From assembly GCF_024436055.1 (NCBI RefSeq), contig NZ_JANFNH010000054.1, positions 1 through 47,772 on the forward strand: 47,772 nucleotides of DNA, written 5' to 3'. Every line of letters begins with the position of its first letter. The first letter of the stretch is position 1. Below, in pieces: positions 1-47,772 of this stretch. The notes beneath the pieces were generated by a model. The model searched no databases and had not been told where the DNA came from. It saw only the letters and a list, made by a program, of their open reading frames with translations. Source of the stretch: Streptantibioticus rubrisoli. Lineage in GTDB: Bacteria; Actinomycetota; Actinomycetes; Streptomycetales; Streptomycetaceae. Made by a program: the position numbers and the translations under genes.

Positions 1-518
1 TAGTACGCGGGCTGCCCGTACCAGCCGTGCAGGTAGACGGTGACCGACGTGGTGTTCGCACCGGTGGTGAAGCTGGTGCTGAGCTGGGTGTACGAGGAGG
101 CCGACGGGGTCCAGGTGGACGGGTCGGTACCGCCGGTGCCGGTAGCGCCGAGGTAGACGTAACTGCCCTGTACCCAGGCGCTCAGCGTGTAGGTGGAGTT
201 CGGCCGCACGCTGACGACCTGCGAGCACTGGGCGTCGTCGGACGCGGTCGGGGTCGCCTTCAACGCGGAACTGCCGCTGTGTACAGGAGCGTTGACCGTG
301 GCGCCGCTGTTGCCGGTGCAGGTCCACCCGGTCAGACCGGACTCGAAGCCGGGGTTGGCGGCGAGGTTGGCGTCCGCGGCGTGCGCGGTGGAGATGGTGG
401 CGCCCAGCCCGAGTCCGGCGGCGGTCAGGGCGGCCGCGGTGAGCAGGGGGAGGGTGCGCCGGTTTCGGCGGCGGTGGTCCGGGTCCGGACCGGGAAGTCT
501 GTGGCGGGAACCTGACAT
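1..518 (-). CDS. Secreted carbohydrate-binding protein, probable GH18 chitinase (5' part only)
   Basis: Seen: the first 172 codons of a leftward gene that runs off the window. ATG at 518 is chosen because AGGAGG lies 5 bases upstream (524-529). Residues 1-47 form a long Arg-rich signal peptide with a predicted cut after AHA. The mature start ADANLAANPGFESG, then GWTC, and the SAWVQGSYVYLG stretch match the carbohydrate-binding module (CBM4/9-like beta-sandwich) that precedes the catalytic domain in many Streptomyces family-18 chitinases. Known: such enzymes are exported and degrade chitin to oligomers. Inferred: the catalytic domain is outside the window, so chitinase is the best guess from the module and from the two DasR-type operators upstream; another polysaccharide hydrolase is possible. 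Confidence 0.75.
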   Translation of the reverse strand, partial: MSGSRHRLPGPDPDHRRRNRRTLPLLTAAALTAAGLGLGATISTAHAADANLAANPGFESGLTGWTCTGNSGATVNAPVHSGSSALKATPTASDDAQCSQVVSVRPNSTYTLSAWVQGSYVYLGATGTGGTDPSTWTPSASSYTQLSTSFTTGANTTSVTVYLHGWYGQPAY

Positions 519-567
519 TGAGGCCTCCTGGGGGCGACGCCCGCGCGTCGGGAGGTTGAAGTGGGGG

Positions 568-597
568 TTGGTACAGACCAACGTGGTCCAGACCAGT
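568..597 (-). promoter_or_regulatory. Two DasR-type operator (dre) direct repeats in chitinase-type promoter
   Basis: Seen: TTGGTACAGACCAA (568-581) and GTGGTCCAGACCAG (583-596), two direct copies each palindromic around TGGTnCAGACCA, 50-80 bases upstream of the start at 518. Known: Streptomyces chitinase promoters carry paired TGGTCTAGACCA-like repeats bound by the GlcNAc-responsive GntR regulator DasR. Inferred: the gene is repressed by DasR and induced on chitin. Confidence 0.8.
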
Positions 598-709
598 GCG
601 GGGTGTCAAGAGGAACGACGGCAGTCCTCAGGGTTGCTGAGCGTTGCGGTTGGGTAGCACAAGGCCCTGCTCATCCCGTAAATCCTGGATAGGCTGCGCA
701 CGTTGAGAG

Positions 710-1579
710 GTGGAGACCGCAGTGGCTGGGGGTCCGCGGGCCATGTCGACCGTCATCGGCGTCACCAGCGAGGACATGCTGCTGCCTGTCCTCGCCCAGC
801 ACACCCCGTCGGCGATCGTGCTGCCCGCGCCCGGCCAACAGCCGCTGGAACAGGCGCTCACCGAGACCTGGGCCGCGCTGGAGGCGGTCGGGCACCTGGT
901 CGTCGTGGTGCCCGCGGCACTGCCCGCGGAGCACCGAATCCGGCTGCACTCGTTACGTTCGCTACTGGAGAGCGACCGGATGGCGCTGGTCGAGATCGAC
1001 CTGCCGCCGCTGGCGTTGGCGCTGCTGGTCCACCAGTTACGGCAGATATCCCAGTACGACCTGGGCCCCGGGGTGATCGCGTCCGCCGCACGGTTGCTCG
1101 CCCACTACCTCTACGCCGGTGCGGTACTCGGCAGCGTCGCCCGGCTCGACCGGGTCGAGGTGGGCCTCGGCTCCCATCTGAAGTCCTGGGTGCCCGGCGC
1201 CCGGTTCGCCGCGCTGGCCACTCCCGAGGCGCGGCTGGAACCACTGACCGACGAACTGCGGCTGCCCGGACCCAACTACGCCACCCATCTCGCCTTCGGC
1301 ACACACGGGTTCGGCGACGACTGGGTGCGTGGCCGACTCGGCCAGGAGTGGAACTGCCAGTACGTGTGCGAGGTGCCGCTGCCCGGGCAGTCCGTCCGCT
1401 GGTGGGGCACCGGCAAACTCACCGAGTTCGCCGCCTACATCGCCGATGTCGGCGTCCTGTACCAACTGGTGTCCTCCGCGCACCGTGAACCCTGCCGCTG
1501 GTGCGGCCTCGAACTCGTCGGTGACCGCTGTGCGTTCTGCGAGGCCGCGCCCCCGGCCGACCACAGGCGCACCGGTTGA
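710..1579 (+). CDS. Conserved hypothetical protein with C-terminal zinc ribbon, first gene of Tad locus
   Basis: A 289-residue protein without signal peptide or membrane segment. The last 35 residues hold a zinc-ribbon pair, CRWCG and CAFC, probably one structural zinc site. The rest is alpha/beta with no motif I recognise. It starts at GTG 710; GTG 722 and ATG 743 are in-frame alternatives, and AGGTGG at 709-714 would suit 722 better. It lies 43 bases upstream of the CpaB gene on the same strand, and proteins of this type are often found at the head of Streptomyces Tad/Flp loci. A role in pilus assembly or its regulation is inferred from position only. Confidence 0.7.
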   Translation: METAVAGGPRAMSTVIGVTSEDMLLPVLAQHTPSAIVLPAPGQQPLEQALTETWAALEAVGHLVVVVPAALPAEHRIRLHSLRSLLESDRMALVEIDLPPLALALLVHQLRQISQYDLGPGVIASAARLLAHYLYAGAVLGSVARLDRVEVGLGSHLKSWVPGARFAALATPEARLEPLTDELRLPGPNYATHLAFGTHGFGDDWVRGRLGQEWNCQYVCEVPLPGQSVRWWGTGKLTEFAAYIADVGVLYQLVSSAHREPCRWCGLELVGDRCAFCEAAPPADHRRTG

Positions 1580-1622
1580 AGCCGCCTTCGCCCGTACCCT
1601 CCCAACGAGATTGGTCCTGTCG

Positions 1623-2333
1623 ATGAACTCACGTCAGCGGCGCGGCGTCATCCTGCTCGTGCTGTCCGGCCTGTGCGCCTTCGCGGCGTTCTTCGGGGTG
1701 CTGTCGCTCGTCAACGATGTGGATTCCAAGGTCGGTCCGGAGGTCTCCGCGTACGAGCTCAAGCAGGACGTGTCCGCGTACTCGACGCTGACCGCCGACC
1801 AGTTCGACAAGGTCTCGATACCGCAGCGCTGGCTGCCGCCGACCGCGGTCACCGACCTGAACGCCGTCACCGGCAAGGTCGCCGCCACCGATCTGGCCAA
1901 GGGCTCGCTGCTGCAACGGGACATGATCTCCGGCCAGCCGCAACTCAAGCCCGGTGAACAGGAGATCGCCATCATGGTGGACGCCGAGACCGGGGTGTCG
2001 GGCGAGATCCACCCCGGGAACACCGTCAACATCTTCGCCACCTTCCCCGGCAACGGGAACAACCAGCGCAACGAGTCGCGGATTATCGTCGCCGGAGCCC
2101 GAGTGCTGAAGATCGGCAGCCAGACCCCGATCAGCAAGACCAGCGACCAGCCCGACGGCCGCCGCACCACCCAGGCGGTGCCGATCACCTTCGCCCTGGA
2201 CACCGAGGACGCCCAGCGTGTCGCCTACGCCGAGGCCTTCGCCACCCACGTCCGGCTGGCCCTCATCGCCCCCGGAAGCGACACCTCCATCCCGTCCGCC
2301 GACCGGACGTACACCCTCGAAGGCGACAAGTGA
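1623..2333 (+). CDS. cpaB: Flp pilus assembly protein CpaB/RcpC
   Basis: A 236-residue protein with one N-terminal transmembrane segment (about residues 8-30) followed by an SAF domain (about 45-110) and the RcpC/CpaB domain with the EQEIAIMVDAETGVSGEIHPG stretch split over residues 114-134. Known: CpaB/RcpC is an envelope-side component of Tad (type IVb) pilus machines; in diderms it works with the secretin, which has no counterpart here. Start ATG 1623 was chosen because it places the membrane anchor at the N-terminus; no strong Shine-Dalgarno is visible. It is followed after 7 bases by tadZ/cpaE. The family assignment is secure; the monoderm role is less clear. Confidence 0.85.
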   Translation: MNSRQRRGVILLVLSGLCAFAAFFGVLSLVNDVDSKVGPEVSAYELKQDVSAYSTLTADQFDKVSIPQRWLPPTAVTDLNAVTGKVAATDLAKGSLLQRDMISGQPQLKPGEQEIAIMVDAETGVSGEIHPGNTVNIFATFPGNGNNQRNESRIIVAGARVLKIGSQTPISKTSDQPDGRRTTQAVPITFALDTEDAQRVAYAEAFATHVRLALIAPGSDTSIPSADRTYTLEGDK

Positions 2334-2340
2334 GGGCGGC

Positions 2341-3612
2341 ATGAACCTGCGCATCCTGCCCGCGATCGGCGACCCGGACACCGCCCGGGCCACCAGCACG
2401 CTGCTCAGCCAACTACCCGGCGCCGAACCGGCGGTTCCGGTGGCGGACTCCACCGCGCTGCTGGGCACCCTGGCCGCCTCCGGCGCCGACGAACTGCCCG
2501 AGGTGGTGCTGGTCCACGACCGCGTAGGGCCGCTTCCGGCACTGGAGCTCGTACGGGAGGTCGCACTGCGCTTCCCCACCGTCGGCGTGGTGCTGCTGTG
2601 CGCCGACCACGGCCCGGCGCTGTACTCGGCGGCCATGGACGCGGGGGCGCGCGGGGTGATCGGGCTTCCGCTGTCCTACGAGGAGTTGGCGCCGCGGATA
2701 CAGTCCGCGGCCGCCTGGGCGACCGGGGTGCGCCGCCACCTGGGCGCGGCGGAGGAGACGTACGCCGGTGGCACGGTCGTCACCGTGTCCGGGGCGAAGG
2801 GCGGGGTGGGCGCCACCGTCACCGCCGTCCAACTGGCGCTGGCCGCACGGGCTTCGGGAAAGTCGGTGGCGCTGGCCGACATGGACCTGCAGACCGGGGA
2901 CGTCGCCTCCTACCTCGACGTACGGTTCCGCCGTTCGATCGCCGACCTCGCCGAGATCAACGACGTCTCGGCACGAGTGCTCGCCGACGCGATGTTCACC
3001 CACGGCAGCGGGATCGCCCTGCTGCTCAGCCCCGCCGAGGGCGAACAGGGCGAGGCGGTCACCGACCGGGCCGCCCGGCAGGTCGTCACCGCCCTGCGCG
3101 CCCGGTTCGACGTCGTACTGATCGACTGCGGCAGCCAGTTGAGCGGCGCCAGCGCGGTGGCCGTGGAGATGGCTGACACCGCGCTGCTGGTCACCACCCC
3201 CGATGTGGTCGCGGTGCGGGCCACCAAGCGCACGGTGCGGCTGTGGGACCGGCTCCAGGTGCGCAAGCCGCAGGACACCTGCGTGGTGGTCAACCGCTAC
3301 TCCCGGCACACCGAGATCCAGCCCGCGCTGATCGAGCGGATCACCGGCACCAGGGCCGCAAGGTCCACGGTCCCGGCCGCGTTCAAGGAGTTGCAGGCGG
3401 TGGTGGACTCCGGCCGTATGCACGAACTCGACAGTCGCAGCACCGTCAAGCAGGCGCTGTGGTCACTCGCCGCCGAGCTGGGCATCGCGGGCGGCCAGGG
3501 CCACGGCGGCCCGACGGCGCCCGAGCGCACCGCGCACCGGCTCGGCCGACGCGCGGAGCGCCGCGCCCTCGGCAGGGGCACGGACAACGCGGCTACCGGC
3601 GGCGGGAGTTGA
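2341..3612 (+). CDS. cpaE: Pilus assembly ATPase TadZ/CpaE (ParA/MinD family)
   Basis: A 423-residue protein. Residues 1-130 look like a degenerate receiver-like domain (VVLVHD, GVVLLCAD, GARGVIGLPLSYEEL), and residues about 145-390 are a MinD/ParA ATPase with deviant Walker A GAKGGVGAT near residue 151, ADMDLQTGD and VVLIDCGS. Known: TadZ/CpaE localises the Tad machine and recruits the motor ATPase. ATG 2341 gives the canonical start 7 bases after cpaB. The C-terminal 40 residues are Arg/Ala-rich and probably disordered. The stop lies 2 bases before the GTG of the first pseudopilin, so translation is probably coupled. Confidence 0.88.
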   Translation: MNLRILPAIGDPDTARATSTLLSQLPGAEPAVPVADSTALLGTLAASGADELPEVVLVHDRVGPLPALELVREVALRFPTVGVVLLCADHGPALYSAAMDAGARGVIGLPLSYEELAPRIQSAAAWATGVRRHLGAAEETYAGGTVVTVSGAKGGVGATVTAVQLALAARASGKSVALADMDLQTGDVASYLDVRFRRSIADLAEINDVSARVLADAMFTHGSGIALLLSPAEGEQGEAVTDRAARQVVTALRARFDVVLIDCGSQLSGASAVAVEMADTALLVTTPDVVAVRATKRTVRLWDRLQVRKPQDTCVVVNRYSRHTEIQPALIERITGTRAARSTVPAAFKELQAVVDSGRMHELDSRSTVKQALWSLAAELGIAGGQGHGGPTAPERTAHRLGRRAERRALGRGTDNAATGGGS

Positions 3613-3614
3613 AC

Positions 3615-3989
3615 GTGAGGATCCAGGCACCGCGGTCGTCCGACCGGGGACAGGTCAGCGTGGAACTGCTCGGCATCACCCCGCTGATCCTGCTCGTGCT
3701 GCTGCTCGTCTGGCAGTTCGTGCTGGTCGGCTACACCTACACGCTCGCCGGTAACGCCGCCGACGAGGCCGCCCGCGCCGCGGCCGTCGGCTCCGACCCG
3801 CAGGCGGCCGCCCAACGGGACCTGCCGGGAGCCTGGTCGGACGGCGCCGCGGCCTCGGTGGCCACCGGCGCGGACGTGGTGACCGCACGGGTCGCGCTGC
3901 ACGTCCCGATGCTGGTTCCCGGATTCCTCGACGTACCGGCGCTCACCGTGACCGGTGAGGCGGGGGCGGGGCGGGAGCGGCGGTCGTGA
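3615..3989 (+). CDS. TadE-like pseudopilin 1
   Basis: A 124-residue protein with the TadE hallmark: a short charged leader, then DRGQVSVELLG, where a prepilin-type Glu sits at +5, running into a hydrophobic helix (PLILLVLLLVWQFVLVGY). The rest is a small extracellular domain. Known: TadE/TadF are minor pseudopilins cleaved by the dedicated prepilin peptidase (see 13274-13960). Start GTG 3615 follows the cpaE stop by 2 bases; TTG 3609 is an overlapping alternative. The 3' end lies inside a perfect 30-bp tandem repeat (3971-4030), so its C-terminal residues GRERRS are encoded by the duplicated unit. It overlaps the next gene by 4 bases. Confidence 0.8.
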   Translation: MRIQAPRSSDRGQVSVELLGITPLILLVLLLVWQFVLVGYTYTLAGNAADEAARAAAVGSDPQAAAQRDLPGAWSDGAAASVATGADVVTARVALHVPMLVPGFLDVPALTVTGEAGAGRERRS

Positions 3990-4030
3990 GGCGGCGCGGG
4001 GCGGGAGCGGCGGTCGTGAGGCGGCGCGGG
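3971..4030 (+). repeat. Perfect 30-bp tandem duplication at a stop/start junction
   Basis: Seen: positions 3971-4000 are repeated exactly at 4001-4030. Each copy contains the GTGA overlap, so the duplication makes two equivalent GTG starts for the second pseudopilin and adds ten in-frame codons to its leader. It is GC-rich and probably a slippage-prone site. Confidence 0.95.
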
Positions 4031-4363
4031 GCGGACCGCGGCTCGGCGTCCATCGAGTTCCTCGGCTTCCTGCCGATCCTGCTGCTGGTCGCACTGGCGG
4101 GCGTGCAGCTGGGGCTGGTCGCGTACGTGGGCACGCAGGCCGGAACGGCCGCCAGGACCGCCGCGCGTACCGACGATCCGGCCGCGGGCACGGCGGCGGT
4201 CAGCGGCTGGCTGCGCGGCGGCGGCACGCACGTGGCCGTCTCGGACGGCGGCGACGCGGTCCAGGCCACCGCCACCATCGCGATCCCCTCGGTGTTCCCC
4301 GGGGTCAGCCTTTTCGGTCCGGTGACGCGCAGCGCCACCATGCCCAGGGACGGTGCGCCATGA
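3986..4363 (+). CDS. TadE-like pseudopilin 2
   Basis: A 125-residue protein with the same architecture as its upstream neighbour: an Arg-rich leader, DRGSASIEFLG as the prepilin-like processing site with conserved Glu, and a hydrophobic helix (FLPILLLVALAGVQLGLVAYV), then a small extracytoplasmic domain. GTG 3986 overlaps the preceding stop (GTGA). A second in-frame GTG at 4016 lies in the second copy of the 30-bp tandem repeat, with an identical upstream context. Either start would work; the extra 10 residues repeat the RRRGAGAAVV leader. The stop overlaps the cpaF start (ATGA). Role as minor pilin is inferred from family and operon. Confidence 0.8.
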   Translation: MRRRGAGAAVVRRRGADRGSASIEFLGFLPILLLVALAGVQLGLVAYVGTQAGTAARTAARTDDPAAGTAAVSGWLRGGGTHVAVSDGGDAVQATATIAIPSVFPGVSLFGPVTRSATMPRDGAP

Positions 4364-5703
4364 GCAGTCTGCGGGCCCGTATCGCCGCGCCCGAGGAGAG
4401 CGGCGGACGGCACCAGGAAGCCCAACTCATCGCCGTCTACCGGGCGAAGCTGCTGGAGGAGATCGACCTCGCGGAGATGTCGGCGCTGGCGATGGCCGAG
4501 CGGCGGGCCCGGCTGGAGCGGGTGCTGGGGCACATCATCAGCCGTGAGGGGCCGGTGCTCTCCACCCGGGAGCGGACCTCGCTGATCCGCCGGGTGGTGG
4601 ACGAGGCGCTGGGCCTGGGCGTGCTGGAGCCGCTGCTGGAGGACGCCTCCATCACCGAGATCATGGTCAACGGTCCGGACCAGGTGTATGTGGAGCGGAA
4701 CGGGCGGGTCGAGCTGGTGGGCGCGCGGTTCGCCAGTACCGAGCAGTTGATGCAGACCATCGAGCGCATAGTCTCGGCCGTCAACCGGCGGGTGGACGAG
4801 TCGAATCCGATGGTGGACGCCCGGCTGCCGTCCGGCGAGCGGGTCAACGTCATCATTCCGCCGCTGTCGTTGACCGGGCCCACCCTGACCATCCGGCGCT
4901 TCCCGCGCAGCTACACACTGGGCGAACTGCTCGAACTCGGCTCGCTCGACGAGCAGATGGTGCTGCTGCTGTCCGGGCTGATCCGGGCCAGGTTCAACGT
5001 GATCGTCTCCGGCGCCACCGGGTCCGGCAAGACGACGCTGCTCAACGCGCTGTCCGGGCTGATCCCCGGCGGGGAGCGGATCATCACCGTGGAGGACGCG
5101 GCCGAGCTCCAGCTCCAACAGGAGCATGTGATCCGGTTGGAGAGCCGCCCGCCGAACGTGGAGGGCAAGGGGCAGATCACCATCCGCGATCTGGTGCGCA
5201 ACTCGCTGCGGATGCGCCCCGACCGGATCATCGTCGGTGAGGTGCGGGGCGGGGAGACGCTGGACATGCTCCAGGCGATGTCCACCGGGCACGACGGGTC
5301 GCTGGCCACGGTGCACGCCAACTCGGCGGAGGACGCGCTGATGCGGTTGCAGACGCTGGCGTCGATGAGCGAGGTGAAGGTTCCGTTCGAGGCCTTGCGG
5401 GACCAGATCAACAGCGCGGTGGATGTGATCGTCCAGCTCACCCGCAGCCCCGACGGGGCCCGGCGGGTCACCGAGGTCGCCATGCTGGGGTCCCGCTCGC
5501 GCGAGGCGTACCAGCTCGCGACGGTCTGCCGCTTCCAGGCCGAGCCCATGGCCGCGGACCGTGTGGTCCGCGGCCGCTTCCGCCACTTCCCGCTGCCACG
5601 GCGGGTGGCCGACCGTCTCCACCTCGCCGGTGAGGCGGTACCGCCCGCGTTCGGCGTTGCCGCGACCGAGGACCACCTGACGGTGAGGAGGGTGCAGGGG
5701 TGA
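4360..5703 (+). CDS. cpaF: Tad pilus motor ATPase TadA/CpaF
   Basis: A 447-residue secretion ATPase of the PilT/VirB11 superfamily. An N-terminal domain (LLEDASITEIMVNGPDQVYV) precedes the motor domain with Walker A GATGSGKTT near residue 218, Asp box EDAAELQ, Walker B IIVGEVRGGE and His box HDGSLATVHANS. Known: this hexameric ATPase drives assembly of Flp pili. ATG 4360 overlaps the preceding stop (ATGA). The last about 55 residues after VTEVAMLG are a normal-looking tail. The stop overlaps the tadB start (GTGA). Assignment is certain at family level. Confidence 0.93.
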   Translation: MSSLRARIAAPEESGGRHQEAQLIAVYRAKLLEEIDLAEMSALAMAERRARLERVLGHIISREGPVLSTRERTSLIRRVVDEALGLGVLEPLLEDASITEIMVNGPDQVYVERNGRVELVGARFASTEQLMQTIERIVSAVNRRVDESNPMVDARLPSGERVNVIIPPLSLTGPTLTIRRFPRSYTLGELLELGSLDEQMVLLLSGLIRARFNVIVSGATGSGKTTLLNALSGLIPGGERIITVEDAAELQLQQEHVIRLESRPPNVEGKGQITIRDLVRNSLRMRPDRIIVGEVRGGETLDMLQAMSTGHDGSLATVHANSAEDALMRLQTLASMSEVKVPFEALRDQINSAVDVIVQLTRSPDGARRVTEVAMLGSRSREAYQLATVCRFQAEPMAADRVVRGRFRHFPLPRRVADRLHLAGEAVPPAFGVAATEDHLTVRRVQG

Positions 5704-6665
5704 GGGTTCTTTCTCTGGGGGGCTCCGCTCCCCAGGCCCCCCTTTGGGTGGGGCTCGCAGGTGCCCTGGCCGCCTGCGTGCTGGCCGTGTGGGGGGTGCA
5801 CGCGTGGGCGGCCGGCCGGGCCGCGCGCCAGGCGGTCATCGAGCGGCTGACCGGCGAGGAGCCCATCACCGTCTCCCGGCGGGTGCGGTTCGCGGCGCTT
5901 GACACAGCCGTGCGGCGCACCCGCCTCGGGCGGTGGCTGGAGCGGCGGCTCGCCGCCACCGGACTGGGCATCAGCCCGGGGGAGTTCGGTCTCTGCCTGG
6001 CCGTCGCCGTAGCGGGGCTGTGGCTGCTGGCGGCCGCGGTCCTCGCGCCGTTCTTCGGGCCGATCGCCGGGGCGGTCGCGGTGTGGTCCGCGTACGCCTT
6101 CCTCGCCTGGCGGCGGCAGAAGCGGATCGAGCGCTTCATCGGGCAACTCCCCGAGTTGTCACGGTTGTTGGCCAACGGTTCCCAGGCGGGGCTGGCGCTG
6201 CGCACCGCCATCGGCATGGCCGCCGACGAGTTGGACTCCCCGGCGGGCGAGGAGCTGACCCGGGTGGCCGACGCGCTGGCCGTCGGTCACCCGCTGGAGG
6301 ACGCGCTGGGCGACCTCAAGGAGCGGCTGCCGTCACGGGAGTTGGCGGTACTCGTCACCACACTGGTGCTTTCCAGCCGCGCGGGCGGCACCCTGGTGGA
6401 GTCACTGCGCAATCTGACCACGACGTTGGAGGAGCGCAAGGAGACCCGGCGCGAGGTCCGCACCACGCTCAGCCAGGTCACCATCACCTCCTACGCCGTA
6501 CCGGCGATCGGCCTGGGCACATTGCTGCTGATGAACCGGATGGCGCCCGGCTCGCTGGACGCCATGACCGGCACCTGGCTCGGGCAGTTGGCGGTGATCG
6601 TGGCCATCGCGCTGTACGGGGTCGGATTCCTGCTGATCCGGAGGATGGCGAAGATCGATGTCTAG
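5700..6665 (+). CDS. tadB: Type II secretion F-domain protein TadB
   Basis: A 321-residue inner-membrane platform protein. Membrane segments lie at about 16-36, 100-140 (two), 265-285 and 295-315. The cytoplasmic T2SSF domain (about 150-260) includes LPELSRLLANGSQAGLAL and the conserved LSSRAGGTLVESL. Known: TadB and TadC form the membrane platform on which TadA acts. GTG 5700 overlaps the cpaF stop; the first codons form a hydrophobic, Gly/Pro-rich N-terminus. The 3' end overlaps tadC by 8 bases. Usual length for the family. Confidence 0.9.
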   Translation: MRVLSLGGSAPQAPLWVGLAGALAACVLAVWGVHAWAAGRAARQAVIERLTGEEPITVSRRVRFAALDTAVRRTRLGRWLERRLAATGLGISPGEFGLCLAVAVAGLWLLAAAVLAPFFGPIAGAVAVWSAYAFLAWRRQKRIERFIGQLPELSRLLANGSQAGLALRTAIGMAADELDSPAGEELTRVADALAVGHPLEDALGDLKERLPSRELAVLVTTLVLSSRAGGTLVESLRNLTTTLEERKETRREVRTTLSQVTITSYAVPAIGLGTLLLMNRMAPGSLDAMTGTWLGQLAVIVAIALYGVGFLLIRRMAKIDV

Positions 6666-7560
6666 CCCTGGGGTGGCCCTGCTGCTGGCCGCGCTGAGCG
6701 CACTCGCCGTCGTGGGCGCCGGGTACGGCATCGCGCTCTACCGCCGCTCGGCCCGGCTCCCGGACGACCTCGCGCTGGCCCTCGAGGTGGGCGCGAGCCG
6801 TACCACCGCGGTCGGCTCGGTGATCGACCGGCTCGGCATGCGCCACGCACCGACGGTGCTGCGGCTGATGGGACCGCTACGGGTGGCCCGGCTGCGCCGC
6901 AGGCTCGACCTCGCCGGTAATCCCGGCGGGCTGACCGTCGACCGTTACGCGGCCCGCCGCGCGGTCTACGGACTGCTGGGTTTCGGCGGCGGGTTGGTGC
7001 TGCTGCTCAAAGGGGAGTGGATCCTCACCCTGGTGCTGTTCGCGTTCGGCGTGTGGTGGACGGACATCGGCATCTGGCTGGCGATCCGGCAGCGCAAGGA
7101 CGAGATCGAGCGCACCCTGCCGGACTTCCTCGACGTCCTCGCGGTGGTGGTCAGCGCCGGACTCGGCTTCCGCCAGGCGCTGGAGCGGGTGGCCGACAAC
7201 TACCGGGGGCCGTGGGCCGACGAGATCCGGATCACCCTGCGCCAGATGGACATGGGCGTCAGCCGACGGCAGGCGTTCGACGAGCTGCGCAGGCGCAACG
7301 ACTCGGAAGAGGTCGCCCAGTTCACCACCGCCCTGCAGCAGGGCGAGGAGCTGGGCGCGCCGATCGCCGACACGCTGATCCAGATCGCCAAGGACATGCG
7401 TCGCACCGACGCGCAGAACGCCCGCCGCCGGGCGGCCCGCGCGGTGCCGAAGTCAACGGTGGTGATCACCACGTTCATGGTCCCGGCGACGATGATCCTG
7501 CTGCTGGCGGTGCTGTTCCTGGGCAACAACGTGAGCTTCGGACAGGTGCTGGGCAAATGA
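6658..7560 (+). CDS. tadC: Type II secretion F-domain protein TadC
   Basis: A 300-residue partner of TadB. It has N-terminal membrane segments (residues about 5-22 and 100-140), a T2SSF domain (about 160-270: LPDFLDVLAVVVSAGLGFRQAL, split around residue 170; TTALQQGEELGAPIADTL), and a C-terminal membrane helix (ITTFMVPATMILLLAVLFL). ATG 6658 overlaps tadB by 8 bases. The stop overlaps the histidine kinase ATG (ATGA), which puts the signalling pair under translational coupling with the pilus platform genes. Confidence 0.9.
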   Translation: MSSPGVALLLAALSALAVVGAGYGIALYRRSARLPDDLALALEVGASRTTAVGSVIDRLGMRHAPTVLRLMGPLRVARLRRRLDLAGNPGGLTVDRYAARRAVYGLLGFGGGLVLLLKGEWILTLVLFAFGVWWTDIGIWLAIRQRKDEIERTLPDFLDVLAVVVSAGLGFRQALERVADNYRGPWADEIRITLRQMDMGVSRRQAFDELRRRNDSEEVAQFTTALQQGEELGAPIADTLIQIAKDMRRTDAQNARRRAARAVPKSTVVITTFMVPATMILLLAVLFLGNNVSFGQVLGK

Positions 7561-8873
7561 GCGGATCGGGCGAAGCGGTGCGGGCCTTCGGCGGGTTACG
7601 GCTGGCTCCCCCGAGGACCCGGGTGTCGTCGGCTACCGGCAACCCGGCGCTCACCTTGCAGATCTCCGCCCTGCAGGCGCTGTGCCGCCAGGTCTTCGGC
7701 TTCCGGCTGGCCATGCTGGCCCTCGCCTCGCCGATCGCCCTGCTCCGGGTGGCGCCCGGGCCCACCGCCTGGATCGCCGGATCCGCGGTGGTCATCACGT
7801 TCATGGGGGCGTACGTACTGTTCCGCGACTGGGAGCGGTTCGGCCCGCTGCTGCTGCGGCATCCCGCGCTGCTGGCGGTGGACACCGTGTTCGCCGCGGT
7901 GCTGCTGACGGTCGGCACGACGCACAGCCCGCTGGCGTATGTGACGGTCAGCACGCCGCTGCTGGCGGGGCTGGTGTACGGGTGGCGCGGCTCGGCGCTG
8001 TTCACCACCATCCAGGTGCTGGTGGTGGCCGGGGCGTCCTCGGTCGACGTACGCGAGCACGCCACCGTCGCGGGGTCGCTGCTGCTGTCCGGGTTCTGCG
8101 TGATCTTCGGCGTGGTCGGGGTGAGTCTGCGGCGGCTGGTGCTCGGCTTCGGTGCGGCGACCAGGGCGCTGACTGAGACCCGCTACCGGCTCGCGGTCAC
8201 CGAGGCCGCGGTCGCCGAACGGGCCCGGCTGGCCCGGGAGATGCACGACTCGGTGGCGAAGACGCTGCGCGGCGTCACCATGGCCGCCGAGGCGCTCGCC
8301 GCCCGCGCCGACCGGCTGGCCCCGGCCGCGGTGCGCGAACAGGCCGAGCTGATCGCCAGAGCCGCCCGCCGGGCCGCCGCCGAATCCCGGGAGCTGCTGG
8401 GCGAACTGCGCCGCACCCCGGAGCAGTTGGACGCACCGCTGGCCGACGACCTGGCGGCGCAACTCGACGCCTTCCGCGCCCGCACCCAACGCCCTGTCAG
8501 CTTGCGGAGGTTGGGCGGCGCGCCGATCCCGGCCGTACCGCGCCCGGTCGCCCGCCAACTGCTCGGGGTCGTCGCCGAGGCGCTGGAGAACATCCACCGG
8601 CACTCGGGTGCCAGCCGCGCCGAGGTGGCCGTCGGCGTCGTGGACCGGTCGCTGCTGCGGATCAGCGTGACCGACGACGGCCGCGGTCTGCCGCCCGGCA
8701 CCACGCTGGAAACCCTGCGAGCCAACGGGCACTTCGGGGTGGTGGGCATGGTCGAGCGGGCCGCCGCGATCGGCGCGCGGCTGCGCATCGGCACCGGCCG
8801 GACCCAGGGCGGCACCGAGGTGCGGCTGGAACTGCCGGTTCCGGTACCGGACGAGCCCAGGGGGGCGCCATGA
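7557..8873 (+). CDS. NarL-type sensor histidine kinase embedded in Tad locus
   Basis: A 438-residue kinase with about six membrane helices in the first 190 residues and no large sensor domain. HisKA_3 dimerisation domain has REMHDSVAKTLRG, with phospho-accepting His near residue 230; the HATPase_c domain has N box AEALENIHRHSG and G1 DDGRGLPPG. Known: this class phosphorylates LuxR/NarL-type regulators. The start overlaps the tadC stop and the stop overlaps the response regulator start (both ATGA). Inferred: it couples pilus gene expression or activity to a membrane or envelope cue. The signal is unknown. Confidence 0.88.
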   Translation: MSGSGEAVRAFGGLRLAPPRTRVSSATGNPALTLQISALQALCRQVFGFRLAMLALASPIALLRVAPGPTAWIAGSAVVITFMGAYVLFRDWERFGPLLLRHPALLAVDTVFAAVLLTVGTTHSPLAYVTVSTPLLAGLVYGWRGSALFTTIQVLVVAGASSVDVREHATVAGSLLLSGFCVIFGVVGVSLRRLVLGFGAATRALTETRYRLAVTEAAVAERARLAREMHDSVAKTLRGVTMAAEALAARADRLAPAAVREQAELIARAARRAAAESRELLGELRRTPEQLDAPLADDLAAQLDAFRARTQRPVSLRRLGGAPIPAVPRPVARQLLGVVAEALENIHRHSGASRAEVAVGVVDRSLLRISVTDDGRGLPPGTTLETLRANGHFGVVGMVERAAAIGARLRIGTGRTQGGTEVRLELPVPVPDEPRGAP

Positions 8874-9589
8874 ACGCGGTGCGGGTGCTGATCGCCGACG
8901 ACAACCCCGTGGTGCGGGCGGGGTTGGCGGCGCTGCTCACGGCACAGGACGGCATCGAGGTGGTGGCCGAGGCGGCGGACGGCCGCCAGGCATGTGCCGC
9001 GGCGGCCGAACACCGGCCGGACGTGGTGCTGCTCGACGTACGCATGCCGGTGCTGGACGGTCTGGCGGCGCTGCCGTGTCTGGTGCCGATCGCGCCGGTG
9101 CTGATGCTGACATACAGCCGGGAGGACGAGGTGGTGCGGGCGGCGGTGCGCGGCGGGGCGGGCGGCTATCTGGTGCACGGTGAGTTCACCGCCGACCAAC
9201 TGGTGGGCGCGGTACGGGACATCACCGAGGGGCGGGCGTGTCTGACCACGTCGGCGGCGAGCGCGCTCATGGCGCACACCCGGGCGCGCACCCCGGGGCG
9301 ATCTTTGCAATCGCAACACGCCCCTTTGCAAGTGCAATCGGATGTGGCACAGTCGGTGAGCGCCGGAGTGGACCGGGCCCGGTACGGGCTCAGCCAACGG
9401 GAGGAAGAGGTCATGGAGTTGATCACCGGTGGCATGACCAACCACCAGATCGCCGCGGCCTGCTTCATCAGCGAGAAGACGGTGAAGAACCACATCAACC
9501 GGATCTTCGCCAAGCTGCACGCCGCCAACCGCAGCCAGGCCATCGCCGTATGGCTCGGGACCGTACGGGGACCGGTGCGTCATGGCTGA
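8870..9589 (+). CDS. NarL/FixJ-type response regulator with atypical receiver and repeat-bearing linker
   Basis: A 239-residue regulator. The receiver (1-125) has the acidic pair DD at 10-11, phospho-Asp D56 in LLDVRMP and the conserved Thr in LMLTYS. The usual Lys of the KxxxP loop is replaced by His in GGYLVHGEF. The linker (about 135-165) is Gln-rich and encoded by the only AT-rich stretch of the gene, with two TTTGCAAnnGCAA copies. The C-terminal LuxR HTH (about 172-235) has LSQREEEVMELI and EKTVKNHINRIF. Paired with the kinase upstream; targets are likely the pilin and Tad promoters (inference). Confidence 0.88.
   Translation: MNAVRVLIADDNPVVRAGLAALLTAQDGIEVVAEAADGRQACAAAAEHRPDVVLLDVRMPVLDGLAALPCLVPIAPVLMLTYSREDEVVRAAVRGGAGGYLVHGEFTADQLVGAVRDITEGRACLTTSAASALMAHTRARTPGRSLQSQHAPLQVQSDVAQSVSAGVDRARYGLSQREEEVMELITGGMTNHQIAAACFISEKTVKNHINRIFAKLHAANRSQAIAVWLGTVRGPVRHG
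9304..9337 (+). repeat. Intragenic TTTGCAAnnGCAA direct repeat, 21-bp spacing
   Basis: Seen: TTTGCAATCGCAA (9304-9316) and TTTGCAAGTGCAA (9325-9337) start 21 bases apart, two helical turns, in an AT-richer island within the response regulator linker. It encodes LQSQ and LQVQ. Either a protein-level repeat or an intragenic binding site. Confidence 0.6.
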
Positions 9590-9615
9590 CCGGTACGGCG
9601 TGAAGTCCGTTGGCT

Positions 9616-9653
9616 GGGCCCGTGATTGGGCCCGTGGACCCTTGGCCGGGCCC
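9616..9653 (+). promoter_or_regulatory. Three GGGCCC palindromes upstream of Flp pilin
   Basis: Seen: GGGCCC at 9616-9621, 9628-9633 and 9648-9653; the first two lie in direct repeats of TGGGCCCGTG-like sequence. They occupy the short gap between the response regulator and the pilin gene, whose GTG is at 9706 behind GGAAGGGG. Could be binding sites of the adjacent regulator or chance in GC-rich DNA. Confidence 0.35.
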
Positions 9654-9705
9654 GGTGACGCCGCGTACCGTGCGCGCGTCTCACCCGTCGCTGGAAGGGG
9701 TCAAC

Positions 9706-9939
9706 GTGCCGAAGAACCTCGCGCTCAAGGCGGCCACCGCCACCCGGATCCGGGTCAGCGGCTGGAAGGACACCGCGGTCGCCGCGCTCAGGTCCCGCGC
9801 GGACCAGGGGCAGACTTCGGTGGAGTACCTGGGGATCATCGGCGTGGTGGTGCTGATCGTCGCCGCGATCCTGGGCACCAACATCGGCCAGACCATCTAC
9901 AACGCGATCACCTCGGAGATCGCCAAGGTCACCAAGTAG
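9706..9939 (+). CDS. flp: Flp-type (type IVb) major pilin
   Basis: A 77-residue prepilin. A positively charged leader of about 35 residues ends in DQG, followed by QTSVEYLGIIGVVVLIVAAIL, 21 residues here described in parts: Glu at +5, then Tyr, then a hydrophobic stretch, and a short polar tail IYNAITSEIAKVTK. Known: the GxxxxEY site is cut by a TadV/A24 prepilin peptidase and the mature pilin, about 40 residues, polymerises into Flp pili. GTG 9706 is preceded by GGAAGGGG. Stands 2 bases before the TadG-like gene. The leader is longer than in most diderm Flp pilins, as usual in actinomycetes. Confidence 0.9.
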   Translation: MPKNLALKAATATRIRVSGWKDTAVAALRSRADQGQTSVEYLGIIGVVVLIVAAILGTNIGQTIYNAITSEIAKVTK

Positions 9940-9941
9940 GA

Positions 9942-10613
9942 ATGCGGCCCGGCCCGGCCGACGCCCGACGCGACCGGGGGCAGGCGCTGCCCGTCTACCT
10001 CACGGTGATCGGCGCCCTGCTCCTGCTCGCCTTCGCGTACTTCGCCGTCGGCCAGGCCGCGGCCACCAGGAACGGCGCGCAGACCGCCGCCGACGCCGCG
10101 GCGCTCGCCGCCGCCCAGGACACCCGCGCCCAACTGCGCGACGCGCTGCTCGACGCCTTCCGCTCCGGGCGGCTGGACGGCCTCGGCGCCCTGCTCGGCG
10201 GGCAGTTGCCGGACCCGACGGACGACCCCTGCCAGCGCGCCGGTTCCTTCGCCGCCGCCAACAAGGCCCACACCACCGACTGCCACCCGGTGACCACCGA
10301 CGACGGGCTGAACGGCTACGCCGCCTCCGTCGAGACCGACTACACCGTCGGCACCTCGGTGGTGCCCGGCACCGAGCGCCGCACGGCACACGCCAGCGCG
10401 ACCGCAGCCATCGAGCCGCTGTGCCAGTGGCGGGGCGCCCAGCCGTCCGCGTCGCCCACTCCTTCGGCCAGCCCCACCCCGTCGCCCTCGCCCAGCGGCA
10501 CACCCTCGCCGGGCACGCTGCTGTGTGACGGGCGGAACTGGGTCGTCGACCCGGCGAACCTCACGCTCTTCCCGTCCGCGGCGGAACTGTTCTCCGTCCG
10601 ACTGACCCGCTGA
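9942..10613 (+). CDS. TadG-like pilus-associated protein with Ser/Pro-rich linker
   Basis: A 223-residue protein. Residues 10-45 carry DRGQALPVYLTVIG and a hydrophobic helix, then the Ala-rich NGAQTAADAAALAAAQDT segment typical of TadG/PilG-like N-termini. Two Cys pairs follow in the ectodomain. Residues about 170-195 are a Ser/Thr/Pro repeat linker, then a small domain with CDGRNWVVDP. Known: TadG-like proteins are membrane-anchored accessory pilus components, possibly von Willebrand-type in longer versions; this one lacks that domain. ATG 9942 follows the pilin stop by 2 bases. Likely surface-exposed. Confidence 0.8.
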   Translation: MRPGPADARRDRGQALPVYLTVIGALLLLAFAYFAVGQAAATRNGAQTAADAAALAAAQDTRAQLRDALLDAFRSGRLDGLGALLGGQLPDPTDDPCQRAGSFAAANKAHTTDCHPVTTDDGLNGYAASVETDYTVGTSVVPGTERRTAHASATAAIEPLCQWRGAQPSASPTPSASPTPSPSPSGTPSPGTLLCDGRNWVVDPANLTLFPSAAELFSVRLTR

Positions 10614-10645
10614 CACCACACACCGGACGACCGAAGGAACGGCAT

Positions 10646-11230
10646 ATGAGGACTGGGCAGACCAAGCGCACCGGCTCTCGTGCGACGGCGGTGGTGCTCG
10701 CCGCCGCGCTGGGCCTCGCCCTGGCCGGGTGCGGCAGCGGGGGCGCCAAGTCCCGGACCGCGTCGGCCAGTTCGTCAACGGCCCCGGCCAGCACGGCCAG
10801 CGGCGCCCCCGCCGCACCGGCCGACCCCAGCCAGGTGCTCGCCACCATCAAGGGGCCGGACGGCATCGTGCTGACCATCAACTCGGCCAAGCGGGAGGCC
10901 GGTGGCTTCGTCACCGTCACCGGCACCGTGAAGAACACCGGCAGCCAGCCCTTCAGCCAGGCCGGTTCCTGGCGCGGCGACGAGGAGGAACTCCAGAAGA
11001 ACGGCGGCTCGTTGGCCGGGGCCACCCTGGTCGACACCCTCGGCAAGAAGCGCTACTACGTACTGCGCGACACCGAGGGCCGCTGTCTGTGCTCCACCGG
11101 CCTGGACATCATCCAGCCCGGCGCGACCATGCCGGTCTTCGCGCAGTTCCCGGCGCCGCCCGCGACCACCACACAGGTGGACTTCGACCTGCCGACCCTC
11201 CCCACCGCGTCGATCGTGATCTCGCAGTGA
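10646..11230 (+). CDS. Lipoprotein of the Tad locus
   Basis: A 194-residue protein with a type II signal peptide (hydrophobic core, lipobox LAGC, Cys about residue 28), a Ser/Thr/Ala-rich linker, then a beta-rich domain (about 60-190) containing CLCSTG. The domain resembles extracellular immunoglobulin-like DUF4352-type folds, but I do not recognise an exact family. ATG 10646 with GAAGGAA upstream. The stop overlaps a possible GTG start of the OmpA-domain gene, so the two are probably co-translated. Presumably a surface anchor or peptidoglycan-side accessory of the pilus (inference). Confidence 0.75.
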   Translation: MRTGQTKRTGSRATAVVLAAALGLALAGCGSGGAKSRTASASSSTAPASTASGAPAAPADPSQVLATIKGPDGIVLTINSAKREAGGFVTVTGTVKNTGSQPFSQAGSWRGDEEELQKNGGSLAGATLVDTLGKKRYYVLRDTEGRCLCSTGLDIIQPGATMPVFAQFPAPPATTTQVDFDLPTLPTASIVISQ

Positions 11231-11241
11231 GGACGGCCAGG

Positions 11242-11850
11242 ATGAAGCACCTCGTCACCGCCACCGCCGCGGCCCTGCTGCTCACCGCCGTCAGCGGCGC
11301 CGCCCGCGCCGACTCCCCGTCCCCCGAACCGCTGCCGTCCACCTCGTCCGCGCCGCCCGTTCGGGTGGACCCGCACGCACCGGGGCTGAAGCTGATGCCG
11401 GGCGCCACCCTCGCGGCGCCCAAGGTGCTGGACATCAAGACCGTGGTGGAGGACTCCAACGGCGACGAGCGGCGCTCCGACACGCCCGCCGACGTGACGT
11501 TCTCCCTCCAGTCCGAGGTGCTGTTCGACAAGGACAGCTCCGTGCTCAGCCCGGACGCCCGCTCCCGCGTCCAGGCCATCGCGGACGAGATCAACCGGCA
11601 GAACGCCAGGACGGTGCAGGTCTTCGGCTTCACCGACAACCTCGGCTCGCACGAGCACGGCGTCGAACTGTCCAAGCAACGCGCCGAAGCCGTCTACACG
11701 TTGCTCGCCCAGGACCTCACGGCCGACGGCGGCATCCAGTTCGACGTACGCGGCTACGCCGAGGACTTCCCCATCGCCGACAACTCCACCGAGGACGGCC
11801 GCCGCAAGAACCGCCGGGTGGAGATCACCTTCCCCAAGGCACAGGGCTGA
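11242..11850 (+). CDS. Secreted OmpA-family (peptidoglycan-binding) protein
   Basis: A 202-residue protein with signal peptide (cut after ARA near residue 21), Pro-rich spacer, and a complete C-terminal OmpA-like domain (about 85-200): LFDKDSSVLSPDA, VFGFTDNLGS, LSKQRAEAVYTLL, RGYAEDFP and GRRKNRRVEITF, which carry the Asp and Arg that bind meso-diaminopimelate in the family. Known: such domains grip peptidoglycan. ATG 11242 has GAGGA about 9 bases upstream; GTG 11227, overlapping the preceding stop, is an alternative that adds five residues. Inferred: it anchors Tad components to the wall in a cell without outer membrane. Confidence 0.85.
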   Translation: MKHLVTATAAALLLTAVSGAARADSPSPEPLPSTSSAPPVRVDPHAPGLKLMPGATLAAPKVLDIKTVVEDSNGDERRSDTPADVTFSLQSEVLFDKDSSVLSPDARSRVQAIADEINRQNARTVQVFGFTDNLGSHEHGVELSKQRAEAVYTLLAQDLTADGGIQFDVRGYAEDFPIADNSTEDGRRKNRRVEITFPKAQG

Positions 11851-11853
11851 CCG

Positions 11854-12252
11854 TCAGCCCTCGACCTCCAGCACCACGCCGGGCCGCACGCCCCATCCCG
11901 CCATCGCCCCGGCCGCCGCCTCCAGCACGTGCCAGGAGCGCGGCCGCGGCAGCCCGAGCCGCCCCGGCGCCATGGTGCGCACCGCCAGCACCCGCAGCCG
12001 CCGGTCGAGATAGGCGACGTCGATCGGAAAGCGCATCCGGAAGGTGTGCACCCCGCTCGCCGGGGTCAGCAGCAGCGCCCCCTCGATGCCGTCCCGGCCC
12101 AGCAGACCGCGGGTGCGGGCACGGTACGAAGCCGCGATCTCCAGCCGGACCGGCCCGCCGTCCGCGCCGCACACCCGCAGGGTGCCGGTCCCGTCGCGCC
12201 ACCGTCGTCCCATCACGATCCTCCCCGCGTCAATCCGCGTCCGGTCCGTCAT
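11854..12252 (-). CDS. DUF192 family protein
   Basis: A 132-residue leftward gene converging on the OmpA-domain gene with a 3-base gap. Family signs are the RTRGLLGRDGIEGALLL start, the HTFRMRFPIDVAYLD core and the WHVLEA and GWGVRPG strands near the end (pfam02643). Function of the family is unknown. ATG 12252 is preceded by GGGGGG; ATG 12213 is an in-frame alternative. No signal peptide, unlike many DUF192 members. No shared operon. Confidence 0.8.
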   Translation of the reverse strand: MTDRTRIDAGRIVMGRRWRDGTGTLRVCGADGGPVRLEIAASYRARTRGLLGRDGIEGALLLTPASGVHTFRMRFPIDVAYLDRRLRVLAVRTMAPGRLGLPRPRSWHVLEAAAGAMAGWGVRPGVVLEVEG

Positions 12253-12716
12253 CCCCCCGCTTCGACCCCCTTCTGACCCCGTCAGAACCAGCCATCCCCC
12301 TAATCCGGTGTCGGAGGGCCGCCAAGTGGGCCGGAGCGCGCTACAGTGAAAGTCCCCCCCTCGGGCCGATCCGCAACCCACCCCGCGGATCGGCCCGTTT
12401 TCTGTGCCCACACTGTGGCGCCCGTCACAGGCCGGATCGCCCACGCGTCGTCAGCGCTTCATCCACTCGTTGCGATTCGGACACGGCGGTACGCGACAGT
12501 GGATCACCGCGGTCGCCGCCGCCGTCATCCGGTGCGCGCCGGGCGCTAGCAGCGGAAACGTTGGCGCACCGGGCGCGGTGGGAATGCCCACCGGGACGGT
12601 GTTCCGGCAGCCGCGGCGCCCGTCCGCACCCGAGGATCGCGGGTCCCCGCGGGTAACGTAAGGACGGTAACGGTGGAGATCTGCGCGAATCGTCGTACCG
12701 CGCCCCGGAAGCCTGT
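12253..12716. other. Intergenic region, divergent from DUF192 gene
   Basis: Holds the leader of the leftward DUF192 gene, the terminator hairpin at 12362-12402 and, further on, a small hairpin CGGTGGG/CCCACCG near 12580-12600. No convincing coding frame was seen. The right end should hold the promoter of the lipoprotein/prepilin-peptidase pair. Confidence 0.6.
12362..12402 (+). terminator. Strong intrinsic terminator with T-tract
   Basis: Seen: CGGGCCGATCCGC (12362-12374) and its perfect complement GCGGATCGGCCCG (12385-12397), loop of 10, then TTTTCT. It lies about 500 bases past the nearest rightward gene, so it may end a short unannotated transcript. A TACAGT hexamer 20 bases upstream could be a -10 box. 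Confidence 0.8.
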
Positions 12717-13274
12717 GTGAGGGTGAGTGTGAACAGCTCGGTCGGCACAACCAAGCGGTGGGGCAGAGCCCTCGGTGCCGTGGGTGCCGTGCTGCTGCTC
12801 GGGTCGGCAGCGGTTGGCTGCGGTGTCGGCCGTGGCGCGCCGGACGGCTGGACGTACGTCAACGCGCAGGGCATCGCCTTCGCCGTCCCCAAGGACTGGA
12901 AGGCGCTCCCCGCCAACGCTCTGCCCAACGGCGTGCTGGCCTCCGCGGTGTGGAAGCAGGACGGTGAACCGGTCGGCGAGGTCCAGGTGCTGTCCGGCGC
13001 CAAGCAGGAGCGGCCCAAGGGCGTCAAGGTCAAGAACAGCGCCGACTTCAAGCTCGGCGGCAAGCCCGCCGCCCAGGTCAGCTACATCTACCGTCCGAGC
13101 CTGGACAGCCCCAGGCTGCGCGTCCTGGACATCACCGCGCGCAACGCCCAGGGCAAGCCGGTGCAGGTCCGGATCAGCGGAACCACCTCCGACCTCACCC
13201 TCGACACGATGAACCGGATCGCCAACAGCATCCAGATCGGCACCATCGGCAAGGGCAACCTCCTCAAGGCCTGA
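12717..13274 (+). CDS. Lipoprotein of unknown function, coupled to prepilin peptidase
   Basis: A 185-residue protein with N-terminal Lys/Arg, hydrophobic core and lipobox AVGC (Cys about residue 35), then a compact domain starting DGWTYVNAQGIAFAVPKDW, which resembles the PsbP/LpqN-like fold of actinobacterial lipoproteins. GTG 12717 is used; GTGs at 12723 and 12729 are in-frame alternatives. Its stop overlaps the prepilin peptidase start by one base (TGATG), so it probably works with envelope export or pilin processing. The function itself is not known. Confidence 0.7.
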   Translation: MRVSVNSSVGTTKRWGRALGAVGAVLLLGSAAVGCGVGRGAPDGWTYVNAQGIAFAVPKDWKALPANALPNGVLASAVWKQDGEPVGEVQVLSGAKQERPKGVKVKNSADFKLGGKPAAQVSYIYRPSLDSPRLRVLDITARNAQGKPVQVRISGTTSDLTLDTMNRIANSIQIGTIGKGNLLKA

Positions 13275-13960
13275 TGCACGCGTTACTCGTCGCTGCCGCC
13301 GCCCTGTGGGGTCTGGCGTCCGGTGCCGCCGTGCCGCGCGCCGCGCACCGGCTCGCGGTGGAGCCGGGCCAGCAGTGGCGGCCCGGTGAGCGGCCGGGGT
13401 GGCGCGGCTGGATCGGGCCGCCCGCGACGGTACGCGACGGCCGCCCCGCCGTACTGGCCGCCGCGATATGCGCCGCGCTCGCCCAACGGGTGGGCGCCCG
13501 GCCGGAGTTGGCGGTCTGGCTGCTGCTGGTACCGCTGTGCGTACTGCTGGCCCGGGTGGACGTAGCGGTACGGCGGCTGCCGGACGTGCTGACGGTTCCG
13601 GCCGCCGCCGGGACGGCCCTGCTTCTGGGCGCGGCGGCGCTGTTTCCCGGGCACACCGGGTCCTGGCCGCGGGCGCTGCTCGGCGCTCTCGTACTGGGCG
13701 CGGGCTACTTCGTCCTGGTGCTGGCCAACCCCGGTGGAATGGGCCTGGGGGATGTGAAGCTGGCGCCCACGATAGGGCTGGCGCTCGGCTGGTACGGGTG
13801 GCCGGTGCTGTTCGTCGGCACGTTCCTGGGCTTCGCGCTCGGCGGGGTGACGGGCCTCGTTCTCCTCACCGCCCGGCGCGCCGACCGCCGAACGGCGATC
13901 GCGTTCGGCCCCTTCATGCTGCTCGGCGCGCTGTTGGGAGTGCTGCTCGGCGCGGGCTGA
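13274..13960 (+). CDS. A24 prepilin peptidase (TadV/CpaA type)
   Basis: A 228-residue integral membrane aspartic protease with about seven helices. Catalytic Asp residues are expected in RVDVAVRRLPDVL and in the hallmark GMGLGDVKLAP. There is no N-methylation zinc domain, as in TadV/CpaA-type enzymes. Known: it cleaves the leader of Flp pilin and TadE/F pseudopilins at the inner side of the membrane. This is the only prepilin peptidase in the window, 3.3 kb downstream of the pilin and probably serving it. Start ATG 13274 overlaps the lipoprotein stop. Confidence 0.88.
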   Translation: MHALLVAAAALWGLASGAAVPRAAHRLAVEPGQQWRPGERPGWRGWIGPPATVRDGRPAVLAAAICAALAQRVGARPELAVWLLLVPLCVLLARVDVAVRRLPDVLTVPAAAGTALLLGAAALFPGHTGSWPRALLGALVLGAGYFVLVLANPGGMGLGDVKLAPTIGLALGWYGWPVLFVGTFLGFALGGVTGLVLLTARRADRRTAIAFGPFMLLGALLGVLLGAG

Positions 13961-14050
13961 GCGCCCGCGCCGCGGGGAGGTGTGGGGGCTTGCCCGCGCG
14001 ACGGCGAGCAACCCCACGGCGGGGTCCGGTGGTGCCGAACCGACCGCGAC

Positions 14051-14096
14051 CCGGACCCCGGACCGCAGACCCCGGACCCCGGACCGCAGACCCCGG
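14051..14096. repeat. 21-bp GC-rich tandem repeat (2.2 copies)
   Basis: Seen: perfect period of 21 over 46 bases, built from CCGGACC and CGCAGA blocks, between the convergent prepilin peptidase and aldo/keto reductase genes. No coding role. Possibly part of a transcription stop region or simple slippage product. Confidence 0.85.
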
Positions 14097-14117
14097 CCCC
14101 CGACCCCGGCCGGAGGC

Positions 14118-15161
14118 TCAACCCTCGCTGCTGCGCGCCCAGATGTTGACCTCTCCCGTGACCTTGGCTAGCGAGTCGATCTCGGCCAACTCCTCGTCGG
14201 TGAGCGCGGCCGCGCCGACCGCCGCGACGTTGGCCTCCAACTGCGCCACACTGGACGCCCCGACCAGCGCGGAGGTCATCCGCTGGTCGCGCAGCACCCA
14301 GGTGAGCGCGAGTTGGGCCAGCGACTGGCCGCGCCGCCGGGCGATCTCGTTCAGCCCGCGCAGCCGCTCCACCACCTCGTCGGTGAGCAGCTTCGGATCC
14401 AGCGACTTGCCCTGGCTGGCCCGCGAGCCCTCCGGAACGCCCCGCAGATAGCGGTCGGTGAGCAGGCCCTGCGCCAGCGGGGCGAAGGCGATGCAGCCCA
14501 TGCCCTCCGCCTCCAGGGCGTCCAGCAGCCCGTCGTCCTCTATCCACCGGTTGATCATCGAGTACGACGGCTGGTGGATCAGCGCGGGCACCCCCATCTC
14601 GCGCAGCAGCAGCGCCGCGTCCACGGTGCGCGCCGCGCTGTAGGAGGAGACGCCGACGTACAGCGCCTTGCCCTGGTGGACCGCGGACGCCAGGGCGCCC
14701 ATGGTCTCCTCCAGCGGGGTGTCCGGGTCGAACCGGTGCGAGTAGAAGATGTCGACGTACTCCAGACCCATCCGCCGCAGCGACTGGTCGAGGCTGGCCA
14801 ACAGGTACTTGCGCGAACCCCATTCGCCGTACGGCCCCGGCCACATGTCGTACCCGGCCTTGGTGGAAATGACCATCTCGTCACGGTATGGGCGGAAATC
14901 CTGGTCCAGCAGCTTGCCGAAGTTGGACTCGGCGGCGCCGTACGGCGGGCCGTAGTTGTTGGCCAGGTCGAAGTGGGTGACGCCCAGGTCGAAGGCGCGG
15001 CGCAGGATCGCGCGCTGCGAGTCCAGGGTGCGGTCGTCGCCGAAGTTGTGCCACAGGCCCAGGGAGACGGCGGGCAGCTTCAGCCCGCTGTGGCCCGTGC
15101 GGCGGTACTCCATCGACGCGTAGCGCTCGTCGGCGGCGCGGTAGGGGGAGCGTACGTTCAT
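14118..15161 (-). CDS. Aldo/keto reductase (YghZ/glyceraldehyde-3-phosphate reductase-like)
   Basis: A 347-residue NADPH-dependent TIM-barrel oxidoreductase. The catalytic tetrad is recognisable as Asp in THFDLANNYG, Tyr in NNYGPPYG, Lys in VISTKAGY and His in DIFYSHRFD. The C-terminal cofactor region has VLRDQRMTSALVGASS. The ANNYGPP motif and length match the YghZ-type branch that reduces small aldehydes such as L-glyceraldehyde 3-phosphate or methylglyoxal. ATG 15161 is chosen with GGGAGAGG just upstream. Monocistronic. Substrate is inferred from family only. Confidence 0.87.
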   Translation of the reverse strand: MNVRSPYRAADERYASMEYRRTGHSGLKLPAVSLGLWHNFGDDRTLDSQRAILRRAFDLGVTHFDLANNYGPPYGAAESNFGKLLDQDFRPYRDEMVISTKAGYDMWPGPYGEWGSRKYLLASLDQSLRRMGLEYVDIFYSHRFDPDTPLEETMGALASAVHQGKALYVGVSSYSAARTVDAALLLREMGVPALIHQPSYSMINRWIEDDGLLDALEAEGMGCIAFAPLAQGLLTDRYLRGVPEGSRASQGKSLDPKLLTDEVVERLRGLNEIARRRGQSLAQLALTWVLRDQRMTSALVGASSVAQLEANVAAVGAAALTDEELAEIDSLAKVTGEVNIWARSSEG

Positions 15162-15346
15162 GCGCCTCTCCCTATCACGGCGGCGTGACCGGACGGCGTA
15201 CCTCGCGCGCACCGCGGTACGGCGGGCGCCGGGCCCGCTGGTGGCTGCCGGTCGCCGTGCGCACCCGAGTCGTAGTCGCCCGGCTCCCCGCAGTATGGTG
15301 GCCGGACGGGGCGTCGTTAGGGGTTCGAGGGTTCGAGGGGCTGTAA

Positions 15347-16123
15347 ATGAGACTGCGCGACCTGCGGCTGCGGGACCTGGTCTACGGCCTCTACGCACAC
15401 CGGGTGGAGTCCCACCTGGACCAGCGGCAGGTGCCGAAGCACATCGGCGTCATCCTGGACGGCAATCGGCGTTGGGCACGCGCCGCCGGCAGCACCACGG
15501 AGCAGGGCCACCAGGCGGGCGCCGACAAGATCGCCGAACTGCTCGGCTGGTGCGAGGAGACCGGTGTCGAGGTGGTCACCCTGTGGCTGCTGTCCACCGA
15601 CAACCTCAACCGCCCGGCCGTGGAACTCAACCCGCTGCTCGGCATCATCGAGGGCGCGGTGACCGACCTGGCCTCCACCGGCCGATGGCGGGTGCACCAC
15701 GTCGGACAGCTCGACCTGCTGCCCGCCCGGATGCAGGGCGTGCTGAAGGAGGCCGAGCAGGCCACCGACGGGGTGAACGGGCTGCTGGTCAACGTCGCCG
15801 TCGGCTACGGCGGACGGCAGGAGATCGCCGACGCGGTCCGGTCGCTGCTGCTCGAACACGCCGGGCGCGGCACCTCCATCGAGGACCTCGCGGAGATCCT
15901 CGACGTGGAGCACATCGCCGAGCACCTCTACACCCGCGGCCAGCCCGACCCCGACCTGATCCTGCGTACCTCCGGCGAACAGCGGTTGTCCGGATTCATG
16001 CTCTGGCAGAGCGCCCATTCGGAGTACTACTTCTGTGAGGTCTTCTGGCCCGCGTTCCGCAAGGTGGACTTCCTGCGCGCGTTGCGTGACTACGCGGCGC
16101 GCCACCGGCGGTACGGCAACTGA
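15347..16123 (+). CDS. uppS: Short-chain/undecaprenyl cis-prenyltransferase (isoprenyl transferase)
   Basis: A 258-residue cis-prenyltransferase. The substrate Asp lies in GVILDGNRRWAR (about residues 32-43), with LLSTDNLNRP and the C-terminal RTSGEQRLSGFMLWQ and YYFCEVFWP motifs. Known: these enzymes condense isopentenyl diphosphate onto allylic primers, giving Z-farnesyl or undecaprenyl diphosphate for wall synthesis. Actinomycetes have two or more copies; this one may make the short Z,E-farnesyl primer rather than the full C55 chain. ATG 15347; a 10-bp stem terminator follows at 16250-16274. Confidence 0.88.
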   Translation: MRLRDLRLRDLVYGLYAHRVESHLDQRQVPKHIGVILDGNRRWARAAGSTTEQGHQAGADKIAELLGWCEETGVEVVTLWLLSTDNLNRPAVELNPLLGIIEGAVTDLASTGRWRVHHVGQLDLLPARMQGVLKEAEQATDGVNGLLVNVAVGYGGRQEIADAVRSLLLEHAGRGTSIEDLAEILDVEHIAEHLYTRGQPDPDLILRTSGEQRLSGFMLWQSAHSEYYFCEVFWPAFRKVDFLRALRDYAARHRRYGN

Positions 16124-16471
16124 CCGTTGCCCAGGGGGTGTATGCGGCGACAAGCGCCACATTCCCCCAAAAGACACGGCGCCGCATTCCGTAAACCCCC
16201 CGGCCGCAGGCGTATAGGGGGCCAGCTTCGAGGGAATACCCCCAACAGGCCGACGCCCGAGCCACGGGCGTCGGGACAAGCGGGTGGCAGGGTGCCGCCC
16301 GCCCGGGAGGCCCCTTGCGCACGGACGTGCTGTCAGCCGACGGCGATGGCCGCGTCATGACGGAGGGTCGCGGTCCGGCCCCCGTGGCCGTTCCCGGCCC
16401 AGTACCGCGCGACGCACGTGATGTCTGCGGCGCCGTCGCACCCAACCCTTCCCGAGGGGGTTCGTCCACCC
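16124..16471. other. Intergenic region between uppS and PIN-PhoH gene
   Basis: Contains the 16250-16274 hairpin and a run of C-tracts (CCCCCA, CCCCCC) and G-tracts, but no convincing gene. The PhoH promoter must lie between about 16280 and 16470. Confidence 0.55.
16250..16274 (+). terminator. Stem-loop terminator downstream of uppS
   Basis: Seen: CCGACGCCCG (16250-16259), loop AGCCA, CGGGCGTCGG (16265-16274). Perfect 10-bp stem without T-tract, as often in Streptomyces. Confidence 0.65.
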
Positions 16472-17812
16472 GTGGTGACCAGCAAGAACCGCCGGGAGCA
16501 CGACCGGCGCACCTATGTCCTCGACACCAGCGTGCTACTGGCTGACCCCAACGCCATCACACGGTTCGACGAGCACGAAGTGGTGCTCCCGGTCGTCGTG
16601 GTGACCGAGTTGGAGGCCAAGCGCCACCACCCCGAGCTCGGCTACTTCGCCCGCCAGGCGCTGCGGCTGCTCGATGAGTACCGGATCCGGCACGGGCGAC
16701 TGGACGCCCCCATTCCGATCGGCGACCTCGGCGGGACTCTCAGGGTCGAGCTCAACCACTCGGACCCCGCCATACTGCCGCCCGGCATGCTCCCCCAGAC
16801 AGCGGGCGGCCGGCTCGGTGACAACGACTCGCGCATCCTGGCGGTCGCCCGCAACCTGCAGGCCGAGGGGTACGACGTCACCGTCGTCTCCAAGGACCTT
16901 CCGCTGCGGGTGAAGGCGTCGTCGGTGGGTCTGTTGGCGGAGGAGTACCGGGCGGAACTGGCCATCACCTCCGGCTGGACCGGGATGGCGGAGCTCCAGG
17001 TGGCCGCGGACGACATCGACGCGCTGTTCGCCGACGAGCCGGTCGCGCTCCCGCTGGCGGCCGAACTGCCGGTGCACACCGGTCTGGTGCTCCAGTCGGA
17101 GCGCGGCAAGGCGCTCGGCCGGGTCACCGCGGACGGGCGGGTACGGCTGGTGCGCGGCGACCGGGAGGCGTTCGGGCTGCACGGCCGCAGCGCCGAGCAG
17201 CGCATCGCCCTCGATCTGCTGCTCGACCCGGAGGTGGGCATCGTCTCGCTGGGCGGCCGGGCGGGCACCGGCAAGTCGGCGCTGGCGCTGTGCGCGGGGC
17301 TTGAGGCGGTACTGGAGCGGCGGCAGCACCGCAAGGTGATGGTGTTCCGCCCGCTGTACGCGGTCGGCGGCCAGGAGCTGGGCTATCTGCCGGGCAGCGA
17401 GTCGGAGAAGATGAGCCCCTGGGCGCAGGCGGTCTTCGACACGCTGGGCGCGGTCACCTCGGCGGACGTGATCGACGAGGTGGTGGAGCGCGGCATGTTG
17501 GAGGTGCTGCCGCTCACCCATATCCGAGGCCGTTCGCTGCATGACGCGTTCGTCATCGTGGACGAGGCCCAATCACTCGAACGCAACGTTCTGTTGACCG
17601 TTCTGTCCCGTATTGGCGCAGGATCACGGGTTGTTCTCACCCATGATGTGGCACAACGGGACAATCTACGAGTCGGGCGGTACGACGGAGTGGTCGCGGT
17701 TGTCGAGAAGTTGAAGGGGCATCCGCTCTTCGCCCATGTGACCCTGAATCGTTCCGAACGCTCCCCGATTGCCGCACTGGTCACCGAGATGCTGGAGGAT
17801 GTCCACATCTGA
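16472..17812 (+). CDS. PIN-domain PhoH-family ATPase
   Basis: A 446-residue fusion. The N-terminal PIN ribonuclease domain (about 13-150) starts [14 protein letters not shown], with acidic residues in VTELEAK and [11 protein letters not shown]. The C-terminal PhoH P-loop domain has [13 protein letters not shown] (Walker A), VFRPLYAVG and [11 protein letters not shown] (Walker B). Known: PhoH2-type proteins act as RNA helicase/nucleases in actinobacteria. Start GTG 16472 (or 16475) is chosen because homologues begin shortly before RRTYVLD and GAGGGGG lies upstream; GTG 16418 is an alternative. A 14-bp terminator follows at 17868-17901. Confidence 0.87.
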
Positions 17813-17867
17813 CGGGGAGTTCGGGGGAGTTGCTCCCGAAGTCGCCGGGACAGAGCACTACTTCTGA

Positions 17868-17901
17868 GGCTGCTGCGCCCAAACGTGGGCGCAGCAGCCT
17901 A
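17868..17901 (+). terminator. Perfect 14-bp stem terminator after phoH gene
   Basis: Seen: AGGCTGCTGCGCCC (17868-17881), loop AAACGT, GGGCGCAGCAGCCT (17888-17901), 55 bases after the stop codon. Confidence 0.85.
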
Positions 17902-18024
17902 GTCGTGTCAGGGTGCGACGCGCCGAGATTTCCGCAAACCCGCAGGTCCAAACCTGGTGTGACGTTTGCCACGCAACTGGGAATTGCCTTGATGCGTCGC
18001 CGTCGGGCAGGGTGTGAGGCTGTC

Positions 18025-18250
18025 AGGCCCCGCTTACGGCACACCTACACCCCCAGTGGTGTGGAACCCCAGAACTGAACAGCGTTGCGCCGTAAGCCGC
18101 CCAGCACCACGCGGACCCCAAGTACCGGGGATCGCACCGGGCCAGTGCCTCCCGTGACCAGTCGGACCGAAAGGTCCGAACCAAGGGGAGGCCAGCGTCA
18201 GGGGCACGATTGCGTCCGCGCGGTCACCACGCGGGCGATGCTGGAAGGAA
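18025..18250 (+). promoter_or_regulatory. Long structured 5' leader, candidate c-di-AMP (ydaO/yuaA-type) riboswitch
   Basis: Seen: several nested complementary segments in the about 225 bases before a wall-hydrolase-like gene: GCTTACGGC pairing with GCCGTAAGC about 50 bases on, CACACC with GGTGTG, CCCC-AAGTAC-CGGGG, and TCGGACC-GAAA-GGTCCGA with a GNRA-type loop. Known: in Streptomyces, genes for resuscitation-promoting factors and other wall-lytic enzymes often have a ydaO-type c-di-AMP riboswitch in a long leader. The arrangement fits, but I could not align all conserved ydaO blocks, so the class is tentative. PhoH terminator 17868-17901 lies upstream. Confidence 0.5.
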
Positions 18251-18255
18251 ACCGA

Positions 18256-18951
18256 GTGAGCCGGATCTCCGTCCGGGGAATCGCCGTAGCGTCAGCCACC
18301 GCGGTCACCACCGTGGGTGCGGTCGTCGGCGTGGCCTCCGGCAGCGAGCCGACTGCCGCCGCCATGCAGCCCGTCGCCGACACCACGGCGCTGGACAACA
18401 TCGACGCCGGTCAGCAGGCCACCGTCCAGGCCGCCTCGCTCACCGAGCAGGCCCAGACGCAGCAGGCCGCCGCCGACGCCGCCGCCAAGCAGCAGGCCGC
18501 CGAGGCCGCCCGCAAGCAGGCCGCCGCCGACGCCGCCAAGAAGAAGCAGGCGGCCGACGCCGCCGCGGCCAAGGCCAAGGAGCAGCACGACGCGCAGCAG
18601 GCCGCCAGCCGCGACGACTCGCGCAGCTCGCTGTCGACGCTGAGCAGCGGTGACTACTCCATCGCGGGCATCCAGGCGATGGCACAGCAGATCATCGGCG
18701 ACGCCTCGCAGTTCCAGTGCTTCTCGCACATCGTGAACAACGAGAGCGGCTGGAACTACCAGGCCACCAACGCCTCCTCGGGCGCCTACGGCCTCGTGCA
18801 GGCGCTGCCCGGCTCCAAGATGGCCTCGGCCGGTGCCGACTGGCGCACCAACCCGGCCACCCAGATCAAGTGGGGCCTGAGCTACATGGACAGCCGCTAC
18901 GGCAGCCCGTGTGGTGCGTGGGACTTCTGGCAGGCCAACAGCTGGTACTAG
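18256..18951 (+). CDS. Secreted transglycosylase-like (SLT/Rpf-fold) wall protein
   Basis: A 231-residue exported protein. Signal peptide about 1-40 (VAVASATAVTTVGAVVGVA core). A long Ala/Lys/Gln-rich, probably coiled-coil spacer (about 60-125) follows. The C-terminal lysozyme-like domain (about 140-231) has the catalytic Glu candidate in HIVNNESGWNYQA, then SGAYGLVQALPGSKMA, IKWGLSYMDSRYG and ends WDFWQANSWY. Known: such domains cleave the glycan strand of peptidoglycan and act in resuscitation, germination and growth. GTG 18256 has GGAAGGAA 6 bases upstream; ATG 18238 is in frame but lacks a ribosome site. Confidence 0.85.
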   Translation: MSRISVRGIAVASATAVTTVGAVVGVASGSEPTAAAMQPVADTTALDNIDAGQQATVQAASLTEQAQTQQAAADAAAKQQAAEAARKQAAADAAKKKQAADAAAAKAKEQHDAQQAASRDDSRSSLSTLSSGDYSIAGIQAMAQQIIGDASQFQCFSHIVNNESGWNYQATNASSGAYGLVQALPGSKMASAGADWRTNPATQIKWGLSYMDSRYGSPCGAWDFWQANSWY

Positions 18952-18973
18952 GCCGCCTGTCGCGGAACCGCTC

Positions 18974-19004
18974 GGGGGTCTGGGGGCTTTGCCCCCGGGC
19001 CCCT
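18974..19004 (+). terminator. G/C-rich hairpin terminator
   Basis: Seen: GGGGGTCTGGGGGC (18974-18987), loop TTT, GCCCCCGGGCCCC (18991-19003), 20 bases after the stop of the transglycosylase-like gene. One mispair. Confidence 0.65.
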
Positions 19005-19087
19005 TCCGCTATGCGGCCCCGCCCCCCGAGCCGAGGCAACCCGCCATCCGGGTAACGTCGTCCTTCTCACGGGTTCGGGTACTGGGG

Positions 19088-20452
19088 ATGGGGAAGGCAA
19101 TGTCGCAGATGCGCCGATGGGGAGCGGGCTTCGCCACGAATCTGGCCACATTCGCCGACCGTCTCCAAGAGCGCCGCGCGGCTGTGGAACGCGAGGAGGA
19201 CCTCCCCGCGGTGCCCGGTGAAGACGGCGCACCGCCGCCGGGCACCGAGCGAGCGGAGCCGCGCGCCGAATACGTACCACCGCCCCCCTCCTACGCGCCC
19301 GCCGTCTCCGCGCCGCGCGACCCGGTGCACGCCGTGCCGTGGGGCGTCCGGGTGGCCGCCGAGGTCGGCTGGCGCTTCCTGGTCCTGGCGGGCGCGCTCT
19401 ACGTACTGATGCGCGTCATCAGCGCGGTGGAACTCGTGGTGCTCGCCTTCGTCGGCTCACTGCTGACCACCGCGCTGCTCCAGCCGACCGTCGCCATGCT
19501 CAAGCGCGCCGGACTGCCGCGCGGTCTGGCCACCGCGGTCACCTTCATCGGCGGGTTCGTGATCATCGGCCTGGTGGGCTGGTTCGTGGCCTGGCAGGTC
19601 ATGGAGAACACCGACATGCTGTCCCAGCAACTCCAGGACGGCATCGGCCAGTTGAAGAAGTGGCTGCTCAACTCCCCGTTCCACGTCACCGAGACGCAGA
19701 TCAACCAGATCGCCAAGAACCTCCAGCACGCCATCGGCACCAACGCGGAACAGATCACCTCCGCGGGCCTGCAGGGGGTCACCGTGGTGATCGAGGTGTT
19801 CACCGGCATCTTCCTGGCGATGTTCTCCACCTTGTTCCTGCTCTACGACGGGCGGAACGTGTGGCAGTGGGTGCTCAAGCTCTTTCCGCGGGACGCCCGG
19901 GAGGGCCTCGCGGGCGCCGGTCCGCGCGCCTGGCGGACGCTGACGCTGTATGTGCGCGGCACGGTGATAGTGGCCTTCATCGACGCGGTCTGCATCGGAG
20001 TCGGCCTCTACTTCCTCGGCGTGCCGATGGCGGTGCCGCTGGCCGTGGTGATCTTCCTGGGGGCGTTCATCCCGCTGGTGGGCGCGGTGGCATCGGGCGC
20101 GCTGGCGATGATCGTGGCGCTGGTGACCCAGGGGCCGTTCACCATGCTGATGGTGCTGGTGGTGGTGCTCGCCGTACAGCAGATAGAGGGGCACATCCTC
20201 CAGCCGTTCATCCTCGGCCGGGCGGTACGAGTGCATCCACTGGGCGTGGTGCTGTCGGTGGCCGCGGGTTCGCTCATCGCCGGAATCGGCGGCGCGGTGG
20301 TGGCGGTACCGCTGGTGGCGGTGACCAACACGGTGGTCGGCTACCTGCGCGCGCACGCCCAGGAGGCGGCTCTGCTGGCGGCCCCGGGTCCGCACGGGTC
20401 CACGGCGGTGGAGGTGGCGCCGGTCCGCAAGGATGTCCCGGAGGACTCCTAG
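19088..20452 (+). CDS. AI-2E family (YdiK/TqsA-like) transporter
   Basis: A 454-residue membrane protein with a 90-residue charged, Pro-rich cytoplasmic N-terminus, then about eight membrane helices. Family signs include the PTVAMLKRAGLPRGLATAV segment, LYDGRNVWQW, FLGAFIPLVGAVASGALA and the QQIEGHILQPFILGRAV motif. Known: the family exports diverse small molecules (autoinducer-2, ions); substrate cannot be deduced. ATG 19088 was chosen; ATG 19100 is possible with GGGGAAGG very close. Followed by a five-copy 16-bp repeat and a strong terminator. Confidence 0.83.
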   Translation: MGKAMSQMRRWGAGFATNLATFADRLQERRAAVEREEDLPAVPGEDGAPPPGTERAEPRAEYVPPPPSYAPAVSAPRDPVHAVPWGVRVAAEVGWRFLVLAGALYVLMRVISAVELVVLAFVGSLLTTALLQPTVAMLKRAGLPRGLATAVTFIGGFVIIGLVGWFVAWQVMENTDMLSQQLQDGIGQLKKWLLNSPFHVTETQINQIAKNLQHAIGTNAEQITSAGLQGVTVVIEVFTGIFLAMFSTLFLLYDGRNVWQWVLKLFPRDAREGLAGAGPRAWRTLTLYVRGTVIVAFIDAVCIGVGLYFLGVPMAVPLAVVIFLGAFIPLVGAVASGALAMIVALVTQGPFTMLMVLVVVLAVQQIEGHILQPFILGRAVRVHPLGVVLSVAAGSLIAGIGGAVVAVPLVAVTNTVVGYLRAHAQEAALLAAPGPHGSTAVEVAPVRKDVPEDS

Positions 20453-20454
20453 CC

Positions 20455-20534
20455 GGGCCAACTCCTCTTCGGGCCAACTCCTCTTCGGGTCAACTCGCCT
20501 TCGGGCCAACTCGCCTTCGGGCCAACTCGCCTTC
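20455..20534 (+). repeat. Five-copy 16-bp tandem repeat
   Basis: Seen: GGGCCAACTCCTCTTC twice (20455-20486), GGGTCAACTCGCCTTC (20487-20502) and GGGCCAACTCGCCTTC twice (20503-20534), then a partial copy GGACAAAGC. It begins right after the AI-2E gene stop codon. Confidence 0.97.
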
Positions 20535-20547
20535 GGACAAAGCAGAA

Positions 20548-20580
20548 CGGGGTCCGGGACCGAAAAGGTCCCGGACCCCG
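20548..20580. terminator. Bidirectional 14-bp terminator between convergent genes
   Basis: Seen: CGGGGTCCGGGACC (20548-20561), loop GAAAA, GGTCCCGGACCCCG (20567-20580). Serves the rightward AI-2E gene and, from the other side, ahpD. Confidence 0.9.
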
Positions 20581-20595
20581 CTCAGGGGAGCTCGG

Positions 20596-21129
20596 TCAGG
20601 CGAGTGTCGCCTCGGCGTCAAGAGTGGTGCCGACCGCCTGAACGACGGCGGCGATCTTGAACGCCTCCTGGACCGTCTCGCGGTCCACACCCGCCTTCCG
20701 CAACACCTGCTCGTGCGAGTCCAGGCACATGCCGCAGCCGTTGATCGCGGAAACCGCGAGCGACCACAGCTCGAAGTCGGTCTTCTCCACACCCGGGTTG
20801 CCGATGACGTTCATCCGCAGCCCCGCGCGCAGGTTGCCGTACTCCGGGTCCGACAGCAGGTGCCGGGTCCGGTAGTAGACGTTGTTCATCGCCATGATCG
20901 CCGCCGCGGCCTTGGCCGCGGTGTACGCCTCGGGGCTGAGGTTGGCCTTGGCCTCCGGCTCCAACTCACGCAGCACGATCGGGCTGCGCGAGGCGATCGC
21001 GCAGGCGAGCACGGTGCCCCACAGCTGCTGCTGGGTCAGCGCGTCGTTGTTGCCGATCACCGAACCGAGGTTCAGCTTCAGGTCCTTGGCGTACTCCGGG
21101 AGCTGGGCCTTCAGCTCATCGAGTGCCAT
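20596..21129 (-). CDS. ahpD: Alkyl hydroperoxidase AhpD
   Basis: A 177-residue all-helical enzyme. The active CxxC is in [14 protein letters not shown] (Cys about 129 and 132) with the conserved Glu and His in RELEPE and DSHEQV. Known: AhpD reduces the disulfide of AhpC, linking peroxide reduction to lipoamide/NADH-dependent electron supply. ATG 21129 gives the usual start [11 protein letters not shown] 21135, overlapping the ahpC stop (GTGA), is a coupled alternative. Co-transcribed downstream of ahpC. Entirely chromosomal, to the left of the element junction. Confidence 0.92.
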
Positions 21130-21131
21130 GG

Positions 21132-21686
21132 TCACTCACCGGCCAGCAGCTTGACCGGGTCCAGGGTCTCGTCGCCCTTGCTCCAGTTGCACGGGCACAG
21201 CTCGTCGGTCTGCAGCGCGTCGAGGACCCGCAGGACCTCCTTGGGGTTACGGCCGACGGAACCGGCGGTCACCATGGTGAACTGGATCTCGTTGTTCGGG
21301 TCCACGATGAACACCGCGCGCTGCGCGAAGCCGTCCTCGCCCTCGACACCGCACGCCCGCATCAGCTCGTGCTTGGAGTCGGCCAGCATCGGGAACGGCA
21401 GGTCGCGCAGGTCCTTGTGGTCCTTGCGCCAGGCGTGGTGGACGAACTCGGAGTCACCGGAGACCCCGAGGATCTGCGCGTCACGGTCCGCGAACTCGTC
21501 GTTCAGCTTGCCGAACGCGGCGATCTCGGTCGGGCACACGAAGGTGAAGTCCTTGGGCCAGAAGAAGACCACCGACCAACCCTTGTAGTCGTCGGAGCTG
21601 TACTCCTTGATCTCCAGCTTGTCATCGGACGGGCCTTCGACGCCCAGGAGCTTCCAGGCGGGGAACTTGTCACCAACGGTGAGCAT
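21132..21686 (-). CDS. ahpC: Alkyl hydroperoxide reductase AhpC, hybrid with element-supplied N-terminus
   Basis: A 184-residue 2-Cys peroxiredoxin; peroxidatic Cys in FTFVCPTE, resolving Cys in DELCPCNW. Known: reduces peroxides, recycled by AhpD. ATG 21686 is chosen (GGAGG 8 bases upstream); ATG 21707 is in frame. Odd: residues 10-36 ([18 protein letters not shown]... SDDYKGWS) do not resemble the usual Streptomyces sequence, whereas residues from VVFFWPKDF on are canonical. The usual N-terminus (EYDLTACVDLDADKAFAQ) stands 19.6 kb away at 41134-41262. The switch falls at the 14-bp core 21559-21572. So this gene is an in-frame fusion of element 5' and chromosomal 3' parts, and all catalytic residues are chromosomal. 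Confidence 0.93.
21559..21572. other. attL core of the integrated element (inside ahpC)
   Basis: Seen: CAGAAGAAGACCAC, identical to 41135-41148. On the left, sequence continues as chromosomal ahpC; on the right it is element-derived. Encodes the VVFF region of AhpC. Direct-repeat ends plus an adjacent integrase identify it as the crossover site. Confidence 0.8.
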
Positions 21687-22116
21687 CTGAGATGCCTCCA
21701 CGATCATGAGGGGTTGGACTCAGCCAGGGTGCCACAGGGCCATTGATCCAGAAAAATTGCTACTCGCTGGATGATTGATTGGGATCTACGATCAAATGGC
21801 TGTCGCATTGATAAGCAGGCGGTGGGTGCGTTGACCCGGGCCTATTCCGCGCCTATGCGTGAGGAAGCTCACGCTCTGCTACCCCCTGGGCGCTGGTCCC
21901 GGTGCACAGATCACCCGTCCCCTCGTCTGCTTGCCTACCTGCTGGGTACGGTCGTTGTCGAGTTGCGCGCCGCTGACTGCCTCGGCGGCGCGCGGCATGA
22001 GTGTGCGACTAAGGGGAGTGGTACGGGCATGCCGTCTGGCGCTGGGACGAACGAGGGAGCGGGGTTCACATCGGCGGTTGCCGCACGTGTGATGACGGAG
22101 GCATGCCGACGAACGG
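21660..22116. repeat. ahpC leader/APH-start repeat, copy A
   Basis: Seen: about 457 bases nearly identical (scattered substitutions, one single-base indel) to 41236-41693. It spans the first nine ahpC codons, the ahpC leader and promoter, and the first about 29 codons of the APH-like gene. Confidence 0.95.
21687..22028. other. Divergent ahpC / APH promoter region carried by the element
   Basis: Holds the ahpC ribosome site, AT-rich promoter sequence (AAAAATTGCTACTCGC; ATCAAATGGC) and a conserved hairpin GCGTGAG-GAAG-CTCACGC near 21855-21872. Shared with copy B at 41263-41605. An ATGGCT at 21796 may be the remnant of an oxyR start, since ahpC and oxyR are usually divergent. Confidence 0.6.
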
Positions 22117-22949
22117 CGCTCAATAGCGATGCGGCCAGACTGCTCCGCTTCGGGGAAAACGCGATCTTCAGGCTGGCGTCCCATCCCGTGGTCGTGCGGA
22201 TCGCGCGCTCCACTGACTATCTGCCCTCGGTCCGCAACGAGGTGCACGTCTCGCGGTGGCTCGCGCGCGAGGGGCTTCCGGCGGCGCGGGTCGTGGACGA
22301 CATCGAACAGCCGCTCATCATCGACGGACGCCCGGTGACCTTCTGGCACCTGATCGAGGAAGGTGACCGGAAGGCTACTTACGGGGAACTGGGCGCCATC
22401 CTGCGTGATCTCCACTCGTTGGAACTTCCAGCGGGATTGAAGCTTCCTTCGTACAGCCCGTTCGGGCGGACCGCTCTCCGTATCGACGCTGTGACTGGCA
22501 TAAGCGAGGATGACCGTCAGTTCCTTCGGAAGCGTGGCCATGAACTGCGGGACCGGCTGGCGGAGTTGCGCTTCGAGTCGATGAAGGGTCCCGTTCACGG
22601 TGACGCACACGTGCAGAACCTCATGGTGGACGCCTGCGGTCAAGTGATCCTGATCGACTTCGAGGGCTTCTGCTACGACTACCCGGAATGGGACCTCATG
22701 GTCACCGCCACGGAGCATGACAGCCTGGGCTGGCAGACTCCTGAACAGTACGCGGAGTTCGTGGCGGCGTATGGCCGTGATCTGCGGGAGTGGGCGGGGT
22801 TCCCCACGCTGCGGGGGATCCAGGAATTCCAGATGACCACCTGGCTGATGCAGAACGTTGCCGAGAGTCCCGAGGCGGCGGAGGAGTACGCGCGCCGCAT
22901 CGCCTCACTGCGCGATGACGACGCACCGCGGCACTGGCACCCAGGATGA
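22029..22949 (+). CDS. Aminoglycoside-phosphotransferase (APH) family kinase
   Basis: A 306-residue small-molecule kinase. It has the nucleotide-side LLRFGENAIFRL and VVVRIARS, catalytic loop VHGDAHVQNLMVD with HGDxxxxN, and metal site LIDFEGFCYDYPEWDL. Known: the family phosphorylates aminoglycosides, macrolides, homoserine, choline and others; members paired with an XRE regulator are common in Streptomyces accessory DNA. Substrate unknown, and resistance should not be assumed. ATG 22029 has AAGGGGAG about 9 bases upstream. Stops 3 bases before the convergent XRE regulator. A truncated copy is at 41606-41701. Confidence 0.83.
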   Translation: MPSGAGTNEGAGFTSAVAARVMTEACRRTALNSDAARLLRFGENAIFRLASHPVVVRIARSTDYLPSVRNEVHVSRWLAREGLPAARVVDDIEQPLIIDGRPVTFWHLIEEGDRKATYGELGAILRDLHSLELPAGLKLPSYSPFGRTALRIDAVTGISEDDRQFLRKRGHELRDRLAELRFESMKGPVHGDAHVQNLMVDACGQVILIDFEGFCYDYPEWDLMVTATEHDSLGWQTPEQYAEFVAAYGRDLREWAGFPTLRGIQEFQMTTWLMQNVAESPEAAEEYARRIASLRDDDAPRHWHPG

Positions 22950-22952
22950 TGC

Positions 22953-24323
22953 CTACTCGTCGTCCAGCCGGGCCATAGCTTTGCGTACCTGCTCGTTGAA
23001 CTGCTCGACGGCGGGATTACCCGTGTGGCCGGAGATCTCCCGCTGGAAGTCCGCCACGTAGCGCTGAAAGCGCGCGGACTGGAGTGCGTCTCCGCCGTCG
23101 ACGGCCTGGCTAGCGGTGCGTGCCGCTGCCTCCAACTCGCCGTTGAGCAGCTGGCTCTGCGCGAGGACCATGCGGCAGAACCCCAAGGTGCGGGCGTATT
23201 TGGGGTCGGTGAGGGTAACAGCGCGTTCTGCGAAGTGAACGGCTTCCCGGCCCAGCTTGAGGTCCCGGAAGCAGTGGCAGAACTCGCCGACTAGTTCGGC
23301 TTCGTCCATGTACGACAGCCAGTCGGGATCGTCGCCGCCCTCGGCGCGCTCGAAGAACTTCTCTGCTTCGTTCATCGCGTGGGCCGCGCCCTTGTGATCG
23401 CGGGCGGTGGACAGCGCGCGGGCCTCGTGGCAGGAGAACAGGGCCATGGCGCGCGGGGTGGCGTGGCCGTTCCCTCCTTCGACAGACGCGCGGGCCAGTC
23501 GTACGGCGCGGGATGCTTGTCTCAAGTAGTTGGCCTGATGGCTCATGTTGGTCAGAATGCGCGCCCCCATCATCCGGTCGCCGGTGACTTGGGTAAGGCG
23601 CAGCGTTGACAGCATGTACCGGTTCGCCAATGCGTGATCTCCGGTGTCGTACGCGGTCCACGCGAGGAGTTGAGCGATTTCAGTCGCGGCGTTATACAGG
23701 GCGGCCCCGACCTTGGCGCTGAAGCTGGCGTTCAGCAGAGGTAGAACCTCCTCGCGGAAGTACACCCGCAAGGCCTTGTGGCCATGGCCGCCACCGAACT
23801 GGAAGTCCAGGCGCATGAACGCCTCTCCGGCTGCCCTGATGGCGGACACGTCACGCATCCCAACGCGGCGCGCGCCGGGCTTGTCCAGGACCAGCCCATC
23901 CGGACGGGCCAGGAACCACGAAAGTACGGCGGAGTCCATCTCCCCTTGGGGGATGAGTGGTTCCGCTGAAATGCCATCCTCGGGCCTGTGCTGGGTGAGT
24001 CCGTCCAGGATGCCTAACGCCTCGGTGAGGGACGTGGCGTAGGTCGTGCCGGTGCTGGGCGCGGCAGCCGTGATCCCCGGGAACCCGAGCGCTGCCGCCG
24101 TGACCTTGCGCCGAAGCTTCTCAGACAGCGCTTCCGCCAGGAATGACGCTGTCTCCGGCTGGATGCCGCTGCCGTCTAACCAGCGCTGCACGGACACATG
24201 CGTGGTGCCGACGTGCACCCCGTGCCGCTGCGCGACTTCGCGCACGCGCTTCGCCAGCCCCTTGTTCGTGGCTCCTGCTTCGGCCATGAGGGCGGCCAAC
24301 TTGCGGTTGGGTTCCCTGCTCAT
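22953..24323 (-). CDS. XRE-like regulator with C-terminal TPR domain
   Basis: A 456-residue protein. The N-terminal HTH (about 8-65: NRKLAALMAEAGATNKGLAK, then HVSVQRWLDG) is of the kind found in Streptomyces NsdA/SCO4441-like regulators; the rest is helical TPR repeats (VGAALYNAATEIAQLLAW, RYMLSTLRLTQVTGD, AERAVTLTDPKY). Known: such proteins regulate development, secondary metabolism or neighbouring kinase genes. ATG 24323 directly follows GGGGAG, a tight spacing. The divergent region holds a 10-bp palindrome (24385-24408) likely to be its operator. Convergent with the APH gene. Confidence 0.8.
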   Translation of the reverse strand: MSREPNRKLAALMAEAGATNKGLAKRVREVAQRHGVHVGTTHVSVQRWLDGSGIQPETASFLAEALSEKLRRKVTAAALGFPGITAAAPSTGTTYATSLTEALGILDGLTQHRPEDGISAEPLIPQGEMDSAVLSWFLARPDGLVLDKPGARRVGMRDVSAIRAAGEAFMRLDFQFGGGHGHKALRVYFREEVLPLLNASFSAKVGAALYNAATEIAQLLAWTAYDTGDHALANRYMLSTLRLTQVTGDRMMGARILTNMSHQANYLRQASRAVRLARASVEGGNGHATPRAMALFSCHEARALSTARDHKGAAHAMNEAEKFFERAEGGDDPDWLSYMDEAELVGEFCHCFRDLKLGREAVHFAERAVTLTDPKYARTLGFCRMVLAQSQLLNGELEAAARTASQAVDGGDALQSARFQRYVADFQREISGHTGNPAVEQFNEQVRKAMARLDDE

Positions 24324-24384
24324 GCTCCCCTGCCATCTCCAGGATGACGCCAAGTAACCATGGTGACACAGACGTTGTGGCTCA

Positions 24385-24457
24385 GGGGGGTTCACGCATG
24401 AACCCCCCGCAGACCCACCCCATGAACCCCGGTGTGCACGTGGACCCCCTCATGAAC
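24385..24457. promoter_or_regulatory. Operator-like palindrome and half-sites in XRE divergent promoter
   Basis: Seen: GGGGGGTTCA-CGCA-TGAACCCCCC (24385-24408), perfect 10-bp arms, followed by TGAACCCC at 24423-24430 and TGAAC at 24453-24457. Located between the divergent XRE regulator and ATP-binding protein genes; likely regulator-binding sites. Confidence 0.6.
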
Positions 24458-24540
24458 ACTGCCGCTCGTCGCGCGTCCGCCGTTGACTGTTCGCACACGA
24501 CGGCGGAACGCCAATCCGCCAGTGAGCAGAGGAGACTGCG

Positions 24541-25083
24541 ATGGGATCGCGAACGCGGGAACTGCCCACGCGTACGGCGCTGCTCGTGACCGGGGAACAC
24601 GGCGGCGTGGCGACGGCCGAACGCTTCCGTGGGATCACGCTCATGGCTGACGATCCTGAGACCGGGCGCGTCGCGCGGCGCATGGCCGTGGAAACCCTAC
24701 GTGACTGGCAGCTGTCGCACTTGATGGACGATGTCGCGCTGTGCGTCTCTGAACTCGTGGGCAACGCCGTGCACCACGCGACTCCGGACGGCTGGCGGCC
24801 GGGGGACGATGGCGAACGCCGCGTTGGCGTCGGCTTCCGTCTCTGGCCACAGTGGCTTTTCGTGGAGGTCACCGACGAGGACTCCACACCCCCGATGCTC
24901 CCCGTGGGAGATCCCCTCGAACTCTCCTTGTCGGGAGCTTCACCGGACGTCCTGCTCCCCAACAGCGGGCGCGGGCTGGTCATCGTCCAGAACCTCGCTG
25001 ATGCCACGTGGTGGGCGCCGCGTGAACTGGGCGGCAAGAGCGTCTTCTGTCGCTTCAACCTGAGCGGCGACGCCGGTACTTGA
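24541..25083 (+). CDS. HATPase-domain protein (RsbW/anti-sigma-like)
   Basis: A 180-residue protein with the Bergerat fold of the small anti-sigma kinases: DVALCVSELVGNAVHHAT (N box), VEVTDEDSTPPML (G1) and NSGRGLVIVQNLADA (G2). Known: Streptomyces encode dozens of such ATP-binding proteins, some partnering anti-anti-sigma factors or antibiotic regulators. Here no partner is adjacent; it diverges from the XRE/TPR regulator, a recurrent pairing in Streptomyces accessory DNA. ATG 24541 with AGAGGAGA upstream. Confidence 0.82.
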   Translation: MGSRTRELPTRTALLVTGEHGGVATAERFRGITLMADDPETGRVARRMAVETLRDWQLSHLMDDVALCVSELVGNAVHHATPDGWRPGDDGERRVGVGFRLWPQWLFVEVTDEDSTPPMLPVGDPLELSLSGASPDVLLPNSGRGLVIVQNLADATWWAPRELGGKSVFCRFNLSGDAGT

Positions 25084-25182
25084 GTGCCGCCGCAGACTCC
25101 GAAGCAGTCATAGGCAGCCCGGCCCACCGTGGGTTGCGGTCGGGATGACGGCTTCGGTGACCGCTCCGACTCCGGGGCGGTA

Positions 25183-25229
25183 GGCGACCCCTGACGAGCG
25201 GGGTTCCCCTCCTGCTAGCAGGGGTCGCC
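25183..25229 (+). terminator. 11-bp stem, probable terminator
   Basis: Seen: GGCGACCCCTG (25183-25193) and CAGGGGTCGCC (25219-25229), with a secondary GGGG/CCCC pairing in the loop, between two rightward transcription units. Confidence 0.6.
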
Positions 25230-25281
25230 CTTATCTGGCTTGACGGCTGATCGAACTTGACGAACACAAGGATGGTCACAG

Positions 25282-25482
25282 ATGGCGAAGAAGGAAGCGC
25301 AGCGGGTGCGGCGCGGGGACCGTGTGAGCGTTCGCGGTGAATCGCGCGAGGTGAAGGCGGTCCGCACGGACCGAGCCTCCTCCGATGGCTCCGTGATCTT
25401 GGTCTTCAAGGCCGGAGGCCCGATGCGGGTCCGCGCCGACGAGCGGTTGGACGTTGATCGCGACGGTAGGGGCACACGGTGA
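25282..25482 (+). CDS. Small basic protein of unknown function
   Basis: A 66-residue protein, rich in Lys/Arg and Val, with RRGDRVSVRGESREV near the start and VILVFKAGGPMRVRADERL near the end. The pattern of short strands suggests a small beta-barrel like those of SH3/KOW-type or regulatory domains, but I recognise no family. ATG 25282 with AAGGATGG upstream. Its stop overlaps the next start (GTGA). First of three coupled small genes in the element. Confidence 0.6.
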   Translation: MAKKEAQRVRRGDRVSVRGESREVKAVRTDRASSDGSVILVFKAGGPMRVRADERLDVDRDGRGTR

Positions 25483-25730
25483 GCGTCTCAGGTCAGGGCG
25501 CGGTCAAGTCGCGGGTGCGCTTCGCTCAGTGGGTACTGTCCACGGAGACGGCCAGCGGTCCGCCGATCCATGGCGCCGAGTGCGCCGAATGCGGCGAGGT
25601 GTCCGACGGGGCGGATGACTGGGACGGGCCGCAGATGTGGTGCCTTCAGCACGCGGGGCGGACTGGTCACACGTTGTTCCGTGGCACGGTCACCGGGTAC
25701 TTCCGGGCGTCGATGCAGGAGGTGCTGTGA
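25479..25730 (+). CDS. DUF7848-like small zinc-binding protein
   Basis: An 83-residue protein. After VRFAQWVLS it has CAECGEVSD and a later WCLQHAGRTGHT, giving Cys/His ligands for one zinc, and ends in GTVTGYFRASMQEVL. This pattern is common in small proteins of Streptomyces prophages and integrative elements (the DUF7848 type, as I recall it). Function unknown. Translationally coupled at both ends: GTG overlaps the preceding stop and the following ATG overlaps its own stop (TGATG). Confidence 0.65.
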   Translation: MSVSGQGAVKSRVRFAQWVLSTETASGPPIHGAECAECGEVSDGADDWDGPQMWCLQHAGRTGHTLFRGTVTGYFRASMQEVL

Positions 25731-26152
25731 TGGCCAGCTCTGCGCTGCACAGTGGTTGCCTGCTGACCGGTTGCGAACTGTGCGGGGGTCTCGTTGCCGC
25801 GTCGGCGCTGCGGGCTGAGCGCCACTACCGCATGGTGGACGAGGACGAAGTGGATGTTCCGGAGGCCGCGACGCGGCTCGTGTGCGCGGATGTCCTCGCG
25901 TGCTACGCGCGGGCGCTGCGGCCGGACGAATGGGAGCGGCTGTGCGCGTGGGTGCCGATCGTCTGTGAGCCGGAGGACGGGGCACCGTTGTGGATGTGCC
26001 ATCTGTGCCATGTCCCTGCGACGGGGGATGAGCTCTCGATCAGTCGTGTGCGCGATGAGGACGGCTCGTGGACCGTGATCAGCTGCGCGGATGAGTCGGC
26101 CTGCGACAGGCGGCAACGCGTCGGCGCGGGGCCTCCCGATCCCTTCTGGTGA
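25730..26152 (+). CDS. Cys-rich hypothetical protein with two zinc-ribbon-like pairs
   Basis: A 140-residue protein. CELCGG near residue 15 and CHLCHVP near residue 93 suggest one or two zinc sites; CAD and CDRRQR lie near the C-terminus. The middle is acidic and Trp-containing (EWERLCAWVPIVCEP). No family recognised. ATG 25730 overlaps the preceding stop. Downstream is the 12-bp terminator 26188-26230, so this is the last gene of the three-gene unit. Confidence 0.65.
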   Translation: MASSALHSGCLLTGCELCGGLVAASALRAERHYRMVDEDEVDVPEAATRLVCADVLACYARALRPDEWERLCAWVPIVCEPEDGAPLWMCHLCHVPATGDELSISRVRDEDGSWTVISCADESACDRRQRVGAGPPDPFW

Positions 26153-26187
26153 CCTTCTGCGGCGTCAGCCATAACCGAAGAGCGTGA

Positions 26188-26230
26188 CCGGACCACCCCT
26201 ATCGGCCTGGCAGCTTCCGGGGTGGTCCGG
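26188..26230 (+). terminator. 12-bp perfect stem terminator
   Basis: Seen: CCGGACCACCCC (26188-26199) and GGGGTGGTCCGG (26219-26230), loop of 19, about 35 bases after the preceding stop codon. Confidence 0.8.
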
Positions 26231-26348
26231 CGGAGATCCGCGAGCGGACCCCGGTGCTGATGGTACCGGGGCGTTCGTCGTGCCCGTTGGCCAACGCACC
26301 TGTTCGGCAGTGGAGTTGATCTGAATCACGCGGAAGGGATCTGGGCGC

Positions 26349-26645
26349 ATGTGTCGCGCGGATGGGCCAGGCTTCGAGGGTGACGGGTTCGAGGTTGACG
26401 AGGTGCTCTGGGCACCTGGCGTTGACTACGTCGCGGGTTGGCGCTCGGCGACGGAAGCGGCGGCGGCTTTGCGGAAGGCGCTGGGGTCGTTGGGCCTGGC
26501 GGTGGACGGCGTTAAGGCCCAGGCGCACGCGGCTGCGGACGGCTCGGGCGTGGTGCGGTTGCGGCTGCCGGTCGCGGTCGCCTTGCAGTTGACGGAAGCG
26601 ATCCGTGCCATGGCTGGGGAGGGGGAGGGGCGTGCGGCGTCGTGA
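26349..26645 (+). CDS. Small hypothetical protein
   Basis: A 98-residue protein, acidic N-terminus (GFEGDGFEVDEVLWAPG), then Ala/Leu-rich helices (TEAAAALRKALGSLGLAVD; LPVAVALQLTEAIRAMAG). No signal peptide or known motif. ATG 26349 has GGAAGGG about 11 bases upstream. Codon use is typical of the host, so it is probably real, but the call rests on codon bias and a ribosome site only. Confidence 0.5.
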   Translation: MCRADGPGFEGDGFEVDEVLWAPGVDYVAGWRSATEAAAALRKALGSLGLAVDGVKAQAHAAADGSGVVRLRLPVAVALQLTEAIRAMAGEGEGRAAS

Positions 26646-26753
26646 GTGGGCTGCAGTGCGACCTGGCGCGAGTCGAAGCCGACAGCCTCAGCCACTTCGG
26701 GCTGAGCCTTCTGTTTCGGATCATTGTCACGGGTGTGCGATAGGTTGCCCGCC

Positions 26754-27302
26754 ATGGCTGGACTCGGACCCGTCGCTTGGCCCCCTGCCCCGATCAGGAC
26801 TGAGCGGCTCGTGCTCCGCGAGTCCGAAGCCCGCGACCGTGCGGCGTTCATCGAGTTGTTCGCATCGCAGGAGGTGCGCACGTACCTCGGTGGCCCTCGA
26901 CCGCGTGATGAGCTCGAACGCGCGGTACCCGAGGTGCCCGGGCGGCGCACTGGCGTTTTCGTGGTCGATCTCGACGGAGCGATGATCGGCGCGATCACGC
27001 TCGATCGGCGCGGCGCGGAGCGTCCGGGGCACGTCCGTCCGGATGCCGGGGAGGCCGAGCTCGGCTACATGTTCCTGTCGGAGGTGTGGGGATGCGGGTA
27101 CGCCGCCGAGGCGTGCGCGGCGGCACTCGACTGGTTCGCCGACGTGCTTCCCGGCGAGCCGGTGGTGCTCTGCACCCAGGCTGCCAACGACCGTTCCATG
27201 CGCCTCGCGGCGAAGCTGGGGTTCGCCGAGGTGGAGCGGTTCGAGGAATACGGCGCCGAGCAGTGGTTCGGCGTGTGGTCCTCGATCACACCAACCGGTT
27301 GA
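26754..27302 (+). CDS. GNAT family N-acetyltransferase (RimJ/RimL-like)
   Basis: A 182-residue acyltransferase. The RimJ/RimL-type start IRTERLVLRESEARDRAAF, mid-strand GVFVVDLDGAMIGAI, acetyl-CoA loop GYMFLSEVWGCGYAAEA and NDRSMRLAAKLGFAEVERF are all present. Known: members acetylate ribosomal proteins, antibiotics or small amines. Substrate not deducible. ATG 26754; no clear ribosome site, and a TTG-started extension of ten residues is possible. Monocistronic. Confidence 0.82.
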   Translation: MAGLGPVAWPPAPIRTERLVLRESEARDRAAFIELFASQEVRTYLGGPRPRDELERAVPEVPGRRTGVFVVDLDGAMIGAITLDRRGAERPGHVRPDAGEAELGYMFLSEVWGCGYAAEACAAALDWFADVLPGEPVVLCTQAANDRSMRLAAKLGFAEVERFEEYGAEQWFGVWSSITPTG

Positions 27303-27808
27303 ACCTAGCCCGGACGGGCGTGCTCGCGGCTGATGGCGGAATGATGCTCTGTGCTGACCCGTGACACCTCAACCATCGAAAGTGAGCCACGACGGTGGGT
27401 GCGACGACTGATCAGGCGCGCGTATGCGCGAGCAACCGACCATCGGGATCAGCCACTCTACCGGTCTCTACGGGAAGTGACCGCGACCGTTGGCGCCAAC
27501 GCTGCTTGCCCTCGTGGCGAGTTGGCGGCTCAGAGAACGCCCGCGCTTCCACGTGGGGCACGGGCCGCCCCCTCGGCCACGGCGCCCTGACCTCGCGGCT
27601 GCCGAGTGGTTCAGCCGCTATCGCACGTGGCCCGGCTCCGGTGGCGTGTGTCGTGGTGATCGGTTCTCAAGGCGCTGGTGCCGGGCGGCTGGCCGACCGG
27701 ACGGGACCGGCGGTCACGCCGCATGCCCGGCCGGGGCGGCAGGGCCGCCCGGCGCGCCCGTGGGCGCGCCCTTGAGTAAGTGAAGACAGGTTTCGACAGC
27801 TCGCCGCT
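27303..27808. other. Intergenic region without a supported gene
   Basis: No reading frame here shows convincing codon bias plus a ribosome site. The right end contains GC-rich inverted blocks (GGCGCGCCC-GTG-GGCGCGCC) that probably terminate the leftward GntR gene. Part of it resembles 44620-44650 next to the second GntR fragment. Confidence 0.5.
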
Positions 27809-28585
27809 TCAGGAGCGGACGGCGCGCAGTGTGCGGGGGCTGTCGGCGGTGATGCGGTAGGCGAGTTGGGCGCGGTCGGCGGCGGCGCGCAGTTCCTCCA
27901 GGAGGAGCGGCTGGTCGTCGTTGCCGTGAGTGATGCGGGTGGTCTCGATGATTGGGGTGGCGTCGGGGAGTTCGAGGGTGGCGCGCTCGTCGGGGAGGGG
28001 CATGCGCGCGCGGACGGTCTCCGTCCAGGTGAGCTTGTGTCCGGCGGTGGCCAGGAGGGCGTAGATCTGTTCGGGCGCCGCCGCGGGGTTCTCGGCCAGC
28101 TCGTTGTGGTCGGCGGCGACGGCGAGCGGGAGTAGCGTCCGGTGAAGGATGCGTGTGCCGGTCGCGGGATCGGTGTGCAGCCGGTCAATCGCGAAGAGGT
28201 CTTCCCCCTCGTCCAGGCCCAGGGCGGGGCCGGTGGTTTCAGTGCTGGTGGCGCGGGAGACGCTCGGAGCCTCGTTCTCCTGCCAGTCGGTCTGGCCGGT
28301 GGTGTAGGTGCCTGCCTTGCGCGTGACGGTGCGCTCGATGGTCAACGCAGGGGCGGGACGGCGGCGAACGTAGCTGGCCTTGCCGTGGACGACATCAATC
28401 AGACCCTCGGCGCGCAGTGCCGCGATGGCGTTGCGGACGGTGGGGCGGCTGACCTGGTAGCGCTTGATGAGCTGGGTCTCTGAGGGGAGCGGTGATCCGG
28501 GCGGGAACTCGCCGGAGGTGATGGCGTCTCGGATGGCGGCTGCTACCTGCTTGTACAGCGGTCCGGGGCGTTCGATGCCGGGCAT
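27809..28585 (-). CDS. GntR-family repressor (KorSA-like, HutC/UTRA type)
   Basis: A 258-residue regulator. The N-terminal winged helix (about 8-75) has IRDAITSGEFPPGSPLPSET, then RYQVSRPTVRNAIAALRAEG; the C-terminal UTRA domain (about 95-250) has HTDPATGTRILHRTLLPL and ends LAYRITADSPRTLRAV. Known: in AICEs such as pSAM2 a GntR protein, KorSA, represses itself and the replication/transfer genes. Here it diverges from the tra-rep operon, and perfect 12-bp inverted repeats (28645-28722) lie in between. ATG 28585. A C-terminal fragment of a relative is at 44646-44735. Confidence 0.85.
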   Translation of the reverse strand: MPGIERPGPLYKQVAAAIRDAITSGEFPPGSPLPSETQLIKRYQVSRPTVRNAIAALRAEGLIDVVHGKASYVRRRPAPALTIERTVTRKAGTYTTGQTDWQENEAPSVSRATSTETTGPALGLDEGEDLFAIDRLHTDPATGTRILHRTLLPLAVAADHNELAENPAAAPEQIYALLATAGHKLTWTETVRARMPLPDERATLELPDATPIIETTRITHGNDDQPLLLEELRAAADRAQLAYRITADSPRTLRAVRS

Positions 28586-28644
28586 GGGTTCGGCCTTCCG
28601 CTCGTCGCACGTCGCATGTGGGACGTGCGTTGTCTCGACGTGTC

Positions 28645-28722
28645 TCGTCACTCGTCAGCATAAGTACTTGCGCTTCGCGGGTTCAAGGGTCCATAGTCGC
28701 AACTCGTAAGGACGAGTGACGA
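28645..28722. promoter_or_regulatory. Inverted 12-bp operator pair in GntR/transfer divergent promoter
   Basis: Seen: TCGTCACTCGTC (28645-28656) and its exact complement GACGAGTGACGA (28711-28722), each also internally repetitive (ACTCGTC, TCTCGTC). Centre spacing of about 66 bases would permit looping between the divergent promoters. Probable GntR sites. Confidence 0.6.
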
Positions 28723-28774
28723 CAGTATCTCTCGGTGATGCTGCGTCCCTGATGGCCAAGGAGGCCTACAACTC

Positions 28775-29137
28775 ATGCAGTCCATACCTGTGGACACATC
28801 CCGGCTCGGCGCACTGCGGTGCGTCGTTCCGCCGGAACCGAAGATCACGAATCAGGAAACGAAGGAGGTCAAGAAAGACCGCGACGGCAAAACCGTCTAC
28901 ACAGTCGGGCTGTCGGTGCGGCAGGACGGGCGCCGGGCCTCGATCATCGAAGTCGCGGTCACCGGTGAGCCGGTCGGCGTCGAAGAGGGCGCGCGAGTGA
29001 AGGTGACCGGACTGGAGGCGTTCTCCTGGGCGATGGGCGACCGGCACGGGATCAGCTTCCGTGCGGCGGCCATCACCCCCGTCCCGGACGCCGCCGCCCC
29101 GGCGACTTCCCATGCAGGTAAGGGCGGTGGTGCCTGA
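28775..29137 (+). CDS. Conserved hypothetical protein, first gene of transfer-replication operon
   Basis: A 120-residue protein with VSGxQ-like beta strands: RDGKTVYTVGLSVRQDGRR, IIEVAVTGEP, ARVKVTGLEAFSWAMGDRHG. The pattern suggests an OB-fold, possibly single-stranded DNA binding (inference). Such small genes commonly precede tra in Streptomyces AICEs. ATG 28775 behind AAGGAGG. Its stop overlaps the tra start (TGATG). Confidence 0.7.
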   Translation: MQSIPVDTSRLGALRCVVPPEPKITNQETKEVKKDRDGKTVYTVGLSVRQDGRRASIIEVAVTGEPVGVEEGARVKVTGLEAFSWAMGDRHGISFRAAAITPVPDAAAPATSHAGKGGGA

Positions 29138-30450
29138 TGGGACCCATCGCTCTCGTACTGGTCCTGATCGTGCTTGCCTGGCGGTGGCGTCTCGGGCGGA
29201 TCGTCCGCGAGCGGCGTCCGGCCTGGTACTGGTACCTGACCGGCTACCCGGTCGCTGTGGTGCGGGTGTTGGCGTCGTGGCGGAAGGTGGCCCAGCTCAA
29301 CGACCTCTCTGTGACGCACAAGCCGACCCGGGCCGTGCTCGGCGGCCTGGCGGTCAAGGGTGAGGCGCTACGGCCGATCGCTCCCCGCATCTCGTTCCCG
29401 CGCCCGATGCCCAACGGCCTATCGGTCGTCGTGCAGCTCCATCCGGGGCAAACGCCGGTGCCGTTCTTAGTGGCGGCCGACGCGTTGGCGCACGCGTGGC
29501 GGATGTTCGCGGTGCGGGTTACCTCGCCGGAACGCGGCGTCGTCCACCTGGTCGCCACCGCTGCCGATCCGCTGGCGGCACCCGGGGCTGCTCCGGGATC
29601 GTCTCCGCTCTCGCTGCTGGCGGCGCTGGTCGGGCTGTTGGAGAACGGCCGGGCCTGGGTGATGGACTTCAGGCGCGTGGCACACTGGCTGATCGTCGGC
29701 GCGACTCGATCCGGCAAGTCCACCCTGCTGGCCCGGCTGATCACCGAACTCGCTCCACAACCCGTGGCGTTGATCGGCATCGACTGCAAAGGCGGCATGG
29801 AACTGGGCATCTTCGCCCCGCGCCTATCCGCTCTGGCGACCAACCGCCGTGAAGCATTGGCCGTGCTGTCGGCGCTGGTGGTCGACATGCAAGACCGCAT
29901 GCGAACCTGCCGGTTCGCCGGTGCACGCTCCATCTGGGACGTGCCGGAAGAACAGCGGCCCATCCCGGTCGTGCTGATCGTGGATGAGATCGCCGAACTG
30001 TTCTTGACCTCCGGCAGCAAGGAGGAGAAAGCGGAAGCCGAGCAGTGCTCCACCTACCTGCTGCGCATTGCCCAGCTCGGTGCGGCGCTCGGCCTGCACC
30101 TGGTCATCGCCGGGCAACGCGTCGGCTCTGACCTTGGCCCCGGCATCACCGCGCTCCGCGCCCAGCTTGGCGGGCGGGTCTGCCATCGGGTCAACGACCC
30201 CGGCACGGCGGAGATGACGCTCGGCGACATCAACAAGGACGCCGCGATCGTCGCCCAGTCGATCACCCCTGACGAACAGGGTGTCGCGGTCACTGCCTCC
30301 GATGAAGGCGGTTGGGTGCGCGGCCGGTCGCACCTGACCACCGTTGCCGACGCCCAGCAAGCAGCGGCGCGCTACGCGGGCATGACCCCGCACCTGCCAG
30401 GCCTGCCGCGTGCGCTGGAAGCGATCGACGGTGAGGAGGGCGCGGAGTGA
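29137..30450 (+). CDS. tra: FtsK/SpoIIIE-like conjugative transfer ATPase (Tra)
   Basis: A 437-residue DNA translocase. A short N-terminal hydrophobic segment (IALVLVLIVLAW), then a motor domain with Walker A GATRSGKST (about residue 188), Walker B VVLIVDEIAELF (about 282), and LHLVIAGQRVGSD. Known: Streptomyces elements transfer double-stranded DNA with a single TraB/FtsK-like pump. Length is typical for pSAM2-type TraSA. It has a TTA leucine codon at 29467-29469, so full translation should need the bldA tRNA. Coupled at both ends (TGATG before, GTGA after). Confidence 0.9.
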   Translation: MGPIALVLVLIVLAWRWRLGRIVRERRPAWYWYLTGYPVAVVRVLASWRKVAQLNDLSVTHKPTRAVLGGLAVKGEALRPIAPRISFPRPMPNGLSVVVQLHPGQTPVPFLVAADALAHAWRMFAVRVTSPERGVVHLVATAADPLAAPGAAPGSSPLSLLAALVGLLENGRAWVMDFRRVAHWLIVGATRSGKSTLLARLITELAPQPVALIGIDCKGGMELGIFAPRLSALATNRREALAVLSALVVDMQDRMRTCRFAGARSIWDVPEEQRPIPVVLIVDEIAELFLTSGSKEEKAEAEQCSTYLLRIAQLGAALGLHLVIAGQRVGSDLGPGITALRAQLGGRVCHRVNDPGTAEMTLGDINKDAAIVAQSITPDEQGVAVTASDEGGWVRGRSHLTTVADAQQAAARYAGMTPHLPGLPRALEAIDGEEGAE

Positions 30451-30650
30451 ACACCTCGTCCCTGAACACCACCATGCCGATTGCGGTGATCTTCGGGATC
30501 GTCACGCTCCTGCTGGTCCGCTCCAAGGACGTGAAGTTCTGGGAAGCGCTGTGCATCGGCATCTTCGGCTTCTACGTGGCGCTGACCCCGATGGGCTGGG
30601 CCGTGGTCGGAGTCATCAACTGGCTGCTCGGCGGCTTCCTCCACCACTGA
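30447..30650 (+). CDS. Small two-helix membrane protein, Spd-like
   Basis: A 67-residue protein with two membrane helices (about 10-25 and 33-63), WEALCIGIFGFYVALTP in the second. GTG 30447 overlaps the tra stop (GTGA). Known: Streptomyces conjugative elements encode small hydrophobic Spd proteins for intramycelial spread; this position suits such a role, but sequence alone does not prove it. Confidence 0.7.
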   Translation: MNTSSLNTTMPIAVIFGIVTLLLVRSKDVKFWEALCIGIFGFYVALTPMGWAVVGVINWLLGGFLHH

Positions 30651-30680
30651 CCACCATCCCCTTCGGGAGGCATCCCCACT

Positions 30681-30794
30681 GTGCCCATGCATCGCGTGAT
30701 CTGCCCCGTCTGCAAAGGCGAACGTAGCCGTACCACCCGTACGGGCCACCGGCGGCGCTGCCGTTGCTGCCGGGGCCAAGGAACCGTCCGCTGA
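30681..30794 (+). CDS. 37-residue zinc-ribbon microprotein
   Basis: Seen: GTG 30681 (or ATG 30687) behind GGGAGG, encoding HRVICPVCKGERSRTT followed by RRRCRCCRGQG and a stop at 30792-30794. Two Cys pairs and many Arg indicate a minimal DnaJ-type or rubredoxin-knuckle zinc ribbon. It is the fourth gene of the tra-rep operon. Function unknown; a nucleic-acid-binding or transfer accessory is plausible. Confidence 0.65.
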   Translation: MPMHRVICPVCKGERSRTTRTGHRRRCRCCRGQGTVR

Positions 30795-30896
30795 CCTTCG
30801 ACCAACCCCCTGACAAGGAGTGATCGCCGTGGACGCACACCCATCTGCCCCATCTATCCGTGCCGCTTCGGCGGCCCACCCTGGGAGGTCCCCACC

Positions 30897-32357
30897 ATTA
30901 CCGCGTCCGGCGGAACCCACACAGCGTCGGCTGACCGGCGCGCCGCCCTCGACCGCGCGGCGCGCCTGCGTCAGCTCTCCGACATCGACCGCGACATCCT
31001 CACCCGCGCCCAAGGCCCCCTGTTCCACCGCTGGCTGGAACAGATCCGCGCCACTGGCGGATGCGCCCACCCGATCCACCTGACCGGCTCCACTACCACC
31101 CGCGATGCGGCGACCGGCGAAGTGCTCCGCCACTACGACACAGCCGGTGAACCCGGTGAGCGTCTTCTCGTCCGCTGCCGCAACCGCCGTGCCACCGTGT
31201 GCCCGGCCTGCTCCCGCCTCCACGCGGGCGACACCTACCACCTGGTGCGTGCCGGACTCGTCGGCGGCAAGACCGTCCCGGCCACGGTGCGCGAGCGGCC
31301 CCGATTGTTCCTCACCCTCACCGCCCCGTCCTTCGGCGCCGTGCACCGAGCCACAGGCGGGGAGCGCTGCCAGCCTCGCCGCGGCGGCGGCCACTGTGAA
31401 CACGGGCGCCCGGTCGGCTGCGGCCTGGTCCACGCGGACACCGACCCGCAGGTCGGCCAACCGCTGTGTCCCACTTGCTACGACTACCCGGCACACATCC
31501 TGTGGCACGCGTACGCGGGACGGTTGTGGAAGGCGTTCACCGACAACCTGTACAACCACCTGGCCGCACGTCTCGGTTACACCCGCACCGAACTACGCCG
31601 CGCCCTGCGGGTCTCGTACGCCAAGATTGCCGAGTACCAACGCCGCGCCGCGGTCCACCTCCACGTGGTCGTGCGCCTGGACGGCAACGGCGGCGCTGAT
31701 GAGCCGCCCCTGACCTGGGCAACCGCGGACCTGCTCACCGACACCGTCCGCACCGCGGCTGCGGCGGTCAACCTCCGCGCTCCCTACAGCGCGGCACTCG
31801 GTGAACACGCACTCACCTGGGGCACCCAGCTCGACATCCGACGGCTACGAGCCTTCGGGGCCGGTGAGGGCCAGGCAGATGATGCCGTAGCCGCGTACGT
31901 CGCGAAGTACATCACCAAGGGCGCCGACGACACCGGGGTCGGCACCGACCACCGAATCACCGACCCCGCGGAGATCGAGCACGCGCCGGTGTCTCCGCAC
32001 GTCCGCACCCTGATGCGCACCTGCTGGCGCCTCGGCGGCTTGCCCGAACTCGCGCCGCTCAGGCTGCGCGCCTGGGTTCACACCCTGGGATACCGCAGCC
32101 ACATTCTCACCAAGTCCCGCTGCTACTCGACCACTTACTCAGCCCTGCGCGCTCAACGCGCCGAATATGAACGCGGCCCCGACTTGGCCGACGACCCGGG
32201 CACGGTCACCGAGTCCCGGTGGCGCTACGCCGACTCCGGCCACACCCCCGGCGCCGCCCTCATCGCTGCCGGAATCGCCCAGGATCTCGCCCGGAATCGA
32301 GAGATCGCCCTGGAGCAGATGAAACGGTTCCCCGTTGGGGGTGTCGTTGATGCCTGA
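30897..32357 (+). CDS. RepSA-like rolling-circle replication initiator with apparent ATT start
   Basis: A protein of 486 residues if started at ATT 30897. HUH-type nickase features are YQRRAAVHLHVVVRLDG (HxH) near residue 260 and the catalytic Tyr region AAYVAKYITKG; several Cys clusters (VCPACSRLHAG, LCPTCYDYPAH) precede them. Known: RepSA-type proteins replicate AICEs by rolling circle. The reading frame RRAALDRAARLRQLSD is open and well coded from 30897, but has no ATG/GTG/TTG before GTG 31122, which would remove 75 conserved-looking residues. GGGAGG lies 7-8 bases before the ATT. Either AUU initiation or a sequence error/frameshift upstream. Confidence 0.82.
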   Translation: MTASGGTHTASADRRAALDRAARLRQLSDIDRDILTRAQGPLFHRWLEQIRATGGCAHPIHLTGSTTTRDAATGEVLRHYDTAGEPGERLLVRCRNRRATVCPACSRLHAGDTYHLVRAGLVGGKTVPATVRERPRLFLTLTAPSFGAVHRATGGERCQPRRGGGHCEHGRPVGCGLVHADTDPQVGQPLCPTCYDYPAHILWHAYAGRLWKAFTDNLYNHLAARLGYTRTELRRALRVSYAKIAEYQRRAAVHLHVVVRLDGNGGADEPPLTWATADLLTDTVRTAAAAVNLRAPYSAALGEHALTWGTQLDIRRLRAFGAGEGQADDAVAAYVAKYITKGADDTGVGTDHRITDPAEIEHAPVSPHVRTLMRTCWRLGGLPELAPLRLRAWVHTLGYRSHILTKSRCYSTTYSALRAQRAEYERGPDLADDPGTVTESRWRYADSGHTPGAALIAAGIAQDLARNREIALEQMKRFPVGGVVDA

Positions 32358-32490
32358 CCGGGCGACAAAGCGGCGCAAGCCCATGACGAAGGAAGAATGG
32401 TTAAGACGTGAGCTAGCCAAGGCGCCGGAGCGTAGCGAGGAATGGTGCGCAGAGATGTTGAAGCTGTTCGGTCTGAAGAGAGTTGAATAA
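32350..32490 (+). CDS. 46-residue protein overlapping the end of rep
   Basis: Seen: ATG 32350 overlaps the rep stop by 8 bases; the frame reads MPDRATKRRKPMTKEEWL and ends EMLKLFGLKRVE, stop at 32488-32490, immediately before a terminator. A basic N-terminus and amphipathic helix with SEEWCAEML suggest a DNA- or protein-binding peptide. It occupies the slot where xis normally lies in AICEs. It contains a TTA codon (32401-32403). Function unknown. Confidence 0.6.
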   Translation: MPDRATKRRKPMTKEEWLRRELAKAPERSEEWCAEMLKLFGLKRVE

Positions 32491-33237
32491 GGCGGGTCCC
32501 TCATCGGCGTTAAGCGGGGGACCCGTTGGGGGGAACTGAGCTCCGCAACATCTGCTCGGCCACTGCCTCCGCAGCACAGCCTCGTACTCCCGGCAGCGCA
32601 CCGCCTCCAGCTCCGGCGGGTACCAAGGACCATCAGGACCCATCGGGCGGTAGTGCCAGTGCACGAGAGGATCAGTCTCCCTCTCGCACAGCGTCCTCGG
32701 CAAAGGGCCCTCGGGCAAATCGGGGTCAGACGCGGCGGCGGCGACCATAACCACCGCGGGGGGTCTAGGGCCTCGACGGCCACTCCACTGGCCCCGGCCT
32801 GAAGCTCCAGAAACACGAGAGCGGCCATACCCCGACCGTTGCGGCCCTCCGAGAAGAGGCGCACGCTGAGTGCGTCCGGTTGGCGACCGATAGGTTAGAA
32901 GGCTCCCAACCCCTCCACAACTCATAGCGCAATGCTGGCTCGGTCCGCTGCGCCATCAGGCCGAAACGCCCTGCAGACCGAATCGCTCGCACCTTCCGAG
33001 AATCCGTGCCGGTACGTTCCCACAGTTCGCCGCCCGGCGTGTAGGTGCGTGGTCTGGACCTTCGACGACCGACAATGCCCCGATATGGGGTTCGGCCAGA
33101 ATCCGCTCTCGTTCTCGCATCGAGAGTGTCATGTGGCCGACCCTAGAGTGATCGGCTTCGCAAGCTTTCTCTGTGGGTGCAAACTGATTGACCTACAGGA
33201 CATGTCCGCAGCTATAGAGGCCGTCGGCACGAACACC
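32491..33237. other. Largely non-coding stretch, possible decayed gene
   Basis: After the terminator, no frame is convincing. On the minus strand, about 32415-32750 encodes WYPPEL and CREYEAVLRRQWPSR, which looks protein-like and may be a remnant of a small gene, but start and context are missing. The right end (32930-33237) is of mixed composition with no signal seen. Confidence 0.45.
32493..32525 (+). terminator. Terminator of the tra-rep operon
   Basis: Seen: CGGGTCCC (32493-32500) and GGGACCCG (32518-32525), 3 bases after the stop of the 46-residue gene. Confidence 0.7.
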
Positions 33238-33918
33238 TTATGTAGCCGGTAGTTGGGTCGTCGAGAGTCGGATGCGCCGGACCCACTGTATGTGCCAAGG
33301 GGTTAGGTAGAAAGCCGCAAGGCCGACAATCGTGCTACAGATCGCGAGTGACCAGCACAAGACACTGAACGCCGATTGACCAGTCCAATCCCACCAACGG
33401 TCCCTGCCCGTCTCGTCCTGACCCAAGTAGGTGAGTGGGAAAATGGTGGCTACCGGCAGAATCCAGGACAGTGATCGCCCAAAGATCCGTCCCGAGAGCA
33501 CAGCCAGGCCGAGCCAGATCAAAAGAGCGCGGATGAGCAGAACCGAAGATTCTGCTCCATTCACGATTAGCTCGGTCCCGCCCACAAGTACAGTAGTAGC
33601 TGTGTAGACAGCCATGAGATGGCGTGACTCATAAGAACGGAGAGTGGTGGCCCCTGCCAGCTCCAACTGCCTCATTTTGCTGTGCAGGCTACCGGCGGCA
33701 AGTGAGGCGAATGCGATGGGCAGCTCTCGTCGCATAGGGACGCCGGTTGTCTGTCCGCCGTGTTCGAACGGAAAGGAAAGGAGCTGCGATCCAAACGCCG
33801 CATCGCACCCGGTCAGGAACAGAAGACCGACCGCCAAGCCTAGGAGGTTGTGTGAGCGAGCATAACTGGCAAGGGCAAACCAACGCCCGGTCACTCGCTT
33901 GTCATCCGCAGAAGGCAT
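33238..33918 (-). CDS. Polytopic membrane protein of the peptide/ABC operon
   Basis: A 226-residue protein with about five or six membrane helices (LGLAVGLLFLTG, HLMAVYTATTVLVGGTEL, ALLIWLGLAVLSG, ILPVATIFPLTYLG, LAICSTIVGLAAFYL). No cytoplasmic motif. ATG 33918 overlaps the upstream permease by 17 bases, so the two are co-translated. Likely a second transmembrane subunit or accessory of the ABC system; such ABC-2-type proteins often pair. Composition is less GC-rich than the chromosome, consistent with transfer. Confidence 0.7.
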   Translation of the reverse strand: MPSADDKRVTGRWFALASYARSHNLLGLAVGLLFLTGCDAAFGSQLLSFPFEHGGQTTGVPMRRELPIAFASLAAGSLHSKMRQLELAGATTLRSYESRHLMAVYTATTVLVGGTELIVNGAESSVLLIRALLIWLGLAVLSGRIFGRSLSWILPVATIFPLTYLGQDETGRDRWWDWTGQSAFSVLCWSLAICSTIVGLAAFYLTPWHIQWVRRIRLSTTQLPAT

Positions 33919-35179
33919 GGTGAATCGTCTCGATTCGTTGCTGCGCCCACTCGACCTGTGCGCCCTCCGGTTGCGTGACCACTCGGGCGACCGCATTGAG
34001 GTCTACATTCGGTGGGCCTCCATGCATCCCAGCCGGCACGCCTCCGCCGAAGATCCGCATCGCAAGCCAGACGTTGAGCTCTGCCTCCGCCTGTTTGAAC
34101 TGGTCTGTGATGCGTGGTCCGATAGGCAGCGGGCAGCCTTTGGGGCGTGACGCTGCCATGATCGAACCAGCAATCGTCACAGATGGATCCCACATGGAGC
34201 CATCCATTATGTAGAAGTCATCGTAGGAGTCGCGCATGCCCCGCAAACCGCGCTCATAGAACACTGTAGGTATGGTGAACATCCCAGCCGGAAGCCTTCG
34301 CATGCGATCTTGCATCTCCTGCGCTTGTGGCAAGTACTTATGGTCCTCAGGCCATACGCATACCTTTGGACTTCCACCAGACGTGCAGGCGGGTTGGCGT
34401 GGTGAGGAGCGCGGCACCTGCAAAGGCCCAGCTGTAACCATCCCTGCAATAACGGAAACGACGAGAGCGCCCAATGAAATAACTCTGAGCTGTCGCCGCC
34501 TTTTCCCCGCCCATGTATGGCCAACGCTACTGGAAGGGGGCCTCGTAACCAGACAGGCAGCTACCGTAAGGAGAAAGGCCAGAACACAGTGATCCACCAA
34601 AACAAGCAATGAGACTTGCTCGAATGGAGCTGCGGAGATAGCGAAAAGGCCGAGCGCGGTCGGCGCGCCGAACCAAGAAATGATGACCAAGCTGCCGAGG
34701 CCACAGAGTACAGGCCCAGCGAATTGGGAGCGTGACCGTCGGCCCACAAGGTGTCCCGCACTTGCGAATATCACCAACAAAGCGACGCCGAGAAAGATAT
34801 AAGTAGGCCACAGGAAGCCAGGCCCTGCGGTCGGCAAACTGACGCTTGCTGCCACCGCAACACCCACACCATAGACCACAAGCCCGTAGGTGAGTGTCGC
34901 CGACAACTGAGCGAGCTCGATCTGCCATCCGGGGCGTGCTGCGACGGCGAGTTGCTCATCGAGATTATTGCGGCTTGTCCGTCCAGCCGCCCAAGCCGCC
35001 GCTGCAGCCAGAAGAGATGCGAAGTAAAAGGCCGGGATCTGTGCCTGCGCACTAGTCTGTGGCCATTCACCAATCCACCAGAGGTTACGTCCGAAGAGCG
35101 CTACGAGGTCCAGCACCAAGAGCAACGGAAACCACCAGCGGAGAGGTGATCGCCGAAGCTCCGTCCAGTACAGCTTCAT
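33902..35179 (-). CDS. ABC-2-like permease with extracytoplasmic C-terminal domain
   Basis: A 425-residue protein. About seven membrane helices occupy the first 255 residues (first WWFPLLLVLDLVALF, last VISLGALVVSVIAGMVTAG). They are followed by a soluble domain of about 170 residues with Cys in ACTSGGSPKVCVW and C-terminal AFCG, expected outside the membrane. ATG 35179 overlaps the ATPase stop (ATGA). Inferred: with the ATPase it exports, or protects against, the secreted peptide encoded at the head of the operon. The large external domain is unusual and might recognise the peptide. Confidence 0.75.
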   Translation of the reverse strand: MKLYWTELRRSPLRWWFPLLLVLDLVALFGRNLWWIGEWPQTSAQAQIPAFYFASLLAAAAAWAAGRTSRNNLDEQLAVAARPGWQIELAQLSATLTYGLVVYGVGVAVAASVSLPTAGPGFLWPTYIFLGVALLVIFASAGHLVGRRSRSQFAGPVLCGLGSLVIISWFGAPTALGLFAISAAPFEQVSLLVLVDHCVLAFLLTVAACLVTRPPSSSVGHTWAGKRRRQLRVISLGALVVSVIAGMVTAGPLQVPRSSPRQPACTSGGSPKVCVWPEDHKYLPQAQEMQDRMRRLPAGMFTIPTVFYERGLRGMRDSYDDFYIMDGSMWDPSVTIAGSIMAASRPKGCPLPIGPRITDQFKQAEAELNVWLAMRIFGGGVPAGMHGGPPNVDLNAVARVVTQPEGAQVEWAQQRIETIHHAFCG

Positions 35180-35934
35180 CGCTCGCCTACCGTTCGCCTG
35201 TTCAATACGGCCATGTACCCACGCTCCAGGGGGGTGTCTCCCACACCGTCGCCGGACGGCGCCTGTGCGCTAAGGTCCCTCGGACTCCCCTGGAAGAGGA
35301 ACTCTCCCGAGCTCATCACTGCGACTTCTCTGCAGATCGCCGCCACATCTTCGACAAGATGCGTGCTGAGTACAACGGCTGTATTGTTAAGCGACCTGAT
35401 CAGTTTACGGAATTCTAGGCGCTGGGCGGGGTCGAGGCCGACCGTTGGCTCGTCGAGCAACACAAGTCGTGGTGAACCAACTAGTGCGGCGGCTATCCCA
35501 GCGCGACGCACCATCCCGCCGGACAGCGACTTCATCTTCGCTTTCATACGGTCACTGAGCCCGACCTGATCGATCACACGAACCGCGGCCTCATGAACAC
35601 GCGCTGATGGTACCTCGCGCAGCCACGCGCAATACCTTACGAATTCGTAAACAGAGAACCCCGGATGGTAGCCGAAATCCTGGGGCAGATATCCAATTTG
35701 GCGGCGAACGAGGCGAGCGGCTCTCTCCGACGTGACCTCTTGGCCGACAATCTCAATAGTCCCAGAAAGCGGTGGCGTGATCGTCGCGAAGGTGCGTAGC
35801 AAGGTCGTCTTTCCTGCGCCGTTCGGACCAAGGAGACCGAATACGCCGTGGCCGATATCAAGGTCCAAGCCTGAAATGACAGCGCTTTTTCCGTAACCTT
35901 GGGTCAGGCCCGAAACGCGAACTACCGTGTCCAT
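35176..35934 (-). CDS. ABC transporter ATP-binding protein
   Basis: A 252-residue ATPase. Walker A LGPNGAGKTTLLR, Q loop GYLPQDFG, signature LSGGMVRRAG, Walker B LVLLDEPTVGLDP and H loop LSTHLVED are all intact. Class: ABC-2 exporters (DrrA/CcmA-like). ATG 35934 is chosen with AAGAGG upstream; GTG 35949 is in frame. It is separated from the peptide gene by a strong hairpin (35955-35992) and is overlapped by the permease gene. Predicted to energise export or resistance for the operon's peptide. Confidence 0.88.
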   Translation of the reverse strand: MDTVVRVSGLTQGYGKSAVISGLDLDIGHGVFGLLGPNGAGKTTLLRTFATITPPLSGTIEIVGQEVTSERAARLVRRQIGYLPQDFGYHPGFSVYEFVRYCAWLREVPSARVHEAAVRVIDQVGLSDRMKAKMKSLSGGMVRRAGIAAALVGSPRLVLLDEPTVGLDPAQRLEFRKLIRSLNNTAVVLSTHLVEDVAAICREVAVMSSGEFLFQGSPRDLSAQAPSGDGVGDTPLERGYMAVLNRRTVGER

Positions 35935-35954
35935 GTGCGACCTCTTCACCTAAA

Positions 35955-35992
35955 AGCCGTGTGCCGCAACGCTCAACCTGCGGCACACGGCT
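35955..35992 (-). terminator. Terminator/attenuator between peptide gene and ABC genes
   Basis: Seen: AGCCGTGTGCCGCA and TGCGGCACACGGCT, perfect 14-bp arms with a 10-base loop; on the minus strand it is followed by TTTTA. A homologous hairpin follows the second peptide gene (39189-39225). Probably lets most transcripts stop after the peptide, with read-through into the transporter. Confidence 0.85.
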
Positions 35993-36022
35993 CAATTACT
36001 CAATCCGATCAGTATGCGTTGA

Positions 36023-36364
36023 TCAACCGGAGAAGTTGATCCACGAACTGTTTACGGACCAAGTGCACTCCACCGTACCCCAGGCGTTGACGGTTGAACC
36101 TCTACCGAACCAACCCCAGGAAGAATATGAATTGGTTTCAGCGTAGCAATCTGCGTAATTCTGGTAGTTACCGCTTACGGTGACGTACGGGTCGGTGCAG
36201 TGCCCGTCCGAAGACGTGTTCCCCCACCATGAGTAGCAGCCATTCGTGGTGGGACTGGTACTAGCAGATGCCATGGGTGCGACACCACCGATAGCACCGG
36301 CTGCCAGGGCGCCGATCAAAGAGACCTTAGCCAGGCGCGAGCGCCCAACTCGCGAAATAGCCAT
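36023..36364 (-). CDS. Secreted four-Cys peptide precursor, copy 1 (unknown family)
   Basis: A 113-residue precursor. The signal peptide (about 1-35: SRVGRSRLAKVSLIGALA, cut near ASA-S) is followed by a mature part of about 78 residues, rich in Trp, Tyr, Ser, Asn and Gly, with four Cys (NGCYSWWGN, GHCTDPYVTV, ADCYAET, VECTWSV), enough for two disulfides. It ends SSWINFSG. AGGAGG stands 7 bases before ATG 36364. It heads the leftward ABC operon. Its paralogue at 38817 has the same length, an almost identical leader and signal, and divergence mainly in residues 75-100. No known bacteriocin or inhibitor family recognised. Bacteriocin-like or signalling role is inferred from context. Confidence 0.8.
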   Translation of the reverse strand: MAISRVGRSRLAKVSLIGALAAGAIGGVAPMASASTSPTTNGCYSWWGNTSSDGHCTDPYVTVSGNYQNYADCYAETNSYSSWGWFGRGSTVNAWGTVECTWSVNSSWINFSG

Positions 36365-36504
36365 ACCGAAACCTCCTGGTTGACGTTTTCGGGGTGCACG
36401 CAGCCCGCACTCAGCCAGGCCCCCCGCGGTGATCAACTTTACGAGGCGGCCGGGTTGCCGGTCAATCAATCTTGAGACCCTGCACCATATGTCACTATTA
36501 CTTT
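36365..36504 (-). repeat. 140-bp peptide leader repeat, copy 1 (inverted)
   Basis: Seen: identical, as reverse complement, to 38677-38816. It runs from AAAGTAATAGTGACATATGG to the base before the peptide ATG and includes the ribosome site. It should contain the promoter and/or a structured 5' leader. Confidence 0.95.
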
Positions 36505-36716
36505 TAAATAAGGCTGCTAAACTATCAACCATCAGGGCGAGTTGGGTCAAACTGGCTCAAGGTCATGTGTTTGGGACACACCTAGAGGGCCTATCCGCCT
36601 TGAATTTAGGAATTAAGGGCAGTTATGTCCTAATTCCGCAGCAATTAACACCGGCGGCTGGCCGAAGCACGCTCCGGGGAGCGGGCTGTCGCAGTCCCTC
36701 GCTCCCACGCGGTACC
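36365..36716. other. Divergent region between peptide 1 and PadR gene
   Basis: Left 140 bases are the leader repeat; the rest (36505-36716) is AT-richer than the surroundings (TTTAAATAAGG; GGTCATGTGTTTGGG; GGAATTAAGGG) and must hold the PadR promoter and, probably, its operator. No coding sequence seen. Confidence 0.6.
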
Positions 36717-37079
36717 ATGCGCCGCATGGATCCTTCCGGTGGACGGTCCGAGCTTGCCCAACTACGGCGCGGTGTCCTGCAGTTCTGCGTCATGACTCTT
36801 CTGCGTGACGGCGAAAAGTATGGTTTTGAGCTAGTGAGAGAGCTTCGTGATGCTCAGGGGCTCGTGGCAAGCGAGGGAACGATTTATCCGCTACTGGCCC
36901 GGCTCCGCAACAAGGGGCTGGTGAACTCCTTCTGGCGGGAATCTGAGTCCGGGCCTCCCCGCCGTTACTACACGTTGACGACAGCTGGCTCTCGTGCGTT
37001 GAGGCAGTTCACAGCCGACTGGGTATCGTTCCGAACTGCCGTTGATCACCTGCTGGACCTCGAGGAGAACCACCTATGA
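36717..37079 (+). CDS. PadR-family transcriptional regulator
   Basis: A 120-residue winged-helix repressor: LRRGVLQFCVMTLLRDGEKY, then GFELVRELR, ASEGTIYPLLARLRNKGLV (recognition helix and wing) and RYYTLTTAGSRALRQF. Known: PadR proteins repress ABC transporter or detoxification genes and are relieved by ligands, including peptide antibiotics. ATG 36717 or 36726; neither has a good ribosome site, and translation may be leaderless. Coupled to the HAAS protein by ATGA overlap. It lies between the two outward-facing peptide genes and is the obvious candidate to control both. Confidence 0.85.
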   Translation: MRRMDPSGGRSELAQLRRGVLQFCVMTLLRDGEKYGFELVRELRDAQGLVASEGTIYPLLARLRNKGLVNSFWRESESGPPRRYYTLTTAGSRALRQFTADWVSFRTAVDHLLDLEENHL

Positions 37080-37603
37080 CCTCCATGCCGAACCAGCTCA
37101 TCGAGGACTATCTGCACCGCCTCGACAATGCCTCTGCGTTCCTCACTCGCCATCGGCGAGCCGAGCTTCGGGAGGAGATTCGGGACCACATCAGCGCGGC
37201 CTTGAAGGAAGCTGCTACATGGGATGAAGACACCGTGCGTGCAGTCCTCGAACGGTTGGGGCCCCCCGCGGAGATCGCCGCAGCTGAGACGGGTTCACCG
37301 TCTACCGGCGCCGGTCCTGTCGTTACCCCGATCGGCCTTTCCGTAGCCGGGCCACACACTGATTCTTCCGCAACCGACACAGCTCACGATCTGACGGCCC
37401 ATCCGGAGATCACACACACGCTGGTGGTATCAAGCGGTAAGCGTTTCGGTAAGAAGACACTCTACGGGGCAGGAATAGTCGGCCTGCTCACTGGACTGGC
37501 GGTAATGGGTGCGTGCTCTACGAGCGGACAAGTGCACAACACGCCCATTCCTTCACCACCAACCTCTAACTCTACTCGCCCGCCACACTCAGGACAGCCC
37601 TAA
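37076..37603 (+). CDS. HAAS-domain membrane protein, PadR partner
   Basis: A 175-residue protein. The N-terminal HAAS-type helix (about 1-70: LIEDYLHRLDNASAFL, AELREEIRDHISAALKEA) is followed by a low-complexity linker, a single membrane segment with a lipobox-like MGACSTSG (about 140-160), and a Pro/Ser/Thr-rich end. Known: HAAS/DUF1700 proteins are encoded next to PadR regulators and are thought to modulate them at the membrane. ATG 37076 overlaps the PadR stop. The ending outside the membrane (STSGQVHNT) could sense the peptide (inference). Confidence 0.75.
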   Translation: MTSMPNQLIEDYLHRLDNASAFLTRHRRAELREEIRDHISAALKEAATWDEDTVRAVLERLGPPAEIAAAETGSPSTGAGPVVTPIGLSVAGPHTDSSATDTAHDLTAHPEITHTLVVSSGKRFGKKTLYGAGIVGLLTGLAVMGACSTSGQVHNTPIPSPPTSNSTRPPHSGQP

Positions 37604-38370
37604 GCGACTTTGGCGAAGCTCGCTGCTGGACCTTGGATGCGTGCGCGTTGGAGGGTGGTGAGTGCCTGATCGACGGTTGCGCGGATGGCGTCGATGGTGC
37701 CGACCGCTAGATGCGTTTGATGTCGTTGAGTTCGGGGCTGCCCCGTGGCAGGTAGAACAGGCGCACGCCGACGGTGCAGGGCGGGTGCGGCGCCAGCCGG
37801 GCGGTGGGTCGGCCAGCGCGGCAGCCCAGCGAGGGGGTGCACACGAATTCCAGCAGCATCCCGGCGTCGATCTTGCTGCTGGTCTTCTCCCTCAGCAGGT
37901 CCGCATCCCGTCCGACCGCCAGCGCGGCGAGCACGTTGACGCGGCGGTCCTTGTTGTCCTCGCGCGGGACTACGGCCCGTTCACCGACGGGTCGACCAGG
38001 TTTAGCCGGTGGGCATGGTAGGCGCGAATCCGTTGAGGAAGTATAGATCGCTCACACATCGATGTCCGTGCTCAGCCGCAAAGCCGTAGGTCCTCCAACT
38101 CGGCCTTGTCACCCTGCTGGAGGACGAGTCGGCCTTGTGCCGCAGCGCGTCCCGGCCCGGTTCCAGCGGAAGCCCTCCTCGCGCAGCGCTTCGGTCAGCC
38201 ATGCCGCCGAGACGCTCACGCCGCGCTCGATGGCCAGCCAGTCGCACAGCGCAGCAGCCGTCCACGTCTGGCCCTGCGCCGCCGACTCGTCCTCCAACGC
38301 GTCGAACTCGCCGCTGTCGCAGGCCTCGGCGACTGCCTGCAACTGCTGAAGGTCAGCCCGCGAGGGGCTC
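37600..38370 (-). pseudogene. IS630-family transposase remnant
   Basis: Seen on the minus strand in several frames: an N-terminal part with FDALEDESAAQGQTWTAAA and SAAWLTEALREEGFRWNR (HTH of IS630 transposases), a middle fragment LRHKAD, and a C-terminal DDE part LAPHPPCTVGVRLFYLPRGS with ELNDIKRI, ending AVGTIDAIRATVDQALTTLQ and a stop at 37600. Frame changes and missing catalytic segments show it is dead. Its stop region overlaps the end of the HAAS gene by a few bases. No terminal inverted repeats found. Confidence 0.8.
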
Positions 38371-38816
38371 CCGGGCTGGCTAAGGCCTACCCGGTACAGC
38401 CCGTTCTTCTACCAGTTGCTGCACTCCCTGGCGTCTTCCGGGGCCCCTCAGCCTCGCTTCGAAGCAAGGTATGCCGGTTCGCACGACTTTGGCCCTTCAC
38501 TCTCGGAGCGCACTCTGGCCAGCCGTCGGAGTTGACTCCTATGCAATTGGGGCATAGTGGCCCTACTTCCTAGATTCAAGGCGTTAGGTGAATCTCAAGG
38601 CCCGTCCAAAAAATCTAGCTTGGGAGGAGTTTGACCTAAATGGCTATAACAAAGGTTGCTTTAGTGGTTTGATTTGAAAGTAATAGTGACATATGGTGCA
38701 GGGTCTCAAGATTGATTGACCGGCAACCCGGCCGCCTCGTAAAGTTGATCACCGCGGGGGGCCTGGCTGAGTGCGGGCTGCGTGCACCCCGAAAACGTCA
38801 ACCAGGAGGTTTCGGT
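38371..38816. other. Region between IS630 remnant and peptide 2
   Basis: AT-richer than the chromosome. It contains GGAGGAG (38623-38629) followed by ATG 38640 with the ten-codon frame MAITKVALVV and stop 38670-38672, which resembles the start of the peptide precursors (MAISRV). The 140-bp leader repeat (38677-38816) follows at once. Confidence 0.6.
38677..38816 (+). repeat. 140-bp peptide leader repeat, copy 2 (direct relative to peptide 2)
   Basis: Seen: same sequence as the complement of 36365-36504, ending with AGGAGGTTTCGGT before the ATG. The two inverted copies plus the signal-peptide coding parts form an inverted repeat of over 200 bases flanking 36.5-38.7 kb. Confidence 0.95.
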
Positions 38817-39158
38817 ATGGCTATTTCGCGAGTTGGGCGCTCGCGCCTGGCTAAGGTCTCTTTGATCGGCGCCCTGGCAGCCGCTGCTATCGGTGGTGTC
38901 GCACCCATGGCATCTGCTAGCACAAGCGGAACCACGAATGGCTGCTACTCATGGTGGGGGAACACATCCTCGGACGGGCACTGCACCGACCCGTACGTCA
39001 CCGTAAGCGGTAACTACCAGAATTACGCTAGCTGCGCCTACGAGACTGATTCGTGGTCGTACTGGAAGTACTTCTCGCAAGGCACTGCTCCCAACGCTTG
39101 GGGTGGCGTGGAGTGCACCTGGTCTGTCAGAAGTTCGTGGATAAACTTTACCGACTGA
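38817..39158 (+). CDS. Secreted four-Cys peptide precursor, copy 2 (unknown family)
   Basis: A 113-residue paralogue of the product at 36023-36364. The signal peptide differs at one residue. The mature part shares NGCYSWWGNTSSDGHCTDPY and VSGNYQNY, then diverges (SCAYETDSWSYWKYFSQG versus DCYAETNSYSSWGWFGRG), and shares AWG-VECTWSV and SSWIN. Cys number is the same, although the third Cys is followed by AYE rather than YAE. ATG 38817 with AGGAGG. No ABC gene follows; a terminator at 39189-39225 ends the unit. Suggests a two-component peptide or a duplicated, diversifying toxin/signal. Confidence 0.8.
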   Translation: MAISRVGRSRLAKVSLIGALAAAAIGGVAPMASASTSGTTNGCYSWWGNTSSDGHCTDPYVTVSGNYQNYASCAYETDSWSYWKYFSQGTAPNAWGGVECTWSVRSSWINFTD

Positions 39159-39493
39159 TCGACGCAAACTGATCGAAACAAGTAGTTGAGCCGTGTGTCG
39201 CATGTTTGCCGTGCGGCGCACGGCTTTCAGGTGGAGAGTTGTTGCATCGCGTCGGCATTTTGTCCCTTCCGTGTGTGATTCAAAACAGAATGAGTCGGTC
39301 TCCGGCGTATTGCATCTTCACGACATGCTCGACGCAGAGGACTCGTCTGGCTTGCTCGCTGCCGAACAGAACGTCTGGTGGATGGAGGATGACCCCGGAC
39401 GGCCAACTGCCGGACCACACAGCACGCCCGCCTCGTCGTGCACGCGCGGGGTGCACAACTAGTGGGGATTCATTCTGTAGGCGTTGTTAGCGC
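39159..39493. other. Non-coding region between peptide 2 and integrase
   Basis: Holds the peptide 2 terminator and about 260 bases with no convincing gene. GGCG-TTGTTAG-CGCC just before 39494 may terminate the leftward integrase gene. Confidence 0.55.
39189..39225 (+). terminator. Terminator after peptide 2
   Basis: Seen: AGCCGTGTGTCGCA (39189-39202) pairing with TGCGGCGCACGGCT (39212-39225), with two G-U pairs, followed by TT. Same sequence family as the hairpin 35955-35992 after peptide 1. Confidence 0.75.
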
Positions 39494-41089
39494 CTATTCG
39501 CCCTTGGTCCAGAGGATCTCAATGAAGGCCGGATCGAATCGCTTTCCGCGTCCAACCTGATGGATGAGCACGGCGCGAATGGATCGCCTCAGCCTGGCGC
39601 GCTTCTCGCTTGTGGTGTAGTCCTTCCACCGCCTCAGGATTTCCTCATCCGTATCAGTGGCGGTCTTGGCCTTGGCGGCCTGCAACTGCCGGGTCTCTTT
39701 GACGAGTCGTGCTTCCTCTTTTTCGAGGCTTTCGATCATGTCCATCGCCGCGATGACAGAGATACGCTTCGCGTCACGTCGGTTCTTGACTTGCTTCTTT
39801 TCCCAGTCGATTTCCTTCAGGCGGGCGTCGTTCTTGGCCGTGTCGATGACCTCAGCCTTGGCTGCCTCAGCCTTCTTCAACCGCTTTCGTAGGTCATCCA
39901 GGAAGGCGGTCTCTACGAGATCGTCAACGGGAGGTCCTACCCGCGATACCCCGCCGCATCCGCCAAGTGATGACCTGCACTGGTAGCGGAACCGGTATTT
40001 GGCGTAGGCCCCGGTTCCCTTGGTGTACAGGGTGGCCCTCATCGGGAAGAAACACTCTCCGCACCGCGCGATGCCAGTAAGGAAATAGGCGGGTGACGTG
40101 TCGTGGGCCGGATTCCCTTCTCGGTTCGCTTCCTTACGTGCCTCGATGGCGCTAACGCACGCGGCCCACTCCTCGGGAGTGCAGGCGGGCTCCCAATCTC
40201 CGATGACCGGCTTACCGTCCTTGTAGAGGACGTGGTCCGGGAGCCATAGGCGTGACGACTCCCGGTGTAGCTGCTGCGGGATGTACACCATGTACCCGCA
40301 GTTCCTTGGGTTGACCAGACGAGCCTCGACCGTGGAGTGCTGAAGCGTCCAGTTGTTCCCGCTCTCCCGGGACTTCTTGTTGGCCCTCGGGGTGTAGCCC
40401 GCTTCGATCCATTCCTTCCGGACCTCGCCGACCAACTTGCCGCCGGGGATGGCTCGTATCGCCTTCAGGAGGTCTTCCGCCTCCTTGGCGTGCAGGGTCT
40501 CCCGGTCGTCGTTCCACCCGAACGGACGCGGGCCACCGTGCTTCTTGCCCCTCATGGCGCGGGCCTTGTTCGTGCCGCTGACGCGTCGCTTGGTGTTGGC
40601 GACTTCGTAGGCGCCCATGGTGGCCTGCACCATGAACGTGGTGCGGCCTTCCTGGGTGCTCAGATCGGTGCCGCCGTCCAGGGCGCGGCCGACGTAGCTG
40701 GGGAACATCGCGAAGATGCGGTTCACGCGTGCGGCGTCGTACTCCAGCCGGGCCACGCGGTCTGAGTGTGTGAAGAGGAAGCCGCGAATCTCGCCGCTCT
40801 CAAGGTCCTTGAGCATCTGCTCAAAGTCGCGGCGGACGATGAACGGGTCTGAGGCGGGAGTGTTGTTGTCGTTGTACTCGCGGACGACGACGCATCCGAA
40901 GCGGGGTGCTGCCTCGTGGAGCCTGCGGCGCTGTTCGGCTACCTGCTCGCCCTCTTCGCGGTCCTCGTTGCCAGCGCGCAACGCCTTGTCCTCGGACAGG
41001 CGGACGTAGATGCCGACCGGTGTACGTCCCTGCTCTAGCGCTAACGCTCGGGCAACAACGTCTATGCAGCTCAAGTCAGTTGACGTCAT
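39494..41089 (-). CDS. int: Large serine recombinase (integrase)
   Basis: A 531-residue integrase. The N-terminal resolvase domain (about 20-170) has VGIYVRLSED with the nucleophilic Ser, FLFTHSDRVARL and RRVSGTNKARAM. The recombinase domain has the PRPFGWNDD motif. The zinc ribbon has CGECFFPM and CRSSLGGCGG, and the C-terminal coiled coil about 400-480 (RLKKAEAAKAEVID, IESLEKEEARLVKE). Known: such enzymes integrate unidirectionally between attP and attB without host factors, and need a directionality factor to excise. ATG 41089 lies within a 7-bp inverted repeat. The right attachment core is 46 bases away. Confidence 0.93.
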   Translation of the reverse strand: MTSTDLSCIDVVARALALEQGRTPVGIYVRLSEDKALRAGNEDREEGEQVAEQRRRLHEAAPRFGCVVVREYNDNNTPASDPFIVRRDFEQMLKDLESGEIRGFLFTHSDRVARLEYDAARVNRIFAMFPSYVGRALDGGTDLSTQEGRTTFMVQATMGAYEVANTKRRVSGTNKARAMRGKKHGGPRPFGWNDDRETLHAKEAEDLLKAIRAIPGGKLVGEVRKEWIEAGYTPRANKKSRESGNNWTLQHSTVEARLVNPRNCGYMVYIPQQLHRESSRLWLPDHVLYKDGKPVIGDWEPACTPEEWAACVSAIEARKEANREGNPAHDTSPAYFLTGIARCGECFFPMRATLYTKGTGAYAKYRFRYQCRSSLGGCGGVSRVGPPVDDLVETAFLDDLRKRLKKAEAAKAEVIDTAKNDARLKEIDWEKKQVKNRRDAKRISVIAAMDMIESLEKEEARLVKETRQLQAAKAKTATDTDEEILRRWKDYTTSEKRARLRRSIRAVLIHQVGRGKRFDPAFIEILWTKGE

Positions 41090-41096
41090 GTCAACT
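41078..41096 (-). promoter_or_regulatory. Inverted repeat enclosing the integrase start codon
   Basis: Seen: AGTTGAC (41078-41084), GTCAT, GTCAACT (41090-41096). On the mRNA strand the ATG lies in the 5-base loop/arm junction. Could be an operator or an RNA hairpin limiting integrase translation. Confidence 0.5.
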
Positions 41097-41133
41097 AGGC
41101 TAGCAAGAAAGAAGGTGTCTCAGTGGTGTTCTG

Positions 41134-41262
41134 TCAGAAGAAGACCACACGCCACTTGCCCTCGTAGCTCTTGTGGTTGATCTGGGCGAACGCCTTGTCG
41201 GCGTCCAGGTCGACGCAGGCGGTCAGGTCGTACTCGGGGAACTTGTCACCAACGGTGAGCAT
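41134..41262 (-). pseudogene. ahpC: Stranded 5' fragment of canonical ahpC
   Basis: Seen: ATG 41262 with GGAGG 8 bases upstream encodes [18 protein letters not shown], then LDADKAFAQINHKSYEGKWR and VVFF, after which the element junction creates an in-frame TGA. Known: this is the usual Streptomyces AhpC N-terminus. It lacks the peroxidatic Cys and must be inactive, yet keeps its promoter and ribosome site, so a 42-residue peptide may be made. It is the part displaced from ahpC by the integration. Confidence 0.92.
41135..41148. other. attR core of the integrated element
   Basis: Seen: CAGAAGAAGACCAC, identical to 21559-21572. Left side runs into integrase-proximal element DNA; right side runs into the canonical ahpC 5' coding sequence. 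Confidence 0.8.
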
Positions 41263-41693
41263 CTGAGATGCCTCCACGATCATGAGGGGTTGGACTCTGT
41301 CCAGGGTGCCACAGGGCCATTGATCCAGAAAAATTGCCACTCGCTGGATGATTGATCGGGATCTGCGATCAAATGGCTGTCGCATTGATAAGCAGGCGGT
41401 GGGTGCGTTGGCCGGGGCCTATTCCGCGCCGATGCGTGAGGAAGCTCACGCTCTGCTACCTCTGGGGCGTTGGACCCGGTGCACAGATCACCCGTCCCCT
41501 CGTCTGCTTCCTTACCTGCTGGATACGTTCGCTGTCGAGTTGCGCGCCGCTAACCGCCTCGGCGGCGCGCGGCATGAGTGTGCGACTAAGGGGAGTGGTA
41601 CGGGCATGCCGTCTGGCGCTGGGACGAACGAGGGAGCGGGGTTCACATCGGCGGTTGACGCCCGAGTCATGACCGGGGCATGCCGACAAACGG
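41236..41693. repeat. ahpC leader/APH-start repeat, copy B
   Basis: Seen: near-identical to 21660-22116, covering nine ahpC codons, promoter region and the truncated APH start. Divergence is scattered, so the copies are not a recent duplication. Confidence 0.95.
41263..41605. other. ahpC promoter region, copy B
   Basis: Same layout as 21687-22028: leader of ahpC, AT-rich promoter, ATGGCT at 41373-41378 that may be the lost oxyR start, and hairpin GCGTGAG-GAAG-CTCACGC. No gene of its own. Confidence 0.55.
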
Positions 41694-41701
41694 GGTTCTG
41701 A
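41606..41701 (+). pseudogene. Truncated APH-family gene
   Basis: Seen: 31 codons from ATG 41606, MPSGAGTNEGAGFTSAVDAR then VMTGACRQTGF and stop. The first 29 or so match the gene at 22029 almost exactly; the rest of the kinase is missing. Confidence 0.9.
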
Positions 41702-41788
41702 CCGCAGTTCCGTGAATCATCACGGGGCTTCACCACCCCGGTGGTGACGCCAGCGGTACCCGGCAACCCCTGCGGTGCCGCGGAGCCT

Positions 41789-41829
41789 CGGTGGTCCGTC
41801 CGGCCGCTGCCGGGCGGGACGGACCACCG
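41789..41829 (-). terminator. 13-bp stem terminator of the SnoaL-like gene
   Basis: Seen: CGGTGGTCCGTCC (41789-41801) and GGACGGACCACCG (41817-41829). It lies about 45 bases past the stop of the leftward gene. Confidence 0.8.
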
Positions 41830-41872
41830 TCGGGCCGGTGGAGCCCGGCGCATTTCGCGCTCGGGCCGTCGC

Positions 41873-42253
41873 TCAGGCCGTGCCGAGCGGATTGAGCACG
41901 GCGAACCGCCAGCAGCCGTCAACGCCCCGGCACGCGACGTTGGCGGTGGTGCCGGTCGGGGCGACACGCTCGCCATCGGGGCCGGTGACTTCCAGGGTCC
42001 AGTCGGTGACCAGCAGCGCGGCCTCGGCGCCGACCAGGGTGTGCCGGGGGATGTTGGTGAGCCGTCCACGGGCGGCGACGGTCCCGCTGATCTCCCGGCG
42101 CAGCGCCTCGTGACCGGCGATGACCTCGCCGGCCGGCGTGCGCATGGTGGCGCCAGGGGCGAACAGGGCCAGTACGCCCTCGACATCACCGCCGTTCAGG
42201 GCATCCTCGAACGCGCCGGGCAGCAGTGCGGGATCGGTGATCGCAGTCTTCAC
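41873..42253 (-). CDS. SnoaL-like / NTF2-fold protein
   Basis: A 126-residue cone-shaped-fold protein: FEDALNGGDVEGVLALFAP, GATMRTPAGEVIAGHEALRR, VGAEAALLVTDWTLEV and CWRFAVLNPLGT. Known: members include polyketide cyclases, ketosteroid isomerase-like enzymes and DUF4440 proteins; the substrate cannot be told. GTG 42253 with AAGGAC upstream. Divergent from an AraC regulator 149 bases away, which probably controls it. Cargo within the decayed element. Confidence 0.8.
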   Translation of the reverse strand: MKTAITDPALLPGAFEDALNGGDVEGVLALFAPGATMRTPAGEVIAGHEALRREISGTVAARGRLTNIPRHTLVGAEAALLVTDWTLEVTGPDGERVAPTGTTANVACRGVDGCWRFAVLNPLGTA

Positions 42254-42402
42254 AGTGGTGGGTCCTTACCTGGTGTGTGCCCATCGGGGCAGGGATGTAC
42301 GAGCGCGCCGCCGGGTTCAGGGGCGCAGACCGGCAGCACGCGGCGACGCCTCCACGATCCCCGCCAAGGCGCTCCCGGGACGAGGTAGGGTCGGGACCCG
42401 CC

Positions 42403-43302
42403 ATGGTCAAAGTTGGACAACGCGACGTCATCGACATCGCCTACCGCAATCCCGACCGCCCGCGGCTGGGCATCGAGGTCCTGACGTACGACGTCCTGCG
42501 CCGCCGCATGAAAAGGGCGGTCGCCCACACCGCGAGCCGACCGGACTTCCATCAACTGCTCCTCGTACGAGGCGGTGAGGCAAGCATGATGGTCGATTTC
42601 GTCCCCCAGCCCTGCGCACCGGGCAGACTGCTGCATCTGCGGCCCGGGCAGGTCCAGCGGTTCCCGGTCGATGCTGAGGGCCGCCTGGCTGAACTGGATG
42701 CCGTGCTGGTGCTGTTCACCGCCGCCTTCCCACCGCGCCTGGCTCAGCTCGCGTCCCTCCTCGACGGCTTCGGCCCGGCCGGTTGGACGCTGTCCCCGGG
42801 CGACCACCAGGTTCTCGACCGGGCCCTGGCCGAGATCGCGGCCGAGTACCACACCCTGGAGGAGCGCCGAGATAAGACGGACGCCGACCTGACCGTCTCG
42901 CTGCTGCGCCAGCTCCTCGGCGCGGTGCTGCTGCGCCTGGCCCGGCTGCCCCATCCGGACCGTGCCGCCTCGGCGATGGTCGGCGGCGAGGTCTTCCGTG
43001 CCTTCCGGTACGAGCTGGAGCGCTCCTTCGCCGCCACCCGCTCCGTGCAGAAGTACGCCGCCCGACTCGGCTACTCACCACGCACCCTGACCCGGGCCTG
43101 CCAGGCCGCTACCGGCCGCACCGCCAAAGAACTCATCGACGCCCGCGCCGCGCTGGAGGCGCAGCGCCTGCTCGTGCACACCGACCTGCCCGTCGCCGCG
43201 ATCGGCCGGATGCTCGGATTCTCCGAACCCGCCAACTTCGGGAAGTTCTTCACCCGCGAGACCGGCGACACCCCCGGCGGCTTCCGCACCCGTCGGCGCT
43301 AG
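42403..43302 (+). CDS. AraC-family transcriptional regulator
   Basis: A 299-residue regulator. The N-terminal cupin-like sensor (about 15-120: FHQLLLVRGGEASMMVDFVP, LLHLRPGQVQRF) is followed by a C-terminal double HTH (about 205-295: VQKYAARLGYSPRTLTRACQ, ELIDARAALEAQRLL, IGRMLGFSEPANFGKFF). Known: AraC activators sense small ligands. ATG 42403; no strong ribosome site is visible, and an upstream extension is possible. Divergent from the SnoaL-like gene, its probable target. Confidence 0.88.
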   Translation: MVKVGQRDVIDIAYRNPDRPRLGIEVLTYDVLRRRMKRAVAHTASRPDFHQLLLVRGGEASMMVDFVPQPCAPGRLLHLRPGQVQRFPVDAEGRLAELDAVLVLFTAAFPPRLAQLASLLDGFGPAGWTLSPGDHQVLDRALAEIAAEYHTLEERRDKTDADLTVSLLRQLLGAVLLRLARLPHPDRAASAMVGGEVFRAFRYELERSFAATRSVQKYAARLGYSPRTLTRACQAATGRTAKELIDARAALEAQRLLVHTDLPVAAIGRMLGFSEPANFGKFFTRETGDTPGGFRTRRR

Positions 43303-43314
43303 TGGCGGGGTCGG

Positions 43315-43670
43315 CACTCCCAACTCGTTGTCGCTGTCGGCCGGCCGCTGCCCGGCAACCGCAATGATTGCAAGGCGTGGGAACTTTCCGGCGCGATGGC
43401 CGCCGTCGGCCGGGCCACGGTCATGCGGTCGGCGGCTATCGGGGCACCGGCCTGCTCATTCCATACTGCCGTGAACGCGGCCAGACCGAACTGCCCGCTT
43501 GGAAAGAGGAGCACAACACTTCCCACCGCAAGGTCCGGACCCGCGTCGAGCGCGTCTTCGCGCGGATGAAGGCTTGGAGGATCCTTCGTGACTGCCGTCC
43601 GCAAGGCGACGGCGTTCACACCGCCATGCTCGGTATCGCCCGGCTGCACAACCTCGCCCTCACGGGGTAA
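43315..43670 (+). pseudogene. IS5-family (DDE_Tnp_4-like) transposase fragment
   Basis: Seen: C-terminal transposase sequence split by a frameshift: GRPLPGNRNDCKAWE in one frame, then GYRGTGLLIPYCRERGQTEL, HRKVRTRVERVFARMKAWRI and MLGIARLHNLALTG. The final catalytic Glu region is present but the N-terminal half and its Asp residues are absent. Abuts the AraC stop codon. Confidence 0.85.
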
Positions 43671-43740
43671 CCCCCGCCCCATACGAGATCAGAGAGGCCC
43701 GGGGAGGCGGCTCCCCCGCATCCCCCGGCTCGGAGAATGC

Positions 43741-44175
43741 TCAGTCGAGATCGAACTCGTTGCCCTCGATGTCCAGCATGAGGATGCACGACTCGTTTTC
43801 CTCATCGGCATACAGCGTTTGCACGTGGGTGGCGCCGAGCGCGACCAGTCGTGCGCACTCGGCTTCGAGCGTGGCGAGGCGCTCGTCCCCCACGAGCCCG
43901 GTGCCGACCCGGACGTCGAGATGCACCCGGTTCTTGACGATCTTGCCTTCGGGGATGCGTTGGAAGTACAGGCGCGGGCCCACGCCTGAGGGATCACTGC
44001 AGGCGAACCATGAACCCTGCTCCGCAGGAGGCAGAGTGCGGTTGAAATCGTCCCAGGTGGCGAACCCCTCCGGTGGCGGCGGTATGACGTACCCCAGCAC
44101 CTCGCACCAGAAGCGAGCGAGGCGTTCAGGTTCTGCGCAGTCAAAGGTGACTTGGAACTTCTTGATCGCTGACAT
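43741..44175 (-). CDS. VOC-superfamily (glyoxalase-like) protein
   Basis: A 144-residue protein of two beta-alpha-beta-beta-beta modules: VTFDCAEPERLARFWCEVLG at the start, PRLYFQRIPEGKIVKNRVHL in the middle and ILMLDIEGNEFDLD at the end. His and Glu at the VHLDV and GNEFDLD sites may bind a metal. Known: this subgroup (glyoxalase-like domain) includes dioxygenases and resistance proteins but most members are uncharacterised. ATG 44175; no clear operon partner. Confidence 0.82.
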   Translation of the reverse strand: MSAIKKFQVTFDCAEPERLARFWCEVLGYVIPPPPEGFATWDDFNRTLPPAEQGSWFACSDPSGVGPRLYFQRIPEGKIVKNRVHLDVRVGTGLVGDERLATLEAECARLVALGATHVQTLYADEENESCILMLDIEGNEFDLD

Positions 44176-44645
44176 CGGCGCACCGTACCGCGTACAAGGG
44201 GGAGCCTGCCGCTCATTTCCTCAGGTGGATCCGCCAACCACCCGTCGCACCCAGGGCCGCCTTGGAAACCAAGTGATCAAACCAGGTCCCGCAGCCTACG
44301 GATGCGCCTCCGCCCCGAGGTGATGGCTGACGGCCGGTCTTTGGGGGAAGCGGCCGAGCCGTTGGCGCCAGTGGTGTTCGCGTCGTGCGGTGGTTAAGGG
44401 GAGTGCTTGATTGGGAGCTATCTGAGTGAAGGTGCCTCCTGAGTGCGATGGCGCAAATCGGTAGTGGGTAAACCGCCTCTTGCCCTCGCATGACCGCAAT
44501 GCAGGAGGACGCCCAAGGTAAGACGGCCGTGTGGACTGCCGCTCTGGCGGCAGTCTTCTCCTCTCTAGCCGCCCCGGCGGCAGCCGCCGAACCAATGCCT
44601 GTGCGAGGCGCTGTGGCCGGGCGGCAAGGCTGCCCGGCGCGCGGT
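44176..44645. other. Non-coding region with one strong hairpin
   Basis: Contains GACTGCCGC (44534-44542), loop TCTG, GCGGCAGTC (44547-44555) and then a pyrimidine tract TTCTCCTCTC, a probable rightward terminator. A short frame from ATG near 44500 covers it but is not convincing. Otherwise nothing recognised. Confidence 0.55.
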
Positions 44646-44735
44646 GCCGGGGGCTGTCGGCGGTGATGCGGTAGGCGAGTTGGGCGCTGTCGGCGGTGGT
44701 GGGTAACTCCTCTGGGAGGAGGGGTCGGGCTCCTG
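44646..44735 (-). pseudogene. GntR-family C-terminal fragment
   Basis: Seen: the minus strand encodes ARPLLPEELPTTADSAQ then LAYRITADSPRH, closely matching the last 30 residues of the regulator at 27809-28585 (LLLEELRAAADRAQ, LAYRITADSPRT). No upstream part remains. Marks the right part of the decayed element. Confidence 0.85.
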
Positions 44736-44820
44736 CGGCTTCGCGGGAGCCGGACACAGCGGCATAGAGTGCATTAATCAGTGAAACCGCCGCACGTCCT
44801 GAGCCCGACCGGAGACCCTT

Positions 44821-45768
44821 ATCAATAGCCAGCGTCAGCCGACCCTCGCCCAGTTGCGGGCGTTCGCCGCGGTTGCCGAGCATCTGCACTTCCGTGATGC
44901 CGCCGCTGCCATCGGGAGCAGCCAGCCCGCGCTGTCCGGTGCGGTCGCCGCGCTGGAGGAAGTGGTCGGCGTGCAGTTGGTGGAACGTACCACCCGCAAG
45001 GTGCTGCTCACCCCGGCCGGGGAGCGGCTGGCGGTGCGGGCGCAAGCGGTGCTGGACGCGGTCGGCGCGCTGATGGAGGAGGCCGAGGCGGTCCGGGCGC
45101 CGTTCACCGGGACGCTGCGGTTCGGGGTGATCCCGACCGTGGCACCGTATCTGCTGCCGACCGTGCTGCGGCTGGTGCACGAGCGCTATCCGGACCTGGA
45201 CCTGCAGGTCCACGAGGAGCAGACCGCCTCGCTGGTCGAGGGACTGGCCGCCGGGCGGCTGGACCTGCTGCTGCTCGCCGTGCCGCTCGGGGTGCCGTCG
45301 TTCACCGAACTGCCGCTGTTCGACGAGGACTTCGTACTGGTCACGCCGGAGGGGCATCCGCTCGCCGGGCGCGGTGACATCCCCCGTGATGTGTTGCGCG
45401 AACTCGACCTGCTGCTCCTTGAGGAGGGGCACTGCCTGCGGGACCAGGCGCTGGACATCTGCCGCGAGGTGGGACGACCGGAGGGCGTCCCGGTGGCCAC
45501 CAGCGCGGCCGGTCTGTCCACGCTGGTGCAGCTGGTGGCGGGCGGCCTGGGGGTGACGCTGCTGCCGCGTACCGCGGTGCGGGTGGAGACCGGGCGCAGC
45601 GGGCACCTGGCCACCGGGTACTTCCGGGAGCCCGCCCCCGCGCGGCGGATCGCGCTCGTCATGCGGGGCGGCACCGCGCGCGCCGAGGAGTTCGAGGAGT
45701 TCGCCTCGGCGCTGCGCGGTGCCCTGCGCGGGCTTCCGGTCCGGATCGTCGGGGAAGCCCGGCGGTAA
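44821..45768 (+). CDS. oxyR: Hydrogen peroxide-sensing LysR regulator OxyR, start codon missing
   Basis: A protein of about 315 residues. LysR HTH (LAQLRAFAAVAEHLHFRDAA, GSSQPALSGAVAALEEVVG) and an effector domain with the redox Cys candidate in EEGHCLRDQALDICRE, the OxyR signature. Known: OxyR activates ahpCD, which normally lies divergently next to it. Odd: the frame is open back to 44803 with no ATG, GTG or TTG before TTG 44854, which would cut into the first HTH helix. GGAG (44811-44814) stands 6 bases before ATC 44821, in the position of a start codon. The decayed element ends right here, so the first codons and promoter were probably removed. Confidence 0.85.
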   Translation: MNSQRQPTLAQLRAFAAVAEHLHFRDAAAAIGSSQPALSGAVAALEEVVGVQLVERTTRKVLLTPAGERLAVRAQAVLDAVGALMEEAEAVRAPFTGTLRFGVIPTVAPYLLPTVLRLVHERYPDLDLQVHEEQTASLVEGLAAGRLDLLLLAVPLGVPSFTELPLFDEDFVLVTPEGHPLAGRGDIPRDVLRELDLLLLEEGHCLRDQALDICREVGRPEGVPVATSAAGLSTLVQLVAGGLGVTLLPRTAVRVETGRSGHLATGYFREPAPARRIALVMRGGTARAEEFEEFASALRGALRGLPVRIVGEARR

Positions 45769-45770
45769 CG

Positions 45771-47772
45771 TTACTCCGTGCGCAGCCCCTCCGGCCGCAT
45801 CATGCGCCACAACGCGGGCAGGCTCAGCGCCGTCACCAGCAGCACGACCGCCGCACCCGCGCCGGTCATGCCCGCGACGCCCGCCCAGTCGAAGCGCACC
45901 GGCGCCTTCACCATCTTCAGCAGCACCGTGCCCAGCCCGAGCCCGCCCACCAGAGCGAGCCCGAGGCCGATGGCCACCGGCACCGCGGCCTGCCACAGTA
46001 CCGACAGCGCCAGCGTGCCGCGCCGGGTGCCGAACGCCACCAGCACCGCCAACAGCCGCTTGCGGTCGCGCAGTTGCTCCAGCGTCGAGACCAGCATGCT
46101 CGCCCCGATCACCAGCAGCGTCGCGGTGGCGCCGACCAGCAGGCCGCGCCGGATGCTGGCGTAGGTGCGGTCCTGCATGGTCGCGGTCAGCGTCATCGTC
46201 GGGTCCGAGGGGTCAAGGCGGGTGCCGGTGTTGCGCACCCGGTCCGCCGCGTCCGGATCGTTCGGGTCCAGCTTCATGGCGACGGTGGCCACCGGGTCGG
46301 TCAGTTCGCTGACGCTCAGTGCGCCGGGGGCGGCCAGCACGCCGTAGTGCGTCATGCCCGCGGCGTCCTCGCGCGGCTGCACGATGCGGGCGTCGGCCGG
46401 GATGGTCCACGGCCGCGGGGCGCCGGAAGGGGCGTCGACTTCGGGGGAGTTGAGGTCAAGTCGCTTGCCGGGCAGGGCGTAGGGGGTGGACGGGTTGTCG
46501 GCCGACCCCTTGATCACGAACACGCTGTTCGGCGAGCAGCCGTCGATCCGGGCGATCTCCCGCAGCGTCGTGCAGTCGGCGACGGTGACCGGAACCCTGC
46601 GGTCGTTGGCGCTGTCGCCCGCGGCCGTCGCCTCCGTGATGCCCAGCGCCGACCGCACCCCCCGCGTGGCGCGGAACGCGGTGACCACCTGCTGGGCCTG
46701 CGCGCCGTCGCGCACCTGGACCCGGGCCATGATCTGCGCCCGGTCCGGGTCCTGGCCGGTGGGGGAGGTGAAGTAGTGCTCGGCCCCGGCGAACAGCGTC
46801 TGCAACGCGATCGCCCCGGCCACCGCGACGGTGATCCCGCTGACCATCCGGGCCGCCGTGCCGCTGCTCAACTGGAGCCTACGGGTGGCCAGTTGCCACG
46901 GCAGCGGCCCGCCGCGCAGCCGCCGTACCGCCGCCTCCACCAGCCATGGCAGCAGCAGCGCCAGACCCACCAGCAGCAGCACCACACCGGAGGCGACCTG
47001 GTACTCGTTGATCGAACCGCTCATGCCGACCCGGCCGATCAGCGGCAACAGCAGGGCGAGCCCCACCACCGGCAGCACCAGCCGCCACCACAGCCGCCGC
47101 GGTCGCGGTGTCGCGGCGCGCACCACACCCAGCGGTTCGATGGTCACCCCGCGCAGTGCGAACAGCGTCACCGCGACCGCCGCCGCTGGCACCGCCAGCG
47201 CGATCAGCGCGACCAGCGGGGCGCTCGGCGTCACGTCCGAGGCGAAGACGCCCATGCCCATCATGGTGAACGAGCCGATGAACTGCCGTACCACGAGGAA
47301 GAACCCGGCCCCCACGACCAGTCCGATCAGTGAACCGAACAGCGCCTCACCGGCCGCGATCCGCCGTGCCATCGGCACGTCCGCGCCGACCAGGCGCAGC
47401 GCGGCCAGCCTGCGGTCCCGGCGCTCGCCGCCGAACCGTACGGCGGTGCCGATGAACACCATCACCGGCATCAGCAGCACCACCAGGACCATGACGATCA
47501 GCAGTATCAGGATCGGATCGAGTGGACTGGACTCCCGCTTCATCCCGAAGTGGTTGATCCGGTAGAAGCTGTCCTGGGTGCTGGACAGTGCCTTGGTGCC
47601 CGCGTAGTAGGAGAGGTCACTGGGAGCGCTCAGGCCCTGCTGGCCGATGGTGCCGATGATCCGGTAGGGCAGCCGCTGCCTGAGCAGTTCGCTGCCCGGG
47701 GCGTTCAGCAGCCTGGCGAGGGCGGGGGAGACCACCATCTCGTTCGGCCCGGGCAGCCTGTGCACACCGGGC
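45771..47772 (-). CDS. FtsX/MacB-type ABC permease (3' part, continues off window)
   Basis: Over 665 residues seen of a leftward gene whose 5' end is beyond the right edge. Two FtsX-like permease domains are visible: one near 85-215 (ILILLIVMVLVVLLMPVMVF; RRLAALRLVGADVPMARRIA) and a C-terminal one (GLLVGATATLLVIGASMLVS; LLAVLVAFGTRRGTLALSVL), with further helices between and a large extracytoplasmic segment about 340-510 with Cys in VADCTTL and DGCSPN. Known: such ten-helix permeases with an ABC ATPase act in lipoprotein handling, peptide resistance or export. Convergent with oxyR, 2-base gap. Partner ATPase not in window. Confidence 0.88.
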   Translation of the reverse strand, partial: PGVHRLPGPNEMVVSPALARLLNAPGSELLRQRLPYRIIGTIGQQGLSAPSDLSYYAGTKALSSTQDSFYRINHFGMKRESSPLDPILILLIVMVLVVLLMPVMVFIGTAVRFGGERRDRRLAALRLVGADVPMARRIAAGEALFGSLIGLVVGAGFFLVVRQFIGSFTMMGMGVFASDVTPSAPLVALIALAVPAAAVAVTLFALRGVTIEPLGVVRAATPRPRRLWWRLVLPVVGLALLLPLIGRVGMSGSINEYQVASGVVLLLVGLALLLPWLVEAAVRRLRGGPLPWQLATRRLQLSSGTAARMVSGITVAVAGAIALQTLFAGAEHYFTSPTGQDPDRAQIMARVQVRDGAQAQQVVTAFRATRGVRSALGITEATAAGDSANDRRVPVTVADCTTLREIARIDGCSPNSVFVIKGSADNPSTPYALPGKRLDLNSPEVDAPSGAPRPWTIPADARIVQPREDAAGMTHYGVLAAPGALSVSELTDPVATVAMKLDPNDPDAADRVRNTGTRLDPSDPTMTLTATMQDRTYASIRRGLLVGATATLLVIGASMLVSTLEQLRDRKRLLAVLVAFGTRRGTLALSVLWQAAVPVAIGLGLALVGGLGLGTVLLKMVKAPVRFDWAGVAGMTGAGAAVVLLVTALSLPALWRMMRPEGLRTE

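Follow-up and report, generated by a model that had tools for sequence, protein, structure and literature searches.

In the window analysed here, an integrated element has split the peroxide-defence gene ahpC, and a second, partial copy of the left end of that element lies directly behind the displaced host start of the gene. We call the left end of the intact element copy A and the partial copy, which is joined to host sequence, copy B. Copy B was probably made by homologous exchange after the element had integrated, and then decayed. The window is one complete contig of 47,772 nucleotides from Streptantibioticus rubrisoli, whose genome comprises 103 contigs and 7.26 Mb.

The element interrupts ahpC at 21559-41148. 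Profile searches identified in it an APH-family phosphotransferase, an NsdA-family regulator, a GntR regulator, an FtsK-type protein, RepSA and a serine integrase, and comparison of the locus with relatives placed a 14-base core on each side. The features of the element and its flanks, some compared with G001 and G002, two genomes of the same genus, are as follows.

21132-21558, minus strand: 3' part of the host ahpC (AhpC-TSA, PF00578), the left flank of the element, collinear with element-free relatives.
21559-21572, no strand: left att core, CAGAAGAAGACCAC, common to 41135-41148.
21573-21686, minus strand: replacement ahpC 5' end from the element, with a class A N-terminus; the frame as listed extends to 21707.
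21659-22116, plus strand: copy A, consisting of the ahpC start, a leader with a TTGAT-N11-ATCAA dyad (21775-21795) and the APH start.
21771-22949, plus strand: APH-family phosphotransferase gene of the element (PF01636, 90.7 bits); its true start is possibly further on.
27809-28651, minus strand: GntR/UTRA regulator of the element (PF00392, PF07702).
29137-30450, plus strand: FtsK/SpoIIIE-type transfer protein (PF01580, 89.7 bits; NCBIfam TraB match below cut-off).
31122-32357, plus strand: RepSA replication initiator of the pSAM2 type (PF20199, 458.7 bits).
39494-41089, minus strand: serine integrase of the element (PF00239 above cut-off, 38.7 bits; PF13408 and PF07508 below their cut-offs).
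41134-41262, minus strand: displaced host ahpC 5' end, a class B stub of 42 codons with a TGA stop at the core edge.
41135-41148, no strand: right att core.
44752-45768, plus strand: oxyR (LysR family; gene at 44854-45768) with its native promoter region, collinear with G001 and G002.

The APH gene product scored below every cut-off in the NCBIfam profile search, and the best NCBIfam match of oxyR was OxyR, with a score under the family cut-off. Elements of the AICE type carry a replication initiator (RepSA-type, or RepAM or Prim-Pol), a single FtsK/SpoIIIE-type transfer protein, and a site-specific integrase with direct att repeats. All three were found here, the initiator being RepSA, and by its gene content we class the element as a serine-integrase element of the AICE type, with excision and conjugation predicted.

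The att core falls within ahpC codons, and the gene occurs with two classes of start. On the left, the 3' part of ahpC is fused to the class A start supplied by the element. The class B host start survives as a stub on the right side of the integrase; it is 96.8% identical to its counterpart in G001 (over 41135-41260), and the integrase gene follows 44 nt downstream on the same strand. To compare these classes we picked 20 ahpC loci by hand from DNA matches, omitting two (L034, L036) as short. At 17 of the 20 loci ahpC was unbroken beside oxyR and had no integrase match (the core region was displayed for 12); five of these 17 were class B and the other 12 resembled class A more closely, counts that give no frequencies since the loci were hand-picked. 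Two of the remaining three (L042 and L043) contain an integrase, and in the third (L095, from G150) it lies 51 kb off.

The integrase belongs to a small family with a consistent address. Seven loci encode it at an identity of at least 50% (the window, G001, G002, G150, G295, NBC_01481 and AA1529, the last probably the same as G307), and all seven lie at ahpC/oxyR, while integrases of 25-34% identity sit elsewhere in the genome studied here and in G002. Matches at E<=1e-90 were present in six of 297 family genomes, our own counted. At five of the seven loci a displaced class B stub is retained, immediately followed on its own strand by the integrase gene; the gap is 44 bases in the window, 42 in G002, 113 in G150 and 14 in AA1529, where the integrase may start further on, and the fifth locus is that of G001. 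In AA1529, 4.3 kb separates the stub from oxyR, and the stub retains a host-type leader, as judged by eye. At the NBC_01481 and G295 loci the integrase has oxyR on one side and, on the other, an ahpC whose start resembles class B (48% and 68% identical to it, respectively), and no displaced stub was found; we take both for decayed elements.

G001 and G002 carry elements at the same ahpC site, and in both the stub adjoins the oxyR side directly: the oxyR-side sequence follows 73 bases after the stub match ends, and there is no copy B. In the window, collinearity with these two genomes on the oxyR side resumes at 44755, 3.5 kb (41262-44752) lies between the stub and the oxyR side, and the native leader has lost its ahpC side. 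Given the 73-base spacing in the relatives, 41262-44752 is an insert seen in this genome only. The following features lie in it or overlap its left edge.

41235-41250, no strand: putative crossover stretch, CGGGGAACTTGTCACC, common to the host stub and the left end of the element.
41235-41693, plus strand: copy B, an element-type ahpC leader (dyad at 41352-41372) and a truncated APH start.
41873-42253, minus strand: SnoaL-like gene, forming one unit with the AraC gene.
42277-43302, plus strand: AraC-type regulator gene (PF12833).
43368-43670, plus strand: transposase DDE fragment (PF01609, PF13359).
43741-44175, minus strand: glyoxalase-like gene (PF18029).
44635-44724, minus strand: GntR C-terminal fragment, matching the GntR gene at its 3' end (27820-27910) with 86% identity over 91 nt (2e-23); its source element is uncertain.
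44727-44751, no strand: 25-mer resembling a hairpin, where the insert meets native DNA, present in one copy in the genome.

A first-pass annotation had noticed that the ahpC leader and a truncated APH start are repeated here, and the DNA comparison bears this out: 41235-41693 matches 21659-22116 at 94% (432/459, E=0.0), and the truncated APH frame of copy B stops at 41701. The annotation had drawn a second, decayed element across 41149-44820; copy B stands within that span, but 41149-41234 is host stub and the insert ends at about 44752. We ruled out copy B as the native ahpC leader, which is known from G001 and G002, where the stub match stops at the start codon.

The left junction of the insert is chimeric. 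Homology to the element begins within the 16-base CGGGGAACTTGTCACC, and the first differing bases past it (AACGG vs GACAG) are already of the element type, so that the join resembles homologous exchange at the ahpC start and not integrase action at the core. Because a perfect repeat of 63 bases occurs in both copies, an assembly error across it might have produced the chimera; we consider this highly improbable given that the left junction is collinear with G001 and G002, that the copies differ outside the 63 bases, and that both are spanned by one contig.

The same junction bears on the proposal that the locus is a repeated landing site, in which the resident remnant became the attachment target of a second site-specific integration. 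Such accretion has precedents, tandem AICEs at a single site being known (passages of PMC3218068), and elements occur at ahpC in several genomes; moreover, the class-B-like ahpC starts beside the integrase in NBC_01481 and G295 indicate that elements with a class B left end may exist. An element of the present type, however, predicts a class A stub between the integrase and copy B, and the observed stub is class B and host-like; at all four loci that combine a displaced stub with a readable left end, that end was class A. In addition, the core is located within ahpC codons, and the tree described below makes copy B the sister of copy A. We regard a second landing on the remnant as improbable, and in that form the proposal is not supported.

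Copy B also lacks the marks of an independent second element, which would have an att core or a mobility-gene relic of its own, and an ancestry apart from its neighbour. No att core of its own was found, the core to its left being part of the host stub. In line with the first-pass annotation, according to which no integration or transfer genes are left, integrase, rep and tra families had no match in four scanned frames of 41262-44752 (the SnoaL-like, AraC-type, transposase and glyoxalase-like ones), nor in the DNA comparison with the element. The annotation had suggested a search of other genomes for intact elements carrying copy B, and none was found. Among the best five candidates per genome in 100 relatives, leader and APH start occurred together only in G001 (91%), the leader was present in G002 (81%), and G007 had a 69% match to stub and leader. 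Among the best two candidates per genome in 394 family genomes, start, leader and APH again occurred together only in G001; G002, G007, G017 and G028 had start and leader, and other genomes APH homologues or ahpC starts alone. Copy B had no match among 72,556 plasmid records. We saw no intact tandem of element copies.

How copy B relates in time to the element beside it was addressed by divergence and by phylogeny. Simple duplication after integration had been expected to show as divergence below that between unrelated strains; copies A and B differ at 26 of 457 ungapped columns, and copy A and G001 at 27. In five columns only A differs, in 16 only B, in 17 only G001, and in five all three differ. 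The 26 differences speak against a recent simple duplication, and with the A-B and A-G001 distances about equal, the order of events rests on rooting with distant outgroups. Rooted with G002, three class A leaders and seven APH homologues, the tree grouped A and B as sisters (AU p=0.98, both alternatives 0.02; UFboot 91), and several of its deeper branches were poorly supported (UFboot 14-52). The grouping held when the 63 identical bases were removed (AU 0.97 vs 0.03) and on the later half alone (0.96 vs 0.04); the leader half alone gave no decision (0.91 vs 0.14 and 0.11), and KH and SH tests on the reduced sets were above 0.05. Only the rooted tree tells duplication from an older remnant, and it does so modestly.

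An older remnant could have formed if an earlier, related element had entered by homologous exchange at an intact ahpC start and then degenerated into copy B, with the present element integrating afterwards into an ahpC that was still intact. That history would yield an identical junction of class B stub and element leader, it fits the equality of the A-B and A-G001 distances, and the clearly different element of G002 at the same site speaks for turnover of elements at the locus. Copy B, on the other hand, is sister to A and not basal to A and G001, and where the elements of the window and G001 align, they have diverged like the flanks, which favours an element older than copy B. We judge such a history rather unlikely.

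The comparison with G001 gives the detail. Window and G001 are 91.1% and 89.7% identical in the flanks and 92.1, 88.4 and 94.2% in three aligned parts of the element, and with this flank-like divergence the element is probably older than the duplication. Synonymous divergence (dS) is 0.215 in the integrase and 0.231 in oxyR, 0.25-0.43 in six other element genes, and 0.06-0.19 in three other flank genes; a GNAT gene had no counterpart in G001 or G002 in this comparison, from which the APH gene was left out. About 7.6 kb of the window element (26646-27642 and 32892-39496) finds no counterpart in the G001 stretch, and 2.5 kb beside the GntR gene is present in G001 but not in the window; the G001 integrase frame is broken. 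The element of G002, whose integrase has a dS of 0.61 vs 0.13-0.33 in the flanks, is of another lineage. The best reading, on these sequences, is one old insertion common to the window and G001, whose contents have since changed and which was duplicated here later; with the high dS of most element genes and the unmatched stretches, it is possible that related elements entered the two genomes independently.

The right part of the insert was examined for further traces of a second copy. As had been stated, foreign genes lie between copy B and the GntR fragment (SnoaL-like, AraC-type, a DDE transposase fragment and glyoxalase-like). They had been said to interrupt a series colinear with the left half of the element, and the GntR match does have the same order and orientation, with 20- and 29-base matches to its left consistent with that order. 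Compared with the left half of the element, though, the insert has two clear matches, copy B and the GntR piece, and the latter is only 91 bases long and not specific to the element: it shares 86% identity with our own element and 85% with a sequence on a separate G002 contig, compared with 82% for the element of G001 and 81% for a sequence elsewhere in the same genome. Its colinearity is suggestive only, and the fragment may come from some other element.

The middle genes were rejected as a pointer to the source element. Among the best one or two candidates per genome, the SnoaL/AraC block occurred as a unit at 92% in one family genome and at 71-88% in others, and the transposase fragment and glyoxalase block had matches in several; being separate units elsewhere, these genes identify no single source.

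Homologous exchange after integration thus remains the reading we favour. Under it, an AICE integrated in ahpC, supplying a class A 5' end and a promoter region of the ahpC-oxyR type, and the host class B 5' end was displaced to the right side of the element, adjoining oxyR. Homologous exchange between the two directly oriented ahpC starts that now flanked the element, by unequal sister exchange or with an extra-chromosomal copy, would then put a second left end of the element immediately after the displaced stub of the host. Later, loss or replacement by other genes would have removed the larger part of this copy along with the native ahpC promoter, leaving the leader, the APH start and perhaps the GntR end. 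We infer the crossover, its timing relative to integration and the later deletions from the arrangement that survives.

What the exchange brought to the stub may be a promoter. The leader contains the perfect TTGAT-N11-ATCAA dyad, which occurs at two sites in the window when one mismatch is allowed (21775 and 41352); 0.15 sites are expected by chance, and two were reached in 1 of 100 shuffles. A T-N11-A dyad of this kind is a LysR-type operator. Lacking its last base, the dyad lies between ahpC and oxyR at 10 of the 17 element-free loci, and the native dyad beside oxyR in the window has lost one half (CCGAC instead of TTGAT). The substitutions proper to copy B fall in none of 136 leader columns and in 16 of 321 later ones (Fisher p=0.004, with the cut at column 136 chosen after inspection of the data). 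The same split gave 4 and 13 for G001 (p=0.79) and 3 and 2 for copy A (p=0.16). Copy B also has a single inserted base within the first 136 columns, where one column differs among all three sequences; including the insertion gives p=0.03. The leader of copy B is oriented toward the integrase gene and may still serve as promoter for the stub and that gene; a scan of 41090-41700 for a sigma-70 type consensus found no promoter-like site, so that promoter activity is argued from homology and the dyad only.

These features allow a tentative model of a promoter-exchange switch, which we hold to be possible. A family of elements integrating in ahpC would carry its own ahpC start and an OxyR-type promoter. 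In the circular form this promoter would read through a short ahpC stub and the att core into the integrase; upon integration the element promoter would take over ahpC and the displaced host promoter the integrase. Copy B would then be a second element-type promoter that replaced the host one and was kept by selection. If the model is true, integration and excision would be tied to peroxide stress.

The locus suggests that an element, by coming to lie between two gene starts, creates a repeat through which a partial second copy can be acquired with no need for site-specific accretion. Such an exchange mimics repeated landing, and genome scans may misread it. The wider locus further suggests an element family that, in a peroxide-defence gene, exchanges promoter and initial codons of one natural allele class for those of the other, and whose integrase may be read from the promoter of that gene.

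Among known systems, passages of PMC3218068 describe serine-recombinase AICEs in protein genes as well as tandem and remnant AICEs, and PMC9513070 deals with AICEs in a Streptomyces population. In open-licence literature judged by title, we found no paper naming ahpC as an AICE or serine-integrase site. The present element resembles pSAM2-like AICEs with serine recombinases in its RepSA, FtsK-type transfer protein, serine integrase, direct att repeats and insertion in a protein gene; it differs in that its site is ahpC and that the replacement promoter region and initial codons it supplies are of another allele class. As in tandem accretion at one att site, element-derived DNA lies in a row at one locus, but the junction of the second piece is at the gene start and not at an att core, and appears to stem from homologous exchange. 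In ICEclc, the integrase promoter of the circular form lies at the opposite end of the element. The promoter reading the integrase gene would likewise change upon integration here; unlike in ICEclc, the two candidate promoters, that of the host and that of the element, would both belong to ahpC.

Across Streptomycetaceae, ahpC occurs in two N-terminal classes with the same gene downstream (loci L033-L039 and L089-L101). The serine-integrase element inserted in ahpC supplies a class A start, and the displaced host stub belongs to class B. The two classes may be a trace of past exchange by ahpC-inserting elements of this kind.

At the right junction of the 3.5 kb insert between the displaced stub and the oxyR side lies a hairpin-like 25-mer (44727-44751), of which no further copy was found in the strain's own genome or in the same-genus genomes G001 and G002, with up to three mismatches allowed. 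The dyad 5' of oxyR (44800-44830) has lost one half relative to G001 and G002, unlike the element-type dyad copies in the window, both of which are perfect. On the other flank, directly 3' of the ahpD-like gene, is an array of five overlapping copies of a CGGGCCAACTCCTCTT-like repeat at 16-base spacing (20438-20536).

Within the element, 35975-36521 and 38660-39206 are inverted copies (406 nt at 92% plus 115 nt at 80%) that enclose PadR and HAAS genes; an ABC transporter gene adjoins one of them. The copies lie around two similar small genes (36023-36550 and 38712-39158), neither with a Pfam match.

The G001 element's integrase (L071, L072) is split into two frames, the second containing an in-frame TAG. 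In G150, from another genus, an integrase (50% identity) directly follows a class B stub, and an ahpC with a class A start (L095 7691-8245) lies 51 kb from this pair (L105 10453-12284), as if a 51 kb element were sitting in ahpC.
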